Shown here in pieces: positions 1 through 64,000 of a stretch of DNA of 64,000 bases (position 1 is the first letter of the stretch; every line of letters begins with the position of its first letter). Position numbers and translations under genes: made by a program. Below the pieces are notes generated by a model. That model was not told where the DNA came from and made no database searches. It saw only the letters and a program-made list of their open reading frames with translations. Source of the DNA: a bacterium (GTDB taxonomy: Bacteria > Planctomycetota > Planctomycetia > Isosphaerales > Isosphaeraceae); NCBI GenBank assembly GCA_016125085.1, contig WGMM01000035.1, positions 1 through 64,000 on the forward strand, in the 5' to 3' direction.

Positions 1-909
1 AGTTCGCCAGTCAACGCCACCATCGTGAATGCCACGGCAATCGGAACGATCCTCAACGACGACGCCAGGCCGTCCATCTCCATCGGTCAGGCCTCTCTGG
101 TCGAAGGCAATTCCGGTACCACGTCAATGGTCTTCACCGTCTCCTTGACCAACGCGGCGAGCACCCCCGTGACGGTCAATTATTCGACTTCTGACGGTAC
201 CGCCATCGCCGGGTCCGATTACCTGGCGACCGCGGGTACCCTGACGATTCCCGCAGGGGCGACTTCCGCAACCATTGCAGTGCCGATTCTGGGCGACACC
301 GTTGTCGAGGGGAACGAAACGTTCACCGTCAATTTGTCCGCACCGTCCGTGAATGCCACGATCGGAACGGCTGCGGCAACTGGTACCGTCATCGATGACG
401 ACCAGGCCGCGATCGAAATGTCAGTGGCCGACGTCGATTTCATCGAAGGGAACTCCGGCTGGTCGCAGATGGACTTCGTCGTCAGCCTCAGCGCACCGGC
501 TTCGAAGGACGTCACGGTCATGTTCGCAACCAGTGACGGCACAGCGAGTTCGCGAGGGAATACGGGCGACTTCGAAGCGACCGCGGGAATTCTGACGATC
601 CCGGCGGGCCAGACCAGCGGCCTCATCTCGGTTCGGATCAAGGGGGACAAGACGTTCGAACTCGACGAATGGTTCTTGCTGAACCTGAACAAACCTTCTG
701 ACGGAATCGTCCTGAGTCGCGATCAGGCTGTCTGTACGATCCTGAACGATGACAACTCCACCGGTCCAAGGGGTGGTAACGCGGGTGCCGGATTCAACGA
801 ATCGAACCTGGACGCTGTCAGCGATATCATCGCTTCACCTGTTCCGGAACTGGATTTCGTGCTCGGCGAATGGATGTCCCGATCGAAGAAAATCTCACGG
901 GCGAACTGA
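1..909 (+). CDS. Calx-beta repeat surface protein, C-terminal part (5' end outside window)
   Basis: The reading frame is open from base 1, so the gene begins upstream and only about 302 C-terminal residues are visible. It contains the end of one Calx-beta repeat (ending ILNDD) and two more or less complete ones. Repeat hallmarks are the V.EGNSG start, the TSDGTA and AGTLTIPAG turns, a GDxxxEGNETF-type strand (GDKTFELDEWF in the last) and the LNDD or IDDD ends. Calx-beta domains are Ca2+-binding immunoglobulin-like folds, common in very large secreted or cell-surface planctomycete proteins. The last ~50 residues (Gly/Asn-rich, then a basic end SRSKKISRAN) are outside the repeats and show no sorting signal I recognise. 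A strong terminator follows. Substrate or partner unknown. Confidence 0.85.
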   Translation, partial: SSPVNATIVNATAIGTILNDDARPSISIGQASLVEGNSGTTSMVFTVSLTNAASTPVTVNYSTSDGTAIAGSDYLATAGTLTIPAGATSATIAVPILGDTVVEGNETFTVNLSAPSVNATIGTAAATGTVIDDDQAAIEMSVADVDFIEGNSGWSQMDFVVSLSAPASKDVTVMFATSDGTASSRGNTGDFEATAGILTIPAGQTSGLISVRIKGDKTFELDEWFLLNLNKPSDGIVLSRDQAVCTILNDDNSTGPRGGNAGAGFNESNLDAVSDIIASPVPELDFVLGEWMSRSKKISRAN

Positions 910-949
910 GCCACGCACCGAAAATTCCGCACGATCGAAATCGAAGGCT

Positions 950-976
950 CCGGACGGAAACGTCCGGGGCTTTTTC
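950..976 (+). terminator. Rho-independent terminator of the Calx-beta gene
   Basis: A perfect 7-bp stem CCGGACG/CGTCCGG with a GAAA tetraloop is followed by GGCTTTTTCC. It starts about 40 nt after the stop codon and also separates this gene from the convergent SRAP gene. Confidence 0.85.
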
Positions 977-1004
977 CTTATGCCATGCAATCCCGGCCAT
1001 CGAA

Positions 1005-1706
1005 TCAGCCGAGACGGCTTTCGTCGATCGGGTCGATCAGATCAGGCCTGTCCAGCGCAGGGCTATTCACTTTCGTGCTGACGGGCCAGGCTTCAAGAAA
1101 GTCGTCAGGCGCAGGTACGAGGAGTTCAGCCAGAGATGCCGCTTGATCCGGCGGAGCGCTCAACCACCGGTCGAAATCCTTTTGCTGCAGGATCACAGGC
1201 ATTCGGTCGTGGATCAAGCCCATCAGTGCATTCGGGCCAGTCGTCAGGATCGTGCAGGTTTCCAGAGGCCCGGCACCGGACTTGTTCCAGGATTCCCACA
1301 GCCCTGCGATCGCGAATGGCTTGCGATCGGGCCGATGAATCCAGTAAGGCGTTTTGGTCTTGCTGTCGACGGACCGGTGCCATTCATAAAAACCATCAGC
1401 CGGGATCAGGCAGCGGCGATACTTCAGAGCAGCTCGAAACGCGGGCTTTTCGACGACAGTTTCGGAGCGGGCATTGATCATTCGGTTGCCGATTTTCGGA
1501 TCGTCAGCCCAGAACGGAACGAGCCCCCATCGAACCATGACAGGCATGGGCCGGTGGTGAACTTTTTCTTGCCTCAGGATCAGGACGTCCTGCGTGGGAG
1601 CGATATTGAACCTGGCCGCGAAGTCGTCGGGCAGGGAATCGTCATGAAAATCGATCAAATCGCGCAGGTCGGACACTTTCGAAGCGAGCGTGTAGCGGCC
1701 GCACAT
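1005..1706 (-). CDS. SOS response-associated peptidase (SRAP, YedK/HMCES family)
   Basis: A 233-residue, single-domain protein of normal family length. SRAP proteins cross-link covalently to abasic sites in single-stranded DNA through the N-terminal Cys exposed after Met removal, protecting the lesion. The family residues are all visible: Cys2 (MCGRYT), Asn34 (RFNIAPTQ), Glu108 (GFYEW) and His166 (IHDRMP), plus the WGLVPFW and INARSET motifs. The start is fixed by the need for Cys at position 2. It is convergent with the Calx-beta gene and lies downstream of the LarA-like gene, possibly in the same transcript. LexA is elsewhere in the window (55.9 kb); I see no shared operator here. Confidence 0.95.
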   Translation of the reverse strand: MCGRYTLASKVSDLRDLIDFHDDSLPDDFAARFNIAPTQDVLILRQEKVHHRPMPVMVRWGLVPFWADDPKIGNRMINARSETVVEKPAFRAALKYRRCLIPADGFYEWHRSVDSKTKTPYWIHRPDRKPFAIAGLWESWNKSGAGPLETCTILTTGPNALMGLIHDRMPVILQQKDFDRWLSAPPDQAASLAELLVPAPDDFLEAWPVSTKVNSPALDRPDLIDPIDESRLG

Positions 1707-1783
1707 CGACGCCCCTCCTTCACAAGCCGAATTTCCGCTGGCGAAGGCGGCCGATCGCTATCGACCGGCCACCGCGAGATCGT

Positions 1784-3058
1784 TCAACCCGTAAGCACGG
1801 GCAAAACGTAAGGACCTTTGGGTATGACGGCGACGGTCGCTTCGGGACCGTATTCGGCGATCGATTCACCCAGCGCCGTTTCGACGCTCGGAGCCGGCTC
1901 GACGAACAGTTTCGCGAGGACCTCGGCAGGCAGGCCGCCGCTGACGATCTTCACACGGGCTTTTCGGCGCACCTTGGCCAACTCTTCGAGCTGCCACTGG
2001 TCCATCACGAAATAGTCCTTGCCGAGAATCCTGTGCATGAACTGGTCGAGATCCGCGTTCTCATCGAATAGAGAACAGAATTCGGGGCTGCCGATGCCTT
2101 CCTTCAGGCCAGCCGCGATGATGATCGTGCCGCCTTGCTTGACGATCGGCAGGGCCCCCGTCAGCCCCTTCACAGCCTGATAGAAAGTCGTATCCAGCGG
2201 GTATCCGGCCGAACTCGTCACCACGATATCGACAGGCTCACGCACAGGAACCTTGACGATCTTTTCGACGAACCGGACACCTTCATGGAAGGCTTCGATC
2301 ATATCGCCAGCATGCACAGACGTGATCCTGCGGGCGGAATCGATGGAGACGTTCACGATGAAGTCGCAACCGGCCAGAAGGGCGATCTTCGTATTTTCCT
2401 CGTGCACCGGGTTACCTTCGAGGAACCCGCAATCGGCCTTGGGGTGCTCCAGCAAAGTCGGCCCGTGCCAGATTTTGACCGTTTCCAGAGCGGCAAGGCC
2501 AGGGCAGATCAGCTTGCGGCCGCCAGAATATCCGGCCATAAGATGCGGCTCGATCAGCCCCAGGGTAATTTTCAGGTCGGCCTGCACGTATCGTTTGTCG
2601 ATCCAGGCCGGAATGCCGCGATCGGTCGTGCCCAGATAAGCGTGTTCTTCGAGTCGAGTGCCGTAATGATCTTCGACCCGATACTTCGCGACGATTTCGT
2701 CGCCCAGCATTTCCCGCTTTTCGGCATCGGTCGAGGGCCTGTGCATGCCAGTGGCGACGAGGAAGAAAATTTCCTCGCGAGGAACACCGGCCGATTCGAG
2801 AATCGGCAGCATCGCCTCAGCGATGATCCGGTTCGGAACGGGCCTTGTAATGTCACAAATGACGATGCAGCAGGACGTTTTGCCCCTGGCCAGTTCCGAA
2901 AGAGGCGCCGTGCCGGTCGGCGCGGCGAGTTTGGCCGCGATCTCCGCGACCGGATCGGCGATCGGCGTAGTCGCCTGAATTTCGAGAGGACCGATCACGC
3001 GATCATGATCGATTCGGACGTCGAGTCCCTGACGGTCATAAGCCAGTTTGACTTGCAT
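1784..3058 (-). CDS. larA: LarA-family nickel-pincer racemase/epimerase (lactate racemase-like)
   Basis: A 424-residue protein with the DUF2088 and C-terminal LarA domains. LarA enzymes use a Ni-pincer nucleotide covalently bound to Lys to racemise lactate or other 2-hydroxyacids by hydride transfer. The key residues fall at the same spacing as in Lactobacillus plantarum LarA (H108, H174, K184, H200): here His106 (GMHRPS), His172 ([11 protein letters not shown]), Lys182 (GGRKLICPG) and His198 (IWHGP). This strongly suggests an active enzyme. The substrate is uncertain because the family has diverse specificities. The cofactor genes larB, larC and larE are not in this window. About 170 bp separate it from the upstream membrane-protein gene on the same strand. 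Confidence 0.88.
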
Positions 3059-3229
3059 GTGTATCGGTTCCGCCGCGGAGAACGGGAGAGAATCGGGCTG
3101 ATCACATGGATCGCACCCGTGAAAATGCTTGAAGGCCGGATCCAGCCGCCGGGCATGCCATCAGGCCTGAGACTCGAAGCGAGTCCCAAGCCTGCCGCAG
3201 GTTCATCCTATCAGGTCGGCATGAAAAAA

Positions 3230-4249
3230 TCAGTCCTGGTTCAAGCAGGCTCCGGCCGGTACGAGGATGATGTCGAATGGGTCAAGCGCAGCGTCGCAAT
3301 GCCCCTGGCGATTGGAGTAGATGTCCCTGTCCAGGCTGCGTATGCTTCGGCCCCTGATGAAAGCGGAATGGCCATCGGCGAAAATCACGTTCTGGCCGAA
3401 ACCACCGTGCCAGGGACTGTTCCCCTGTAAGAGCGGCGTTCTACCGTTCACCGGAGGCCGGTCGCCGGCCATCGGGATGACGGACTTCACGGATTCGATC
3501 ATCGAGCGATCGAGGTAGCGCACACCGACCTGACCTTTCAGCCCCGGATGCATGGCATAGACTTCGGCCATCATTGCGGAAAAGTCCCGCAGCAACTGCT
3601 CGGACTGCTGGTTGAGCTGATTCCAATGCGGCAGTTCGCGGGCCTGAAGGCGCGACGAACAACCGGGGCAGGTCAGGGGCACCGATTCAGGCAAATGCCC
3701 GGTGTGCCGCATCAGGGCCAGAGTCGCGCCGATCGGCAGACGACGGTTCTCGACCGTCGCATTCGGATAAACGTTGAAAGTCGTGGCATACTGTTCGACC
3801 CCCTGCCATATCTGGGTCAGATTCGATGAACAGGCCAGATTCGCGGCAGTGGCCTTGCCGTTCTTCAGTGCGGGCAGAGACCCCAGAAAAGCCGCACATA
3901 GAACGGAAGCCGCAACCGCGACGTCCGCGAGTCTCCAGCGAGGTTTCTCGACGAACGGCTCGCGGAATTCGAGCGTCATCGCCTTTTGTTCGCGAATCCG
4001 GTTCAGCGTTCTTTGCCTGAGATCGTCCGGCGGGCGGATCGGTTCGGAGCCGTGCGGTTCACAGCCGTCGTTGAGCAGCAACCCGATCTGCGAACGTGTA
4101 CGAGCGACCCTTTCCGGGCAGGGCCGAGGGTCGTTCGATCCGGCATCGGTCTCGACGAAATAGCGTTGCGGTCGAAAATCGATCAGCCCCAGAGCATGAC
4201 CGATGATGTCGTCAACCGCGTCGTCTTCGATGGAATCTTGGCTTTTCAT
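3230..4249 (-). CDS. single-TM protein with DUF1559-like (H-X9-DG) outer part; putative anti-sigma partner
   Basis: The chosen ATG (MKSQDSIEDD) lies 4 nt after the sigma-factor stop codon; a GTG 12 nt earlier (VHDAMKSQ) and a longer overlapping start are possible. The 339-residue product has a soluble N-terminal part of ~105 residues, one membrane span at about 107-126, and an outer domain. That domain resembles planctomycete DUF1559/prepilin-like proteins: CSSNLTQIWQGVEQYATTF with nearby YPNA at about 140-167, and an HGGFGQNVIFADG motif around 281-293 (H-X9-DG type). The tight coupling to an ECF sigma gene suggests an anti-sigma or membrane-anchored regulator, but no classic zinc-binding anti-sigma motif is visible. 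Gene prediction is firm; the role is inferred from position. Confidence 0.7.
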   Translation of the reverse strand: MKSQDSIEDDAVDDIIGHALGLIDFRPQRYFVETDAGSNDPRPCPERVARTRSQIGLLLNDGCEPHGSEPIRPPDDLRQRTLNRIREQKAMTLEFREPFVEKPRWRLADVAVAASVLCAAFLGSLPALKNGKATAANLACSSNLTQIWQGVEQYATTFNVYPNATVENRRLPIGATLALMRHTGHLPESVPLTCPGCSSRLQARELPHWNQLNQQSEQLLRDFSAMMAEVYAMHPGLKGQVGVRYLDRSMIESVKSVIPMAGDRPPVNGRTPLLQGNSPWHGGFGQNVIFADGHSAFIRGRSIRSLDRDIYSNRQGHCDAALDPFDIILVPAGACLNQD

Positions 4250-4253
4250 GGCG

Positions 4254-4856
4254 TCATGCACCCTCGTCGCCTTCGGAGATGTGGTCTCTGGCAGCCTTCT
4301 CGGCCATTTTCTGAAGGGCCGCATGAAGGCGAGACTTCACCGTTCCGACTGGCACATCGAGAATTTCTGCGATTTCCCGGTATTTGAGATCCTGATAGTA
4401 AGCAAGGATCAATGTCTGCCGCAGCGTCTCGGGCAGAGTATCGATGGCGCGGCGAACCCATTCGCGGCGTTCCTCGGTTTGCAACTGGGCCAATGGGCCT
4501 TCCGCCGTGCTCTCCAGAAGCGCTTCGAGCCCGTCGCGTGGCGTTTCGCCATCGTCGCTGCCGTTGGCCGAAAGGCTGCGGGCGGAATGACGCCCGACAC
4601 GACGCATCGTGTCGATCGCCTGATGGCTCGCGATGGCGTAGATCCAGGGCCGCACGGCGCGTCCCTCCTCATACGTATGCCGCTTCTGATGGATTTGCAG
4701 GAACGTGTCCTGAAACACGTCGTCGGCGAGCGTGGCATTGCCGAGATAGCGGACGAGATAACGATAGATCTCTTGCTGATAGCGTTCGATCAGGGCGTTG
4801 TAATCGGCCTCGTCCCCACGGTCCCGGTAGCGGGCCATCAGGGCTTCGTCCGACAT
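4254..4856 (-). CDS. ECF RNA polymerase sigma factor
   Basis: A 200-residue two-domain sigma-70 of extracytoplasmic-function type. Region 2 contains YRYLVRYLGNATLADDVFQD and the WIYAIASHQAIDTMRR recognition helix. Region 4 contains LPETLRQTLILAYYQ and the helix-turn-helix EIAEILDVPVGTVKSRLH. I chose the start MSDEALMARYRDRGDE, typical of this family. An upstream start (37 residues longer) would overlap the end of the DUF1501 gene and adds sequence unlike a sigma N-terminus. It is followed after 4 nt by the H-X9-DG membrane protein, its likely partner, and preceded on the same strand by the DUF1501/DUF1549 pair. Confidence 0.92.
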   Translation of the reverse strand: MSDEALMARYRDRGDEADYNALIERYQQEIYRYLVRYLGNATLADDVFQDTFLQIHQKRHTYEEGRAVRPWIYAIASHQAIDTMRRVGRHSARSLSANGSDDGETPRDGLEALLESTAEGPLAQLQTEERREWVRRAIDTLPETLRQTLILAYYQDLKYREIAEILDVPVGTVKSRLHAALQKMAEKAARDHISEGDEGA

Positions 4857-4959
4857 TTCGTCAGCTTCGACGACGGCCACGATGCCGTCTTTTCGTGTTA
4901 CGTCAGAGAGGGCCGAATGGTTCGCCACGTGTCGAAAGATTCCGTGAAAAATTGCACGG

Positions 4960-6435
4960 TCAGGCAAGAATGTCGCGAATCACGCGTCCGCCCACGTCCG
5001 TCAGGCGTTCGTCACGCCCCGAATGAAGCACCGTCAGACGCTTGTGGTCCAGGCCCATCAGGTGCAGAATCGTCGCATGAATGTCGTTGATGTGCGCACG
5101 CCCTTCGACGGCGTTCAGGCCGATCTCGTCGGTCGAGCCATAGATCTTCCCGCCCTGCACACCGCCGCCGGCGAACCACATGGTGAAGCCCGTCGCGTTG
5201 TGGTCCCGCCCGCGGCTTCCCTTCTGCGCGACCGGCGTTCGCCCGAATTCGCCGCCCCAGATCACCAGCGTATCGTCCAGCAGGCCTCTTCGCTTCAAGT
5301 CCGTCAGCAGTGCCGCAACGGGCTTGTCGGTCAAGCCGCACATTTTCTCGTGATTGGCGTTCACGTCATCGTGAGCGTCCCACTGCATCGCCACCGGCCC
5401 GCCACCCGAGTAAAGCTGCACGAATCGCACGCCCCGCTCCACAAGCCGCCGCGCCACGAGGCACCTGGCCCCGAATTCGCGTGTGCGGCTGTCGTTCAGA
5501 CCATAGAGCTCCCGCGTCTCTTCCGGCTCCCGAGTCAGGTCCACGGCCTCCGGTGCCTCGGCCTGCATGCGGTAAGCAAGCTCATAACTCGCGATCCGGG
5601 CGGAAAGTTCGGCATCGGCCGGATCAAGATTCGTTTCGTTGAGATCACGCAGCAAATCCAGCGTCTTTCGCTGGCGCTCACGGGTGAAATCAGGCGACGC
5701 CGACGCCAGATTCACGATCGGCTTCGGACCCGCCCGAAACAGCGTGCCCTGATAAGCCGCGGGCAGATACCCGCTGGACCAGCACGGCGCACCGCCCTCA
5801 GGCGTGCCCTCCGGCTGCGACATCACCACATAGGCGGGCAAGTTTTCCGATTCGGAACCGAGGCCGTAAGTTAACCAGCTACCGAGGCTCGGGTGGCCCA
5901 TCAGGATCCGGCCCGAGTTCATCTGATAGTGGGCCGGAGCATGCACGACACTGTCCACCGCGCAGCTGCGGATCAAGGCGATGTCGTCGGCCAGCGGGTG
6001 CATGTGGGGAACGAGGTCGGACATATCCATGCCCGACTCGCCGCACTTCGACCATTTGCGCGTCGACCCGAGGCATAGCGGGTCACTTTCCAGAAACTGA
6101 CTGTGGATCTTGCCGAAACTCTCAGGCAGCCGTTTGCCGTCGAGTTTGTCGAGCGCCGGCTTGGGGTCGAACAGCTCCATCTGGCTCGGGCCGCCAACCA
6201 TGAACAGAAAAATGCAGCGCTTCGCGGTGGCCGGGAAGTGCCCCGGCCGGGCGGCCAGCGGATTGGCCAGGGCCGATCCGTCCGCAAGGCTGCGTCCTTC
6301 AAGGCCGAGGAGATGCTGTGCGGCGAGCCAGCCGAAGCCGCCTCCGATCGAGCGGAGCCAGTGCCGGCGCGAGGCCATTTCGGGTTGAGCCATTTCTGCG
6401 AACGGCCCTGGGCATGCGGATGGCTGACGGTTCAT
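4960..6435 (-). CDS. DUF1501 family secreted protein (Tat signal)
   Basis: A 491-residue protein of the DUF1501 family, abundant in planctomycetes and usually paired with DUF1549/DUF1553 proteins; the biochemical function is not established, and the fold is thought to relate to alkaline phosphatase/sulfatase. A twin-arginine-type signal ([13 protein letters not shown]) lies at about residues 20-33. Family motifs include [46 protein letters not shown] and [17 protein letters not shown] prefer the internal ATG ([10 protein letters not shown]) over one 23 residues upstream because it puts the signal peptide near the N-terminus. It lies 142 nt downstream of the DUF1549/1553 gene and upstream of the sigma factor. 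Confidence 0.92.
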
Positions 6436-6577
6436 GGTCGACTCTGCTCGCCTTCGAAGTTGGGGCGTCGTGAATCCGTGTGCGTAATTATACCGTTCCG
6501 GCACGGCCGGGACATCCCCGCGCCGAATCCGTCAACGATCCAGGATTTTTCGCAACTCTCGGCCGGCAAGGCCGCAC

Positions 6578-8938
6578 TCAGGGGACGTAGAGGAACTCGT
6601 TGGAATTGATCAGCGTCAGGGCATAATCGGCCCATGCCGATTCGTCAGGCCGATCGCCCAGAAATTCCAGAACACGTGCCAGTTCCTTCTCGCCAGGATC
6701 ACGGATCAGCACGCGCCGGAACAGTGATCTGGCACGTTCGGCCACGTTCGGTTCGCCAGCGGTCGTTGCCGCCAACTTCCGGGCACTTTCCTGCGCGAAA
6801 GCACTGTTGAGCAGCACACGTGCCTGAGGGGCATGCGTACTCACAGGGCGAACAGGGCAGGAACTTTGCGTATCCGGCGCGTCGAAGGCGGCATAAAGCG
6901 CATAGTGCACATTCCGCTTGCGCAGCAGATAAAGCGACCGCCTGTCGAACTCCGCCGGGTTCAGATCCACAGGCCAGAGGTCGACGACCTCGGCTTCCGT
7001 AAAGATCAGCTCCTTGATCTCGTCCTCGATCGGCACCCGCACCCCAGGGCCGCCCATTTTCGGATTGAGCCGGCCGGAAACGGTCAGGACCGCGTCGCGC
7101 AGCCCCTCAGCCTCCATCCTCCGGCGGTTCATGCGATAGAAAGTCTCGTTGTCCGGATCGTCCCGATCCTGCTCCGCAATGCGGAAATCCGACCTCATCC
7201 GGTACGTGCCGCTGGTCACCATCAGCCGGTGGATCGGCTTGAGCTTCCACCCGCCGGCAACCAGTTCGGAGGCAAGCCAGTCGAGCAATTCCGGATGGCT
7301 CGGTGGTTCGCCACGCGTGCCGAAGTCGGATGGCGTCGCCACGATTCCGCGGCCGAAATGGTGTTGCCACAAGCGGTTGACGATCACGCGCGCCACCAGC
7401 GGATTCGCCGGATCGGTCATCCAGCGTACGAGTGACGCCCGACGGCCGGATCCTGCGGTTTTCTTCGAGGCTTCGTCCGAAGTCGATGATTCCGAGTTCG
7501 CCGGAGATTCTGCCCAGCCTGCGCCTGAGGCCACCGAAAGAATCACCCCCGGCGGACGAGGCGCCACCAGCGGCCCCGGATGCTTCCATTCGCCTCGTTT
7601 GTAGACGTAGGTGTCGTCGGGCTTCGGCTTGGCTTCCTTGATCGCGAACGCCCTGGCGGGCGGCTGCGGCCTGAGACGCTCCAGCTCATAGACCTCACGC
7701 TTGATTTTTTCCCGCTCGGCATGCACGGGCGGATCGGCTGCCACGGCCTCGGCCACGAGTTCCCAAGTCACGTTCAGGGCGGTGTTGATACCCTCCGCCA
7801 ACCGCTGTTCCTCAGGCGTGCGCTGATCTTTGGGCTTGGCCATGATGGACCGTTCCTTCGCCGTCAGACCATTCTCTTTCTCTTTGCGAATACGCTCCCG
7901 ATAGGGCTTCTCCAGCTCAGCCTGGCGCTTCTTCAGCGGTGCGATCTTCGCATCGATCGCCTTGTTGGCCGCCGCGATCTTCGCCTTTTCTTCATCGCTG
8001 GCGATGTCTTCCTCGACCAGTTCCGTGCCAGCCCAGAACGATTGAAGCCGGTAGAAATCAGTCGTCGGGATCGGGTCGAATTTATGGTCGTGGCATCGCG
8101 CGCAGCCCATCGTCAGCCCCATCACGACCGACCCGACCGTGCCGGTGATGGCCGTCATATCGTTCTGACGCTTCTCCTTTGGGGAGATATTGCCGCCGAC
8201 GACTTCCCTGGGCCCGCTGCGGGCAAAGCCGGTCGCGATCAGGGCCGAAGTATCGCCGGGGCGAATTTCGTCGCCAGCAAGCTGGAGGGCGATGAAGTGA
8301 TCGTAAGGCATATCGCCGTTGAGGGCGTCCACAACCCAGTCCCGATAACGCCAGGCGTCCGGCCGGTCGGCATCGAGTTCGAAACCGTTCGAATCGGCAT
8401 AATGGGCAAGATCCAGCCAGTGTTGAGCCCAGCGCACACCATAAGCCGGCGAAGCCAGCAGGCGATCGACCAGCTTTTCGAAGGCGTCGGGCGAACTGTC
8501 TTCGAGAAACTCCCGCGCCTGCTCCGGAGTCGGCGGCAAACCGGTCAGATCGAACGTGACCCGCCGCAGCAGCTCGACTTTCGACGCCTCCGGAGCATGC
8601 CGGAAGCCAAGGTCTTCCAGAGACTTCAGAACGAACCGGTCGATCGGATTCCGCACCGCCTTCGATTCCCTGACTTCAGGCGGTTCAGGCCGCTCGACGG
8701 GTCGAAACGCCCAGTGATCGAGTTGATCTTCGCGGAACTTCTCGGGTGGTGCCGGTTGCGGAGGCGGCGTGCTCGCGGCAGGCTCTGCAGCCATCGCAAA
8801 TCGAGCCGCCAGCAAGCTGACGAACGCCACGCACGCAAGAAGCGGCACGCAGGATCGGCACGAACGGCCAGATTTCGAAGACCCTGAGGATCGAAAAATG
8901 CCGGATGGAGATATTTTGCGAGAAGAATGGCTGCCCAT
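6578..8938 (-). CDS. DUF1549/DUF1553 (PSCyt2/PSD1) secreted protein
   Basis: A 786-residue protein with an N-terminal hydrophobic signal (CVPLLACVAFVSLLAARFA, cleavage likely after AMA). DUF1549 starts near NPIDRFVLKSLEDLGF and includes LTGLPPTPEQAREFL and RWAQHWLDLAHYADSNG. A CARCHDHKFDPI motif (a CxxCH haem-like signature) follows. A central Lys/Glu-rich, probably helical stretch precedes DUF1553, which carries RWMTDPANPLVARVIVNRLW and the QHHFGRGIVATPSDFG motif. No N-terminal PSCyt1 cytochrome domain is present. The start MGSHSSRKI is preferred because the longer frame adds 62 low-complexity residues before the signal. It is probably co-transcribed with the downstream DUF1501 gene; such pairs are a planctomycete hallmark of unknown function. 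Confidence 0.92.
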   Translation of the reverse strand: MGSHSSRKISPSGIFRSSGSSKSGRSCRSCVPLLACVAFVSLLAARFAMAAEPAASTPPPQPAPPEKFREDQLDHWAFRPVERPEPPEVRESKAVRNPIDRFVLKSLEDLGFRHAPEASKVELLRRVTFDLTGLPPTPEQAREFLEDSSPDAFEKLVDRLLASPAYGVRWAQHWLDLAHYADSNGFELDADRPDAWRYRDWVVDALNGDMPYDHFIALQLAGDEIRPGDTSALIATGFARSGPREVVGGNISPKEKRQNDMTAITGTVGSVVMGLTMGCARCHDHKFDPIPTTDFYRLQSFWAGTELVEEDIASDEEKAKIAAANKAIDAKIAPLKKRQAELEKPYRERIRKEKENGLTAKERSIMAKPKDQRTPEEQRLAEGINTALNVTWELVAEAVAADPPVHAEREKIKREVYELERLRPQPPARAFAIKEAKPKPDDTYVYKRGEWKHPGPLVAPRPPGVILSVASGAGWAESPANSESSTSDEASKKTAGSGRRASLVRWMTDPANPLVARVIVNRLWQHHFGRGIVATPSDFGTRGEPPSHPELLDWLASELVAGGWKLKPIHRLMVTSGTYRMRSDFRIAEQDRDDPDNETFYRMNRRRMEAEGLRDAVLTVSGRLNPKMGGPGVRVPIEDEIKELIFTEAEVVDLWPVDLNPAEFDRRSLYLLRKRNVHYALYAAFDAPDTQSSCPVRPVSTHAPQARVLLNSAFAQESARKLAATTAGEPNVAERARSLFRRVLIRDPGEKELARVLEFLGDRPDESAWADYALTLINSNEFLYVP

Positions 8939-9298
8939 GGAAGCGTCCTGATAGTCGAGCGAACGGATTCGGAGGGCGGACGGTCGGGGACGACAATCCA
9001 GCGGTGAGAGCGGCGGGGAGGGGCCGTACTCGGGAAGGCCTGAGCGGTCTAAACGAATTCTACCCCGCGGAAGCGGGTGAGGGCAAGACAGGGAAATTCG
9101 GGCAGGACGGGCCGTATCGATCATTACGGCCAGAAAATTGACGAATCGGAAAACATCGCACTGGCCGGCCTGATTCCGATTCGATACAATTCATAGAACC
9201 CGCCGAAATTTCGGTTGGACGAACCGGGCGATTTCCGAATTCCCGATGGTTCGCCGCCAGCCGATCCCGCCTGAACTACAGAGTCCGGAGGCCGCGAC
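8939..9298. other. divergent intergenic region between DUF1549/1553 and DUF1501 genes
   Basis: About 360 bases hold no convincing gene. They must contain promoters for both divergent genes. A TACAAT hexamer at 9185-9190 could be a -10 element for the plus-strand gene, but I see no matching -35. A GGAGG ribosome-binding site lies just before 9299. Confidence 0.5.
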
Positions 9299-10684
9299 AT
9301 GCTTACCATCTACGGAAAAGGCCATCGACTTTGCGACGGATTCTCCCGCCGCAGCTTCCTGCAGGCAGGCGGACTATCGCTTTTCACCGGTCAGGTTCTG
9401 TCCCTGTCGGACATTTTCCGTGCCGAGGCCGCCGCGGCGAACGTCCCCCGAGGGGCGTCTCCGCTCATCAATCCACGTACGGGCCGGCATAAGTCGGTGA
9501 TCTGCGTGTTCCTTGGTGGCGGGCCTCCGCACCAGGACATGTGGGACCTCAAGCCCGACGCTCCTACGGAAATCCGGGGCGAATTTTCTCCGATTCAGAC
9601 GAACGTTCCCGGCATCCACATCGGTGAGACCTTTCACCGCCTGGCGAAGCTGCAGGACAAGGCCACGCTCATCCGTTCCGTCGTCGGCAATCACGGCGAT
9701 CACGCGGCATTCCAGTGTTACACCGGTTACCGGCCTCAGGATCTCGCGGTGGTCGGCGGCAGGCCTTCGATCGGCTCCGTCGCGTCGAAAGTGCAGGGGC
9801 CGGTCGATCCGTCCGTACCGCCTTTCGTCGGACTTTCACCGAAAACCTCGCATGCACCGTGGGGATCGACGGGTGAACCTGGCTTCCTCGGGCCGACCTA
9901 TTCCGCCTTCAAGCCGGATGGCCCGACCCTCGACAACATGCGGATGCGTGACCTGACGCTCGAAAAGCTCAATGACCGCAAGAAGCTCCTGGCCAGCTTC
10001 GACCGTCTGAAGCACGAGGTGGACTACGCCGGCCAGCTCGAAAGTCAGGATGCCAAAACCGCACAGGCTTTTGATGTGCTGACCGGCTCGAAACTGCTCA
10101 AGGCGCTCGACCTCTCGAAGGAAGATCCGCGAATCCGTGCCCGCTACGGCACAGGCCAGCCCTTCAATTTCACCTATGACGGCGCTCCCACGAACAACGA
10201 GCTGTTCCTGATCGCCCGCCGCCTGGTCGAGGCCGGTGTCCGGGTCGTCACGATGACCTTCGGCCGCTGGGACAGCCACGGCGATAACTTCAACCTCGTT
10301 CGGGACCACGGCGGCAAGATGGATCAGGCCATGTCGGCCCTGGTCGAAGATCTCGAAGCCCGCGGAATGCTGGATGACGTCACGATCATCGCCTGGGGCG
10401 AATTCGGCCGTACTCCTCGTATCAATAAAGAAAAAGGCCGCGACCACTGGCCGCAGCTCAACTCAGCCTGGATCGCCGGCGGCGGCCTGAATCATGGTCA
10501 GGTCATCGGTGCTTCGAACAGATTGGGCGAGTACGCCACCGAGCGGCCCGTTCATGTTCAGGAAGTCGTAGCGACTCTTTACCACTCGCTCGGCCTTCCG
10601 CCCAACGCCACCACGGTCATGGATCCGGCGGGCCGGCCGCAGTACCTTACCGAAATGAGCCCGATCAAGGAACTCATCGGCTGA
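9299..10684 (+). CDS. DUF1501 family secreted protein (second copy)
   Basis: A 461-residue DUF1501 protein, clearly a different subfamily from the one at 4960-6435. It has a Tat-like signal (SRRSFLQAGGLSLFTG) at about 16-31. Family motifs include VICVFLGGGPPHQDMWDLKP, SVVGNHGDHAAFQCYTGY, WDSHGDNFNL, WGEFGRTPRINKEKGRDHWP and an AGGGLNHGQVIGASN end motif. The ATG is preceded by GGAGG at good spacing. The gene stands alone, divergent from the DUF1549/1553 gene, and ends in its own terminator. Function of the family is unknown. Confidence 0.93.
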   Translation: MLTIYGKGHRLCDGFSRRSFLQAGGLSLFTGQVLSLSDIFRAEAAAANVPRGASPLINPRTGRHKSVICVFLGGGPPHQDMWDLKPDAPTEIRGEFSPIQTNVPGIHIGETFHRLAKLQDKATLIRSVVGNHGDHAAFQCYTGYRPQDLAVVGGRPSIGSVASKVQGPVDPSVPPFVGLSPKTSHAPWGSTGEPGFLGPTYSAFKPDGPTLDNMRMRDLTLEKLNDRKKLLASFDRLKHEVDYAGQLESQDAKTAQAFDVLTGSKLLKALDLSKEDPRIRARYGTGQPFNFTYDGAPTNNELFLIARRLVEAGVRVVTMTFGRWDSHGDNFNLVRDHGGKMDQAMSALVEDLEARGMLDDVTIIAWGEFGRTPRINKEKGRDHWPQLNSAWIAGGGLNHGQVIGASNRLGEYATERPVHVQEVVATLYHSLGLPPNATTVMDPAGRPQYLTEMSPIKELIG

Positions 10685-10707
10685 GCCGGGCTTACGAATC
10701 GAATCCG

Positions 10708-10741
10708 AAGAGGCCGGGCGACATCATTCGTCCGGCCTCTT
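10708..10741 (+). terminator. terminator downstream of DUF1501 gene
   Basis: A perfect 10-bp stem AAGAGGCCGG/CCGGCCTCTT with a 14-nt loop begins 23 nt after the stop codon. The T-run after it is short (TATCTT). Confidence 0.75.
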
Positions 10742-10835
10742 ATCTTGCGCGGAACTTATGGCGTGGACGCAAAGATCTTCGGTTGGCAAATTGTTCCGAT
10801 TTTTCGGAAAAGTGCGATTCCGCAGCCTCGGCCAC

Positions 10836-10864
10836 TTGTCAATCCTTTCGAATCTCTCTAACTT
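10836..10864 (+). promoter_or_regulatory. sigma70-like promoter of receptor 1 / channel operon
   Basis: TTGTCA (10836-10841) is separated by 17 bases from TAACTT (10859-10864). The predicted start of transcription is about 40 nt before the receptor 1 ATG. Confidence 0.5.
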
Positions 10865-10912
10865 ACGACTGATGCGACTGGAAACGAAACCGGAAAGGAC
10901 ACCTCGCGCACG

Positions 10913-13084
10913 ATGCGTTTGAGCATTCAATCGAAGATGATCGTCGCCCTTCTGCTCTTGAGCGTAGCTGCGGCGTCGATCACGGGATATCTCGGTTATC
11001 GCAGCGGTCAGCAGGCGCTTACGGATAGCATTTTCCAGCGATTGACGGCCGTCCGCGCCGCGAAATCCAGCCAGGTCCGTAACTATCTGAAGTTCGTCCG
11101 AGGTCAGGTTCAGTCCTACAGTGAAGGCCTGCTTGTCATCAAGGCCTCGAAAGAAATGACGGAGGCCTTCGAAGAACTGAGGTCGAAAAAGCTGACCCCC
11201 GAACAGGAAAAAGAACTTAGACAATTCTACGAGAAAGTCTATCTGCCGGAGCTGATGAAGCACGTCGACTCGAAACCCCAGATCGAATCGGTCTATCCCG
11301 ATACGGATATCGCCAGGTATCTTCAATATCATTACCTGGTCAAAAACCCGAACTCCCTTGATAGCAAGGACTTGCTGAACGACGCCGGTGACGGCTCGAA
11401 ATTCTCCGAACTCCATGCCAGGTACCACAATGTGGTGAACAACTTTCGTAAGACTTTCGGCTACGAGGACATCATGCTCGTCGAGCCGGAGAATCTCGAA
11501 GTCGTTTATTCCACCGCCAAGGAGATCGATTTCGGTACCAGTTACGCGAATGGCCCGTTTTCCAGGACCGGTCTGGCCGAAGCTATGGAAACGCTTCAGC
11601 GTGAGCAGGATAAGGAAGTCGTCGCGATGGTCGATTACGAACCTTACCGGCCATACTTCGGCTTGCCGTCGGCGTTCATGGCCAGCCCGATTTTCGACGG
11701 ATCGACCCTGGTCGGCATTCTCGTCGCCCAGTTTCCGATCAAGCGAATCAACGACATCGTGTCGGGTGAAGGCAAGTGGGAAGAAGACGGGCTCGGTAAA
11801 TCAGGCGAAGTTTACCTGGTGGGCGAAGACCATTACATGCGGAACGAAAGCCGCCACTTCACGGAAGACCCGAAAAGTTACGTCAAACGCCTGGCGGCTA
11901 ACGGATTCAGCAGGGAACAGGTCGAAAAGACGGAGCGATTCCAGACTTCGATCCTGACGGTCAAACTGACGTCCGATGTGATCGACAATATTTTCCGGGG
12001 TGAATCGGGAATCGGTATCATGGACGATTATCTGGGCGTACAAGTGCTCGCGAGTTACGCACCTCTGGACTTCGAAGGCCTGCGCTGGGGTATCGTGGCG
12101 AAAGTGCCTACGGAAGAAGCCTTCGCACCGGTCCGCAAGTTCACGACGGACCTGTTGTCGATCCTCGCCGCGATCGGCCTCGGCGCAAGCTTGATCGCCG
12201 CACTGATCGGTGGAACGATCGCTCGCCCCATCCGTAAACTCACGCACACCGCCGCGGCATTGGCTCGTGGCCATTACGACGCCCGAGTGCATATACGATC
12301 CCACGACGAATTCGCGGAATTGGGCCGAACGTTCAACCGGATGGCTTCGGAGATCGAGAACCAGCAGAACCGGATCGAAGAAAAGGTACGGGAAAACGAA
12401 CGCCTGCTCGAAAGCATGCTGCCGGCGAAAGTCGCGGCCAGGTTGAGAAGCGGCCCGCCGGACCAGCTCAGCGATTCGCACGCCGACGTTTCGATCGTCT
12501 TCGGTGCGGTGCATGGCTTCGACGTTTTTTCCGAAGAGCTGGCACCCGCGAAGGCGCTCGAACTGCTCAATCAACTGATCGTCGCGTTCGACGAAGCCGC
12601 CGAAACCCACGGGGTCGAGAAGCTCAAGTCGATCGGGGCGAGTTATCTGGCGGTGTGCGGTCTGAGCGTCACCCGCTTCGACCATTCACGCAGGGCCGTT
12701 GCGTTCGCGCTCGAAATGGAGCGGATCATCCGCAAATTCAACGCCGATAACGAGGCCGATCTGGTCCTCAACGTCGGGATTCACCGCGGGCCCGTCACGG
12801 GCGGGATCATCGGCCGGCACAAGTTCATCTATGACTTGTGGGGGCGTACGATCGACATCGCCCGCAGCCTCGGCGAAACCCACGGCAAAGGTATTATCCG
12901 AATCTCGAAGGACGTCTACGAACGGGTGGCCGACAATTTCGAGTGCGAAATGGTCCGGCTGACTCCGGCCAAGGGCGACTACGTCTACCTTGTCGAATCG
13001 TCGGATGCCATCGGGCCGAACCACGAAAGGCCGGCACAGGATTCGAAGCGTCCCGCCGGCAAGATCGAAACGACGAGCGAATAA
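10913..13084 (+). CDS. receptor 1: Cache-HAMP-class III pseudocyclase
   Basis: A 723-residue membrane receptor. TM1 is at about 9-31, followed by an extracytoplasmic Cache-like sensor of ~370 residues (motifs RYLQYHYLVKNPN, GYEDIMLVEP, GEVYLVGEDHYMRNESR), TM2 at about 412-433, HAMP at ~434-486, a coiled S-helix ending ERLLESMLPAKVAARL, and a class III cyclase-like domain at ~520-693. Against mycobacterial Rv1625c both metal Asp are Ala (A532, A576), and the transition-state Asn and Arg are Asp648 and Ser652. The substrate-specifying Lys572 and Asp641 are kept, which is unique in this array. The dimerisation arm GGIIGRHKFIYDLWG is intact. The channel gene starts 11 nt after this stop behind a strong ribosome-binding site. 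It probably binds rather than makes a nucleotide; unproven. Confidence 0.9.
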   Translation: MRLSIQSKMIVALLLLSVAAASITGYLGYRSGQQALTDSIFQRLTAVRAAKSSQVRNYLKFVRGQVQSYSEGLLVIKASKEMTEAFEELRSKKLTPEQEKELRQFYEKVYLPELMKHVDSKPQIESVYPDTDIARYLQYHYLVKNPNSLDSKDLLNDAGDGSKFSELHARYHNVVNNFRKTFGYEDIMLVEPENLEVVYSTAKEIDFGTSYANGPFSRTGLAEAMETLQREQDKEVVAMVDYEPYRPYFGLPSAFMASPIFDGSTLVGILVAQFPIKRINDIVSGEGKWEEDGLGKSGEVYLVGEDHYMRNESRHFTEDPKSYVKRLAANGFSREQVEKTERFQTSILTVKLTSDVIDNIFRGESGIGIMDDYLGVQVLASYAPLDFEGLRWGIVAKVPTEEAFAPVRKFTTDLLSILAAIGLGASLIAALIGGTIARPIRKLTHTAAALARGHYDARVHIRSHDEFAELGRTFNRMASEIENQQNRIEEKVRENERLLESMLPAKVAARLRSGPPDQLSDSHADVSIVFGAVHGFDVFSEELAPAKALELLNQLIVAFDEAAETHGVEKLKSIGASYLAVCGLSVTRFDHSRRAVAFALEMERIIRKFNADNEADLVLNVGIHRGPVTGGIIGRHKFIYDLWGRTIDIARSLGETHGKGIIRISKDVYERVADNFECEMVRLTPAKGDYVYLVESSDAIGPNHERPAQDSKRPAGKIETTSE

Positions 13085-13095
13085 GGAGAGCATCG

Positions 13096-14613
13096 GTGTT
13101 CGATTCTCCGCTCGAACTGAACCGGCTTTACTGGACCATCAGTCTGGTCATCGCCGTTCCCCTGCTGACTGTGATTCTGGTCGAGCTTGAGCAACTCCAG
13201 CGCCGCCAGTCGTCCAAGTACCGCTCAGTCTTCCGCTATCTGCGTGTCACGACGATACCACTCCTGGCCGCCTGGCTGATCCTCGTCAAAATCATGGGGA
13301 CTGCCGTCGACGATCGACTGGCGAAGATCGTCGCCACCCTGGCTGATGTTTCGGGAATCGTCGTCGGGCTGGCTCTGGTCAACGCGATCCTGTTTTCGAA
13401 CGTCTCCGAAGATTCCTGGCAGGCTCGGACCCCCAAGCTGCTGGTGGACATCGTCCGGTCCATCCTCGTGATCATCGGGGCCGCGATCGTCCTCTCTCTC
13501 GTCTGGGGTGTCGATCTCGGACAACTCGCGGCGGCCCTGGGAATCGGGTCGATCGTCATCGGTCTGGCGATCGCCGAGCCTCTCGGCAACGTGTTCGCAG
13601 GGCTCATGCTGCTGGTCGAACGACCGGTCGCCGTCGGCGACTGGATCAAGATCGACGACAGCGTCGGACAGGTCATCGAGATCAACTGGCGTGCCATTCA
13701 CCTGCGAACCTACTATGGAGAGCTGATCGTCGTCCCCAACGCAATCCTGGCCAAGGAATCGTTCAACAATTATTCGAGGCCGACGAAACTCCATACCGAA
13801 CCGATCAAGCTGGGATTCTCGTACGACGATCCGCCGAACAAAGTCCGGGCCATGCTGCTGGGGCTCCTCGAACAAACGCCTGGGATCCAGCACGAGCCGC
13901 CACCGTCCGTTCGTGTGATCGATTACGGCGACTTTTCCGTCGATTACGAAGTCATCTTTTTCGTGGATGACTACAAGAAAATCTTCGACACGCGCGACGC
14001 CTTCATGACGAAAGTCTGGTACGCAGCGAGACGGGAAGGTATCACCATTCCATTCCCGACCGCTCTGGAATACGGCGGCGAAGAGAAAGAAACGATACTC
14101 GACGCCAGGGCGAACCCCCCGATCGCCGAACATCTCGAAAATCTGGCGATCCTGGCCGGGCTCAGCGACGGTCAGCGTGCCAAACTCGAAACCGGCGCCA
14201 CATGGCAATTCTTCGCACGGAACGAGATCGTCGTCGAACAGGGCACGAATCTGGAAGGGCTGTACCTCATCACCCGAGGCAGGATTCGGGCATCCCGCAA
14301 AAACCTCGACGGTACTTTCACGGACATCTTCGAGGCAGGCCCCGGTGAAGTTTTCGGCGAATCGATCGCGAACGCCAACAGGGCCAGCGATCTCCGAATC
14401 TCGGCCCTGGAAGATCTGGACTGCATCGTGATCCGGCCGAACGAACTGCAGTCCGTGCTGATGTCCTGTTCGCGATTCGCCCGCGAGATTTCCCAGCTTA
14501 CGGAATTGCGTAACTCTGGCCTGGGTGTTCGATCGGCATCGAGTCATTCCGAACTCTTCGGCTTTCCGAGAACCGACGTTCCCCCAAAAATGCCGGCCAG
14601 ATCGAAGCCTTGA
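13096..14613 (+). CDS. MscS-type channel with C-terminal cyclic-nucleotide-binding domain (bCNG-like)
   Basis: The GTG start at 13096 is fixed by AAGGAGAG (13083-13090), which overlaps the end of receptor 1; an in-frame extension upstream overlaps that gene and is rejected. The product has 505 residues. About five membrane spans occupy residues 9-175; the last is the MscS pore helix (LGIGSIVIGLAIAEPLGNVF). The MscS beta domain follows (VGDWIKIDDSVGQVIEINWR, VVPNAILAKESFNNYS). A cNMP-binding domain spans ~345-465. Its phosphate cassette is recognisable: GEVFGES (Glu422) then NRAS (Arg429). The architecture matches bacterial cyclic-nucleotide-gated channels of the MscS superfamily. Coupling to receptor 1 suggests a ligand-sensing, nucleotide-regulated ion pathway in the inner membrane; this link is inferred. 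Confidence 0.92.
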   Translation: MFDSPLELNRLYWTISLVIAVPLLTVILVELEQLQRRQSSKYRSVFRYLRVTTIPLLAAWLILVKIMGTAVDDRLAKIVATLADVSGIVVGLALVNAILFSNVSEDSWQARTPKLLVDIVRSILVIIGAAIVLSLVWGVDLGQLAAALGIGSIVIGLAIAEPLGNVFAGLMLLVERPVAVGDWIKIDDSVGQVIEINWRAIHLRTYYGELIVVPNAILAKESFNNYSRPTKLHTEPIKLGFSYDDPPNKVRAMLLGLLEQTPGIQHEPPPSVRVIDYGDFSVDYEVIFFVDDYKKIFDTRDAFMTKVWYAARREGITIPFPTALEYGGEEKETILDARANPPIAEHLENLAILAGLSDGQRAKLETGATWQFFARNEIVVEQGTNLEGLYLITRGRIRASRKNLDGTFTDIFEAGPGEVFGESIANANRASDLRISALEDLDCIVIRPNELQSVLMSCSRFAREISQLTELRNSGLGVRSASSHSELFGFPRTDVPPKMPARSKP

Positions 14614-14708
14614 ACGCTGCGGACGGACTGGATTGCCAGGCCGCGCGAGAAAACCGGAAGTACCCGGAATTCGCAAGTTCGGTCGGGATCGTCAGTCCGG
14701 AATTTCGA

Positions 14709-15257
14709 TCACGAACTGCGTCCCTTACGGGCCTGATCGACAAGCATCAATGCAAGCATGGATTTCGCGTCCTGGATACGGCCGTCCCGGACCATTTCCA
14801 TGGCTTCATCCCAGCTCACGACGTGAGGCTCGAGGTTTTCGTCCAGCTCCAGCTTCGATCCGACGGCTTTCAAATCCTCACAGAGATAAAGATGCATGAC
14901 TTCGCTCATGATCCCGGGCGAAACGTACCATTCCCGAAGTTTGACGATGCGGCCCGCCTTGTAACCCGTCTCTTCCGTAAGTTCCCGCTCGGCTGTGACA
15001 TCCGGATGTTCGCCAGGATCGATCGTGCCGGCCGGCACTTCCCACAAGGTCGCACGCACTGCGTAACGGACGTTTCGTAACAGGCAGACATGGTCGGCGT
15101 CGACCATCGGAACCAGAGCCACGGCGCCTCGATGCAATACGACCTCGCGTTCGGCCGTGGTACCGTCGGAGAGGGTGAGGGTGTCCAGTACAAGCTCGAT
15201 CTTCTTGCCTGAGTAAATGATACGTCGACTCGTCGGCAAACGGGTTTCGTCGATCAT
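14709..15257 (-). CDS. Nudix hydrolase (ADP-ribose pyrophosphatase-like)
   Basis: A 182-residue protein with a full Nudix box: G...E.......RE..EE.G read as GTIDPGEHPDVTAERE followed by LTEETGY. The upstream WEVPAG and downstream SPGIMSEVMHLYL motifs are typical of NudF-type ADP-sugar pyrophosphatases that hydrolyse ADP-ribose to AMP and ribose-5-phosphate. The start MIDETRLPTSRR is preferred; a frame 82 residues longer has no family similarity. It is on the opposite strand to the surrounding receptor genes and convergent with the channel gene. The context hints at nucleotide signalling, but an independent housekeeping role is as likely. Confidence 0.88.
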   Translation of the reverse strand: MIDETRLPTSRRIIYSGKKIELVLDTLTLSDGTTAEREVVLHRGAVALVPMVDADHVCLLRNVRYAVRATLWEVPAGTIDPGEHPDVTAERELTEETGYKAGRIVKLREWYVSPGIMSEVMHLYLCEDLKAVGSKLELDENLEPHVVSWDEAMEMVRDGRIQDAKSMLALMLVDQARKGRSS

Positions 15258-15639
15258 GAATGTCCCGCTTCGTGAATCCCTGACCTGATGAGGGCCTGCG
15301 TCTTCCAGGTCGACATCCTGATACCGGCGTTCGCGGGCCCCGCGCGAAGCGCATTTCCAAGCTATCGTATCGAGTCCCGTGTCGTAATTCGAAGTCCCGG
15401 CAAGGCCGAATAAGGATACGAAGCGGGCCATGAACCGGGGAAGCCGCGGATCGAAGGATCTCCCAAAAGGCACATTCATCACAGAAATTTCGAAATATTC
15501 CAAAAATTCCTCGCACGAAACTCACGATCGTGCGTCTAAGCATTTATGAAGGATAAAAGGATCATTTCACTGGTGCGGTGAGCTGACTGTGGCCCAGGAC
15601 CGTTTCGGAATCGGACGAAAGTCCATCGCGGGATGAAGC
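15258..15639. other. intergenic region upstream of receptor 2 and the Nudix gene
   Basis: About 380 bases with no supported gene, between divergent genes. It contains an AT-rich stretch at about 15480-15560 and a 7-bp inverted repeat (listed separately). Promoters for both genes should lie here, but no clear -35/-10 pair was found. Confidence 0.5.
15512..15534. promoter_or_regulatory. inverted repeat, possible operator upstream of receptor 2
   Basis: CGCACGA and TCGTGCG form perfect 7-bp arms around a 9-nt spacer. It has no T-run on the plus strand, so it looks more like a protein-binding site or RNA hairpin than a terminator. It lies 106 nt before the receptor 2 ATG. Confidence 0.4.
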
Positions 15640-17754
15640 ATGCGATTGTCCGGCAAACTGACTCTGACTCTCGTCACTTTGAGCGTCGCAACGGCTGCCG
15701 TGAGCGGTGCGATCATATATGATCGGGCCAGGCTCGTTCTCGAACGCGCGGCTCTGGAAAAAATGCAGGCCATTCGTCACGCCCGCAGCGAATTCGTCGT
15801 GACCTATTTTGACTTTCTTCGTTCGCATAGCCGGAATTTCGCGAAAAATCTGATGGTTCTGGATGCGACGACGGCGTTCGTCGAAGGCTTCGACGAACTG
15901 CGTGAGAAGAAGTTGTCGCCTGAGGAAGACGCAAAGCTGAAACAGCTTTACGAGACGCAATTCCTGCCGTTCGCGGATCGCTTTTCCGATTCTCCGACAC
16001 CGATGGAACTCGTTTATCCGACAAGCGATGCGGCCAGATTCCTCCACGTGCGCTACATCGCCGAGAACCCACACCCCCTGAATTCGAAACACAACCTTCA
16101 TCAGGTCGAAGACGGTTCGAAATACGCCAGGGCCCATACGAAATTTCAGGCCCTTTTCGATGACTTCCGCCAGGAACTCGGCTACATCGACCTGCTGCTG
16201 GTCGATCCCCGGAGCGAGGAAATCGTTTACACGGTGCGTAAGGGTATGGATCTCGGCGCGAATCTGGCCGAAGGCCCGGCCGCCGATTCGAAGCTGGCCG
16301 TAGCGGTCCGCAAAATCCGGGACAAAAGAGAACCCGGGGCTGTCGAATTCGTCGATTTCGAACGGTATGTCGCTTCCTGGTGGCGGCCTTCGATGTTCGT
16401 CGTCACAGGCGTGTTCCGCGACCAGGAACTCGCGGGCATCCTGATTCTTCAGATTTCCGACGAAGTACTGAGCCAGATCGTCGGCGGCAGCCAGGAACGG
16501 GAAGATTCGGAGCTCGGGCAGACTGGCGAAGTTTATCTCATCGGGACAGATGGAAGGATGCGTTCGGAGAGCCGGTTGTTCAGGAAGGACCGGGCGACAT
16601 TCCTGGAACGTCTGGAGATCTCCGGCGACGATGCACCGATGCAGAAACGGATCGAACGTGCGGGTACGACGATCCTTGCGGAAAGGCGACTCCCGGAGAA
16701 TTTCGGGAACGTTTTTGCAACGTCCAGCGCGACGACCCGGGTAAAGGGCAGATCCGGCAACGATATTCTGACCAGTTTCGAACGGCTCGACCTTGGCGGG
16801 CTTCCCTGGGGCATCGTCGCCCAGATGGACCTGGACGAAGCGACGGCATGGTCCTCCGAATTTCGGTCTATCGCCAATTCTTCGCTTCTGCTTTCGTGTC
16901 TCTTGGCAAGTGTCGTGGCCTGTTTCGCGGCCCGGGCATTGACTCGGCCTCTGCAGCAGGTCAATCTCGCGGCAAGGGCATTCGCGAACGGATTTTACTC
17001 GGTGCGTGTGCCCGTTCGAACCGAAGACGAAATTGGCGACCTCGCCACCACATTCAACGAAATGGCCGCCGAAATCGAGTCGAAAACGACCCGGCTGAAA
17101 TCCGTGATCGAAGAGTCGGACCGTTTGCTCGAACACATGATGCCACCGCTGGTTCTGGCTCGATTCCACCGCCGGGAAGTGGCCGGCGATGCGACTCCGT
17201 TCGGGTCGGACATTACGCTGGCATTCGTCGAAATCATGGAACTTGACAGGCTGTTCGACTTCTTCGAGACGCGCATCGCCTTCGATCGATTCGATGAAAT
17301 CAATGCCTCGTTCGACGAAGTCGCGACCCGGTCGGGCATGGAAAAGCTCGGCCATGTCGGGACAGGGCATATGTTCGCATGCGGCCTGAGCATGACGCGG
17401 TTCGACCACACCACTCGCGTTCTGAACTTTGCCCAGGAACTCCAGTGGATCGTGGATTCGTTCAACGCCGAACACAATACGTCCGTCTTTCTGAACATCG
17501 GTGTGCATCGAGGCCCGATTTCCACCGGCCGACTCGGCCGGATGCACTTCGTGAACGAGTTGTGGAAGCGAACGATCGAACTGGCCAAGGAAATTGACCA
17601 GTCCGTTCGCAAGTCGAGTGTCCGAGTCTCGAACGAAGCCTTTCAGCGTGTCGACAACAACGGCGAATTCGCGTTCGCGGAAAACGAAATCGGATCTACC
17701 CGGCAAGCATGGACTCTCCTGAGGTTCTCGGGCAAACGTCTCGCAGACGCATAA
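15640..17754 (+). CDS. receptor 2: Cache-HAMP-class III pseudocyclase
   Basis: A 704-residue paralogue of receptor 1 with the same plan: TM1 near residues 4-28, a Cache-like outer domain (RFLHVRYIAENPH, GYIDLLLVDP, GEVYLIGTDGRMRSESR), TM2 near 410-435, HAMP, an S-helix ending DRLLEHMMPPLVLARF, and a cyclase-like domain from ~520. Catalytic positions are degenerate: metal Asp1 is Glu531, substrate Lys is Gly571, metal Asp2 is Thr575, and the Asn/Arg pair is Glu/Glu (RTIELAKEI). Structural motifs RFDHTTR, GVHRGPISTG and ELW remain. The ribosome-binding site is weak (GGGATGAAGC before the ATG). It is first of five receptors spaced 210-345 nt apart, so probably independently transcribed. Confidence 0.88.
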   Translation: MRLSGKLTLTLVTLSVATAAVSGAIIYDRARLVLERAALEKMQAIRHARSEFVVTYFDFLRSHSRNFAKNLMVLDATTAFVEGFDELREKKLSPEEDAKLKQLYETQFLPFADRFSDSPTPMELVYPTSDAARFLHVRYIAENPHPLNSKHNLHQVEDGSKYARAHTKFQALFDDFRQELGYIDLLLVDPRSEEIVYTVRKGMDLGANLAEGPAADSKLAVAVRKIRDKREPGAVEFVDFERYVASWWRPSMFVVTGVFRDQELAGILILQISDEVLSQIVGGSQEREDSELGQTGEVYLIGTDGRMRSESRLFRKDRATFLERLEISGDDAPMQKRIERAGTTILAERRLPENFGNVFATSSATTRVKGRSGNDILTSFERLDLGGLPWGIVAQMDLDEATAWSSEFRSIANSSLLLSCLLASVVACFAARALTRPLQQVNLAARAFANGFYSVRVPVRTEDEIGDLATTFNEMAAEIESKTTRLKSVIEESDRLLEHMMPPLVLARFHRREVAGDATPFGSDITLAFVEIMELDRLFDFFETRIAFDRFDEINASFDEVATRSGMEKLGHVGTGHMFACGLSMTRFDHTTRVLNFAQELQWIVDSFNAEHNTSVFLNIGVHRGPISTGRLGRMHFVNELWKRTIELAKEIDQSVRKSSVRVSNEAFQRVDNNGEFAFAENEIGSTRQAWTLLRFSGKRLADA

Positions 17755-17896
17755 CTTATCGCAAACCAATACGAATCAATGACTTGCGAATCAGGCCATA
17801 TTCTCGTTCCTGAGGTCATTCGCTTTCCGAAAATCTTAAGAAGGCTGAAAGCGATTCGTTCGAATAAAATTACCGAGAAATATTTCGCAATTTGCA

Positions 17897-17902
17897 TATA
17901 AT
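17897..17902 (+). promoter_or_regulatory. candidate -10 element (TATAAT) for receptor 3
   Basis: A perfect TATAAT lies in an AT-rich stretch between receptors 2 and 3, 124 nt before the receptor 3 ATG. No good -35 was found at 16-18 nt, so the call is tentative. The implied leader contains a stem-loop. Confidence 0.4.
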
Positions 17903-17943
17903 CGGATCGAACAGTCGTCAAAGTCAGCTTCTCAGCGGTCGAA

Positions 17944-17986
17944 TCAAGCGTAACACGCTCGGGAAAGCTACCCGTGCCACGCTTGA
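17944..17986 (+). promoter_or_regulatory. stem-loop in the leader of receptor 3
   Basis: Arms TCAAGCGT and ACGCTTGA (8 bp, perfect) enclose 27 nt that can form a further CGGG/CCCG stem. No T-run follows, so it is not an obvious terminator. Its position 40 nt before the start codon would allow translational control or act as a protein site. Confidence 0.4.
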
Positions 17987-18025
17987 GCAAACTCAGTCCA
18001 TCCCCTGCCGGACCTCGCCCCCGAT

Positions 18026-20119
18026 ATGATGACGAGCATTCGTAACAAATTGATCCTGGCCATGTTAGGCATCAGCCTGATTTCTGTCGTACTCATCGGC
18101 ATCATGGGATACAAAAAGGGGTCGAGCGAACTGGTAAGGTTGGGCAGGGAACGGCTCACCTCGATCCGAATCGCCAAACAGGCTCACGTGGAGAAATCGC
18201 TCGAGGAACTGCACAGCCGCACGTCATATCACGCGGACAGCTTTACGATCACGGAGAGCATGGTCAAGTTCGTCGCGGCATTCGAAGAACTTAAGGCGAA
18301 AACGATCACGGACCCGGAGTTCTCCGAAACGAAGGCCTGGTACGAAAATGAATTCGTTCCGGAATTCGAAGAGCATGAACAGAAACTGCCGCAGCTCGAT
18401 CCTCTTTTGCCTGCAAGCACTGCCGCCCGATACCTCCAATTCCGTTACATCGTCAAGAATCCGCATCCGCTTCATGAGAAACGCAAACTCGTTTCATGCG
18501 AAGACGGAACCACATACGACGAAGTCCACAAAGCCTATCAGGAAAAGTACGACAGCTTCCTCAAGTCCTTCGACTACGAAGATCTTCTGTTCTTTCACCC
18601 CGTGACGAGCGAGGTCGTTTACTCGACTCTCAAGCAGATCGAGTTGGGCAGTTCGTTCGAAACCGGACCGTTCGCCCGAACCAAACTCGCCCAGGCCGTT
18701 CGTGCCGTGAATCAGGCGCCGGTCAAAGGCCAGTCACGGATGATCGATTTCGAATGGTACGTCCCGGCGTTCGGACACCCGATCGCGTTCATGATCTGCC
18801 CGGTCTATAAAAATGACAAGTTTCAGGGCACCATGGCGATCGCGATCGCGACCGACAATTTCAACAAAATTCTCTTCGCCGACAATCAGGACAAGTTTCC
18901 CGGACTGGAAAAAACAGGCGATATCATCCTGTTCGGTGATGACGGCTACATGCGCAGCGACAGCCGGTTTCTCATGGAAGACTCGAGTCAATACGCGGCC
19001 CGGCTTCGATCCTCCGGCATCAGCGAAGAGATCGTAAGCAAGATGCTCAATTATGACTCCACGATCATGATTCTCCCCGTTCGGCCAGAAAATGCGAAGC
19101 TCACCTTCGAGCGGAAATCAGGAGTCGGCGAATTCGAGAATCTCTTCGGTGTCAAGATTCTGGCCAGTTACTCGGTAATGAACGTGAAGGACATGAACTG
19201 GGCCATCGTTGCGACCCTGGGGATGGACGAGATCTACCAGGGCGTGAACGAATTCTTGAACATCGCGCTGATCGGCGGCAGTATCGTGGTGCTGCTGAGC
19301 GGCATTCTGGCAGCCATGGCGGGCAGGGCGATCGCAGCCCCCGCGCGCCAGCTCACGCAAGCCGCCAAGGCGTTTTCGAACGGTTTCATGAGTGTCCGCG
19401 TTCACGTGAACTCGCATGACGAAATGGCCGAACTCGCAAAAACGTTCAACGCCATGGCAGAGGAAATCGAAAACCGAACGAGAAACTACAAGGCCAAAGC
19501 TGAGGAAAGCCGTCGGCTTCTGGAAAACATGCTGCCGATGCCGGTTCTCGCCAGGTTCCGTACGAACGAATCCAGGAACGACGATACGCCGTATCAGACG
19601 GAAGCCACCTTGGCTTTCGTGGAAATCGAAGGCCTGGACCGGCTCGTTTCCGATTTTGGCGCAAAGAAAGCCGATTCGCTGGTCAAGGAACTCGTGACCC
19701 GGTTCGACGCCGCAGCCGAAAAGCTCCACGTCGAAAAGCTGAGTTCCACCGGGTCTGGATACTTGGTCGCATGCGGTTTGACGATCTCCCGTTTCGATCA
19801 TACTCCATGCATTCTCAGATTCGCGCAGGAGCTTCTCTGGCAGGTCGCGACTTTCAATGCGGAGAATATCACCCGGGTCTATCTCTCCATTGGTGTGCAT
19901 CGCGGGGGAATCGGCACCGGCAAGATTGGCCGCCATGCATTCATTCATGAACTCTGGGGCCGTACGATCGACCTGGCGAAGGAAATCAGCGAAATCGAAG
20001 GCAAATCGGCGATCCGGGTCTCCCGGGAAGTCGTCGACAGAGTCGGCGATCACACCCGCTTCGAATTCGTCCGCGACGAGATCGGTACGGAAGAGCCGGC
20101 ATGGACTCTGATCCATTGA
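18026..20119 (+). CDS. receptor 3: Cache-HAMP-class III pseudocyclase
   Basis: A 697-residue paralogue: TM1 near residues 8-28, a Cache-like outer domain (RYLQFRYIVKNPH, DYEDLLFFHP, GDIILFGDDGYMRSDSR), TM2 near 410-433 (LIGGSIVVLLSGILAAMAG), HAMP, an S-helix ending RRLLENMLPMPVLARF, and a cyclase-like domain. Metal Asp1 is Glu533, substrate Lys is Ser573, metal Asp2 is Ser577, the transition-state Asn is Asp and the Arg is Glu (GRTIDLAKEI). GVHRGGIGTG and ELWGRT are conserved. An ATG directly preceding the start (MMTSIRNK) makes the exact first Met uncertain by one residue. The outer domain differs most from its neighbours, as expected for ligand diversification. Confidence 0.88.
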   Translation: MMTSIRNKLILAMLGISLISVVLIGIMGYKKGSSELVRLGRERLTSIRIAKQAHVEKSLEELHSRTSYHADSFTITESMVKFVAAFEELKAKTITDPEFSETKAWYENEFVPEFEEHEQKLPQLDPLLPASTAARYLQFRYIVKNPHPLHEKRKLVSCEDGTTYDEVHKAYQEKYDSFLKSFDYEDLLFFHPVTSEVVYSTLKQIELGSSFETGPFARTKLAQAVRAVNQAPVKGQSRMIDFEWYVPAFGHPIAFMICPVYKNDKFQGTMAIAIATDNFNKILFADNQDKFPGLEKTGDIILFGDDGYMRSDSRFLMEDSSQYAARLRSSGISEEIVSKMLNYDSTIMILPVRPENAKLTFERKSGVGEFENLFGVKILASYSVMNVKDMNWAIVATLGMDEIYQGVNEFLNIALIGGSIVVLLSGILAAMAGRAIAAPARQLTQAAKAFSNGFMSVRVHVNSHDEMAELAKTFNAMAEEIENRTRNYKAKAEESRRLLENMLPMPVLARFRTNESRNDDTPYQTEATLAFVEIEGLDRLVSDFGAKKADSLVKELVTRFDAAAEKLHVEKLSSTGSGYLVACGLTISRFDHTPCILRFAQELLWQVATFNAENITRVYLSIGVHRGGIGTGKIGRHAFIHELWGRTIDLAKEISEIEGKSAIRVSREVVDRVGDHTRFEFVRDEIGTEEPAWTLIH

Positions 20120-20264
20120 CGGATTTTCCGGATCCTCCCTTCGAAGAAGTCCCGTTTCGAGACGATTTCTGATCCCCTACCGGCTGCGCAAGAATGACTT
20201 GCAAAAAAAAGCCCATGCGGATTCGAGAAGATTCAGGTATATTCGAACATGTCATGAGTTTTGT

Positions 20265-20281
20265 CCGTAAATCGTTTACGG
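20265..20281. promoter_or_regulatory. palindrome CCGTAAA-TCG-TTTACGG upstream of receptor 4
   Basis: Perfect 7-bp arms with a 3-nt centre, 84 nt before the receptor 4 start. The shape suits a dimeric regulator or a short RNA hairpin. The same sequence was not noticed before the other receptors. Confidence 0.4.
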
Positions 20282-20284
20282 GAA

Positions 20285-20321
20285 ATGCCTGACCGCCTTC
20301 TGGCGTGTAACTGTCGGGCAT
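20285..20321 (+). promoter_or_regulatory. compound stem-loop in the leader of receptor 4
   Basis: ATGCC-T-GAC pairs with GTC-G-GGCAT around an internal CGCC-TTCT-GGCG hairpin. It is followed by GGGAAGTCTC rather than a T-run. It could be a weak terminator for receptor 3, or a structured leader; no known riboswitch class was recognised. Confidence 0.35.
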
Positions 20322-20364
20322 GGGAAGTCTCTGATTCTTTCGACCGAGACCGGAGAGAGCGATC

Positions 20365-22464
20365 TTGAAGCTGAGCCTGCGGAGAAAAACGGTAATCGCA
20401 CTTCTCGCGATCAGTTTTGCCTCTTCGACCGCCACCGGCCTGCTGGGCATTTACCGGAGTCACGTGGTGCTGACTCAGGCGGCATTGGACAGGATGTCGG
20501 CTTTGCGCGTCGCGAAACAGGGCGAAGTCAGCCGTTACCTTGAGCATGTCGCGGACCACGTTCGCTTGATGAGCAGGACCCCTGCGACGATCCAGGCTTC
20601 AGAGAAATTCGTAAAGGCGTTCGAGGCATTGAATGATAAAGCTGAGACGCCGGAAGAATCGGAACGAATCCGTAAATACTATCAGGATCAATTTCTACTC
20701 ACTCTGAACGAGCACGGCGATACAGGCACTACTATCGACTCGATTTTGCCGACTTCGCGGGCGGCTCGTTATCTTCAGGACCGTTTCATCATTCGCAACC
20801 CGAATTCGATCTATGAAAAATCGAAACTCCTCGATATGGGCGACGGATCGGAATATTCGAAAGTACACGCCGAATTTCATCCGAATTATCTCGAATCGGC
20901 ACTGGAACTGGACTACTACGACCTCATGATTTTCCATCCTGAGACACGGGAACTGGTCTACACGATAAAAAAAGAGATCGACCTGGGCAGTTCGTACCGA
21001 AATGGTCCGTTCGCTTCGACCAAACTCGCGCAAGCCGTGAATTCGATCGATTCTTCGACGGCGCGAGATACCGTCCTGTTCGTGGACTTCGAATTCTACA
21101 CGCCAAGTTATGGCCACCCGGCCATGTTTCTGGTGAGTCCGATTCGCCGGGGCGATCGACTGACCGGCATCTTCGCTCTGCAGTTTTCCCCGGACCGGCT
21201 CAATCGCATTTTCGCAGGCGGAAACCCGAGCGAAACACTGGGCCTGGGTCAAACGGGCGAATCGTTCCTGGTCGGCAAGGATGGCTTCATGCGCAGCGAT
21301 TCTCGCCATTTGATCGAAAATCAGCAAGCTTACTTCGACTCTTTACGCAAGTCAGGTCATGACGAAAAAGAAATCCAGCGCATGCGGAATTTCGGATCGA
21401 CAATTCTGACGGTCCACCGCAACCCGGAATCGATCCGCCAGATCTTTGATCTCGGAACGAACACGACAATCATGGCGAACCTGTTGAATGCACCTGTAAT
21501 CACGAGCTATGCGCCGATTCAGATCGGCGGGCTGGACTGGGCCATCGTCGCTCAAATCGACGAGAGCGAAGCTCTTGAACCTGAACGCAAGTTCATCATA
21601 GAAGCGGGTGTTGCGCTTGCTGCCATTTTGTGCCTGAGTGGCCTGGCCGCTCTCGTGGCAGGCGCGGCACTATCACGGCCTGTTCTTCGATTGACTCAGG
21701 CCGTCCGGGCGTTCGTGAACGGGTTCCGGGACGTGCGAGTCTCGATCGACTCCGGCGACGAGGTGGCCGAATTGGCCCAAGCTTTCAACACGATGGCTTC
21801 GGAGATCGGAAACAACGAAAACCGCCTGAAGCAGCAGGTCGAGAAGAACCGCCGGCTGCTGGAAAACTTTCTTCCGGCGACCGTCCTGGCGCGACTCAGG
21901 CGTAACCTCGACGATGACGCATCGACATATCGCGATGCGACACTGGCTTTCGTCGAGGTCGAGGGGCTCGATCATCTTTTCGAATACTTCGATACGAACA
22001 AGGCCAACGACCTGCTGCAGGCTCTTGCAGCCTCGTTCGATGAAGTCGCTGCCAGACATGGTGTCGAAAAGCTCTCTTCCAGTGGTGGCGGTTATCTGGC
22101 TGCGTGCGGATTGAAAGATCCTATATTCGACCACACGCCAAGAATTCTGGCGTTCTCGCAAGAACTGGAGAACCTGATCGCCATTTTCAACGCTCAGAAC
22201 TTCACCCGTCTTCAATTGTCGATCGGCATCCACAGGGGCCCCATACATACCGGCCGCATCGGCCGAAACGAATTCGTGAATAACCTGTGGGCGAGGACGG
22301 TCAGCCTCGCGACCGAAATCCAGCCGACCCTCGGGCGATCGGCCATCCGTGTCTCCGACGAGGTCAAATCGAGGGTTATGGGACATCCGGAATTCCAATT
22401 CGAAAGTGATACCGGTGTCAGAAATTCCGAGGCCTGGACTTTACGGCCTGGCCATCCGTCCTGA
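20365..22464 (+). CDS. receptor 4: Cache-HAMP-class III pseudocyclase (TTG start)
   Basis: A 699-residue paralogue. It starts with TTG at 20365; GGAGAGAG a few bases upstream and alignment of the N-terminus (KLSLRRKTVIALLAISFAS, TM1) with the other receptors support this. The outer Cache-like domain has RYLQDRFIIRNPN, YYDLMIFHP and GESFLVGKDGFMRSDSR. TM2, HAMP and an S-helix ending RRLLENFLPATVLARL follow. Cyclase positions: Glu531 for metal Asp1, Ser571 for substrate Lys, Gly575 for metal Asp2, Ser for the transition-state Asn and Glu for the Arg (ARTVSLATEI). It keeps GIHRGPIHTG. A perfect 8-bp hairpin without T-run (22485-22506) follows the stop. Confidence 0.88.
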   Translation: MKLSLRRKTVIALLAISFASSTATGLLGIYRSHVVLTQAALDRMSALRVAKQGEVSRYLEHVADHVRLMSRTPATIQASEKFVKAFEALNDKAETPEESERIRKYYQDQFLLTLNEHGDTGTTIDSILPTSRAARYLQDRFIIRNPNSIYEKSKLLDMGDGSEYSKVHAEFHPNYLESALELDYYDLMIFHPETRELVYTIKKEIDLGSSYRNGPFASTKLAQAVNSIDSSTARDTVLFVDFEFYTPSYGHPAMFLVSPIRRGDRLTGIFALQFSPDRLNRIFAGGNPSETLGLGQTGESFLVGKDGFMRSDSRHLIENQQAYFDSLRKSGHDEKEIQRMRNFGSTILTVHRNPESIRQIFDLGTNTTIMANLLNAPVITSYAPIQIGGLDWAIVAQIDESEALEPERKFIIEAGVALAAILCLSGLAALVAGAALSRPVLRLTQAVRAFVNGFRDVRVSIDSGDEVAELAQAFNTMASEIGNNENRLKQQVEKNRRLLENFLPATVLARLRRNLDDDASTYRDATLAFVEVEGLDHLFEYFDTNKANDLLQALAASFDEVAARHGVEKLSSSGGGYLAACGLKDPIFDHTPRILAFSQELENLIAIFNAQNFTRLQLSIGIHRGPIHTGRIGRNEFVNNLWARTVSLATEIQPTLGRSAIRVSDEVKSRVMGHPEFQFESDTGVRNSEAWTLRPGHPS

Positions 22465-22484
22465 TCGATTCGAGCCGGGCCCGT

Positions 22485-22506
22485 GGATCGATTTCCGGAT
22501 CGATCC
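22485..22506 (+). other. hairpin just downstream of receptor 4
   Basis: GGATCGAT/ATCGATCC arms with a 6-nt loop, 20 nt after the stop codon. There is no T-run, so terminator function is uncertain. GATCGAT recurs three times within about 45 bases here. Confidence 0.4.
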
Positions 22507-22677
22507 GGTATCTCGTCCAAGAAGAAGCCTGTTGACGTCGCTTCTTCGGAACGTCGGCATCAATATCGCATGCGGATACGATTCCGAAACTTGCGCAAGG
22601 TCGATAGGATAGTCCGTCAGGGAAACGTTCCCCATGGTTCGCCCGATGCGATCGAAACCCGTTAAGGCCTGATTGAC

Positions 22678-24774
22678 ATGAAAACCGCAGGTATTCGAGC
22701 CAAAATCATCAGGGCATTTCTGATCGTAAGCCTTTTTGCGGCTGGAGTGACAGGTCTTCTCGGCTATTTGAGCGGCAGATCCGTCCTCACTCAGAGCATC
22801 TACGACAGGCTTACGGGCCTGCGGATTGCGAAGGCGTACCATATCGAAAATTATGTCCGTCTCGTGAGAAATCACGTGCTTTCCATGAGCGACAATCTCA
22901 TGGTCCTCGATGCGATCCGGGATTTTACAACCGCATTCGCCGAACTCGAAAAGTCCACGATCACTCCGGAAGACGCGAAATCGCTTCAGGATTTCTATGC
23001 AGCCACAGTCATTCCGGAATTGAAAAAGCACAGTGAATTCGAGAGCACGGCCGATTCGCTCCTCCCGAAGTCCACGGCAGCCAGACTTTTGCAATCCAGG
23101 TATCTGGTCGCGAACCAAGACGGTGAAGGTCAGGAAAAAGGGAAAAACCCCGTCGATAGTTCCCAGTGGAAGTCAGTCCACGACCGATACGATCCCGTTT
23201 TCGAAAAAATGCGGAAGCTTTTTGGGTACGACGACATCCTGCTGGTTTCGGCCGATAAGGCCGAAGTCGTCTACTCGACAAGTTCCCAGATCGACCTGGG
23301 CGTAACCTTCAGGGAAGGGCCATACGCCACGATCGAACTCGGCAAAGTGGTACGGGAAGTTCTGGCGAGCGGCGACGACGACTTCGTCCGTATCGTGGAC
23401 TTCGAGCCTTATGCGGCGGCCAAAGGCCTCCCGGCCGCGTTCGCGGTGACCGGAATTTTCGAGGGCTCGAAAATTCTCGGAGCCCTCGTTTTTCAATTCC
23501 CTGTCGACCGCATCGACAGTATTCTCTCGGGCGAAAATCGGTGGGCAGAACAGGGATTGGGGAAATCGGGAGAAGTTTTCCTGATGGGTGAAGACGGGTT
23601 CATGCGTAACGACAGCCGATTTCTGAAAGAAGATCTCGACGAGTTCTCGAAGAAGCTTGCCGAATCAGGCGTTTCCCAGGACGCACTGGCCCGGATCGCT
23701 CGGCTCCGAACGACGATCATGACGATGAAGCTCGATTCGCCTGTGATTCAGGAAATTTTCCAGGGGAAATCAGGAACGGAACTCGCGTCGGACTATCTGG
23801 GTGACGTTTCGCTGACGAGCTACGCGCCTCTCGATGTCGAAGGGCTGAAATGGGGTATCGTGGCCAAGATTCATGCCGACGAAGCCCTGAGCCCTCTGCG
23901 CCGGTTCGAAAGACAACTTGCCCTGAGCCTGGCTCTGATCACAGCGCTGACGATTCTGGCGGCTGCTCTTGCGGGCAGCCGTATCGCCGCACCGATCCGT
24001 CAGATCACACAGGCAGCCCGTGCTTTCGCCAGCGGATTCTACGAAGTGCGTGTGCATATCCGGTCGCGCGATGAAGTCCAGGATCTGGCCGAGTCGTTCA
24101 ACTCAATGGCTTTCGAAATCCATTCGAAAACGACGAAATACCGGTCCCAGGTTCAGGAAAACCGCCGATTGCTCGAGAACCTGATGCCGACTTCCGTGAT
24201 GGCTCGAATGCGAGGACGGAAAACGACTGGAGCCGGCGAACCATTCCACACGGACGTCACATTGGTGTTCCTGGAAATCGAAGGACTCTTCGAACTCTAC
24301 GAAAACCGGGATGCAGCGGAGGCTACCCGACTGATCGATTCGCTTCACGCTCAATTCGATGCAGCGACGAGCGATCACGGCGTCGAAAAGCTCAACGCCA
24401 GTGGCGCCGGTTATCTGGCGGCATGCGGCCTCAGCGAGTCCAGGTTCGACCACTCTCAGCGTTCGATCGCTTTCGTCCAGGAAGCGAAATCGATCGTCAA
24501 GCGATTCAACGAAGCCAACGCGACCCACCTGTTCCTGTCTGCGGGCGTGCACCGGGGCCCCGTAACATCAGGCAAACTTGGACGGCATGCTTTCGTCGAC
24601 GAACTCTGGGCACGCACGATCGATCTGGCGAAACGTCCCGAGGAAATGCACGGGCACTCCTCGATCCGTGTCTCTCAGGCCGTCTACGAACGGGTGCACA
24701 ACGACGCTGGCCTGCGCTTTTCCAAGGACCAGGACGAAACCGATCCGGAAAACACGGTCTGGATACTTACCTGA
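22678..24774 (+). CDS. receptor 5: Cache-HAMP-class III pseudocyclase
   Basis: A 698-residue paralogue with TM1 near residues 10-32, a Cache-like outer domain (RLLQSRYLVANQD, GYDDILLVSA, GEVFLMGEDGFMRNDSR), TM2 near 412-432, HAMP, an S-helix ending RRLLENLMPTSVMARM and a cyclase-like domain. Metal Asp1 is Glu533, substrate Lys is Asn573, metal Asp2 is Ala577 and the transition-state Asn is Asp. This is the only copy with Arg aligned at the transition-state Arg position (ARTIDLAKR). GVHRGPVTSG and ELW are conserved. A TAAGG lies about 12 nt before the ATG. A good terminator follows at 24868. Confidence 0.88.
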   Translation: MKTAGIRAKIIRAFLIVSLFAAGVTGLLGYLSGRSVLTQSIYDRLTGLRIAKAYHIENYVRLVRNHVLSMSDNLMVLDAIRDFTTAFAELEKSTITPEDAKSLQDFYAATVIPELKKHSEFESTADSLLPKSTAARLLQSRYLVANQDGEGQEKGKNPVDSSQWKSVHDRYDPVFEKMRKLFGYDDILLVSADKAEVVYSTSSQIDLGVTFREGPYATIELGKVVREVLASGDDDFVRIVDFEPYAAAKGLPAAFAVTGIFEGSKILGALVFQFPVDRIDSILSGENRWAEQGLGKSGEVFLMGEDGFMRNDSRFLKEDLDEFSKKLAESGVSQDALARIARLRTTIMTMKLDSPVIQEIFQGKSGTELASDYLGDVSLTSYAPLDVEGLKWGIVAKIHADEALSPLRRFERQLALSLALITALTILAAALAGSRIAAPIRQITQAARAFASGFYEVRVHIRSRDEVQDLAESFNSMAFEIHSKTTKYRSQVQENRRLLENLMPTSVMARMRGRKTTGAGEPFHTDVTLVFLEIEGLFELYENRDAAEATRLIDSLHAQFDAATSDHGVEKLNASGAGYLAACGLSESRFDHSQRSIAFVQEAKSIVKRFNEANATHLFLSAGVHRGPVTSGKLGRHAFVDELWARTIDLAKRPEEMHGHSSIRVSQAVYERVHNDAGLRFSKDQDETDPENTVWILT

Positions 24775-25117
24775 TCTTCCGGGCATCGATTGGCCGCGTT
24801 CTACGGTTCCGAGCGATTTCTCGTCCAGGGAGTGACGGAGATCCGCTTGCGAATCGAACGAATCGTCCGTGCCTGTCGCGGGGCACGATTTTTCGGGCGA
24901 AACGAATGCGAAGGTTCGAAAACCCCCGAAGAACGGTCCCGAAAGCGTTATGAAAATTCGAGTTTCCAGGGATCGGCCGCCGATGGAAAAGTCTTCGTTT
25001 CGCAACTGTTGAGTCTTCGTTCTCCAGAAATCGTCATTTATCTGCTTGATCGAGCCATTTCGATATCGTAGTTTAAAGTTTATCGTCCGATCCCGATAAT
25101 CAGGTGCAGTTATCAAA
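24775..25117 (+). other. intergenic region between receptors 5 and 6
   Basis: About 340 bases without a supported gene. It holds the terminator of receptor 5 and, towards its end, an AT-rich stretch (about 25030-25115) where the receptor 6 promoter should lie. TTGATC at 25046-25051 is a possible -35, but the matching -10 (TAGTTT) is poor. Confidence 0.5.
24868..24894 (+). terminator. terminator of receptor 5
   Basis: CGTGCC/GGCACG stem with an 8-nt loop followed by ATTTTTCGG, about 95 nt after the stop codon. Confidence 0.65.
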
Positions 25118-27280
25118 ATGCGATTGCGTGTCCGAACGAAACAGATCGCCATTCTCGTATTGATCAGTTCGATTGCGGGAGGATTGACCGGTTACCTTGG
25201 TTACCGAAGCGGCCGCACGGCGCTGAAGCAGAGCGTTCAGGACCGCATGACGGGCATTCGTAATGCGATGGCGTTTCATGTCGAAACCTACTTCGATCTC
25301 GTGCGCAAGCATGCTTTGGCTTATAACCGGAGCGTATTCACGACCCGGCTGATCGCCGATTACGTCGACGGGTTCCAGGGCCTCAAAGAGCGCGAACTGA
25401 ACGACGTCGAGCTGGCGGACCTCCGGAAATACTACACGGATTCGGTTCTGCCGGCCCTGGAACGCAACACGGGCGAACGGCCATCACTTGAGCACATATT
25501 CCCGAAATCGAAAGCGGCTCGCTACCTTCAGCATCGATACCTGCTGAGCGCGGTCCGTACCGGTATGGCTGCTAAGTCCGCGACGATCGTCGACGATTCC
25601 GAGTACGGCGGCTTCCATGCCCGTTACGACACCATCACGAAAAATCTCAAGAGCCTGTTCGGCTACGAGGACATTCTTCTGATCGATGTCGGCTCACGTG
25701 AAATCATCTATTCGATCGACTGCGGTATCGATCTGGGGATGAGCCTTTCAGAAGCGCCCTATGCATCGACGGGCCTCGGTAAGGCCGTGGATCGAATCAT
25801 CGAACGACAGGAAAAAGGGACGGTCGAAATCGTCGACTTCGAGCCGTATCTCGCCAATTACGGCCGCCCGACGTCTTTCCTTGTCTGCCCTGTATTCGAA
25901 GGGGACCGGATGACCGGAATCTTCGCCTATCGTTTCCCGGTCGACCGGTTGTTCGGGATACTCTCCGGCAACGGCAATTGGGACTCGGAAGGGCTCGGGC
26001 TCACTGGCGAAGTTTGCCTGATCGGAACGGATGGATATCTTCGCAACGACAGCCGATTCCTGCGGCAGAGTCAGGAAAGTTACGCGGCATCGCTTGAACG
26101 GGCGGGTCACGACCGCGAGTCGATCGAGCGAATGCGTCGGCTCGGCACATCGCTTTTGACTGTGCGGTACCCCCAGTCAATCGCCGAAAAGATCGCAAGG
26201 GGCGAGTCCGGCACGGAAATTGGGCTGGATTATCTCGGCAAGGAAGTCGTCATGAGTTATGAGCCGCTCAAGCTGAACGGTCTCAAATGGGGCATCATCA
26301 CGAAAATTACGACTGGCGAAGCGTTCCGGGCTGTGCGCGGCTACAAAGCTGACCTGATCTGGACCATGGGCTGCATCGGAATCGTAACGAGCCTCATCGC
26401 CGGATTCCTGGGCAGACGAATGGCCGAGCCCCTATGCCAGCTGCGTCAGGCGACGAGAGCTTTCAGCAAAGGCTTTTACGGTGTTCGAGTGCGTGTCCGC
26501 TCTCAGGACGAAGTGCAGGATCTCGCGACGACTTTCAACGACATGGCCGCAGAAATCGAGCTTCGGACCGAGAAGTACAGGGAACAGGCGGAGACCAACC
26601 TCAAGCTCCTCCACAATATCATGCCGACGATCGTGACACCGAGGTTCCGGATTCTGGCAGGTGTCTCCGCGGACGACGCATACCCGACAGAAGTGACGCT
26701 GATTTACACTGAGATCGAAGGCTACGACCGAATTTTCGCCTCGTCCGAACCCTCCGCGGCCATGAGGACGATTCGACGTCTGATCGATGAATTTCACGCC
26801 AGCACCGACCGGTTCGGCATCGAGGAACTCAGCACCAGCGGAATGGGCTACCTTGCCGCCTGCGGGCTCAACGAACCTCACTTTGACCACACTCGCAGGG
26901 TACTGGCGTTTGCGATGGAACAAAACCGGATCGTTGCCCGGTTCAACGAAACGCACGATACGGAACTCTACCTTCGCACAGCGATTCATCGTGGCCCGAT
27001 CGCTTTCGGCAATCTCGGCCGCCACTCGTTCATCCATGATGTCTGGTGCAAAACGATCGCTCTGGCTCGCATGCCGAATGAGGATCAGGCCGAAAGTTAC
27101 GTACGAATCTCCAGGTCCGTCTACGACCGCCTCAGCGATATCGAAGAATATCGATTCGTGCCGGAAGATATCGTGGATACCGAAATCGTCTGGATCCTCA
27201 AGTCCTCTCATATCCTGAACGAAGCCGTTCTGAGAAAAGCGGACCGGTTCGAGGACAAATCCCGGAAATTGGCACCCTGA
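25118..27280 (+). CDS. receptor 6: Cache-HAMP-class III pseudocyclase
   Basis: A 720-residue paralogue, last of the array. TM1 is near residues 6-27, the outer Cache-like domain has RYLQHRYLLSA, GYEDILLIDV and GEVCLIGTDGYLRNDSR, TM2 is near 408-430, then HAMP, an S-helix ending LKLLHNIMPTIVTPRF and a cyclase-like domain. It is the most divergent at the active site: metal Asp1 is Glu532, substrate Lys is Ser572 (EELSTSG), metal Asp2 is Met576, the transition-state Asn is Ala and the Arg is Met. It keeps AIHRGPIAFG and the DVW motif, including the Asp of the substrate pair. A basic C-terminal tail of ~20 residues is unique. It is convergent, 27 nt away, with the aminotransferase gene. Confidence 0.88.
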   Translation: MRLRVRTKQIAILVLISSIAGGLTGYLGYRSGRTALKQSVQDRMTGIRNAMAFHVETYFDLVRKHALAYNRSVFTTRLIADYVDGFQGLKERELNDVELADLRKYYTDSVLPALERNTGERPSLEHIFPKSKAARYLQHRYLLSAVRTGMAAKSATIVDDSEYGGFHARYDTITKNLKSLFGYEDILLIDVGSREIIYSIDCGIDLGMSLSEAPYASTGLGKAVDRIIERQEKGTVEIVDFEPYLANYGRPTSFLVCPVFEGDRMTGIFAYRFPVDRLFGILSGNGNWDSEGLGLTGEVCLIGTDGYLRNDSRFLRQSQESYAASLERAGHDRESIERMRRLGTSLLTVRYPQSIAEKIARGESGTEIGLDYLGKEVVMSYEPLKLNGLKWGIITKITTGEAFRAVRGYKADLIWTMGCIGIVTSLIAGFLGRRMAEPLCQLRQATRAFSKGFYGVRVRVRSQDEVQDLATTFNDMAAEIELRTEKYREQAETNLKLLHNIMPTIVTPRFRILAGVSADDAYPTEVTLIYTEIEGYDRIFASSEPSAAMRTIRRLIDEFHASTDRFGIEELSTSGMGYLAACGLNEPHFDHTRRVLAFAMEQNRIVARFNETHDTELYLRTAIHRGPIAFGNLGRHSFIHDVWCKTIALARMPNEDQAESYVRISRSVYDRLSDIEEYRFVPEDIVDTEIVWILKSSHILNEAVLRKADRFEDKSRKLAP

Positions 27281-27307
27281 TCGGGCGGACTCGCAGCGGC
27301 CGATAGT

Positions 27308-28474
27308 TTAGTCGCGGCTTGTCCATGCACGCTCGAAGCGGTCCAGTGCTTCGGCGAGTGTGCCACGATCCACGGCGAAACAAATTCTGACGTGCCCTTC
27401 ACCCCCTGGACCAAAAGCCATACCAGGGGCGACTCCGACACCATATTCACGCACAAGCCGCTCGCAGAAATCGAAAGTATCGCGAAGCCCGTCGCATTTC
27501 GGGAAGAGGTAAAACGCCCCTTCAGGGCTTGCAAGCGAAACGCCTGGAAGGCGCGAAAGCCGCTCGACTGCCAGGTCGCGATTCGCCCTGTAATCGGACA
27601 CCATTTCGCTGATCAGACCTTCGCCGTGCTCAAGCGCGAAACGAGCGGCGTCTTGCGAGAAGCCGGCGGCGTGGCTGACGACGAATTCCTGCAACTTTGC
27701 GGCAGTGGCCCATAGCCCGGGCGGCGTCACGAGCCAGCCGACCCGCCAGCCTGTCATCCGATACGCTTTGGAAAAACTTTGGGCGACCCAGAGCCGCGAA
27801 TGATCCGCAATCGACGCCAAAGGGCAGGGGGCAGCTTTCGAACCGTCGTAAACCAGCCGGTCATAAACGGTATCGGCCAGCAGCCAGAGATCACGATCAG
27901 CACAGAGTTGTCCAAGGGTCCGCCAGTCTTCGGCTGTGGCCGTCCATCCAGAAGGATTGCTGGGACTGGCCAGGGCGATCAATTTCGTTCTGGGCGTAAC
28001 GGCGGCCGCGAGCCGGTCGAAATCAAGACGGAACCGGCCGTCAGAGTCGCGATCCAGCGGCACCTCAACCGGTGTGCCTCCGCGAACGCGAACCATCTCA
28101 CGCACGTTCGGCCAAAGGGGCGAAATCACGATGGCCTCGTCACCCGGATCGATCGTGCTCTGGATCGTCAGGAGCAAAGCGACAGAGCCGCTCGCCGTGA
28201 CGACGACACGATCCGCCGAATCGATCTCGACTCCGGAAAGCTGGCGATATCGAGCCGAGATCGCTTCCCGAAGTTCGGCGTAACCCGCGTTCGGAGCGTA
28301 AAACGTTTTGTGCTCCGCAAGCGCACTGCGTCCGGCCTCGATGATCGGTTCAGGGGTGGGGCGAGTGTCTTCGCCGTAGAAAAGGCGCAAAGTACCGGGA
28401 AATCGCTCCGCGAGCAAAGCGATTTCCCGAATCCGGCTGGCCTGGACCGATGCGGCTTGACTGAGGCTCAGCAT
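27308..28474 (-). CDS. PLP-dependent class I/II aminotransferase
   Basis: A 388-residue fold-type I aminotransferase. Lys236 in SFSKAYRMTGWRVGW is the PLP Schiff-base residue; Asn173 (PSNPSGW), Asp201 and Tyr204 (ADTVYDRL) contact the cofactor; an Arg near 369 (GHVRICF) should bind the substrate carboxylate. The family includes aspartate and aromatic aminotransferases and MalY-like lyases; the amino-acid substrate cannot be called from sequence. It is separated by ~50 nt from the upstream universal stress protein gene on the same strand and may share its transcript. Confidence 0.88.
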   Translation of the reverse strand: MLSLSQAASVQASRIREIALLAERFPGTLRLFYGEDTRPTPEPIIEAGRSALAEHKTFYAPNAGYAELREAISARYRQLSGVEIDSADRVVVTASGSVALLLTIQSTIDPGDEAIVISPLWPNVREMVRVRGGTPVEVPLDRDSDGRFRLDFDRLAAAVTPRTKLIALASPSNPSGWTATAEDWRTLGQLCADRDLWLLADTVYDRLVYDGSKAAPCPLASIADHSRLWVAQSFSKAYRMTGWRVGWLVTPPGLWATAAKLQEFVVSHAAGFSQDAARFALEHGEGLISEMVSDYRANRDLAVERLSRLPGVSLASPEGAFYLFPKCDGLRDTFDFCERLVREYGVGVAPGMAFGPGGEGHVRICFAVDRGTLAEALDRFERAWTSRD

Positions 28475-28524
28475 GTCTGCCCCGAGATGGACGATCGAAA
28501 CCCGACGATTCGAACCGGGAGAGA

Positions 28525-28980
28525 TCAGTCTTTGGCGTTATCCCGGATCGAAAGCACAGGGCAGGGGGCATTACGCACGATCGATTCGGCGACGGACCCG
28601 AGAAGAACATGCGATAGACCTGTTCGGCCATGCGTACTGATCACGATCAGGTCGATCGGGTTGCGTGTCGCGTATTCCAGAACCGTGTCGACTGGCGCCC
28701 CCCAGAGGGCGGCCCGAACGAGATTCACCTTGGGTGATCCGAGCTGGTCGGCCGTTTTCTGAAGTGCCTCCAGGCAGCTTTTTTCGCTCTCTTCGTAAAA
28801 TTCAGGGGGCGGAGCCGCGACGACCATCGGTTCTGGTGCGATCGCCGAAACGGGTTCGGCCAGAGAGTGCACCAGGTGGAGCGTGGCGCCGAATTGTTCC
28901 GCCAGTTCGAAGGCCGATTTCACGGCGACCTCAGCATGATGCGAAAAATCGGTAGGAGCCAGAATGTGCTTGGGCCGCAT
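28525..28980 (-). CDS. universal stress protein (UspA family)
   Basis: A 151-residue single Usp domain. It has the N-terminal ILAPTDFSHHAEVAVKSA strand-loop and the ATP-binding motif G-x2-G-x9-G(S/T), seen as HGRTGLSHVLLGSVAE, so it belongs to the ATP-binding group. These cytoplasmic proteins support survival under stress. The central segment is Pro/Glu-rich (PEPMVVAAPPPEFYEE), a common variable loop. A Met-Arg-Pro start with normal family length supports the ATG. Confidence 0.92.
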   Translation of the reverse strand: MRPKHILAPTDFSHHAEVAVKSAFELAEQFGATLHLVHSLAEPVSAIAPEPMVVAAPPPEFYEESEKSCLEALQKTADQLGSPKVNLVRAALWGAPVDTVLEYATRNPIDLIVISTHGRTGLSHVLLGSVAESIVRNAPCPVLSIRDNAKD

Positions 28981-29061
28981 GATTTGTGCCTCGACTCGCA
29001 GAGATATACCGAAACCGAACCTGAACGATCCAATTTTACCGCAACGGTGAGTCGCGGGCCA

Positions 29062-29928
29062 TCAAACCGTTTCGCCTCGCACCATTTTGCCGTAGGCACT
29101 GCGCAGCTTGCGGCTGATCGGACCGACTTCGCCGTCGCCGATCGGCCGGCCGTCGAGCTTCGTCACCGGGATCACTTCCGCCGCCGTTCCGGTCAGGAAA
29201 CATTCGTCAGCCGTCAGAATGTCGTGCCGCTCCATCGTTCGTTCCACGACGGCGATCCCCAGGGAAGTCGCCAGATCGATCACGGCTTGACGCGTGATTC
29301 CGTCAAGAATCCCGGCATCGATCGAAGGCGTGTGAATCACGCCCTTCTTGACGATGAAAATGTTGTCACCCGTGCATTCGGCCACATAACCTGAGTGATT
29401 GAGCATCAGGGCTTCGAGGCAACCGGCATTGGTGCCTTCGATCTTGGCCATGATATTGTTCAGGTAGTTGAGCGACTTGATGCGCGGCGACAGGGCTGCC
29501 GGGTGGTTGCGAATCGTCCCGGCCGTGATGATCGCCAGACCGTTTTCGTAATATTCTTCGGGATACAGGCTGATCGAATCGGTGATGATGATCACCTGCG
29601 GATCCGTCGTGCGCCGGGGATCGAGCCCCAGGCTGCCCGCGCCGCGTGTGACGACGAGCCGGATATAGGCGTCGGTGAAGTTGTTGATGGCCAGCGTATC
29701 TTCGATCGCCCTGGCCATCTCGTCACGGGTCATCGGAATGACCAGGTGAATCGCACGTGCCGACTCATAAAGCCGGTCGACGTGCTCCTTCATACGGAAC
29801 ACCTTGCCGGCGTAGGAGCGGATACCTTCGAATACGCCATCGCCATAAAGCAGACCGTGATCGTACACGGAAATTTTGGCGTCTTCCTTATCGACGAACT
29901 TGCCGCCGATGTAAACCTTCAGGCTCAT
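29062..29928 (-). CDS. ilvE: branched-chain amino-acid aminotransferase
   Basis: A 288-residue fold-type IV PLP enzyme that makes or breaks down Leu, Ile and Val by transamination with 2-oxoglutarate. Visible signatures are VYDHGLLYGDGVFEGIRSY, Lys151 (SPRIKSLNYLNNIMAK) as the PLP residue, and the AECTGDNIFIVK and FLTGTAAEVIPV motifs. Length and motifs fit IlvE closely; D-amino-acid aminotransferases share the fold but usually differ in these motifs. It is followed downstream, after 81 nt, by the universal stress protein gene. Confidence 0.93.
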   Translation of the reverse strand: MSLKVYIGGKFVDKEDAKISVYDHGLLYGDGVFEGIRSYAGKVFRMKEHVDRLYESARAIHLVIPMTRDEMARAIEDTLAINNFTDAYIRLVVTRGAGSLGLDPRRTTDPQVIIITDSISLYPEEYYENGLAIITAGTIRNHPAALSPRIKSLNYLNNIMAKIEGTNAGCLEALMLNHSGYVAECTGDNIFIVKKGVIHTPSIDAGILDGITRQAVIDLATSLGIAVVERTMERHDILTADECFLTGTAAEVIPVTKLDGRPIGDGEVGPISRKLRSAYGKMVRGETV

Positions 29929-30045
29929 GCCCCGACATCTCCCTGGGAGTCAGTTCCGGCCGCACAGATCCAGCACGTTACGCCGGGACTGTGTGGGCGC
30001 GAGAATGCGTCGTCCGATTCGGCGAATCGCGTATTCCTGCCCGAA

Positions 30046-30798
30046 TCAGGCCGCAAGCCCCGGAACGTAGGTTTCGACCAGGCCATGATTGAGACGGACG
30101 ATCCGATCAGCCTGTCGAGCGACATTGAGGTCATGCGTGACGACCATCATAGTCAGGCCACGTTCCCGGTTCAAGTCGCGCAGCAGCCGCATGACGCTCG
30201 CGCCGGTCTCCGCATCCAGGTTGCCCGTCGGTTCGTCGGCCAGAATCATTTGAGGATTGCCCGCCAGCGCCCTGGCGATCGCGGCCCGCTGCATTTCGCC
30301 GCCGGAAAGCTCCGAAGGCTTGTGCTTCGCCCGATGCCCCAGGCCGACCCGGTCCAGCCAGGCCGCGGCCTCTTTCTTCAATTCTTTCTTTCGCGAAAAC
30401 CAGCCCCATGGCGAAAGCCGGATCAAATGCGGCATCAGCACATTTTCCAGAGCCGTCAATTCCGGCATCAGGTGATAGGACTGAAAGACGAAACCGAAGG
30501 CCTCGTTCCTCAAATGATCACGCTTGCGATCCGGCAGGTGGTCGATCCGCTCGCCACGAAGGTAAATGTGACCGCTGTCCGGAGAATCGAGCAGGCCAAG
30601 CAAATGCAACAGCGTGCTTTTGCCTGAACCGCTCGCCCCGACGATGGCGACCATTTCGCCCTGCGAAACGGAGAAATCGACGCCGTGCAGAACCGGCACT
30701 TCCAGCGATCGACCTTTGCGATAAGTCTTTTTCAGGCCCACAGCGTGCAGGTGCAGAGTGCTCACGTGTCTGTCCTTCGACGGGAATGGAAATATCAT
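30046..30798 (-). CDS. lolD: ABC transporter ATP-binding protein, LolD/MacB type
   Basis: A 250-residue ATPase with Walker [11 protein letters not shown]-loop (VFQSYHLMP), signature [15 protein letters not shown], Walker [10 protein letters not shown] and H-loop VVTHD. It matches the LolD/FtsE/MacB branch, which powers lipoprotein extraction or other mechanotransmission. Start is ATG 30798 (AAAGGAAC upstream); a GTG at 30765 with AAGGA is an equally good alternative and would remove 11 residues. It lies 36 nt downstream of the single permease gene, and the two surely form one complex. Confidence 0.9.
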
Positions 30799-30834
30799 GG
30801 CGGCCGGTTCCTTTCTGAAGATCGACGGTCCGGC

Positions 30835-32238
30835 TCATTCGAACCGGATCGCCTGAACCGGATGAAGTTTCGAAGCTCGCTGGGCAGGCCACACACTGGC
30901 CGTCACAGCGATCATGATCGCCCCCAGAACGACGCCGGCGACCGTCCACGGATCGATATGCGTCGGAATCTCGCTGAAGTAGTAAATGTCCGGATTGAAA
31001 ACGCGAGTGCCTGTGAGACTGTTGATCGCCCGCTCAATGTCGTTGAGATAATGTACGATCAAAAGTCCTTCGATCATCCCGGCACCACAGCCGACCACGC
31101 TCAACGCCAGGCCGTACGACAAAAAGATGCCGCGAACGCCTCCATTGGAAGCCCCCAGCGCCTTGAGCACACCGATATCCCTGGTTTTCTCGACGACGAT
31201 CATCGAGAAAATCGCCAGAATGCCGAAGCCCGCCACAGCGATGATCAGGAAAAGAAGCACGTTCAGAATGAACTGCTCGATCCGAACGGCTTCCAGAAGC
31301 GGCCCCTGCTTCTCTTCCCAGGTGGCGACGCGGAAATAGCCAGGCCGGCGCGAGTCGAGGGCTCGTTGAATGCGTTCGGCGACGACATTCATGTCCACCC
31401 CTGGCTTGACTTGAACCTGGATCTGGTTCACAGCACCGTTGCCGGCACCGTCGCCCAGCATCCGCATATATTGCAATCGCTCCAGCGGCACATAGACATG
31501 CATGGAATCGTATTCGGACATACCGCTTTTGAAGAAGCCGACGACCGTGTAATCGTCGTACGCCGCTTCAGGCTTACGGCCCGCCTTGGGGAAGGCCAGG
31601 CCGATCTTCGCACCTTCCGGAGCGATGAAATCGTCAGAAGTCGTTCCGGGGCGATGGATCGTGGCCAGGGCATATCCCAGAATCGCGCCCCGGTCCGGCA
31701 CCTGTTCGGCCGCCTGCTGGGCCAGAATTTCATGCAGCGGATCGTCCTTGGGCGTATCCGCCAGAAGGTGGCCGGCAGGGGAATGGGTCTGCCACGCCTT
31801 TGGCACGTCGAAGGACGGCTTGACCGGCTTGCCGCTCTCGTCCTGCACGAATTCGGAGAAGTCGCCGGTTTTGGCACGATCCTCTGGCCGAATGCCGATG
31901 ACCATCACCTGCCGGGTCACGGCCTCGCCGTTCGGCAGATAAATTTTCAGCAGGCCGAACGTCTCCATCGTCGGAGCTGTGGCGGCGACCTGGTCCCCGC
32001 AATCGTCCTGGATGATGCTCTGCACCTCGCGCCAGTCGTAGAACCCGTCCAGGTCATAACTTTCGACGACGATATCGGCAAGAATGCCGTGCAGACGATC
32101 GCGCATCGTGCCGGAAAATCCTGCCATGACGGCATTCACGACGATCATCGTCGCCACGCCAAGCATGACGGAGATCACGCTCGCCAACGCGATGTAACGA
32201 GTCTTCAGATACCGCCAGCAGAGCAGATACTTGTACAT
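30835..32238 (-). CDS. ABC transporter permease, LolC/LolE family
   Basis: A 467-residue FtsX-type permease: TM1 near residues 15-38, a ~300-residue periplasmic domain, and three C-terminal spans (about 340-365, 383-408, 437-458) with the conserved EKTRDIGVLKALGAS coupling segment. With the adjacent LolD it should release lipoproteins from the inner membrane. Only one permease is present rather than a LolC plus LolE pair, so a homodimer (LolF-like) is likely; another exporter function is possible. The periplasmic domain has an insertion-rich middle (DFSEFVQDESGKPVKPSF). Confidence 0.88.
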   Translation of the reverse strand: MYKYLLCWRYLKTRYIALASVISVMLGVATMIVVNAVMAGFSGTMRDRLHGILADIVVESYDLDGFYDWREVQSIIQDDCGDQVAATAPTMETFGLLKIYLPNGEAVTRQVMVIGIRPEDRAKTGDFSEFVQDESGKPVKPSFDVPKAWQTHSPAGHLLADTPKDDPLHEILAQQAAEQVPDRGAILGYALATIHRPGTTSDDFIAPEGAKIGLAFPKAGRKPEAAYDDYTVVGFFKSGMSEYDSMHVYVPLERLQYMRMLGDGAGNGAVNQIQVQVKPGVDMNVVAERIQRALDSRRPGYFRVATWEEKQGPLLEAVRIEQFILNVLLFLIIAVAGFGILAIFSMIVVEKTRDIGVLKALGASNGGVRGIFLSYGLALSVVGCGAGMIEGLLIVHYLNDIERAINSLTGTRVFNPDIYYFSEIPTHIDPWTVAGVVLGAIMIAVTASVWPAQRASKLHPVQAIRFE

Positions 32239-32374
32239 GTCGCGGGCCGTCCCTGGCTTGCTGCCGGTCTGCCCTGGCCCGGGGTACTGTCCCGTGCCAT
32301 GAGCCGACCTGATTCATCCGTTGAAGAGCGGTGGCATTCCGATCGCCGCCGCTGCTGCTACCGACCGTTTCGAT

Positions 32375-33919
32375 TCACTCGAATTCCGACTTGGGCTCGG
32401 GAATTGCCGTTTCCGCTTCGGTCGCCAATTCCGCAGACTTCGGACGCAGAAGCGGAAACAGGATGACGTCGCGTATAGAGGCCTTGTCGAGCAGGATCAT
32501 CACCATGCGATCGATTCCGATTCCCAGCCCACCGGCTGGGGGCATTGCGTGCTTGAGGGCGTCGATGAAATCCGTGTCCATCTTCGCCATCGAGTCCTCT
32601 TCCTTCTGGCCTGAAAGCTGGTTCCGGAAGAGTTCCTCCTGAAGGATAGGGTCATTGAGTTCCGTGTAGGCGTTGGCCAGCTCCATCCCCTGAACGAACA
32701 GTTCGAACCTTTCGGCAACGCTCGGATCAGTTGCCTTGCGTTTCGTGAGCGGGCAGAGCGAGGCCGGGTAATCGATCACGAAGACCGGCCCTTCAAGGGC
32801 GTCCTCGACATGCTCTTCGAAAAGCTCACCGACAAGCACGTCGTGATCGACTCCTGTCGTTTCGAGCCCCTTCGCCTTCGCCTTTTCGGCGACCGAAGCA
32901 ATGTCCGTCATATCGCAACCGACATGCTGGCGGAACAGCTCCGCGTAAGTCTTGCGAGGCCAGGGCGGGGTGAAGTCGACCTCCCTGCCGTTGACGGTCC
33001 TGCGATAATTGCCGTCCACAGCCTGAATCGCGGCCGAGAAGATCGCTTCGGTCAGGTCCATCATGGAGCGGTAATCGCCGTATGCCTGATAGCACTCCAT
33101 CATGGTGAATTCGGGATTGTGCTTCGTGCTGATCCCCTCGTTCCGGAAAACTCGGGCGATTTCGAAAACCCGCTCCATCCCGCCGACCAGGAGCCGCTTG
33201 AGATAGAGTTCCGGTGCGATCCGCAAATACAATGTCAAATCGAGTGCATTATGATGCGTCACGAACGGCCTGGCGGCGGCGCCCCCCGCAATGGCCTGCA
33301 TCGTGGGCGTTTCGACTTCGACGAAACCCTGCCCGGAAAGCGTGGAACGCACGGCCGCGATGATCTTCGACCGGCTCAGAAATGCAGCCAGGCTCTCAGG
33401 ATTCGAAAACAGGTCCACCGAACGGTTGCGGTAACGCTGTTCGATGTCGGTCAGACCATGCCATTTTTCCGGTGGCGGCAGCAGCGATTTGCCGAGCAGG
33501 GTGACGCTCGAGGCAAAGACCGTCAACTCGCCTGTCCGGGTATAGCCAAGATGACCGTCGATCCCCAGAAGGTCGCCAAGGTCCAGTTCCTGCAACGCGG
33601 CCCAATGGTCTTCGCCGACCTGGCCTTTACCGCAGAATACCTGGATTTTGCCCGTCCAGTCCCGCAGGTCGATGAACAACGCCTTGCCGGCAGTCCGACG
33701 AAGCATGACTCGCCCGGCAACACGCACGGCGGGCCCTGCCGGATGCTGACCTGATTCGTCTTTGGGCGGAATCTGCTGTTCGAGATCACGTGCCGCGGAG
33801 ATCGCGCAATGATCGTCAAAACGCTGGCCCCACGGGTCACGGCCCAGCGCCGAGATCTTCTCCAACTTCGATCGACGGACCGATTCCTGATCCTCAGCGT
33901 GGCCTGACGTCTCGCTCAT
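32375..33919 (-). CDS. lysS: lysine--tRNA ligase, class II
   Basis: A 514-residue class II lysyl-tRNA synthetase that charges tRNA-Lys. An N-terminal OB-fold (VAGRVMLRRTAGKALFIDLR) binds the anticodon; class II motif 2 (FRNEGISTKHNPEFTMMECY) and motif 3 (GLGIGIDRMVMILLD) form the active site. Two adjacent ATGs exist; the second (33919) is preferred because GGAG lies 5 nt upstream, versus 2 nt for the first. It has its own sigma70-like promoter at 33994-34021. Confidence 0.96.
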   Translation of the reverse strand: MSETSGHAEDQESVRRSKLEKISALGRDPWGQRFDDHCAISAARDLEQQIPPKDESGQHPAGPAVRVAGRVMLRRTAGKALFIDLRDWTGKIQVFCGKGQVGEDHWAALQELDLGDLLGIDGHLGYTRTGELTVFASSVTLLGKSLLPPPEKWHGLTDIEQRYRNRSVDLFSNPESLAAFLSRSKIIAAVRSTLSGQGFVEVETPTMQAIAGGAAARPFVTHHNALDLTLYLRIAPELYLKRLLVGGMERVFEIARVFRNEGISTKHNPEFTMMECYQAYGDYRSMMDLTEAIFSAAIQAVDGNYRRTVNGREVDFTPPWPRKTYAELFRQHVGCDMTDIASVAEKAKAKGLETTGVDHDVLVGELFEEHVEDALEGPVFVIDYPASLCPLTKRKATDPSVAERFELFVQGMELANAYTELNDPILQEELFRNQLSGQKEEDSMAKMDTDFIDALKHAMPPAGGLGIGIDRMVMILLDKASIRDVILFPLLRPKSAELATEAETAIPEPKSEFE

Positions 33920-33993
33920 CATGTCTCCGAAAGTTGCTGACCCGAGGTCGCAGGCGTCGAAAGGGAATATCGATCATCCTGGACTGAATGGTC

Positions 33994-34021
33994 ATTGTAA
34001 TGGACTAACGACTTCGGTCAA
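33994..34021 (-). promoter_or_regulatory. sigma70-like promoter of lysS
   Basis: On the minus strand TTGACC (34016-34021) is separated by 16 bases from TACAAT (33994-33999), giving a leader of about 70 nt before the lysS ATG. Confidence 0.6.
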
Positions 34022-34183
34022 TGTCAGTCGACAGGCACTTTTGCAGGAACGAGCCTGACACGATAGCGAATCCACATCTCTTGCGACCGGACGATTTCAG
34101 ATCTTGTGCGCTGTTACACTGAATTCGGGGCGTATCGTAATAGTACCTCAACCAGTGTCAACGAAGATTCGGTTTCGCTCTGG

Positions 34184-34224
34184 AAACTAAAGAAACGGGG
34201 GCCAGCCTTATTGGCCGACCCCCG
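34184..34224 (-). terminator. terminator of the first PEP-CTERM gene
   Basis: On the minus strand CGGGGG pairs with CCCCCG, with an inner GGCCA/TGGCC-type stem, followed by TTTCTTTAGTTT. It lies about 100 nt after the stop codon. Confidence 0.75.
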
Positions 34225-34325
34225 AAATCGCACTGGACATTACACGGCGGCAGATTGAGAGCGAATTCGCAGTGAATCACGGCGATTCCGCGCCAGGGAT
34301 CAGGAAGCCCCCGGCAACTCGATCG

Positions 34326-35435
34326 TCACTCAGCAGAGGCCTTGCGGTCGAGCATCCGGCGACGGACGCGAAGACCACCGACCGCAACTACTCCCAGGCC
34401 CATCATGATGAAGCTGGAAGGCTCCGGAACCAGCGACACGTTGACTTTCGTGTTGCCGGTGATGGAGAAGGAATAGGTGCCCGACTGGAGCAGCGGACTG
34501 ATGAAGCTGACACCGCCCAGGGTGTTGGTGATGGCGACTGTGTTCTCGTTCCGGGTCGCGGAGCCCGCGATCGGAGGGAACGTGTGCGACAGCAGCGAGG
34601 CATAAGAAGGCGAGCTGCCGGCGAAAACCGACTGGCCGGTCGCAGCGTTCTTGATGTCCATGCTGAAGTCGACGTTAGCGTCGGCAACACCTTGTTGACC
34701 GCCAGTGGCGTTGTCGAAGGAGACCAGGCGGTTGATGTAGTTGAACATCAGCGTCACGGTGTCGGCGGAAGTCAGCGTGAAACCACCGGAGATCGTCCAG
34801 TTGGAGTTCGCCGAGCCGATACCGGCACCGGTGATCAGACCTTCAGCAGCCGAATCCAGAGAAAGGTTGGCGTCGGCGGCAGGAACCACGGGAGGATTGC
34901 CCGTGAAGCCTTGCTGGAACAGCCAGTTCGGGTCGATACCGAAGTTCGTGGCCGGAGGAATCCGGGTCAGAACGTCGGAACGGGTGAACGTGCCGACGGC
35001 CGGAAGATCCGCCAGAGCAGGAACGTTGTTCACCGTCGAATTACCGGCGCCCCATGGGGTTCCGGGAATAGCCGGATAGTTCACGCCCTGAGCGAGAACC
35101 GTGGCGTTCGAACCAGCAGCAGCGAACGGGGTGACCGTGCTGTAGTTCTGGGGCGGAATCGGGCCAGAGCCGAGGTATGACTGCAGGGCGTCCATCACCG
35201 GCAGGTTGCTGCCAGTGCCGTTACCGTTCAGCGTCGCGGCCGTCGTCGTCGCGATGCTCAGGTTGCCGTTGCTCAGGTTGGCAGCGGTGCCAGCCTGCAT
35301 GTACATGTTGTACACCTTCTGCTCCGAGAAGGCGTAGACGGAACTGGCGTCCGTCCGGGGAGCCGTGGCTCCGAGAACGACAGCGGTCACCGCCAGGGCG
35401 GCGATCATGCTGGATCGGAATCGGAATCTTGTCAT
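34326..35435 (-). CDS. PEP-CTERM sorting-domain protein A
   Basis: A 369-residue secreted protein. It has an N-terminal signal peptide (MIAALAVTAVVLGATAPRTDA) and a C-terminal PEP-CTERM signal: VPEPSSFIMM, a hydrophobic span, and RVRRRM. PEP-CTERM proteins are thought to be anchored and processed by an exosortase, often in exopolysaccharide producers. The body is Asn/Thr/Ser/Ala-rich with few Cys or Lys, typical of exported beta-rich proteins; no enzymatic domain was recognised. It shares its plan and several segments (VYAF..QKVYNM, RSDVLTRIPP, SITG.T..NV) with protein B at 36.4 kb, so the two are tandem paralogues. No exosortase gene is in the window. Confidence 0.92.
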   Translation of the reverse strand: MTRFRFRSSMIAALAVTAVVLGATAPRTDASSVYAFSEQKVYNMYMQAGTAANLSNGNLSIATTTAATLNGNGTGSNLPVMDALQSYLGSGPIPPQNYSTVTPFAAAGSNATVLAQGVNYPAIPGTPWGAGNSTVNNVPALADLPAVGTFTRSDVLTRIPPATNFGIDPNWLFQQGFTGNPPVVPAADANLSLDSAAEGLITGAGIGSANSNWTISGGFTLTSADTVTLMFNYINRLVSFDNATGGQQGVADANVDFSMDIKNAATGQSVFAGSSPSYASLLSHTFPPIAGSATRNENTVAITNTLGGVSFISPLLQSGTYSFSITGNTKVNVSLVPEPSSFIMMGLGVVAVGGLRVRRRMLDRKASAE

Positions 35436-36373
35436 GGAAGTGGTCTCTTTCGCTCTCGCCGAGATCTGACGTCCAAAGTTACGAAGTTCAGGTCAGTCCT
35501 CGACTATAGGGATAACTGTCCTCGATGCGATCGTCCTGGTCCGTTCAAATACGTAAAACCTCTCATAGTTCACGTACGATCCGCCCAGGAACGTGGTTAT
35601 CATATTTCAGCCATTCCGAACGTGTCAATGATCCCGTACGATTTTCCGTTCGCTTTCGGTCAGTATGCCTCATTTTTGTCTATCTTTTTCATCATTTCTC
35701 ATCCGATACGACTCGAAAGCGAAGAACATAACCAATCAGTCATAATAAAAAAGGTAACGAGATGTGTTTATAAACCTCATAAATGAAAGGAAATACGACA
35801 GAAATAAACAGCCGTTTATGAATGTCGGCTTTCGATTTCCAATGAAAGGATCGGATTCGACACGAAAGTTTACGAAAATCCTCCCAAGGAGGCGATCTGC
35901 AGTTCGTACCTGGAAAAATGCCATTTCTGGACTGCCGAATTCGGACCTTTTCCGTATTTCTTCAGTTTACGATGGCCCCTCAGCCGCATCGCAAAGCGAT
36001 CACTGCGGTTTCCTGCTCGTCGTTCGTTCATCTGCTTTCGGTAACCCCGTGGCAACGATTCCGGGTGATCCCGGAATATCGACTCTCACAGAGATTCCGA
36101 TGATCTCAGCGAGTCATCCTCGATCGCTGCCGGCAACGAAGAGGAATCGATCGACGAGGTTCCGATTCTTCGAAAAGCACGGGCAATACGTTAAGACCAC
36201 TTCTCCGACGCAGATTGCCCCACGAGCTCAAGCGATGGAAATAAAATTGATGAAGGCCATGCTTCTGAGAGCATGGCCTTCGAAATGCAAGAAGCCGGGA
36301 TGGGTGTCAGATCGCCTGCCGAAACTGGTGTCTCCGCATACCGAAGCCGAGTCTCTGCCGGAGAAGTTTGCCG
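35436..36373. other. long intergenic region between the PEP-CTERM genes
   Basis: About 940 bases with no supported gene, noticeably more AT-rich at 35.6-35.9 kb than the surroundings. It must hold the promoter of protein A, and it contains the terminator of protein B near 36.26 kb. An open frame at 35764-36492 (plus) is not considered real. A TATAGT hexamer (minus, 35503-35508) is a weak -10 candidate for protein A. Confidence 0.55.
36252..36281 (-). terminator. terminator of the second PEP-CTERM gene
   Basis: A perfect 12-bp stem GAAGGCCATGCT/AGCATGGCCTTC with a 6-nt loop; on the minus strand it is followed by ATCAATTTTATTT. It lies about 93 nt after the protein B stop. Confidence 0.85.
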
Positions 36374-37441
36374 TCAGGCGTTCGTCGCAAGTTCGTTCCG
36401 AAGGCGCCGACGCATTCGAAGCCCTCCGAGCATCGCGATACCAAGAGCCGTCATCAAGTAGCTCGAAGGCTCAGGAACGACGGTCACGTTGATGTTCGTG
36501 GTGCCAGTGATCGAAAACGTGTAGACGCCCGCCGGGATAGATGAAGGCGTCACGAACGCGATTCCGTTGATCGTATTGGTGAGCCCCGCTGTGTTGTCGT
36601 TACGCGTCGCACTATTCGAAAGCGGCGCTACGAGCTGACGAGAGTAGGTCGGCATCGAGACGAAGACCGATTCCTGAGTCGTCAGATCCTTGATATCCAG
36701 CCGGAACAGCGTGGAGGCTTCGGCAACCTGAAAATTGAGATCGGAGAACGCGACCAGGCGATCGATCAGGTTGAATGACAGCGCGACGGTATCGCTCGCG
36801 GAGAGAACGAACGAGCCGGAAACTGTCCATCCCGAGGTGGAGGAACCGATCGTGCCGGGAGGCAGGTTTCCGATACCTTCGGCTACCGAATCGACAGAAA
36901 CGTTCGCGTTCGGAGCATCCGGCGCGCCGTTCGTAAATCCCGCCTCGAAGAGCCAGCGGGGATCGACCGGGCCGTTCATCTGCGGCGGAATGCGGGTCAA
37001 AACGTCGCTTCGGACATAAATGTCCGAGGCCGATAACCCGCCGGCAGGAATCCCGCTCTGTACGGCATTCTGCAAACCCGCGGCCGTTGGCGTGTATTGG
37101 GTGAGAACCGTGTTGTTGGGAACGCCATAAGGAGCAGTCGCGGAGTAGTTCTCCGGTGGTGCCGCTACGTTCCCCAGAAAGGACTGGGCGGCGTCCATCG
37201 TCGGAGTGTTGGATGAAGTTCCGCCGTAACCGGCGAGGGTCGCCGATGTGTTGGTGGTAACGGTGAAAGGGTTTCCGGTCAGGTTCGAAGTCGTTCCTGA
37301 CTGAATCAGCATATTGTAAACTTTCTGCTGCGCGAAAGCGTAAACGGTTCCAGCCACCGAACTGGGACTCGACGATACGCCGATCAACGCCGCCATCGCG
37401 AACGACGCGAGCGTTCGAGGCGTTGGGAAGATCTTATACAT
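36374..37441 (-). CDS. PEP-CTERM sorting-domain protein B
   Basis: A 355-residue paralogue of protein A. The signal peptide covers about residues 1-30 (LASFAMAALIGVSSSPSSVAG). The C-terminal PEP-CTERM signal is VPEPSSYLMTALGIAMLGG followed by RMRRRLR. Shared segments with protein A include VYAFAQQKVYNM, ENYSATAP versus QNYSTVTP, RSDVLTRIPP, and the run AxxSVDSVAEG/ANLSLDSAAEG. The function is unknown; conservation of the pair and their matching terminators suggest a duplication with retained structure. It is next to the 3' end of the Anbu cluster on the same strand, separated by 433 bp. Confidence 0.92.
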   Translation of the reverse strand: MYKIFPTPRTLASFAMAALIGVSSSPSSVAGTVYAFAQQKVYNMLIQSGTTSNLTGNPFTVTTNTSATLAGYGGTSSNTPTMDAAQSFLGNVAAPPENYSATAPYGVPNNTVLTQYTPTAAGLQNAVQSGIPAGGLSASDIYVRSDVLTRIPPQMNGPVDPRWLFEAGFTNGAPDAPNANVSVDSVAEGIGNLPPGTIGSSTSGWTVSGSFVLSASDTVALSFNLIDRLVAFSDLNFQVAEASTLFRLDIKDLTTQESVFVSMPTYSRQLVAPLSNSATRNDNTAGLTNTINGIAFVTPSSIPAGVYTFSITGTTNINVTVVPEPSSYLMTALGIAMLGGLRMRRRLRNELATNA

Positions 37442-37874
37442 GGCCTGTTTCTCTTTCGATCAAACGATGCGAACCGACGACCTGTCCCGATTTCTCGGCC
37501 GGCTCAACGGATGTGAGACTCATTCGTCTGGTGCGATCGACGAGAAACACCGTTTCGACGCGATCGGCCAGCCAGAACGGAACTCCGGCCACTGAAATTT
37601 ACGACTCTTACGGAAACGCTTCAACTCTTTTAACGACAGTGGTTTCTGAAATCCATCACGTGAACGCAACCGCACGATTCGAAGCGAACGAAACGTAACG
37701 ATCCGTATGACTCCACGATGCCGGAACTCTTACGATCGAAGAGATTCCGGCGATTCCGAGAACCGGCATCGTCGAGAACCGTCCCGTTTCGTTCGAATGA
37801 GGGTGTTGCCCTGGAGCGTCAGGAAATGCCGAAACCGCACGCAGGGGGACATTTCGAACGAAAACCTGAGCGAA
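37442..37874. other. intergenic region between PEP-CTERM gene B and Anbu
   Basis: About 430 bases, no supported gene. It should carry the promoter of PEP-CTERM protein B; no convincing -35/-10 pair was found. A short hairpin at 37865-37879 overlaps the Anbu stop codon. Confidence 0.5.
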
Positions 37875-37879
37875 TCAGG
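37861..37879 (-). terminator. weak terminator overlapping the Anbu stop codon
   Basis: On the minus strand CCTGA-TTCGC-TCAGG is followed by TTTTCG. The stem is only 5 bp, so this is tentative. Confidence 0.35.
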
Positions 37880-38654
37880 CCGAAACGTTGGTCGATCCGG
37901 GCTTTTGCACGTCCGCATCGGTTTCCCGACGTGCGAATTCGATCGACGGAATATCCTGAACGGCCTCTCTCAAATGGTTTTCCCATTCCTGCCGCATGGC
38001 CATCAGGTCTTTATCCGCTTCCGGAAAGACACGATATTCATGTACCGCCAAATCATCCTTGCGGTATTTGAGCAGATCGATCGGCGGCCCGACCGTCAGG
38101 TTCGAACGCATTGTCGAATCGAGCGAGATGAGCGCATATTTCACGGCATCGCTGAGAGTCGTCTTTTCGTAAACCACGCCCCGGTCAAGGATCGGGCGGC
38201 CATATTTGACTTCTCCGATCTGAAGGAACGGGCACTCGTCCGTGGCCCGCACGGGATTCCCCTGGGGATAGACCATGTAAAGCTGATGGTTCTGATTGCG
38301 GATCTGGCCACCGACGATCAGGGAAACGTTGAACGTGAAATTGTCACGTTCCAGAGCCTCACGATCGAGTTCTGCGACTTCCCGGACACGGTTGCCGATT
38401 TCACGGACGGCGTCATAAAAGGTGTCGGAAGAGGCCATCCCGCGGCCAGCGTCGAAATCCTGACGCAGCAGGGTAATGATCGATTGCGAGCAACTCAGGC
38501 TGCCGGATGAGAGAATGACGAAAACCCGGTCGCCAGGCCGCTCGAAAATGTGCATTTTCCGCACTTTGTTGATCTGGTCCAAGCCCGCGTTCGTACGGCG
38601 GTCCGAGGCCAGAACCAATCCGTCGCGTGTCACGATTCCGAGGCAATAAGTCAT
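37875..38654 (-). CDS. Anbu proteasome-type peptidase
   Basis: A 259-residue member of the Ntn-hydrolase/proteasome superfamily, Anbu (ancestral beta subunit) group. The start is set at MTYCLGIVTRDGL so that Met removal exposes the catalytic Thr1; the frame has 8 more residues upstream that no family member needs. Conserved features are VTRDGLVLASDRR, the Lys-containing INKVRKMHIF, and the SSGSLSCSQSI segment. Anbu proteins form helical or ring-like assemblies; the physiological substrate is not established. The neighbours upstream (ATP-grasp, alpha-E, transglutaminase) are the classic Anbu-cluster partners, which strongly supports the call. Confidence 0.92.
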   Translation of the reverse strand: MTYCLGIVTRDGLVLASDRRTNAGLDQINKVRKMHIFERPGDRVFVILSSGSLSCSQSIITLLRQDFDAGRGMASSDTFYDAVREIGNRVREVAELDREALERDNFTFNVSLIVGGQIRNQNHQLYMVYPQGNPVRATDECPFLQIGEVKYGRPILDRGVVYEKTTLSDAVKYALISLDSTMRSNLTVGPPIDLLKYRKDDLAVHEYRVFPEADKDLMAMRQEWENHLREAVQDIPSIEFARRETDADVQKPGSTNVSA

Positions 38655-38900
38655 GGCGGAGAGTGCTTTCCCGAGCAAATTCGACGCGATTCAGGCTGGT
38701 TTCGACAGTGGGGCCGCAGCGGCAGGTCGAGCCGCATTCTAGGAAAAATCGTCGGCGATCGAAAGTCGAATCGAAGAACGACCTGAAATCGATCCGCCTG
38801 ATGCACGCCGGCAATTTTCGTCGCACCCGTGCCATGCTTTTCGCATTGCAGGACTTAAGCGATCATCCGGAAGATCCCGAGGCCCATTTTTTCGGACTGG

Positions 38901-39923
38901 TTACTGTTGCTGCTGAGTCTGCTGGGGATGGCTCGTCGGCAAAAACGGCTGACTTGCCAGACTTGACCGAAGCTCGGCCGCGGCTGGCGATTGTGACCTC
39001 GACCGACCCAAAAATCCCAACGACATGCGGTCTCGGTCATGCGACCTCAGTGCCTTGCGAGGCACGAAGCCCATCGTGTCCGACGGAAGCCGATCGACCG
39101 GCGAGATCTCCACGACGACGTCGATCGCTTCGTCCGCCTCACCCAGCCAGAGGCCCCGGTTCGGCGGTACGTCCGAATAGTCCCTGCCATAGGCGACGGT
39201 GATGTGGTCGTCGGTCGCGAAATGACCTCGGGTCGGGTCCAGATCGATCCATCCCGCTCGAGGACCGAACCACACCTGGGCCCAGGCGTGCGTCGCGATC
39301 TGCCCCGGCTGATGAATGTAACCGCTCACGTAACGTGCCGGCATCCCCTTGAGCCGGGCCAGGCCGATCAGAACGTGGGCGAAATCCTGGCACACGCCGC
39401 GGTTCAGTTCGAGGACCTCCTCGACCGAACTCCAGGCATGAGTGACGTCCGACTCGTAAGTGATCCGCTCGCGAATCACGTCCATTATCCGTGCAGCCCG
39501 GTCCGCCGCCGACTCACCTTCCGGCCAATCCATGGAATTCGCCAGTTCGGTCATCAGCGGCCCGTTGGGCACCAGAAGGCTGGGCTTGAGAAGCTCACGC
39601 ATGTCCAGGCCAATTTCGGAACTCAGGCCGGAATGAACCACAGCGCCTTCGATTCGCGCATTCACGTCGCGCCGATGGGTGCGGACGAAGCTCGATGCCA
39701 TCACCGAAAGCCGGGCATAGGGCTCGAAAATGTTGAACAGATCGACGCGATTGCCGTCGCCGTCCCGGAAGCTCGTGATCGGGGCCGCCGGATTCGTGGC
39801 GATCGAATAGTGATAGGCGGTCTGGTCGTCATCCGACCGAGGCGCCATACGAACTTCGAAAATCGTGCCCGAGACTTCCCGGGTGTATCGTAGTCGAGTT
39901 TCGTGCGTGATTTTCAGCAGCAT
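38901..39923 (-). CDS. transglutaminase-like cysteine peptidase of the Anbu cluster
   Basis: A 340-residue protein with an N-terminal bacterial transglutaminase-like beta domain and a transglutaminase core. The triad is visible as Cys178 (NRGVCQDFAH), His212 (ATHAWAQVW) and Asp229 (IDLDPTRG). In this cluster the enzyme probably cleaves or forms amide bonds in a small peptide rather than cross-linking proteins. The C-terminal ~70 residues are Ser/Gln-rich (ending QQTQQQQ) and look disordered. It is 37 nt downstream of the alpha-E gene; 246 bp then separate it from Anbu. Confidence 0.9.
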   Translation of the reverse strand: MLLKITHETRLRYTREVSGTIFEVRMAPRSDDDQTAYHYSIATNPAAPITSFRDGDGNRVDLFNIFEPYARLSVMASSFVRTHRRDVNARIEGAVVHSGLSSEIGLDMRELLKPSLLVPNGPLMTELANSMDWPEGESAADRAARIMDVIRERITYESDVTHAWSSVEEVLELNRGVCQDFAHVLIGLARLKGMPARYVSGYIHQPGQIATHAWAQVWFGPRAGWIDLDPTRGHFATDDHITVAYGRDYSDVPPNRGLWLGEADEAIDVVVEISPVDRLPSDTMGFVPRKALRSHDRDRMSLGFLGRSRSQSPAAAELRSSLASQPFLPTSHPQQTQQQQ

Positions 39924-39959
39924 CGGCGTACGCTCCGTTTCGCGTAAGGCAGGCGTAAG

Positions 39960-40901
39960 TCAGAAATAGGCCGCGTAGAGACGATCGCTTACGCGGTCGC
40001 ACGTCCACTGAATCTCGCCGAGGATGTTCTCGACCCCTTCATCCAGAATTTCCGCGGACTCCGCGAAGGAGAGCAGGGCATCGAGCCGGCCGATCAGACG
40101 TTCCGCATCGCGCGAGACTTCGCTGCCCGCCTCGGATCCGATCCCTTCCAGGGCGGACCGGGCATGCGAAACGCCATAGCGGATCGAGTGAGGGAACTGC
40201 TCGTCCAGCACGAGCAGGTCGATCAGATATTCAGGCGTGACACCTTCCGGATACCGGCTCATGAACGTATCGCGTGCGGCACAGGCCCCGAGAAGCCAGC
40301 TCCAGTGTGCCGATTCGTATGCCGAAGTGCCTTCACGCATAACGCACAAGGCTTCGAAGAGCAGCCGGCAGAGCATTCCGACCGATTCCAGCCGCCGGCC
40401 GAGATCCAGGAAGTACCAGGGTGCAGCCCGGGGCTGACCGTCAGACACCAGCGCGAAGAACAGCAGACCGCCCTGGCTGACCTGATTCAGCACACGCGAA
40501 GGCGATTCGCGAAACCGGCTGCGGAACCGCTTCGAACCCAGAGCGTGATGCAGCCTGTTGAGCTGGGAAAACGGCTCGGCCCCAAGGACGTCCTGGGAGG
40601 CCCGTGCGTTCTCCTTCGCCTGGTTCAGAAGCATCGTCACCGTATGATCGCTCGATTGCCCGAACGTCATCGTCATCAATTCGTGCATGAGCCTGCCGGG
40701 CCTCGGCAGAGTCTCTTCCGGCAAACCGAGAATGTGCAGAACCGGGGCGAGCTTGGCGCCGGCGGGTTTGTCCTGAATCCGCCGCGGCACCGCACCGAGC
40801 TGCACCTGATAGGTGGCATCCAGGAGTCGGCAAAGGCCCTGCGCCCGCTCGACGTTACGTCCGATCCAGAAGAGATTTTCGGCGACTCGGCTGAGCATCA
40901 T
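39960..40901 (-). CDS. alpha-E domain protein (DUF403)
   Basis: A 313-residue, largely helical protein beginning MMLSRVAENLFWIGRNVERA, the usual start of alpha-E proteins. The family co-occurs with the circularly permuted ATP-grasp and transglutaminase genes, and is predicted to take part in making a small peptide-like product. Its ATG overlaps the ATP-grasp stop by 4 nt (ATGA), so translation is coupled. Catalytic residues are not established. Confidence 0.92.
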   Translation of the reverse strand: MMLSRVAENLFWIGRNVERAQGLCRLLDATYQVQLGAVPRRIQDKPAGAKLAPVLHILGLPEETLPRPGRLMHELMTMTFGQSSDHTVTMLLNQAKENARASQDVLGAEPFSQLNRLHHALGSKRFRSRFRESPSRVLNQVSQGGLLFFALVSDGQPRAAPWYFLDLGRRLESVGMLCRLLFEALCVMREGTSAYESAHWSWLLGACAARDTFMSRYPEGVTPEYLIDLLVLDEQFPHSIRYGVSHARSALEGIGSEAGSEVSRDAERLIGRLDALLSFAESAEILDEGVENILGEIQWTCDRVSDRLYAAYF

Positions 40902-42388
40902 GGCCTCACTCCCCCGATTCCTTCGGAGCCGATCGCGGGGGCATTCCAGTCATCGCCGAGCACCCACGTGTCCTTCGTGCCGCCCCCTTGTGAGCTGTTG
41001 ACCACAAGGCTTCCCTTGACGAGTGCCACTCGCGTCAGCCCCCCGGCCAGAACTTTCACGTTTTCGCCGTAGAGCACGAACGGCCGAAGATCGATATGCC
41101 GGGGCTCGAAGCGGTCTTCGACCAGCGTCGGATGCTGAGACAGGCTGATCGTCGGCTGGGCGATGTACCCGCGCGGGTTGGAGCGAACGCGCCTGGCGAA
41201 TTCGTCCCGCTGCTCTGCCGTCGAAGCCGGGCCGATCAGCATGCCGTAGCCGCCGGAGGCATCCACGGCCTTGACGACCAGTTTCTCCAGATTGCCGAGA
41301 ATGTGGTCCATGTGGCTCGGCAATTCAGGCCTGAACGTTTCGACGTTCTCGAGAATCGGGTCTTCCCGCAGGTAATAGCGAATCATGTCGGGCACGAACG
41401 GATAGATCCCCTTGTCGTCGGCGACCCCGGTTCCCACGGCGTTGGCCAGGCCGATCCGCCCAGTTCGATACGCCGCCATCATGCCTGCGACACCCAGCAC
41501 GCTGTCTCGCCGGAAATAGAGCGGGTCAAGGAATTCGTCGTCCACCCGGCGATAGATCACGTCCACCCGCTGGGCGCCGCGGATCGTACGCATGTAAACC
41601 TGGCCGTCGTCCAGGAAAAGGTCGCGGCCTTCCACCAGGGGAATGCCCATACGACGCGCCAGAAAACTGTGTTCGTAAAACGCCGAGTTGTAGACGCCGG
41701 GCGTGAGCAGGACGATCTTCGGGTCGTCCACGTCGGCCGGAGCGATGTGGCGGAGCACTTCCAGAAGGTGAGCCGGATAGTCCTCGACGGGTTTGACGTT
41801 GTACCCTGCGAACAAAAACGGCAGTGCCTGCTTGCTGATCTCCCGGTTTTTGAGCACGTAGGACACGCCCGAAGGCGTCCGGCCATTATCTTCGAGCACG
41901 AGATAGCGGCCATCGCGATCGCGAATCAGGTCGATTCCGGCGACATGAATGTAGATATCTTTGGGCACGTTCAGGCCGACGCATTCACGCCGGTATCCTG
42001 AAGAACCCAGGACCACGTCGGGGCTGATCACGCCGTCGCGAAGGATATGGCGGGTGTGGTAAATGTCCTTCAGGAACAGGTTCAGGGCGATGATCCGCTG
42101 TACCAGCCCCCGTTCCAGACGCCGCCACTGCTGCTCGGAGACAAGACGCGGCATCGGGTCGAAGGGGATGATCTGCTCCACCCCCTGCCGCCGGCCGTAA
42201 ACCGTGAACGTGATGCCCTGATCGCGCATGATCAGTTCGGCGACCCGGTCACAACGCCGCAACTGACGCGGATCGACGTCAGACAAATTTTCCAGCAGGG
42301 CACGGTATTCCGGCGAGGGTTGCCCTGGCGCCGAGAAGACCTCGTCGAATCCGACAGTCCCATAGTCCGAGAACAACCGTTCCTGCAT
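40898..42388 (-). CDS. circularly permuted ATP-grasp type 2 protein
   Basis: A 496-residue protein (DUF404/DUF407 families) predicted to ligate an amino group to a carboxylate using ATP. Motifs include GSSGYRRECVGLNVPKD, IHVAGIDLIRDRDGRYLVLE, NGRTPSGVSYVLKNRE and DASGGYGMLIGP. The start MQERLFSDYGTVGFDEVF is preferred: AAGG lies about 8 nt upstream, whereas the ATG 10 residues earlier has no ribosome-binding site. It is first in the four-gene Anbu cluster and overlaps the alpha-E gene. Confidence 0.92.
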   Translation of the reverse strand: MQERLFSDYGTVGFDEVFSAPGQPSPEYRALLENLSDVDPRQLRRCDRVAELIMRDQGITFTVYGRRQGVEQIIPFDPMPRLVSEQQWRRLERGLVQRIIALNLFLKDIYHTRHILRDGVISPDVVLGSSGYRRECVGLNVPKDIYIHVAGIDLIRDRDGRYLVLEDNGRTPSGVSYVLKNREISKQALPFLFAGYNVKPVEDYPAHLLEVLRHIAPADVDDPKIVLLTPGVYNSAFYEHSFLARRMGIPLVEGRDLFLDDGQVYMRTIRGAQRVDVIYRRVDDEFLDPLYFRRDSVLGVAGMMAAYRTGRIGLANAVGTGVADDKGIYPFVPDMIRYYLREDPILENVETFRPELPSHMDHILGNLEKLVVKAVDASGGYGMLIGPASTAEQRDEFARRVRSNPRGYIAQPTISLSQHPTLVEDRFEPRHIDLRPFVLYGENVKVLAGGLTRVALVKGSLVVNSSQGGGTKDTWVLGDDWNAPAIGSEGIGGVRP

Positions 42389-42661
42389 AGTCTGACCTTG
42401 TTCCAATCGATACGGCATCTGATGAACGAATTCACAAGCACATCCCGTGCCAGAAACGATGCGCTCGAAGACACATGATCCTCAAGCAGTGCCTTGCGTG
42501 ATCATCCGGCAGGCAACAATCCCAAACAAGCGAATTGCGAGAATATCATGGGCCAGGGGCGAAACAGGACCGATCAAACCGCCTTACCGGCCGGTCGAAT
42601 TCAAGCCCTGATCGATATTTAAGGAACTTTCTCCGGCAAACGAAGAAGACCGACCGGCGGC

Positions 42662-43306
42662 TCAGTCTCCAGGTATCGCGCGTTCCAGACCCGGCTCGAT
42701 CGCTCCCGGTGATAATTCCGGTGCGACGGGTAGCTCAAGTTCGCCGGGTGACAGGACCGGCGGACGATCCTTACCGCTCATTCCGCCCTGATCTTCGGGC
42801 ATCACCGGCATGGTTTCCGCACGGGATTTCTCGTCTTCTCCTCCTGAGCCCGAATCGGATTCTTTCATCACGGGCATAGTGGCCATCTTCGGGGAAGCGG
42901 ACCAACCGGGGCTGACCAGGGGAGCCTGTTGCATCATCATCTGGGCAGGCGGCATCTGCGAGGCCCCCTTCGAATCGCTGGCCAGGCTCGAAGAGGCCGG
43001 CATTTCCGCCATGCCGTTACCGGGCGAGTCCGGCTTCTGCCGGATTGCCGAACCCATTTTCGCCCCAGGGGACTGATCGTATTCGTTGTACATGGACATC
43101 ATGTCCTTCATGATCATGGCCATCCTGATCAAGTCATTCGGGCTATTCATCGCTTCCGGCTCGACCGATGCGACGACTGCGGGATCGGCCAAGCTGACCG
43201 GATCGACAGAAGCCAGCATTCCCGACGGATCGATTCCGACCACAGCCGGGCACGTTCGATCCTCAAGAGTATCGAGCTGCGGGATAAGTCGGCCTTGCCG
43301 TTTCAT
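42662..43306 (-). CDS. uncharacterised LEDR-motif protein, Met/Pro/Ser-rich
   Basis: A 214-residue protein starting MKRQGRLIPQLDTLEDRTCPA, the N-terminal motif found on many planctomycete secreted proteins. After about residue 55 it is low-complexity, rich in Met, Pro, Ser and Gly (runs such as PPAQMMMQQAP), with no recognised domain. Its ATG overlaps the stop of the membrane-fusion protein by 4 nt (ATGA), so the two are translated together. It is presumably exported; the role is unknown. Met-rich segments could bind copper or silver, but that is speculation. Confidence 0.7.
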   Translation of the reverse strand: MKRQGRLIPQLDTLEDRTCPAVVGIDPSGMLASVDPVSLADPAVVASVEPEAMNSPNDLIRMAMIMKDMMSMYNEYDQSPGAKMGSAIRQKPDSPGNGMAEMPASSSLASDSKGASQMPPAQMMMQQAPLVSPGWSASPKMATMPVMKESDSGSGGEDEKSRAETMPVMPEDQGGMSGKDRPPVLSPGELELPVAPELSPGAIEPGLERAIPGD

Positions 43307-44406
43307 CGCTCCGAACCCTCGAAATGCGTTTCGAGAATCGACCCGATCCGCAATGCCCGATCCGGATTCTCGACTTCCGAAAGGAATTGGATCTCCTGCG
43401 TTTCCGGGTCGACGATCGGCAACAAGGTCACGACCTTGCCCTCATATGTCCGGCCGCGTTGCGAGAACTTGACGGGCATGCCCGGTCGGATTTCGGTTTC
43501 GCGATCCGGAGAAACTTTCGCACGGACGAACAGCTTCGAATCATCGACCAGTTCCACCCATACCGGAGCGGCACCAGCCCTCGGCGGTTGATCACCGATC
43601 GTCGCGGCGACTTTCGTCACCACGACCTGACGAGCCTCGCCAGGGGCACCTTTAATCATGTGGACAGGTACTTTACCCCAGCTCATGTCCCGTTTGAAAT
43701 TGGCCAGGTCGAGGTCGCTTTGCGCCTGAACGAGCCGGGATTCCGCGATCTGGACATCGGCATCGGCGAGCTGATCCTGCAGGGCCGCGATTTTCTCGGC
43801 CTTCGTCAATTCCGCGACCGCGAGATTCCAGAGATTCTCGGCACGCTGGTGCACTTCGATCGATTCCGTGTCACGCCGTTTCAGGCCAGAAATTCGCTCA
43901 TGTTCCTGCCTTGCATTGAGTTCACGAATTCTGGCCTGGTCCACGGCCGTTTTCGCTTCGACCTTCGCCAACTCGGCTTTCGAACGTGCCGCTGCAAGCT
44001 CGATCTTCGCCCGCGAGGCTTCTTCGATGACTCCGTCGATTTCCGCCGGAGTTTCGAACTGAGTCGTCAAAATGTCGCTATCGCCCACCCAGGCGCCCTT
44101 CTCGCGTTTCCAGGTCAGACGTTGCCCCTCATGCACATCGACACGAAGAATCGGCCAATCGTTGTAAGGCATGATCCGAAAGACTCGATCCGGGATAGGC
44201 TCGACGACACCTTTGACCTTCGCCAAATGCCCGGTTTCGGATTCTGAGGAGCCCTGGGCAACGGCTTCACGTGTCGGACGAAGATAATTCAGAAGACCAC
44301 CACCGCATGACCCTTCGATCGCGGAATAGGCGAGCGAGACCGCGGAAACGCAGACGGCGCCAAGCATGGTCAGGCTGCGCAGGGAACCTTCATGAAGCCC
44401 ATTCAT
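43303..44406 (-). CDS. HlyD/RND-type membrane fusion (periplasmic adaptor) protein
   Basis: A 367-residue protein with an N-terminal membrane/signal segment (SLTMLGAVCVSAVSLAYSA), a lipoyl-like barrel half (IMPYNDWPILRVDVHEGQ), a long helical hairpin at about 115-225 (EASRAKIELAAARSKAELAK, then AALQDQLADADVQIAESR), and a C-terminal beta-barrel (VELVDDSKLFVRAKV, RPGMPVKFSQRG). Such adaptors join an inner-membrane pump to an outer-membrane channel. Neither is adjacent, so the partner is unknown. It is followed directly by the LEDR-motif gene. Confidence 0.8.
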   Translation of the reverse strand: MNGLHEGSLRSLTMLGAVCVSAVSLAYSAIEGSCGGGLLNYLRPTREAVAQGSSESETGHLAKVKGVVEPIPDRVFRIMPYNDWPILRVDVHEGQRLTWKREKGAWVGDSDILTTQFETPAEIDGVIEEASRAKIELAAARSKAELAKVEAKTAVDQARIRELNARQEHERISGLKRRDTESIEVHQRAENLWNLAVAELTKAEKIAALQDQLADADVQIAESRLVQAQSDLDLANFKRDMSWGKVPVHMIKGAPGEARQVVVTKVAATIGDQPPRAGAAPVWVELVDDSKLFVRAKVSPDRETEIRPGMPVKFSQRGRTYEGKVVTLLPIVDPETQEIQFLSEVENPDRALRIGSILETHFEGSER

Positions 44407-44528
44407 GTTCGAGACCTCGCTTGGAACCGACAGGACGGCCCCTGAACCGTAAAACCACTTATCTCACGTAATTATAACAGACACCTGCAGTGCCGCAACT
44501 TATCGAAAGTTGACGCATCAAAAGGCTA

Positions 44529-44555
44529 TGCGGCCGATTCCGTGGGAACCGGCCG
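44529..44555 (-). terminator. terminator of bcp
   Basis: GCGGCCG-A-TTCC pairs with GGAA-C-CGGCCGC around a 3-nt loop; on the minus strand CCTTTTG follows. It lies 36 nt after the bcp stop. Confidence 0.75.
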
Positions 44556-44590
44556 CGAAACGAAGATCGAAGAATCGCCCGGATTTCGAC

Positions 44591-45043
44591 TCAGATCGAT
44601 TCGAGCACCTTCGCGATATGGCCGTCGACTTTCACCTTGGGGAAAACTTTGACGATATTGCCGTCGGGGCCAATGACGAACGTCGTGCGTTCGACGCCCA
44701 TCGACTTGCGCCCGTACATGTTCTTCTCCTTCCACACGTCATACGCCTGGCACACGGTCTTCTCGGTGTCTGCCAGAAGCACGAACGGCAGTTCGTACTT
44801 GTCGACGAATTTCTTGTGGCTCTTCGGATCATCCGGGCTGACGCCGAGAATCACCACGCCCTTCTTCGTGAATTGGGCGAAGTCGTCGCGAAATCCGCAG
44901 GCTTCCTTCGTACATCCCGGCGTGTCGTCCTTCGGATAAAAGTAAAGCACGACGTGCTTGCCATGAAAGTCAGACAAGCGGACGGTTGCCCCGTTCTGGT
45001 CGGCCAGGGCGAAATCGGGTGCGGCATCTCCGACAGCGGGCAT
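44591..45043 (-). CDS. bcp: thioredoxin-dependent peroxiredoxin, Bcp/PrxQ type
   Basis: A 150-residue peroxiredoxin that reduces hydrogen peroxide and organic peroxides. The peroxidatic Cys is in TPGCTKEACGF, with a second Cys five residues later as in the atypical 2-Cys BCP/PrxQ group. GDAAPDFAL, VVLYFYPKDD and VERTTFVIGPDG are typical. The start MPAVGDAAPDF is preferred over an ATG 10 residues earlier, matching family length. The thioredoxin reductase at 48.6 kb could supply its electrons. Confidence 0.93.
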   Translation of the reverse strand: MPAVGDAAPDFALADQNGATVRLSDFHGKHVVLYFYPKDDTPGCTKEACGFRDDFAQFTKKGVVILGVSPDDPKSHKKFVDKYELPFVLLADTEKTVCQAYDVWKEKNMYGRKSMGVERTTFVIGPDGNIVKVFPKVKVDGHIAKVLESI

Positions 45044-45179
45044 GATCGGCTCACTTTCATTGAGTTGATGCATGACTGCATGCGACGCTCGGAATCGACG
45101 CTTCAGTCAACGGCATAAATTCGTTTTAGGACTGCGGCAAGCCCGCCGACCACATGGCCGGTTGATTCGGAACGCCGGC

Positions 45180-46172
45180 TCAGTCGAGCGGATGCAGCGA
45201 AACGGGATGTGCGGCCAGAAAGGCGTCCGACTCCGCGCGATCGAAGATCGTCGCCGTCGTACCGATGCCACGCACGCAACTGGCCCCCTGGGCCGCAGCG
45301 CGAGAGAGGCTCTCGACAAGCGTGCCGCCGTCGAAAATCCCGGCGATATAGCCGGCGTCGAACGCATCGCCGCCACCACTGCCGTCCACGAATTCCACAG
45401 GATACGCACCCATTCGCAGAGCAAGTTCATGACCGGCGACCACGGCCCCTTCGCCGCCACGCGTGATCACGACCAGCTTCGCTCCCATCTCGTGGAACTT
45501 GCGGGCATGCTCGAGCGGTTCGCCAGGGCCGAGAATGAGTTCCGCTTCGTCATCGTTCGGCAGAAAGGCATCCACATGGGGCAAAACAGGCGTGAGCCGG
45601 GGCAAATAATCCGCCGGGCCCGGTGTGGCCACGTCAATCACACGATGCACGCCGAGCGTGCCAAGCCATTCGAGAAACTCGCCGAGTTCGACCGGGTCAA
45701 GCCCTGGCATGATGAGGTATCCGCCAAGGTAGAAAACGGCCGGCGGGTTCGCCGGATCGATCGCGGCCTTCAGGTCGTGTACCGACATGCTGGCATTGGC
45801 GCCGAAGGTGTGAATGAACCGCCGATCCTGCCCCTGAACGTTCACGATCAGCGTCTGACTCGTGTCATGGTCCGGATCGATCGCCACACTGCCTGTATCC
45901 AGCCCCTCCCGTTCGAGCATTTCCAGAACGAAACGACCGAAAAGATCCGGGCCGACTTTACAGACGACCCTTGTCGGCACCTTCAGCCTTGCCAGATTCA
46001 CGGCGGCATTCGCGGCACAGCCACCCACTGCCAGAACGAGCCGGTCGACGACCAGAAGTTCACCGGCTTCCGGCACATGCGGCAACGGCGGGCAAAGGTG
46101 ATCGGCCACGATAATGCCGGCGCAAACCACATGCGGGCCAGAAATCGATCGAGGTTCGGACGTCGTACTCAT
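45180..46172 (-). CDS. PfkB-family carbohydrate/nucleoside kinase
   Basis: A 330-residue ribokinase-fold kinase. The N-terminal VGGCAANAAVNLARL and the ATP-site motif GSGGGDAFDAGYIAGI (catalytic Asp within GGDAF) mark the PfkB family. Candidates are ribokinase, fructokinase or adenosine kinase; the substrate is not clear. The start MSTTSEPRS is preferred to a frame 38 residues longer that lacks family similarity. Confidence 0.88.
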   Translation of the reverse strand: MSTTSEPRSISGPHVVCAGIIVADHLCPPLPHVPEAGELLVVDRLVLAVGGCAANAAVNLARLKVPTRVVCKVGPDLFGRFVLEMLEREGLDTGSVAIDPDHDTSQTLIVNVQGQDRRFIHTFGANASMSVHDLKAAIDPANPPAVFYLGGYLIMPGLDPVELGEFLEWLGTLGVHRVIDVATPGPADYLPRLTPVLPHVDAFLPNDDEAELILGPGEPLEHARKFHEMGAKLVVITRGGEGAVVAGHELALRMGAYPVEFVDGSGGGDAFDAGYIAGIFDGGTLVESLSRAAAQGASCVRGIGTTATIFDRAESDAFLAAHPVSLHPLD

Positions 46173-46348
46173 GAACTGGTCCGCCTGTCTAGGGCGGTTC
46201 CAAGGCGGAAGGGACTGTGTGTCGGATGAGTGGCAAGATGGCTGCGAAGAGCAGGGCTGTCCGAGATTGGGGATTTCAAACGGCACTCGAATCGCTGGAG
46301 GATCAGGGCGATCCTGTTCGACACGATTCGATCAGGAAAGAGAATCGG

Positions 46349-46376
46349 GACGGACGCCACGGGAGTGGCGCCCGTC
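46349..46376 (-). terminator. terminator of ftsH
   Basis: GACGG-A-CGCCAC pairs with GTGGCG-C-CCGTC around a 4-nt loop; on the minus strand TTCTCTTTCC follows. It lies 15 nt after the ftsH stop. Confidence 0.75.
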
Positions 46377-46390
46377 TCGAAATTGCTGGG

Positions 46391-48451
46391 TCAGAGACCT
46401 TCCTGGGAAGGGCTGATCGACATACCACCGGCTTCGGATTCGTCCACAGCCGGGTGGCCGTTCACGTTCCGTTCCGGCTCAGGCGGGACGGTCGACTTGG
46501 CACGCAACTTCAGCGGAGCGTTCTTGTCCGTGACGCGTTCGCCCCAGAGCTGGCGAATTTCTTCTTCGTTCAGCTCTTCCCGGTCGATCAGGGCCTGGGC
46601 GAGTGAGTCCAGCTTATCCCGGTGGGTTTTGCAGATTTCGATGGCACGGTGGTCGGCTTCCCGCAGAATGCGGGCGATTTCCTCGTCGATGATCTGAGCC
46701 ATATGCTCCGAATGGTCACGAGGTTCCGACATTTCGCGCCCGAGGAACGGGTGCTCTTCGTTGGCACGAATGTGCACCGGTCCGACACGCTCGCTCATGC
46801 CCCACTGAGTCACCATCATGCGGGCCATTCTGGTAGCCTGCTTCAGGTCGCCAGCGGCACCGGCGCTCATGTCCGAATAAACGACACGCTCGGCGGCACG
46901 TCCACCGAAGGCGACTGCCAGGTCGTCGTAGATTTCCTTCTGGCTGACGAGCATGCGCTCTTCCTCAGGCAGGAATTGCGTCACGCCCAGGGCACGGCCA
47001 CGGGGGATGATCGTGACCTTATGAACCGGGTCGGCAAAGGGGCAGATCCACGCGACCAGAGCGTGCCCGGCTTCGTGGTACGCCGTCAGTTCCTTTTCCC
47101 GGTCCGTGATGATCTCTTCCCGCTTCGCACCCATCAGGACTTTGTCGCGGGCCATTTCGAAATCGGCCTGCGTGACTTTGTCCTTGTTGGCACGAGTGGC
47201 GATCAGGGCCGACTCGTTGGCCAGGTTGGCAAGGTCGGCACCCGACATGCCGACGGTGCCCCGGGCGACCGAGTCGAGATCGACATCGTCGGCCAGCGGA
47301 ATCTTGCGGGTATGGACCTTGAGGATTTCCAGACGCCCCTTGCGGCTCGGACGGTCGACGGTCACGTGACGGTCGAACCGGCCGGGACGGAGCAGGGCGG
47401 GGTCGAGCACGTCCGGCCGGTTAGTCGCGGCCAGAACGATGACACTTTCGTTGGGCGAAAAGCCATCCATCTCGGTGAGGATCTGGTTGAGCGTCTGCTC
47501 ACGCTCGTCATGACCGCCGCCGAGGCCAGCCCCACGAATCCGGCCGACCGCATCGATTTCGTCGATGAACAGAATGCAGGGGCTCGATTCCTTGGCCGTC
47601 TTGAACATGTCGCGAACGCGCGAAGCACCGACACCCACGAACATCTGGATGAATTCGGAGCCGCTGATCGAGTAGAACGGCACGCCAGCTTCACCGGCAA
47701 CGGCTCTGGCCAGAAGAGTTTTACCTGAGCCTGGCGAACCGACCAGCAGAACGCCCTTCGGAATTCGACCGCCCAGACGCTGGAACCGTTCGGGGTTCTT
47801 GAGAAATTCGACGATTTCCTGAAGCTCGGCCTTGGCGTTCTCCAGGCCCGCGACTTCGTCGAACGTCGTACGCTGCTTGGACTTGTCGTGGCGCTTCGCC
47901 GGGCTCTTGATGAAGTTGCCCAGAATGCCGCCATCGAACTGGTCACGTGCCCGGCGCATCATCAGGTAGATGAAGACGATGAACAAAAGGCTGGGGAGCA
48001 GGAACGTGATCCACAGCATCAGCCCCGTACCCGGAGGCGGTTCGCTGTCGATATCGACAGGCTTGTCACGTGGCTTGTTGTTCGTGACGAGTTGATCGAC
48101 GATCGGCTTGATCAAATCTTCGCTGGGAAGATAAACGACGAACGCATCGACTTCACGCGGCTGGCCGTTGGCCATCGCGTAAGGAGTCTTCTTACGCAGA
48201 CGACCTGAGACTTTCGTCGACTGATTCGAAAATTCCTGGACATTGTCGGCACGAACCTGATCGAGGAACCAGGCGTAATCGACCTTGATTTCGTTACCCG
48301 GCGAAAATGCCCAGAGAATGGCCGCCGCAATACCGATGAACAGCAGCCACACCCACGGTGGCGTGGGCGATGAGCCTGAGGAATTCCCGTCTCCCGAAGA
48401 CTTTCGCGGCATCTTCGACTTCGGTTCCTGATTCGGATCGGACTCCGCCAT
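46391..48451 (-). CDS. ftsH: ATP-dependent zinc metalloprotease FtsH
   Basis: A 686-residue inner-membrane AAA+ protease that degrades misfolded and short-lived membrane and cytosolic proteins. Two spans (about 31-51 and 145-167) flank a periplasmic loop. The AAA domain has Walker A GSPGSGKT, Walker [10 protein letters not shown] and the second region of homology ([17 protein letters not shown]). The M41 zinc motif is HEAGH ([12 protein letters not shown]). The N-terminus is Ser/Pro-rich and hydrophilic. It has its own promoter at 48529-48557 and terminator. Confidence 0.96.
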
Positions 48452-48528
48452 GTCAGTTGCGCTCGAATCTCAAAAGAAATCGGACACTCGGCCCCGTCAG
48501 CGAGGCGTGGCTCCGATCGATAGGTCTC

Positions 48529-48557
48529 ATCATATTGTAGGAAACTTCGTGAGGCAA
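48529..48557 (-). promoter_or_regulatory. sigma70-like promoter of ftsH
   Basis: On the minus strand TTGCCT (48552-48557) and TATGAT (48529-48534) are 17 bases apart, about 80 nt before the ftsH ATG. It sits in the gap after trxB, so ftsH need not rely on read-through. Confidence 0.6.
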
Positions 48558-48571
48558 GTTCAGTGGAACGT

Positions 48572-49573
48572 TCACGATTCGTGCCTTGACTCCAGCCACT
48601 TCTCGCAGTCGATCGCCGCGGCGCAGCCCGTGCCTGCGGCCGTGATCGCCTGTCGATAGTGCGTGTCCACCACATCGCCGCAAGCGAAGACACCCTCGAC
48701 ACTTGTCGATGTCGCAAAATTCGGATAGCGGTCGAACCATGTCGAATCAGCGGGCACGCCCTTCCAGGCCATCGCTCCGCGTGTCAGAAGATATCCGGCC
48801 TCGGTCGTTTCGAGCTGGTCGCCGAACACTTTCGTATTGGGTGCGTGGCCGATCGCCAGGAACAGCCCGTCGATCTCCATTTTCCGGGTTTCGCCGGTGT
48901 TCACGTCCTTCACCATGATGCCATTGACGTGCTTGTGCGGCTCTTCGGTGCCCAGAACTTCCTCAACCGTCGTGTTCCAGACCGGCTCGATTTTGGCGTT
49001 GGACGCGACGCGGTCAGCCATGATCTTCGAAGCACGCAGCTTGTCGCGGCGGTGAATCAGGTAAACCTTGCGGGCGAAGCGTGTCAGGAAGGTCGATTCT
49101 TCCGCCGCCGAATCGCCGCCACCCACCAGGGCGACCGTCTTGTCCTTGTAGAACGCGCCGTCGCAGGTCGCGCAGGTCGTCACGCCATAGCCCATATAGC
49201 CCATTTCGGTCGGGATGCCGAGCGTTTTCGCCGTCGCACCCGTCGCGATGATCAGGGAATCGGCGAGATACGTCTCGTCGCTCGTTTCGATCACGAACGG
49301 CCGCTTGCTCAGGTCGACCTTATCGGCGTGCTCGAATCGCGTGTCGGCCCCGAATCGCTGAGCTTGCTTGCGCATGTTGTCGATCAGATCCGGGCCAAGA
49401 ACGCCTTCCGGAAAGCCGGGGAAGTTCTCGACCATGGTCGTCCACATGAGCTGCCCGCCCGATTCGCGGCCCTCCAGCACGACAGGCTCAAGGTTGGCTC
49501 TGGCGGTGTAAATGGCAGCCGTCAATCCGGCACAACCTGACCCCAATACGACCACTTTGACGCGACGGGCCAT
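48572..49573 (-). CDS. trxB: thioredoxin reductase
   Basis: A 333-residue NADPH-dependent flavoprotein. The FAD motif is GSGCAGLTAAIYTARA, the redox-active disulphide is CATC (TTCATCDGAFYKDK), and the NADPH motif is GGGDSAAEE. It reduces thioredoxin for peroxiredoxins such as Bcp. The start MARRVKVVVLG is preferred to an ATG 8 residues earlier because GGAGAG lies at a suitable distance. Confidence 0.95.
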   Translation of the reverse strand: MARRVKVVVLGSGCAGLTAAIYTARANLEPVVLEGRESGGQLMWTTMVENFPGFPEGVLGPDLIDNMRKQAQRFGADTRFEHADKVDLSKRPFVIETSDETYLADSLIIATGATAKTLGIPTEMGYMGYGVTTCATCDGAFYKDKTVALVGGGDSAAEESTFLTRFARKVYLIHRRDKLRASKIMADRVASNAKIEPVWNTTVEEVLGTEEPHKHVNGIMVKDVNTGETRKMEIDGLFLAIGHAPNTKVFGDQLETTEAGYLLTRGAMAWKGVPADSTWFDRYPNFATSTSVEGVFACGDVVDTHYRQAITAAGTGCAAAIDCEKWLESRHES

Positions 49574-49746
49574 GCGAGCGACTCTCCGATTCGACAAGAC
49601 TGACTGTCAGGGGCCACTGGACCGGCACATTCGATCCGTCCAGCCATCGCCCATGATCGTTCGAACAAGGCTCGGGAATCAAGCTCATTCCGCGCGTACC
49701 CGAAGGCTCCCGGCGAAAAGAACCCGATCATTCCGAGGGCTTTGCC

Positions 49747-50586
49747 TCAGCGGCTGACGTAATCCAGAATCAACGCGACCTGATTACGCAAGTCACGGCG
49801 ATGCACGATGCGGTCCACGAAGCCGTGGTCCAGCAGAAATTCGCTGGTCTGAAAACCTTCCGGCAGCTTCACACGAACGGTCTGCTGGATCACCTTCGGT
49901 CCGGCGAATCCGATCAGGGCCCGCGGTTCGGCCAGAATGACATCGCCCAGGCTGGCGAAGCTCGCCGCTACCCCGCCCATGGTCGGGTGCGTGAGAACCG
50001 AAAGGAAAAAGCCGCCGGCCGCGCTATGACGCGCCAGAGCCGCCGAGACCTTCGCCATCTGCATGAGGGAAAAGATCCCTTCGTGCATCCGCGCGCCGCC
50101 GCCGGACCCCGATATGATCACGACGGGCAGTTTCGCTTCGGTCGCGCGCTCGATGCTGCGTGCCAGCTTCTCGCCGACGACCGACCCCATCGAACCCATG
50201 ATGAAGCCGGAATCGGTCAGGCAGATGACGGTACGAAGACCACGGACGAACCCCTGGCCGACGACGGCGGCTTCGTCCAGTCCCGTGCGTTTCTGTTCGG
50301 CCGCGATCCGTTCCGGATAAGGCCGACGGTCATTGAAACCGAGAGGGTCGCCCGGCTTCAGTTCGGCGTACCACTCCTCGAAAGTGCCTTCGTCCAGGAT
50401 CTGATCGATGCGCGTTCGAGCGCCGATGATGAAGTGATGATCGCACTTCGGGCAGACGCTCAAATTCCTTTCCAGTTCCTTGCGATAAAGGACTTCATTG
50501 CACTGGGGGCACTTGGTCCAGAGCCCTTCCGGAACTTTCTTGTGTTCCGGCGAAGCGTTCCAGGGTGAGGCACTGTCAGCGTTCAT
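49747..50586 (-). CDS. accD: acetyl-CoA carboxylase carboxyltransferase subunit beta
   Basis: A 279-residue subunit that, with AccA, transfers carboxyl from biotin to acetyl-CoA to make malonyl-CoA. The N-terminal zinc ribbon is visible as CPQC...CPKC ([25 protein letters not shown]). The crotonase-like carboxyltransferase core has [11 protein letters not shown] and [12 protein letters not shown]. The start [10 protein letters not shown] is chosen because the longer frame adds 46 residues unlike AccD. Confidence 0.95.
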
Positions 50587-50653
50587 GAGGCGAAATGTTC
50601 GGCGCGAGGCTTCGTATCGGCGGAATACACAAGCGAAATTGCCCGGGTATCGC

Positions 50654-51265
50654 TCAAATACGCGTCTTCGGACTCGAATCCGGTGCGGACGAACGACGCC
50701 ACGGGGAATCGGATTCGACGTCAAGAGTCTCCATTGTTCCGACCATTCCCGAATCGGTCAATCGAATCTTGGTATCTCCGCGCAACCTGGCGCTGATGAT
50801 CTGGGCCACGGGATCGGAAGCGATGATGCCCACGGACTCGTCCCGATACCTTTTCAGCAGCGACTCGAGGAACCTGTCGATACGCCGGTAAGCCTCGTCG
50901 AACGATTCGCCCATCGGGGCCTCGACCGCCCGAGGATCCTCAGCCCTCTGCTTCCAGACCTTCGGATGCCGCTCGCGAAGCTCAGCCCACGTGAGCCCCT
51001 GCCAGAGGCCCATGTCGACATTCCTCAAGTCCGACTCGCATTTTGGCCTCAGCCGCAAAACAGGGCCAAGCGACTCCGCCGTGCGTAAGGCCGCGAGACT
51101 CGGACTGTGATAGAGTGCGGCCATGTGCACATCGGTCAGCTCCGTCTTGAGCCTGCCGATTTGCCTCACGCCTTCCTCGCACAGAGGAAGATCGAGAGTA
51201 CCGGTGATTCGATTCTCCCTGTCGTACGAGGTCGCCCCCGGACGAATCAGGTAAACGCGTGTCAT
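50654..51265 (-). CDS. histidine phosphatase-family protein with both catalytic His lost
   Basis: A 203-residue phosphoglycerate-mutase fold. The signature RHG(E/N)T reads RPGAT at residues 8-12, so the nucleophilic His is Pro9; the second His is replaced in [10 protein letters not shown] (Asp). The acid near DMGLWQG is also changed. Surrounding fold motifs ([26 protein letters not shown]) are intact. It is probably not a phosphatase and may have a binding or regulatory role; a sequencing artefact is unlikely as the frame is clean. The start [12 protein letters not shown] is preferred, but an ATG at 51316 overlaps the rpe stop (ATGA) and is also possible. Confidence 0.82.
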
Positions 51266-51312
51266 GGTCCGTTCGGTCCAGTCGTTGGGTCGAAGGTGCG
51301 ATAGCAGTCGAA

Positions 51313-52041
51313 TCATGGAGTTTTGACACGAGGTACATGATCGGCGACGGACGCGTAAAGTGCATCCAGCGCCTGGCGCGGCGATGTGCCGCCCCGGAAT
51401 ACCGCCGAACCAGCGACCAGCAGGTCACAACCGGCCGAAACAGCCTCGTGAGCCGTCTTCAGGTTGATCCCGCCATCGATCGAGACTCGGAGATCCGACC
51501 GCAAAGCTTTCAGCCGTCGGCACTTGGAAAGCACCTTGGGCTCGAACGACTGACCCCCGAAACCGGGCTGCACCGACATCACGAGAACCGTGTCCAGCTC
51601 GTCCAGAAACGGCTCGATCATCGATACCGGTGTCCCCGGATTCAGACTCAGGCCAGCTTCGACCCCCGCTCTGCGAATATGCCTGAGAAGAGGCACGGGG
51701 TCGTGATCGATTTCGATATGGAAAACAAGCGTGTCGCACCCGGCCGCGACGAAATCGTCCACGTAACGGCCCGGGTTCGTCATCATCAAATGGGTGTCGA
51801 ACGTCAAACCGGTATTTTTTCGCCATTCGGCGATGAGCGGGGCGCCGAACGTCAGATTCGGCACGAAATGGCCGTCCATCACGTCCAGATGGACGACAGT
51901 GACTCCGTCCGCATCGAGTTGCTTAAGCACTTCGTCCACTCGGCCGAAGTCGCAGGAAAGCAAACTCGGCGCGAATACCGGAGAACCGGCTTCGTGAAGC
52001 CTCTTCAACCGCTCCCGGCGATCGAAAATCGCTGAACTCAT
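51313..52041 (-). CDS. rpe: ribulose-phosphate 3-epimerase
   Basis: A 242-residue TIM barrel of the pentose phosphate and Calvin pathways, interconverting ribulose-5-P and xylulose-5-P. Family motifs are FAPSLLSCDF, HLDVMDGHFVPNLTFG, THLMMTNP, MSVQPGFGGQSFEP and SIDGGINL, which together hold the metal ligands and catalytic Asp pair. An N-terminal extension of about 20 residues precedes the barrel. Confidence 0.95.
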   Translation of the reverse strand: MSSAIFDRRERLKRLHEAGSPVFAPSLLSCDFGRVDEVLKQLDADGVTVVHLDVMDGHFVPNLTFGAPLIAEWRKNTGLTFDTHLMMTNPGRYVDDFVAAGCDTLVFHIEIDHDPVPLLRHIRRAGVEAGLSLNPGTPVSMIEPFLDELDTVLVMSVQPGFGGQSFEPKVLSKCRRLKALRSDLRVSIDGGINLKTAHEAVSAGCDLLVAGSAVFRGGTSPRQALDALYASVADHVPRVKTP

Positions 52042-52140
52042 ACGGACTTGGACGAACCTCCGGAAACCCCTGTCAGTGACTGAATTGTACGGGAACGAAT
52101 CGCGATGAAAAGATCCACCTGCAAATTCGTTCCCCGCACC

Positions 52141-52165
52141 CCGGTTCGGAACTCGCCAGAACCGG
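52141..52165 (-). terminator. hairpin after pgk, probable terminator
   Basis: CCGGTTC/GAACCGG, 7-bp perfect stem with an 11-nt loop, immediately after the pgk stop on the minus strand. No strong T-run follows, so termination may be partial and allow rpe expression. Confidence 0.5.
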
Positions 52166-53359
52166 TCAATTCAGGTCGGGAATGACCTTCAGAGAATTGA
52201 ACGTTTTGCCTTCGAGCGATTCCAGGAACGCCCCGCCACCCGTGGAAACGTGGCTGACTTTCTCGGCGACACCGAACAGCTCGGCAGCCTCGGCCGTCTC
52301 GCCGCCACCCACCACCGTGATGCCCTTCGATTCGGCCATCGCGGCCGCCACTCCCGCCGTCCCCTTGCGGAATGGTTCGTCCTCGAACTTGCCCATCGGG
52401 CCGTTCCAGATCACAGTCCCGGCATTGCGGACCGCTTCGCCATAAGCCGCGATCGTCTTCGGGCCGATGTCGATGCCGATCCAGCCGTCCGGAATGTCCG
52501 AACCTTCGACTACCATCGTTTCGCTGGTCGGGTCGAGACTCTTCGAAACCAGATGATCCAGCGGCAGGCGAAGCTTCGGCCCGGCAGCTTCCAGAATCTG
52601 GCGAGCCAGATCGAGCTTGTCGGCTTCGACCCGCGAGCCACCTGTCGAATGGCCCTGAGCCTTGAGGAACGTGTACGTCATCGCACCGCCCACCAGCAGG
52701 GCGTCGATCTTCGGCAGAAGGTTCGTGATCACGCCGATCTTGTCCGACACTTTCGCCCCGCCCATCACGGCGATCATCGGCTTGGCCGGGTGGCCCAGCA
52801 ATTTGTCGAGAATTTCGACTTCCTTGGCGACCAGGAAACCGATCGCCCGATCTCCGGGCGACTTGCATTCGGGAACGGCCACCATCGAGGCCTCGTCCCG
52901 GTGACAAGTGCCGAAGGCGTCGTTCACATAGCAATCGGCCAGGCCAGCCAGGGCGGCCGCGAAAGCCGCGTCGCCCTTCTTCTCGCCCTTGTTGAATCGG
53001 ACGTTTTCGAGCAGCAGGACGTCGCCGGGTTTGAGTGCGGCAGCCTTCGCCTGGGCGTCAGGCCCGACGGTATCCGAGGCATGCACGACCGGCTGGCCCA
53101 GCAATTCGCCAAGCCGGGTTGCGACTGGCGCCAGTGTGAAAGGCCCGTCGGTCGCGGGATCGCCCGTCGGCCGGCCAAGGTGGGAAACCAGAATGACCGC
53201 CGCGCCTTCCTTGAGGGCGTGCCGGATCGTCGGCAACGCGGCACGGATCCGACGATCGTCGGAAATCGAACCGTCCTTGCCCTGCGGAACGTTGAAGTCC
53301 ACGCGGATCAGACACTTGCGGCCCTTCAGATTCAGGTCCGCGATCGTCCTCTTCGCCAT
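52166..53359 (-). CDS. pgk: phosphoglycerate kinase
   Basis: A 397-residue glycolytic kinase converting 1,3-bisphosphoglycerate and ADP to 3-phosphoglycerate and ATP. Motifs are [18 protein letters not shown], the hinge/nucleotide motifs [12 protein letters not shown] and WNGPMGKFE, and VVGGGET. Length is normal. It lies downstream of gap on the same strand, but a terminator at 53463 lies between them. Confidence 0.97.
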
Positions 53360-53462
53360 CGCTCGTCAATCCTCTCTCGGTGAATCGTCGTCCAACACCG
53401 TCGCTGCCTGAACACATTGCGTTTCGGCGATTCCGGCAGCGATCTCGCAATACGAAAGAACC

Positions 53463-53492
53463 GCAGGGCCCGCGGAGTCTCCGGGGCCCTGC
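53463..53492 (-). terminator. terminator of gap
   Basis: A perfect 9-bp stem GCAGGGCCC/GGGCCCTGC encloses 12 nt; on the minus strand GGTTCTTTCG follows. It starts about 20 nt after the gap stop, partly insulating pgk from gap. Confidence 0.75.
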
Positions 53493-53510
53493 CAGTTTCG
53501 ATCGATCGAA

Positions 53511-54518
53511 TCAGCCCAGGGCCGCCATCTTGCGCGCCAGCTCGACGACCCGGTTCGAGTAACCCCATTCGTTGTCGTACCAGCTCAGGATCTTCACGAG
53601 GTTGCCGTCGAGGACTTGAGTCCAGTCACCCATGAAAATGCTGGAATGCGGGTTGCCGATGATGTCGGACGACACGAGAGGATCCGTCGTGTACTGCAGA
53701 ATGCCCTTCATCGGCCCCTCAGCGGCGGCCTTGATCGCGGCATTGATCTCTTCCTTCGTAACCTTCTTCGCCAACACGGCCGTCAGGTCGGTGATCGATC
53801 CGTCAGCGACCGGAACACGCAGGGAAATGCCGGTCAGCTTGCCCTTCACGGCCGGAATCACTTCGCCCACGGCCTTGGCCGCACCGGTCGTCGAAGGAAT
53901 GATGTTGATCGCCGCGGCCCGGGCACGGTACGGATCCGAGTGAATCTGGTCCGCCACGCGCTGGTCGTTCGTGTAGGCATGGCAGGTCGTCATCAGACCC
54001 TTTTCGATGCCGAACGTGTCGTTGAGAACTTTCACGACCGGAGCCAGGCAGTTCGTCGTGCAGCTGGCGTTCGATACGATCCGCATCGAGGGCGAAATCG
54101 TGTCGTCGTTGACGCCCAGAACGATCGTTCCGTCCAGAGCGTCCTTGGCCGGGGCCGTCAGGATCACCCGGTTGGCACCGGCGTCGATGTGCTTCTGAAG
54201 CGATTCCTTATTCGTGAAGAAACCGGTCGATTCGATGGCGATCTGGCAGCCCAGATCTTTCCACGGCAGGTTCGCGGGATCCTTTTCCTTCGTGATCCGG
54301 ATCTTCTTGCCGTTGACGACCAGACCGTCGGCGTCGGCTTCCACCGTGCCGTTGAACTGACGGTGAACGCTGTCGTATTTGAGCAGGAGGGCCAGGCTCT
54401 TGGCGTCGGACAGGTCGTTGATCGCCACGACCTCGAATTCCTGCGGATACTGGGCCAGAACGCGGAAAACCAGCCGCCCGATGCGCCCGAAACCGTTAAT
54501 GCCGACGCGAACTGCCAT
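53511..54518 (-). CDS. gap: glyceraldehyde-3-phosphate dehydrogenase, type I
   Basis: A 335-residue enzyme. The NAD site is [14 protein letters not shown]; the catalytic Cys is in [12 protein letters not shown]; the phosphate-site region includes [10 protein letters not shown]-type sequence ([13 protein letters not shown]) and [11 protein letters not shown]. The C-terminus [12 protein letters not shown] is typical. It has a strong promoter upstream and its own terminator. Confidence 0.97.
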
Positions 54519-54618
54519 TATGACCTATCTCCCATGTTCGATGTGCTTTGCACGGTCACGACTCGACTCGCAGCGGCTTCACGTATGCCGTTACGAATCG
54601 AACGAAACACGAATCAGA

Positions 54619-54648
54619 AGTATAGGAACGCCAGTCACCGCTTGTCAA
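54619..54648 (-). promoter_or_regulatory. sigma70-like promoter of gap
   Basis: On the minus strand a consensus TTGACA (54643-54648) and TATACT (54619-54624) are 18 bases apart. The leader would be about 95 nt. This is the best promoter match in the window. Confidence 0.75.
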
Positions 54649-54723
54649 TCGACGAGCTTTTCACCTTCGCCTTCGCTCCTCCCGGATTGCACTGCAATCC
54701 ACAACCTTCATCCAGGACTACGG

Positions 54724-55494
54724 TTAAGACTTATACATCACATGCCCGGGCAACAACGCCATCAGAAGATCGTCGTGCGGATACGCATGGCCCCTGTAAA
54801 TCCGGAACCCTTCGGCGTGCCGTACGCCGATCTCCTCGCCCCGCTTGTGTGAAGCCTCTTCCTGGCCGTTGAGATATTCGTCGATGCCGTGGTGCTTGAG
54901 CAGCCAATCCCGCTGGCTGGCGTGGCAGGCCAGCATCTCACGCTTGACGGCGAACACATCCGTAACATCCACGTAAAGATCGACTCCATGACGTTTTCCG
55001 TCCCTGCCAAGCCCCTCCAGTGCGTCCACCAGATAGAGATGCGGAATGTGAGCCATCGGGGGCGAGGGTTCCCAGTGATGCGTTCTGTAATTCGGTACCG
55101 GAGCGGCGAAACAGGCATCCCGTACGAGCCTGTGGGTAATTTCGTGGTCACAAAGGTAGTCTTCCGCCGGCGGAGCGAAGATCAGGTCGGGCGAAATCGA
55201 CCGCAGAAATTCGGTGACACGCCGCCGGGATGTGAGATCTTCGAAAATGGCCAGATCCCGAAATTCCAGGCAGTGATATTCGGCGCCGATCAATTTCGCC
55301 GCAGCGGCGGCTTCAGTTCTTCGGACCGCCGCAATTTCGTCGGCCGGAAGTGTCGCTGAACCGCAATCGCCAGGCGACATCGTGGCGATGACGATCCGGT
55401 GCCCGGACCTGGCGAGCAGGGCAAGCGTACCCGCACACTGGAATTCGACATCGTCCGGATGTGCGTGAATAGCCAGAACTGTCTTCGGATCCAC
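54724..55494 (-). CDS. PIG-L/LmbE family deacetylase
   Basis: A 256-residue zinc-dependent N-deacetylase-like protein. The zinc motif AHPDD (LAIHAHPDDVEFQCAGTLA) and a later DHEITHRLV His pair are present. Substrates in the family include N-acetylglucosaminyl compounds (MshB, BshB), so a thiol-cofactor or sugar deacetylase is possible. The start is GTG 55494 (VDPKTVLAIHAHPDD), preceded by AAGGTGAG at good spacing; longer frames lack a ribosome-binding site. It diverges from lexA. Confidence 0.9.
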   Translation of the reverse strand: MDPKTVLAIHAHPDDVEFQCAGTLALLARSGHRIVIATMSPGDCGSATLPADEIAAVRRTEAAAAAKLIGAEYHCLEFRDLAIFEDLTSRRRVTEFLRSISPDLIFAPPAEDYLCDHEITHRLVRDACFAAPVPNYRTHHWEPSPPMAHIPHLYLVDALEGLGRDGKRHGVDLYVDVTDVFAVKREMLACHASQRDWLLKHHGIDEYLNGQEEASHKRGEEIGVRHAEGFRIYRGHAYPHDDLLMALLPGHVMYKS

Positions 55495-55856
55495 GAGTCT
55501 CACCTTTCGGGTATATACCGGGCCATCGACGAACGCCCGAGACATCAGCCGTCGGGAATTCCGTGTCAGCGCGGACTGATCGGCCCGGACTGTATCGCGA
55601 TCATGCTACGTTCCGGGCTGACTGGAATCAATTCGGTAGCGGGCTGAACGAGCCTCCGAATGCCTCAGCGAAAAAAAATCCGAATTTCTTCGACACGTCT
55701 CTTGATCGGATACTGTTCACCTGATAGCGTGAACAACCAGATACATATCGCGCAATGTTGACCCGGTTTGTCGAGATGCCGTAATGGCGCTCGCAAATCC
55801 GGAATTGGTCCGATTTTCCGCGACGAACCAGAAACCATTCGAACAGGATCGAACCG
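55495..55856. other. divergent region between the PIG-L gene and lexA
   Basis: About 360 bases with no supported gene. It contains a 7-bp palindrome listed separately. No convincing pair of -35/-10 elements was picked for either gene. Confidence 0.5.
55714..55735. promoter_or_regulatory. inverted repeat TGTTCAC-N8-GTGAACA, candidate LexA operator
   Basis: Perfect 7-bp arms around 8 nt, 122 nt before the lexA start. LexA genes are usually autorepressed through such palindromes, but this is not the known E. coli (CTGT-N8-ACAG, partly matched as CTGT...ACAA) or Bacillus motif, so the assignment is an inference. Confidence 0.5.
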
Positions 55857-56468
55857 ATGCGAAAAACGGTGAATCTGGATTCCCTGACCGACCGTCAGAA
55901 AGAGATCTATCTGTTCATCAAGGACAGAATTCAAACCCGGGGCTATGGGCCTACGGTACGCGAGATCGGCACACAATTCGAAATCGCCAGCCCGAACGGC
56001 GTCATGTGCCACCTGAAAGCCCTGCAGAAAAAAGGGCTGATCCATCGCGAGCCGAACATGTCGAGGGCGATCCAGCTCCTGGATACGAAAGGCCTGCCGC
56101 CTAGTGGTTTGAGGCTGTTGGGCACGATCGCGGCCGGTCCTCCGATCGAGGCTGTCGAGGACGCCGAACTGCTTGATTTCGACGACTGGCAATACGGCGG
56201 CGACACGTTCGCGCTGAAGGTCAAAGGCGATTCGATGATCGAGGCGATGATCGACGACGGCGACATCGTGATCCTCAAAAGGGCGAAAACGGCCTATAAC
56301 GGCCAGATCGTGGCGGTGCTCGACGACAAGGGCGAAGCGACTCTCAAGCGATTCTACAAGGAAAAAGGCAAATTCCGCCTGGAGCCTTGCAACAAGAAGC
56401 TCAAGCCGATCATCCGAGACGAAGTGGAAATCATGGGGATCCTGGTCGGGGTCGTCCGCCGCGTCTGA
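55857..56468 (+). CDS. lexA: LexA repressor
   Basis: A 203-residue SOS repressor. The N-terminal winged helix (LTDRQKEIYLFIKDRI, PTVREIGTQFEIASPNGV) binds DNA. The autocleavage site is Ala-Gly in GTIAAGPPIEAV; the catalytic Ser is in KVKGDSMIEAMIDDGD and the Lys in DKGEATLKRFY. RecA-stimulated self-cleavage at the Ala-Gly bond derepresses DNA repair genes. AGGA lies about 10 nt before the ATG. rnhA follows on the same strand after 206 nt. Confidence 0.96.
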   Translation: MRKTVNLDSLTDRQKEIYLFIKDRIQTRGYGPTVREIGTQFEIASPNGVMCHLKALQKKGLIHREPNMSRAIQLLDTKGLPPSGLRLLGTIAAGPPIEAVEDAELLDFDDWQYGGDTFALKVKGDSMIEAMIDDGDIVILKRAKTAYNGQIVAVLDDKGEATLKRFYKEKGKFRLEPCNKKLKPIIRDEVEIMGILVGVVRRV

Positions 56469-56674
56469 AGCACCGAAAAGGCGACGATCGTGCCGACCGA
56501 GTCTTGACTCGAATCCGGAAATCACCGATTCTGATGACCCTGAATCGTTCGGAATGACGATGCGATTCCTGCATCGGCAGGATTTCGAGCGATCACGTAT
56601 CACGGACGTCGGTGTTCTGGAGCCGGGAATTCGGCTCACGACGCTTCCGCCTTTCGACCGACTGGTTCTCTCGC

Positions 56675-57691
56675 ATGTCCAGACTCCCTGCCGCGGAAGA
56701 TTACGTCAAGCTTTACACGGATGGTGCTTGCAGCGGCAATCCGGGGCCTGGCGGTTGGGCATTCATTCTCGAACACCCCGCGTCGGGCAAGATTCTCGAA
56801 CGATTCGGCGCCGATCCCCACACCACCAATAACCGGATGGAGATCGAAGGAGCCTTGAGGGGTCTGGAAATCCTCAAACGCCCTTGCCGCGTCGAACTGG
56901 TGACCGATAGCCAGTATCTGGCCAAGGGCATCAATGAGTGGCTTCCTGGCTGGCGTGCCAATGGCTACCGACGTCGTGAAGGGAACAAGCTCAAACCCCT
57001 TGTGAACGACGACCTCTGGCGAGCTGTCGATACGCTCCTGGCGCGGCATCAGGTACGTGTTGTCCATGTGCGTGGGCACGCCGGACACCCTCAGAACGAA
57101 CGATGTGACCAGCTTGCGGTAGCGGCCTACAAATCTCTGGGCCGACGCACCGCCTCCTCAGCGGCACCGGACGTGGTTCAACCGGTTCGCCCGGTCAGGT
57201 CGCCGGACAGCATCGGCCAGGGATCCAGCGGGGCCTCAACCGACTTTGGCGAATTGAGAACGAAATCCAAGCCCGAATCTCCCGTGGCTTCAGCAAAACC
57301 GGCCGAAGTCGAAACTCCGGCTCAACCGATACCCGATTTCGAACCTGTGGCTTCGGCACCGATCGAGCCAGCTCCCGCCGAACCGGCGAAGAAGCCGAGA
57401 TCGAAAGCCGCAAGCCCCCGTACACCTCGAGCACGGAAGACCGTGACTCCGGCTGCGGTCGAACCTGCGGCATCGGCCTCACCCGAAGCTCCTGCGGCCG
57501 AATCCGTAAAAGAGACCAAACCGGTCGAGGGCCACGCCGAAGCTGCGCCGAAGCGTCGTGCGACTCCCAAGACCCGCTCCGCACCGAAGAAACGGACGCC
57601 TGCAAAGCGTCAGCCCGAAATCGATTTCCCGGACCCCGAAAACGAGCCGCGCGAACCAGCCCGGTGGGATCCGGACGACACGGATGCCTGA
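56675..57691 (+). CDS. rnhA: ribonuclease HI with long basic low-complexity tail
   Basis: A 338-residue protein. Residues ~10-155 are RNase HI, which cuts RNA in RNA-DNA hybrids; the four acidic residues are visible in YTDGACSGNPGPGG, NNRMEIEGAL, VTDSQYLAKG and NERCDQLAV. The remaining ~180 residues are rich in Ala, Pro, Lys and Arg (PKRRATPKTRSAPKKRTPAKR), like histone-H1-type tails, and end in an acidic stretch. Typical RNase HI is about 150 residues. The start MSRLPAAEDYVKLYTDG is preferred to a GTG 21 residues earlier. Confidence 0.92.
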   Translation: MSRLPAAEDYVKLYTDGACSGNPGPGGWAFILEHPASGKILERFGADPHTTNNRMEIEGALRGLEILKRPCRVELVTDSQYLAKGINEWLPGWRANGYRRREGNKLKPLVNDDLWRAVDTLLARHQVRVVHVRGHAGHPQNERCDQLAVAAYKSLGRRTASSAAPDVVQPVRPVRSPDSIGQGSSGASTDFGELRTKSKPESPVASAKPAEVETPAQPIPDFEPVASAPIEPAPAEPAKKPRSKAASPRTPRARKTVTPAAVEPAASASPEAPAAESVKETKPVEGHAEAAPKRRATPKTRSAPKKRTPAKRQPEIDFPDPENEPREPARWDPDDTDA

Positions 57692-57767
57692 CCTTGCCCA
57701 AAACCGGCCGAGGGATCGATTTCGAAACGCGATCCCGATCCGCTTTCACGGAATTGACGAGTAAGGG

Positions 57768-58715
57768 TCAGTCTTTGCGAGTCGTTTTGTCGACCGCGGT
57801 GAAGTAGACGCCCGCACCGACCATGGCTGCGCCGACCAGAAGGCTCGGAGTCACAGGCTCGGAGTGGATCAGCGTACCCAGGGTGATGCCGAACAGAGGA
57901 GTCATGAACCCGAGCGCCGCCAGGCGTGCGGCTTCGTACCTGCCCAGAAGCAGCGACCAGACGGAAAAACAGACGCCCGATACAGCCAGCCCCTGGTAGA
58001 CGATCGCCCACGCGCCGCTGGAATCGACATGCCACGGCTGTCCGGATTCGAGAATCGTAGTTCCGAGCAGGCAGAAGACGATCGCAAAAGGTGTCTGCCA
58101 GAGCAGTAGAGTCGCCGGAGCGACCTGCTTGTAAGACCATTTCTGAAAAATCGACTGAACGCCGAACAGGCACCCGGAACCGAAGACAATGATATCCGCC
58201 TTCGGATCGCCCCCGCCCATCAATCGACCAGCCATGAGCACAATAACGCCCGCGAAGGCCGACATCAGCCCGAGAAGGGCACGCCAGCCGACCCGTTCAC
58301 CCAGAAGCCACACCGAAAGCGGCGTCACCACGAGCGGGTGCACATTGATGAAAACGCTCGACCGCCCCGCCTGGCCGTAACTGGTGCCCCAGTTGAACGA
58401 ACTGACTTGCACCGCCAGGAAAAGACCGTGAATCGGCACGAGCCACCAGCTTGCCCGGCGAATGCCGAAGCGTGCTGATGTCCGCGAAGCGATCCAGGCA
58501 ATCACCGGAATGCTGATCGCGAATCGGATCATGGCCAGCCCGATCGGCGGCACTTCGCCCACGACCGCCTTGACGGCTACGGCATTTCCGCCCCAGAGTG
58601 CGCAACATAATGCGGCTCCGGCAATGGCCAGGCCGTCCAAAGGTCGAGACATCGGCATACCGGGTTTCGCCGGGCCGGTCACTGTGCTCGCCGCACCGTC
58701 GATGGTCTTACTCAA
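57768..58715 (-). CDS. DMT/EamA-family transporter
   Basis: A 315-residue membrane protein with about ten predicted spans in two EamA repeats (ALCCALWGGNAVAVKAVVG opens the first; IIVFGSGCLFGVQSIFQKW the second). Members export amino acids, nucleobases or other metabolites; the substrate is not identifiable. Its ATG overlaps the stop of the upstream gene by 4 nt (ATGA), so the two are translationally coupled. Confidence 0.9.
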   Translation of the reverse strand: MSKTIDGAASTVTGPAKPGMPMSRPLDGLAIAGAALCCALWGGNAVAVKAVVGEVPPIGLAMIRFAISIPVIAWIASRTSARFGIRRASWWLVPIHGLFLAVQVSSFNWGTSYGQAGRSSVFINVHPLVVTPLSVWLLGERVGWRALLGLMSAFAGVIVLMAGRLMGGGDPKADIIVFGSGCLFGVQSIFQKWSYKQVAPATLLLWQTPFAIVFCLLGTTILESGQPWHVDSSGAWAIVYQGLAVSGVCFSVWSLLLGRYEAARLAALGFMTPLFGITLGTLIHSEPVTPSLLVGAAMVGAGVYFTAVDKTTRKD

Positions 58716-59437
58716 GGCGATTTCGATCCTGCCGGCTTTTCCGACGATTCCGGCTTCGTTTCCGCAGGCTTCAGAAATGCGTCCGGGTCGGCCAGAAGGG
58801 TCTCACGGCACCCGCTGCAACAGACGTAAACGGTACGGCCGTTGACCGTCACCAGGATTTCGCCCAGCCCACCCGTCACCACGCACTCCGGTTGTCCGGA
58901 TCCCTGAGCGATCGTCGTTCCGAGGCGGGTCAGGCCGAGTTCCTGCTGCCGTGACCATGTCTCAGCCCCCGCTTTGCGGATTTCCAGCGAGCCAGTCCAA
59001 CGGTCCCGACTTTTCCGGATGAGCTGGATCCGCAAGGCTTCCGTTCTGCCCCCTGCGGACTCTGCGAATTCGTAACGATCAGCCTGTTTTTGCGGCTGAC
59101 GATTCAGAAACCTGGCCGAGCCATCAGTCATCTTCAGTTCGATGGCTGCCGCCTCACCCGTTTTCGGATCGACTTGAACCATCATGGCTTCGAACGAATT
59201 CGAATCCGGTACGCGAAATTCGAGCGTCCGGCCATCGGTACCTGTCCACTCTGCGCGAGCTGTACTCGTCCAGGCTCCTTGGGACGATCCCCGCTTCACC
59301 TGGCCAGTCATGCGCCAGGATCCCATCATTTCAGCCCAGACTTTCGCAGGAGCCACAGGGCCGTCAGCTCTGAGGCTACCGAAAATCAATGAACTGATCA
59401 GCACGGGCAGAGACAATCGTATTGGCAATGAGATCAT
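58712..59437 (-). CDS. secreted protein with C-terminal Cys-rich (TRASH/YHS-like) motif
   Basis: A 241-residue protein with a signal peptide (IRLSLPVLISSLIFGSLRADG). The central ~150 residues (MMGSWRMTGQVKRG ... DRWTGSLEIRKAG) look like a beta-rich lipocalin or DUF1579-type fold; no family is certain. The C-terminus has PECVVTGGLGEILVTVNG then VYVCCSGCRETLLADPDAF, resembling heavy-metal-binding TRASH/YHS domains (C...CCxGC). It ends in a Lys/Pro/Ser tail. It is coupled to the DMT transporter. Confidence 0.75.
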   Translation of the reverse strand: MISLPIRLSLPVLISSLIFGSLRADGPVAPAKVWAEMMGSWRMTGQVKRGSSQGAWTSTARAEWTGTDGRTLEFRVPDSNSFEAMMVQVDPKTGEAAAIELKMTDGSARFLNRQPQKQADRYEFAESAGGRTEALRIQLIRKSRDRWTGSLEIRKAGAETWSRQQELGLTRLGTTIAQGSGQPECVVTGGLGEILVTVNGRTVYVCCSGCRETLLADPDAFLKPAETKPESSEKPAGSKSP

Positions 59438-59482
59438 CGATGCACCGTACGGGAAGAGATCCGCCAGAATCCGGCCGACGGT

Positions 59483-60934
59483 TCAATCGTCAACCGCTCC
59501 AGCCTGCTGAAGTTGATTGATCTTATTGTACAGCGTCTTCAGGCTGATGCCCAGTTCCTTCGCCGCCGCGGGCTTGTTCCCGCCGTGCTTTTCCAGAACG
59601 GTCTGAATGAATTGCATTTCGACATCCCGAAGCGTCAGGTTCGGACCCGCCGTGATATGCGCAGCGTGGCTGATGATCGTCTTGACGCCCGACTGCATGA
59701 GCTGTCCTGACGCGTTCGAAGCCGTTTGTGCCGGGGCGACGGCTTTTCTCGGCGTGAAATTCGGCAGATGATCGGGCAGGATCACCCCGCCGGCGGCAAG
59801 AATCACCGCACGTTCCATGGCGTTGGCCAGTTCGCGGACGTTGCCTGGCCAATGATGCTCCGCAAGCGCCTGCATCGCCGCGTCGCTGATCTCAGGCAAT
59901 GGGCCGCCGTAACGATGGAACCGCTTCAGCATGTGCGTCGCCAGATTCGGGATGTCGTCCCGCCTCTCACGCAACGAGGGCAAGTGAATTTCGAACGTGT
60001 TCAGGCGGAAGTAAAGGTCCTCACGGAACGTGTCTTCGGCGATCATGTCGCGTAAATCCCTGTGCGTCGCACAAAGCACGCGCACATCGACACGGAACGG
60101 ATCGTTCTCACCCACTCTGCGGATTTCGCCCGATTCCAGAAATCGCAACAGCTTGACCTGAACGCTTTTGTCGAGTTCGCCGATTTCGTCCAGAAAGAGC
60201 GTACCGCCATTGGCCACTTCGAAAAGGCCCTTGCGGCTCGTCTCGGCTCCGGTGAATGCGCCTTTTCGGTGTCCGAAAAGTTCGCTTTCGACCAGATTCT
60301 CGGGCAGGGCACCGCAGTTGACGGGCACGAAAGCCGCCCCGGAACGGCGGCTGCGGTCATGCAGATTTCGCGCCACAAGTTCTTTGCCGGTACCGGTTTC
60401 ACCAAGAATGAGAACTCCGGCGTCAGTCGGTGCGATCGTGTCGATCAATTGCCTGACGGATGCCATCGCCGGGCTTTGGCCGACGAGCAGGGGGGTGCCT
60501 TCGGCCTGTTTCAGTCGGGTTTCCAGTGCCGTCGCTTTGTGAGAAAGGTCGCGACGTTCGGCCACCCGGTCAAGGATCGCTTCCAGCTCGGCCCACTTGC
60601 AGGGCTTGGTCAGATAGTCGAACGCACCGAGCCTCAACGCCTGAACCGCGGTGTCGACCGTGGCGTGGCCGGTCAGGATGATCACGGCCGTATCGGGACA
60701 GATCGCCCGCACCTTGCCGAGCACTTCGATGCCTGTGAGACCCGGCATACGCATGTCCATCAAGGCGACATCGAATGAGCCTTTTTCGAGCGCCTTCAGA
60801 GCCGCCAGGCCATCGGGAACGACGGTCACGTCGTGCCCCAGACGCGGCAGTTCCATCTGCATCAGTTCGCGCAGGTGGGTTTCGTCGTCCGCGAACAGGA
60901 TTCGTAACGAACCGCCTCGTGAATTGTCCGACAT
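59483..60934 (-). CDS. NtrC-type sigma54-dependent response regulator
   Basis: A 483-residue regulator: receiver domain (phospho-Asp in ALMDMRMPGLTGIEVLG), AAA+ sigma54 activation domain with Walker A GETGTGKE, the RNA polymerase-contact motif GAFTGA and Walker B GGTLFLDEIGELD, and a C-terminal Fis-type helix-turn-helix (AAAKELGISLKTLYNKINQL). It should activate sigma54 promoters once phosphorylated by the adjacent kinase. The start MSDNSRGGSLRILFADDE is supported by AAGGAGG upstream. Confidence 0.95.
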   Translation of the reverse strand: MSDNSRGGSLRILFADDETHLRELMQMELPRLGHDVTVVPDGLAALKALEKGSFDVALMDMRMPGLTGIEVLGKVRAICPDTAVIILTGHATVDTAVQALRLGAFDYLTKPCKWAELEAILDRVAERRDLSHKATALETRLKQAEGTPLLVGQSPAMASVRQLIDTIAPTDAGVLILGETGTGKELVARNLHDRSRRSGAAFVPVNCGALPENLVESELFGHRKGAFTGAETSRKGLFEVANGGTLFLDEIGELDKSVQVKLLRFLESGEIRRVGENDPFRVDVRVLCATHRDLRDMIAEDTFREDLYFRLNTFEIHLPSLRERRDDIPNLATHMLKRFHRYGGPLPEISDAAMQALAEHHWPGNVRELANAMERAVILAAGGVILPDHLPNFTPRKAVAPAQTASNASGQLMQSGVKTIISHAAHITAGPNLTLRDVEMQFIQTVLEKHGGNKPAAAKELGISLKTLYNKINQLQQAGAVDD

Positions 60935-61021
60935 CGTCCTCGATCCTCCTTGATCCGGGCAGGTCGCGAACTCAGCCACGACCGTGAATATCCTGCTCTT
61001 GAGTCGCTCATGTGCGTTCGG

Positions 61022-62647
61022 TCATGCGGCACCCGCCTGCGCCACTGCGGATGGGCGTGAATCGTTGAAATCTTCGCCTAACGGCAAACGAATCGTAAAT
61101 GTCGAACCCAGGTTTTCGCCAGGGCTTTCGGCCAGCAGTTCTCCCCCGTGCTGATTGATGATCCGGTGACTGATCGAAAGCCCCAGCCCGGTGCCCTTGC
61201 CGGATCGCTTGCGCGTGAAAAATGGCTCGAAGACGTGTTCCACGACGTCCGGTGGCATGCCGTGACCGTTGTCCGTGAACGATACCTCCGCCATGCCCTG
61301 GTTGGCATGGGCTTCGATGATCAGGTGGCCGCCCGACTCGATCGCCTCCAGCGCGTTCACGACCAGATTCAGCACGACCTGTTTGATCTCCTGACCGTCC
61401 ACCTCACAAAACAGCGGCGATCGTGGCTGGAACCGAATCGTCCGGCCACGGTATTTGCCCATATGACGTGTCATCTCGACCACGCTCTGAACCAGCGAAA
61501 TGACATCCGTACGCTCGCGCAGGGTATCGCCTCCGCGAGCGAAATCGAGCAGTCTTTCCGTGATTCGCTTGCAGCGGAAGGCCTCTTCCTGAATCATCGC
61601 CAGGTAGCTTTTGATCGGCTTGAGTTCCGAAGCCGGGCACTGGTCGGACCAGCGGTTGATCCGGCTCTCCAGGGCCTCCGCCCCGAACGCGATCGAGGCC
61701 AGCGGGTTGTTGATCTCGTGTGCCACTCCGGCAGCCAGAAAGCCCACGCCGGCTAGACGTTCCGACCGCACGAGCTGCCGGCTGCGGATATCCACCTGGC
61801 GTTCCAGATCGGCGTACATCACACCCAGACGGTTGGCCATGGAGTTGAATGCGTCGGCCAGGGCCTGCATCTCGTCGGACGACTTCAATTCGATACGATG
61901 CGTGAAATTTCCCCTGGCGACCTGAAGCACCCCGGCATGCAGGTAATAGACGGGCCTGAGCACCCACCGGTGGAACAGGCGAACCAGCAGAAACAGCAGG
62001 CCAGCGACGCAAACGGTCGACAGCACGACGATCGACCGGCTGGCTTTGTACGTTGTCCCGGATTCGTCGAGGATTTCCATCAGTCCTCGATGCAGACTGG
62101 CGGGCAGATCGCTCGTGTAGGCATTCAGCCTTTCGACTCGGTCCGCTATGGTGGGCGAAGATATGACTCGCCCTTTATTGTCATAAAACAGAAGCACTTC
62201 GGGATGATTCGCCAGATAGACCTTCGTGGCGTTGAACTGGTAGTAGATCGGATCGTCCGGTTCGATCAGCCGAAACAGCTCCGTGACTTCGGCATCGGCT
62301 CGGAAGGCCAGATCCAGTTCCTCGCGTTTTGACTCCATGTCCGCGAACCGGGTCGTATTCTTGCGAAGAACTTCGAAATAGACCTGAAGTGCCTGGCGAA
62401 CGCGGATCAAATCCTGATGCAGACGGGACTTGCCCTCAGGCGATCCGGCGTCTCGGGCGTCCAGATGCGCCGCCTGTTTCAATAAGGCCGTCGCAGCCCC
62501 GAGTTCAGGGAGCTGGTCGACAAGCTTCTGATTGGCTCGATCGAACGAACGGAGGCCATAAACTGCACCCGACAGCAAGCTGCCGAGCATGACCATCACC
62601 AGCGCGAAGCCGAAGATGGATTTTCTTCGTAATGAACCGCGAGCCAT
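61022..62647 (-). CDS. sensor histidine kinase (HAMP, NtrB-like) paired with the NtrC-type regulator
   Basis: A 541-residue membrane kinase. TM1 is about 11-31, a periplasmic sensor of ~160 residues follows, TM2 is near 200-222, then HAMP (GNFTHRIELKSSDEMQALAD). The phospho-acceptor His is in VAHEINNPLASIAFG; the ATPase has the N-box (VVLNLVVNALEAIE), DNGHGMP and GKGTGLGLSIS. GGAGGT lies 7 nt before the ATG. The response-regulator gene begins 87 nt downstream on the same strand, so they form a two-component operon. The input signal is unknown. Confidence 0.95.
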   Translation of the reverse strand: MARGSLRRKSIFGFALVMVMLGSLLSGAVYGLRSFDRANQKLVDQLPELGAATALLKQAAHLDARDAGSPEGKSRLHQDLIRVRQALQVYFEVLRKNTTRFADMESKREELDLAFRADAEVTELFRLIEPDDPIYYQFNATKVYLANHPEVLLFYDNKGRVISSPTIADRVERLNAYTSDLPASLHRGLMEILDESGTTYKASRSIVVLSTVCVAGLLFLLVRLFHRWVLRPVYYLHAGVLQVARGNFTHRIELKSSDEMQALADAFNSMANRLGVMYADLERQVDIRSRQLVRSERLAGVGFLAAGVAHEINNPLASIAFGAEALESRINRWSDQCPASELKPIKSYLAMIQEEAFRCKRITERLLDFARGGDTLRERTDVISLVQSVVEMTRHMGKYRGRTIRFQPRSPLFCEVDGQEIKQVVLNLVVNALEAIESGGHLIIEAHANQGMAEVSFTDNGHGMPPDVVEHVFEPFFTRKRSGKGTGLGLSISHRIINQHGGELLAESPGENLGSTFTIRLPLGEDFNDSRPSAVAQAGAA

Positions 62648-62694
62648 CGCACGACCTCCGTGTCGCCGACTCCAGAATCGTTCGTTATGACGGG

Positions 62695-62723
62695 ATTATC
62701 TCAGGGGCTCTCCAGATCGTCAA
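62695..62723 (-). promoter_or_regulatory. sigma70-like promoter of the histidine kinase operon
   Basis: On the minus strand TTGACG (62718-62723) and GATAAT (62695-62700) are 17 bases apart, giving a ~40-nt leader with a GGAGGT ribosome-binding site. Confidence 0.65.
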
Positions 62724-62889
62724 TCCGGATGATCGACGAAACCGGAAAATTCCGCGCACTGGCATGATCCGAAAAATCCGGCCCACCGGACTCGGAATCC
62801 GATGCGCCGGATCTATGCCTGAAACCTGGAGATCGACCGAACGACCAATCTGACAGGACGTTCAGCCGATCGAACCGGGTGAGCCTGGA

Positions 62890-63153
62890 TCAGCCGTTGG
62901 TCGTCAGGTCGATCGTCTCGGGGTAATCGCCGTCGAACTCTTCGGTCGGCTGCACATTGTTGGACGAGTCGAGGTAGATCTTGTCCTGCATGATCTCGTC
63001 GATGACGATCTGCAGCTTGTCGTTGGAGGTCGGCGTGACGTACGGCCGTGCCCCCTGATTCACCGCGATCAGCCGCTTCTGAATCAAAGTGGCCAGTTTG
63101 AATCGGCCGCCGATCTTATTGACGATGGCGTCTTCCTTCAGCTCTTCGATCAT
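62890..63153 (-). CDS. rpoZ: DNA-directed RNA polymerase omega subunit
   Basis: An 87-residue small subunit aiding RNA polymerase assembly. The conserved segment [20 protein letters not shown] followed by GARPYV is the family signature. It lies 4 nt after gmk in the usual gmk-rpoZ order. The C-terminal ~30 residues are acidic and variable. Confidence 0.9.
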
Positions 63154-63157
63154 GGGC

Positions 63158-63760
63158 TCAAGCTCCTCGAGAGATGCGGTCAGACCACAGGGCGACCAGT
63201 TCGTCCACGGTCCTGTCCAATTGATCGTTTATGATCTGGAGATCGTACCAGTTCGCCTGGGCGATCTCCTCCACAGCGTTTGCGAGACGTTTGCGGACGA
63301 CGGCCTCGTCGTCCGTCCCTCGCCCCCTCAATCGGGATTCGAGCACCTCCATGCTGGGTGCATGGATGAATGCGAACAGGGCGTTGGGAACTTTTTCCTT
63401 CACCTGCCGGGCACCCTGAACGTCGATTTCGAGAATCGCCAGCCGCCCCCGGCCGATCTCATCGAGCACGGGCCTCGCGGGCGTGCCATAGAGATTACCA
63501 TGCACTTCGGCCCATTCGAGCAAATCACCCTGACGAATCAGATTTTCGAATTCGTCCCGGGCCAGAAACAGATATTCCCGGCCATGCGACTCGCCCGTGC
63601 GGGCCGCTCGCGTGGTCGCCGAAATCGAGACGAAGGGCGAAACCCTCGCATCAGCTGCAACCTGCTTCACCACAGTGCTTTTGCCTGAGCCCGAGGCGCC
63701 GGAGATCACCAGCAGGCGGGCATCGGGAATCACGATGTCAGCTCGCCTCTCACTCGACAT
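63158..63760 (-). CDS. gmk: guanylate kinase
   Basis: A 200-residue enzyme converting GMP and ATP to GDP and ADP. P-loop [12 protein letters not shown]-binding [18 protein letters not shown]-like region ([12 protein letters not shown]) and [12 protein letters not shown] are present. The start overlaps the end of yicC by 11 nt. Together with yicC and rpoZ it makes a common bacterial operon. Confidence 0.96.
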
Positions 63761-64000
63761 TCTGGATCAGCTCCCGGATTTTTTCGAGCGTCGTCTTCAT
63801 CTCCAGGCCGAAGCGGCTCATCTCGACGTCCAGTGCTTTCGAGCCGAGCGTGTTGATCTCCCGGCCCATCTCCTGAACGAGGAATTCGAGCTTCCGTCCC
63901 TCGCTCGCAGTACTGCCCAGAATCTCTTCGAACTGGTCCAGGTGCGCGCTCAGGCGGGTGATCTCTTCGGACACGTCCGAGCGGTCGGCGAAGATCGCGA
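63750..64000 (-). CDS. yicC: YicC-family endoribonuclease, C-terminal fragment
   Basis: The frame runs off the window end, so the N-terminal part is outside. The visible 83 residues carry the family C-terminus: [39 protein letters not shown] and an ending [16 protein letters not shown]. YicC proteins are RNases in E. coli. It is upstream of and overlapping gmk. Confidence 0.9.

Follow-up and report, generated by a model that had tools for sequence, protein, structure and literature searches.

In a planctomycete genome, the gene of a Cache-HAMP receptor with a cyclase-derived cytoplasmic domain (Receptor 1, R1) and the gene of an MscS-superfamily channel with a cNMP-binding domain (CNBD) form a pair that is conserved among relatives; R1 has lost catalytic residues and the channel has lost the canonical arginine of its CNBD. 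These observations suggest a sensor that acts on the channel with no need for cAMP, the usual messenger, and we lean towards a reading in which the two genes constitute one unit and the pseudocyclase receptor gates the channel by direct contact. More tentatively, the pair may be a two-protein bacterial ligand-operated channel, composed of a Cache receptor, a cyclase acting as a mechanical relay, and a CNBD that would not bind cyclic nucleotides. Such a module would be conserved in Cyanobacteriota, Planctomycetota, Verrucomicrobiota and in isolated cases in Pseudomonadota.

The receptor-channel locus and its conservation

The window, a stretch of 64,000 nucleotides, belongs to a genome of 6.09 Mb that is 93.5% complete (G000). 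The features of the locus relevant to its layout and to the sensor are as follows:

10913..13084, + strand: R1 (723 aa), consisting of TM1, predicted periplasmic dCache, TM2, HAMP, signalling helix, and class III cyclase-like domain
11003..12142, + strand: predicted periplasmic double-Cache sensor region, approximately residues 31-410 (Pfam dCache_1, AlphaFold2)
12203..12358, + strand: HAMP domain, residues 431-482 (Pfam PF00672, 57 bits)
13083..13090, + strand: Shine-Dalgarno-like AAGGAGAG, read directly, overlapping the R1 stop codon
13096..14613, + strand: channel (505 aa, GTG start) with MscS beta and C-terminal domains and a C-terminal CNBD

The R1 stop codon TAA occupies 13082-13084 and is separated from the channel GTG by a gap of 11 nt. 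Both this distance and the overlap of the ribosome-binding site with the last codon of the receptor had been described in the initial annotation, and both are borne out, the codon in question being the stop. The assignment of the downstream gene to the MscS superfamily, with a cNMP-binding domain, also holds: PF00924 (MscS beta, 73 bits), PF21082 (MscS C-terminal, 44 bits) and the CNBD match all exceed their Pfam cut-offs. The predicted channel model comprises four N-terminal helices and a pore helix, followed by the MscS vestibule and the CNBD, and its best fold matches are MscS structures. The MscS beta and C-terminal domains expected of a bCNG channel are thus found by Pfam and fold search alike, and the C-terminal CNBD fold is present in the channel and in 22/22 relatives.

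The N-terminal helix of R1 is a signal anchor, and the HAMP domain follows TM2. The sensor region matches dCache_1 with 24.5 bits, which is under the Pfam cut-off of 45, and AlphaFold2 models most of residues 30-410 with pLDDT above 90; the relative L288 passes the cut-off with 55 bits. The top 50 fold matches were mostly cyclases, and a plain Cache structure was absent among those 50. The amino-acid binding motif of dCache amino-acid sensors contains RxWY; this was found in 0/58 receptors, and the presence of an amino-acid-sensing dCache motif was rejected.

To assess conservation, whole-genome searches covered the class (398 genomes), the phylum (392), Cyanobacteriota (292), and the phyla to which a Verrucomicrobia match (289) and a Chromatiaceae match (349) belong. 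GTDB contigs were scanned too, and in all the surroundings of 123 MscS-CNBD channels were read. Conservation of the adjacency, chosen beforehand as the point on which the module could fail, turned out to be strong: a Cache-HAMP-cyclase-like gene lies immediately upstream in 56/58 assessable members of one channel clade, with hosts in Planctomycetota, Cyanobacteriota, Verrucomicrobiota and a few Pseudomonadota. Three further members begin at a contig end and are outside the 58; the two unpaired ones are L277, which has no receptor, and L295, which has only the last 83 residues of one. Outside the clade, a cyclase gene stands immediately upstream of only one channel in 62 (L126), and this gene lacks Cache; the pairing within the clade thus exceeds chance. 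The paired channels form one clade, whose nearest unpaired relatives, L232 and then L233-L235, keep the cassette arginine discussed below. In the four nearest orthologues (G002 and G003 of the same genus, G012 and G013 of the same family) the receptor is directly upstream in every case. The spacing has a median of about 20 nt and mostly falls between overlap and about 90 nt, large negative values being a product of mechanical ORF extension. Strong paired-type matches occur in about 21/398 genomes of the class and 17/292 Cyanobacteriota; in the draws from the phyla of the Verrucomicrobia and Chromatiaceae matches they occur in the seed genome only.

The search for adjacent or fused genes proposed at the outset thus yielded adjacent genes, and no receptor-channel fusion was found among the loci read. 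One candidate, L103, was rejected: there the N-terminus of a receptor is joined to a frameshifted channel, and the locus looks decayed. No conserved third gene was found beside the pair; the clusters obtained were mostly opposite-strand shadow frames.

Distances in the receptor and channel trees are strongly correlated (r=0.89, 51 pairs; maximum of 999 permutations 0.18), although shared species history inflates this value, and a within-genome test was therefore made. In five genomes carrying 2-3 pairs, 11/11 receptors match the tree position of their own channel better than that of the neighbouring one (for example, 0.97 vs 0.47), and for 9/11 the receptor and channel share their nearest relative. 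One pair from Chromatiaceae and one from Verrucomicrobia fall inside the planctomycete pairs in the receptor tree as well as in the channel tree, which is the placement to be expected of two genes moving together. The pair has thus been conserved and duplicated jointly, and it seems to have crossed between phyla by joint transfer, so that the proposal of a sensory-channel module is well supported.

Conserved pairing is also compatible with co-regulation alone. The receptor and channel could be independent members of one stress response, e.g. osmotic, sharing an operon, with membrane tension as the only gating stimulus of the channel. In favour of this, the MscS core is intact, and spacing of the kind seen in operons demonstrates no more than co-expression. 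However, a third gene is not conserved beside the pair, partners from co-duplicated pairs stay matched within a genome, which shared regulation alone does not need, and the receptor and channel domains both changed character in the paired clade. We consider this explanation quite unlikely.

Catalytic residues of the receptor and the phosphate-binding cassette of the channel

The features of the two cytoplasmic domains are listed below, with catalytic positions of R1 taken from its alignment to AC8/AC5/AC9:

12473..12961, + strand: cyclase-like domain, residues 521-683, catalytically degenerate (Pfam PF00211)
12506..12508, + strand: first metal aspartate position, Ala532
12626..12628, + strand: Lys572, adenine-specifying position, kept
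12638..12640, + strand: second metal aspartate position, Ala576
12833..12835, + strand: Asp641, second adenine-specifying position, kept
14122..14511, + strand: CNBD-like domain, approximately residues 343-472 (PF00027 cNMP_binding, 44 bits; PKA regulatory subunit matches)
14353..14406, + strand: altered phosphate-binding cassette FGESIANANRASDLRISA, with Ser431 (14386-14388) at the canonical Arg position

The Guanylate_cyc match of R1 (PF00211) reaches 120 bits, and the closest solved sequences to its cyclase-like domain are mammalian adenylyl cyclases. The six catalytic positions read A, K, A, D, D, S: both metal aspartates are replaced, the adenine-specifying Lys/Asp pair is retained, and the transition-state Asn/Arg are Asp648 and Ser652. 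The term pseudocyclase was thus right for the window. R1 is indeed the sole carrier of Lys572 among the six copies in the window (the others have G, S, S, N and S), and it keeps Asp641, which R6 keeps too. Judging from sequence, R1 may form a cyclase-derived dimer that does not synthesise cAMP in the window, with binding of a purine nucleotide possible.

Among the 56 paired receptors, all six catalytic residues are present in two (L288 and L290, both cyanobacterial) and both metal aspartates in eight. The second metal aspartate is kept in 15/56, all of them cyanobacterial, and lost in 41/56; the cyanobacterial survey thus led us to reject its loss in every paired receptor. In 44/56, Asp641 is retained alongside Lys or Arg at position 572. 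The receptor tree shows two changes of the second metal aspartate, so that cyclase loss is lineage-specific, and cAMP production may persist in the cyanobacterial receptors with kept residues. Near channels with a canonical cassette, both metal aspartates are intact in 9/9 scored cyclases, L126 included.

The phosphate-binding cassette of the channel had been reported as recognisable by Glu422 and Arg429. Glu422 is confirmed, and Arg429 lies two residues away from the correct register: an ungapped phmmer match to PKA RI aligns 'fgesiananrasdl' of the channel with 'fgeialllnrpraa', pairing Arg429 with the arginine two places before the functional one (position taken from PMC10959531) and Ser431 with the functional one itself. 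The alignment of 123 channels gives the same register, the cassette reading FGEMSLLTGEPRSAT in unpaired channels, FGEMALFSGEPSPVS in cyanobacterial paired channels and FGESIANANRASDLR in the window, and Arg429 was accordingly rejected as the cassette arginine. A bCNG cassette with both Glu and Arg is therefore not what this channel has. The canonical arginine is lost in 55/56 receptor-paired channels and kept in 58/61 unpaired relatives (Fisher p about 2e-28); the counts are not independent, since what is essentially a single loss on the clade stem accounts for them. L120 is the sole paired channel with Arg at the canonical position; the channels of L288 and L290 also lack it. Glu422 itself is lost in 18/58 channels of the paired clade. 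An acidic residue often follows the lost arginine. Loss of the arginine is not proof that the CNBD has lost cyclic nucleotide binding.

In the genome of the window, each of the eight class III cyclase homologues that were found has degenerate metal positions, and in G013 (99% complete) and G065 (100%) the only class III homologues are paired, degenerate ones. Class I adenylate cyclase was searched for in 7 genomes and not found. With R1 degenerate, the cassette arginine lost and no intact class III cyclase among the homologues found, cAMP is unlikely to be the messenger here. In a classical arrangement, the receptor, alone or with another cyclase half, would make cAMP that opens the channel via the CNBD. 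The six intact residues of L288 and L290, the intact REC-cyclase of L126 next to a canonical MscS-CNBD channel, and the resemblance of R1 to the C2 half of mammalian cyclase, which needs a C1 partner, all speak for it. R1, however, has neither metal aspartate nor the Asn and Arg, the searches of its genome, at 93.5% completeness, yielded no class III or class I cyclase that qualifies as potentially active, and even the channels paired with L288 and L290 are without the CNBD arginine. We regard such an arrangement as very improbable. The initial annotation had allowed for relay by nucleotide handling; since its cassette claim was wrong and the phosphate-binding cassette is not intact, that branch is unlikely for cyclic nucleotides.

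The remodelled CNBD might instead bind another small molecule, such as a nucleoside, ATP/AMP, c-di-AMP or a metabolite, while the pseudocyclase binds ATP, so that the pair would read nucleotide status plus an external signal. CNBDs can switch ligand, as exemplified by the trypanosomatid PKA regulatory subunit (PKAR), in which the phosphate-binding Arg is lost and nucleosides are bound (PMC10959531); the CNBD fold is conserved, and most paired receptors keep the adenine-specifying positions, as counted above. Against this, the Glu that binds ribose and defines the nucleoside type in PKAR, at the position of PKA RI Ala202 (PMC10959531), is missing in all paired-clade channels: the corresponding position 424 is A, L, S, G, T or I in 58/58, and a trypanosomatid nucleoside-type cassette was rejected on this ground. 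The loss of Glu422 in part of the clade, the frequent acidic residue after the lost arginine, and the window channel model, which contains no helix in the cassette (low confidence), also count against another ligand, which we consider unlikely.

In close pairs, dN/dS of the receptor cyclase-like and CNBD regions is 0-0.3, i.e. both are under purifying selection, and rapid decay is not the explanation of the altered sites.

Proposed gating by direct contact

From these results, direct contact appears to be the better branch of the model than nucleotide handling, and we infer the following course of events. The dCache domain of R1 would sense an external ligand, and the signal would pass through TM2, HAMP and the signalling helix to a cyclase-derived dimer. 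This dimer would touch the MscS-type channel, the output of the unit, and so hand on the signal; the CNBD-derived domain is the probable site of contact, and membrane helices may meet as well. The contact would shift channel gating, with a cyclase-derived relay acting on a CNBD-derived docking domain. The features that are kept, namely HAMP, signalling helix, cyclase fold, adenine pocket and CNBD fold, are those that a conformational relay needs, and the relay may bind ATP as well.

Residues specific to the paired clade (E30, R50, P55, N96, W108, W137, F241) concentrate in the predicted membrane helices and the MscS vestibule. E30 is found in 100% of paired and 0% of unpaired channels, W137 in 100% and 12%, and F241 in 100% and 2%, respectively. 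These positions may mark a contact zone, but the N-terminal alignment to the unpaired rows is loose, and we treat them as no more than a lead. Two points speak against contact: the symmetry mismatch between a dimeric receptor and a heptameric MscS channel, and the possibility that the genes are simply co-expressed.

On becoming tied to the receptor, the channel would have ceased to read a cyclic nucleotide, and catalysis would later have become dispensable in many lineages. Loss of the arginine is near-universal even where the cyclase is intact, and cyclase loss is lineage-specific, which fits a channel that changed first. If direct contact is correct, a former messenger pathway has collapsed into contact between proteins, and bacteria own a receptor-operated channel that needs no second messenger. 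It would also explain conserved 'adenylate cyclase' genes unable to make cAMP, and would assign a role that can be tested to a group of MscS-CNBD channels for which annotation would suggest gating by cNMP. A natural series from an enzyme-messenger-sensor pathway to a contact pathway would then run from L126 (intact cyclase, canonical CNBD) through some cyanobacteria (intact or near-intact cyclase, altered CNBD) to Planctomycetota and others, in which both are altered.

Comparison with known systems

No description of the receptor-channel pair was found in open-access papers, subscription papers being outside the scope of the search, and the bCNG channels were met in open-access full text as reference-list mentions only (PMC4560390).

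Within this survey, L126 is one of the closest counterparts of the window pair: in both, a cyclase gene precedes an MscS-CNBD channel, at 27 nt in L126. Unlike the window pair, L126 encodes a REC-cyclase without Cache, its catalytic set (DKDDNR) and cassette Arg are intact, and its channel sits on a branch of the channel tree separate from the paired clade. Trypanosomatid PKAR shares with the window channel the replacement of the CNBD phosphate-binding Arg, whereas paired-clade channels have no Glu at the Ala202 position.

Like R1, the C2 half of mammalian adenylyl cyclase keeps the adenine-pocket Lys and Asp and lacks the metal aspartates, and the motif EKxKxIGxxYxAxxGL is common to both. In the R1 family, by contrast, the Arg (and in the window the Asn) is lost as well and no C1 partner was identified; the likeness may be convergent. 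Cache-HAMP class III adenylyl cyclases have the same succession of dCache-like sensor, HAMP, signalling helix and class III fold as R1, but R1 and most of its relatives have lost the metal aspartates and transition-state residues and are tied to a channel gene.

The bCNG channels, MscS-superfamily channels with a C-terminal CNBD (Caldwell 2010 and Malcolm 2012, as given in the reference list of PMC4560390), resemble the window channel in the order of MscS pore, beta and C-terminal domains followed by the CNBD. The window channel differs from them in the replaced canonical cassette Arg, the near-constant upstream receptor, and the clade-specific residues of the membrane helices and vestibule. 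The channel is thus bCNG-like yet departs from that group in the cassette, and the receptor is Cache-HAMP-cyclase-like yet departs from active cyclases in its catalytic residues.

Degenerate receptor copies

Five further Cache-HAMP-cyclase-like receptor genes (R2-R6) form a tandem array in the window, without channel genes, and the cyclase-like part is degenerate in all five.

15640-17754, R2
18026-20119, R3
20365-22464, R4
22678-24774, R5
25118-27280, R6

Two degenerate genes of the same kind lie on contig C44 of this genome, and together with R2-R6 they make up a group separate from the channel-paired receptors.

C44, about 203300, L047
C44, about 218600, L041

A DUF1501-like gene adjoins L047, as one does receptor 1. 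Across the 13 other genomes searched, no unpaired degenerate copies of the R2-R6 kind were scored.

Apparently disrupted receptors and divergent channels

Two receptor loci appear disrupted.

6033-7494, L103, in a Leptolyngbya MAG
2624-5913, L278, a split receptor gene

At L103, receptor residues 1-125 are joined to a frameshifted channel, reflecting either a decayed gene or an assembly error. The L278 receptor is interrupted by about 1.1 kb within its cyclase part, possibly through an insertion.

The draw around a Chromatiaceae genome included two unpaired channels, L337 and L339, which carry Glu in place of the canonical cassette Arg and form a separate long branch.

Cyclase genes near canonical channels

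At L126, an MscS-CNBD channel with a canonical cassette lies 27 nt downstream of a response-regulator-cyclase gene whose catalytic set is intact, apparently an independent pair of the messenger type.

5953-9129, minus strand, L126 response-regulator-cyclase gene

Since intact class III cyclase genes also occur within a few kb of canonical MscS-CNBD channels at L131, L132, L139, L145, L239, L240 and L248, cyclase linkage of bCNG-type channels may be a wider pattern.
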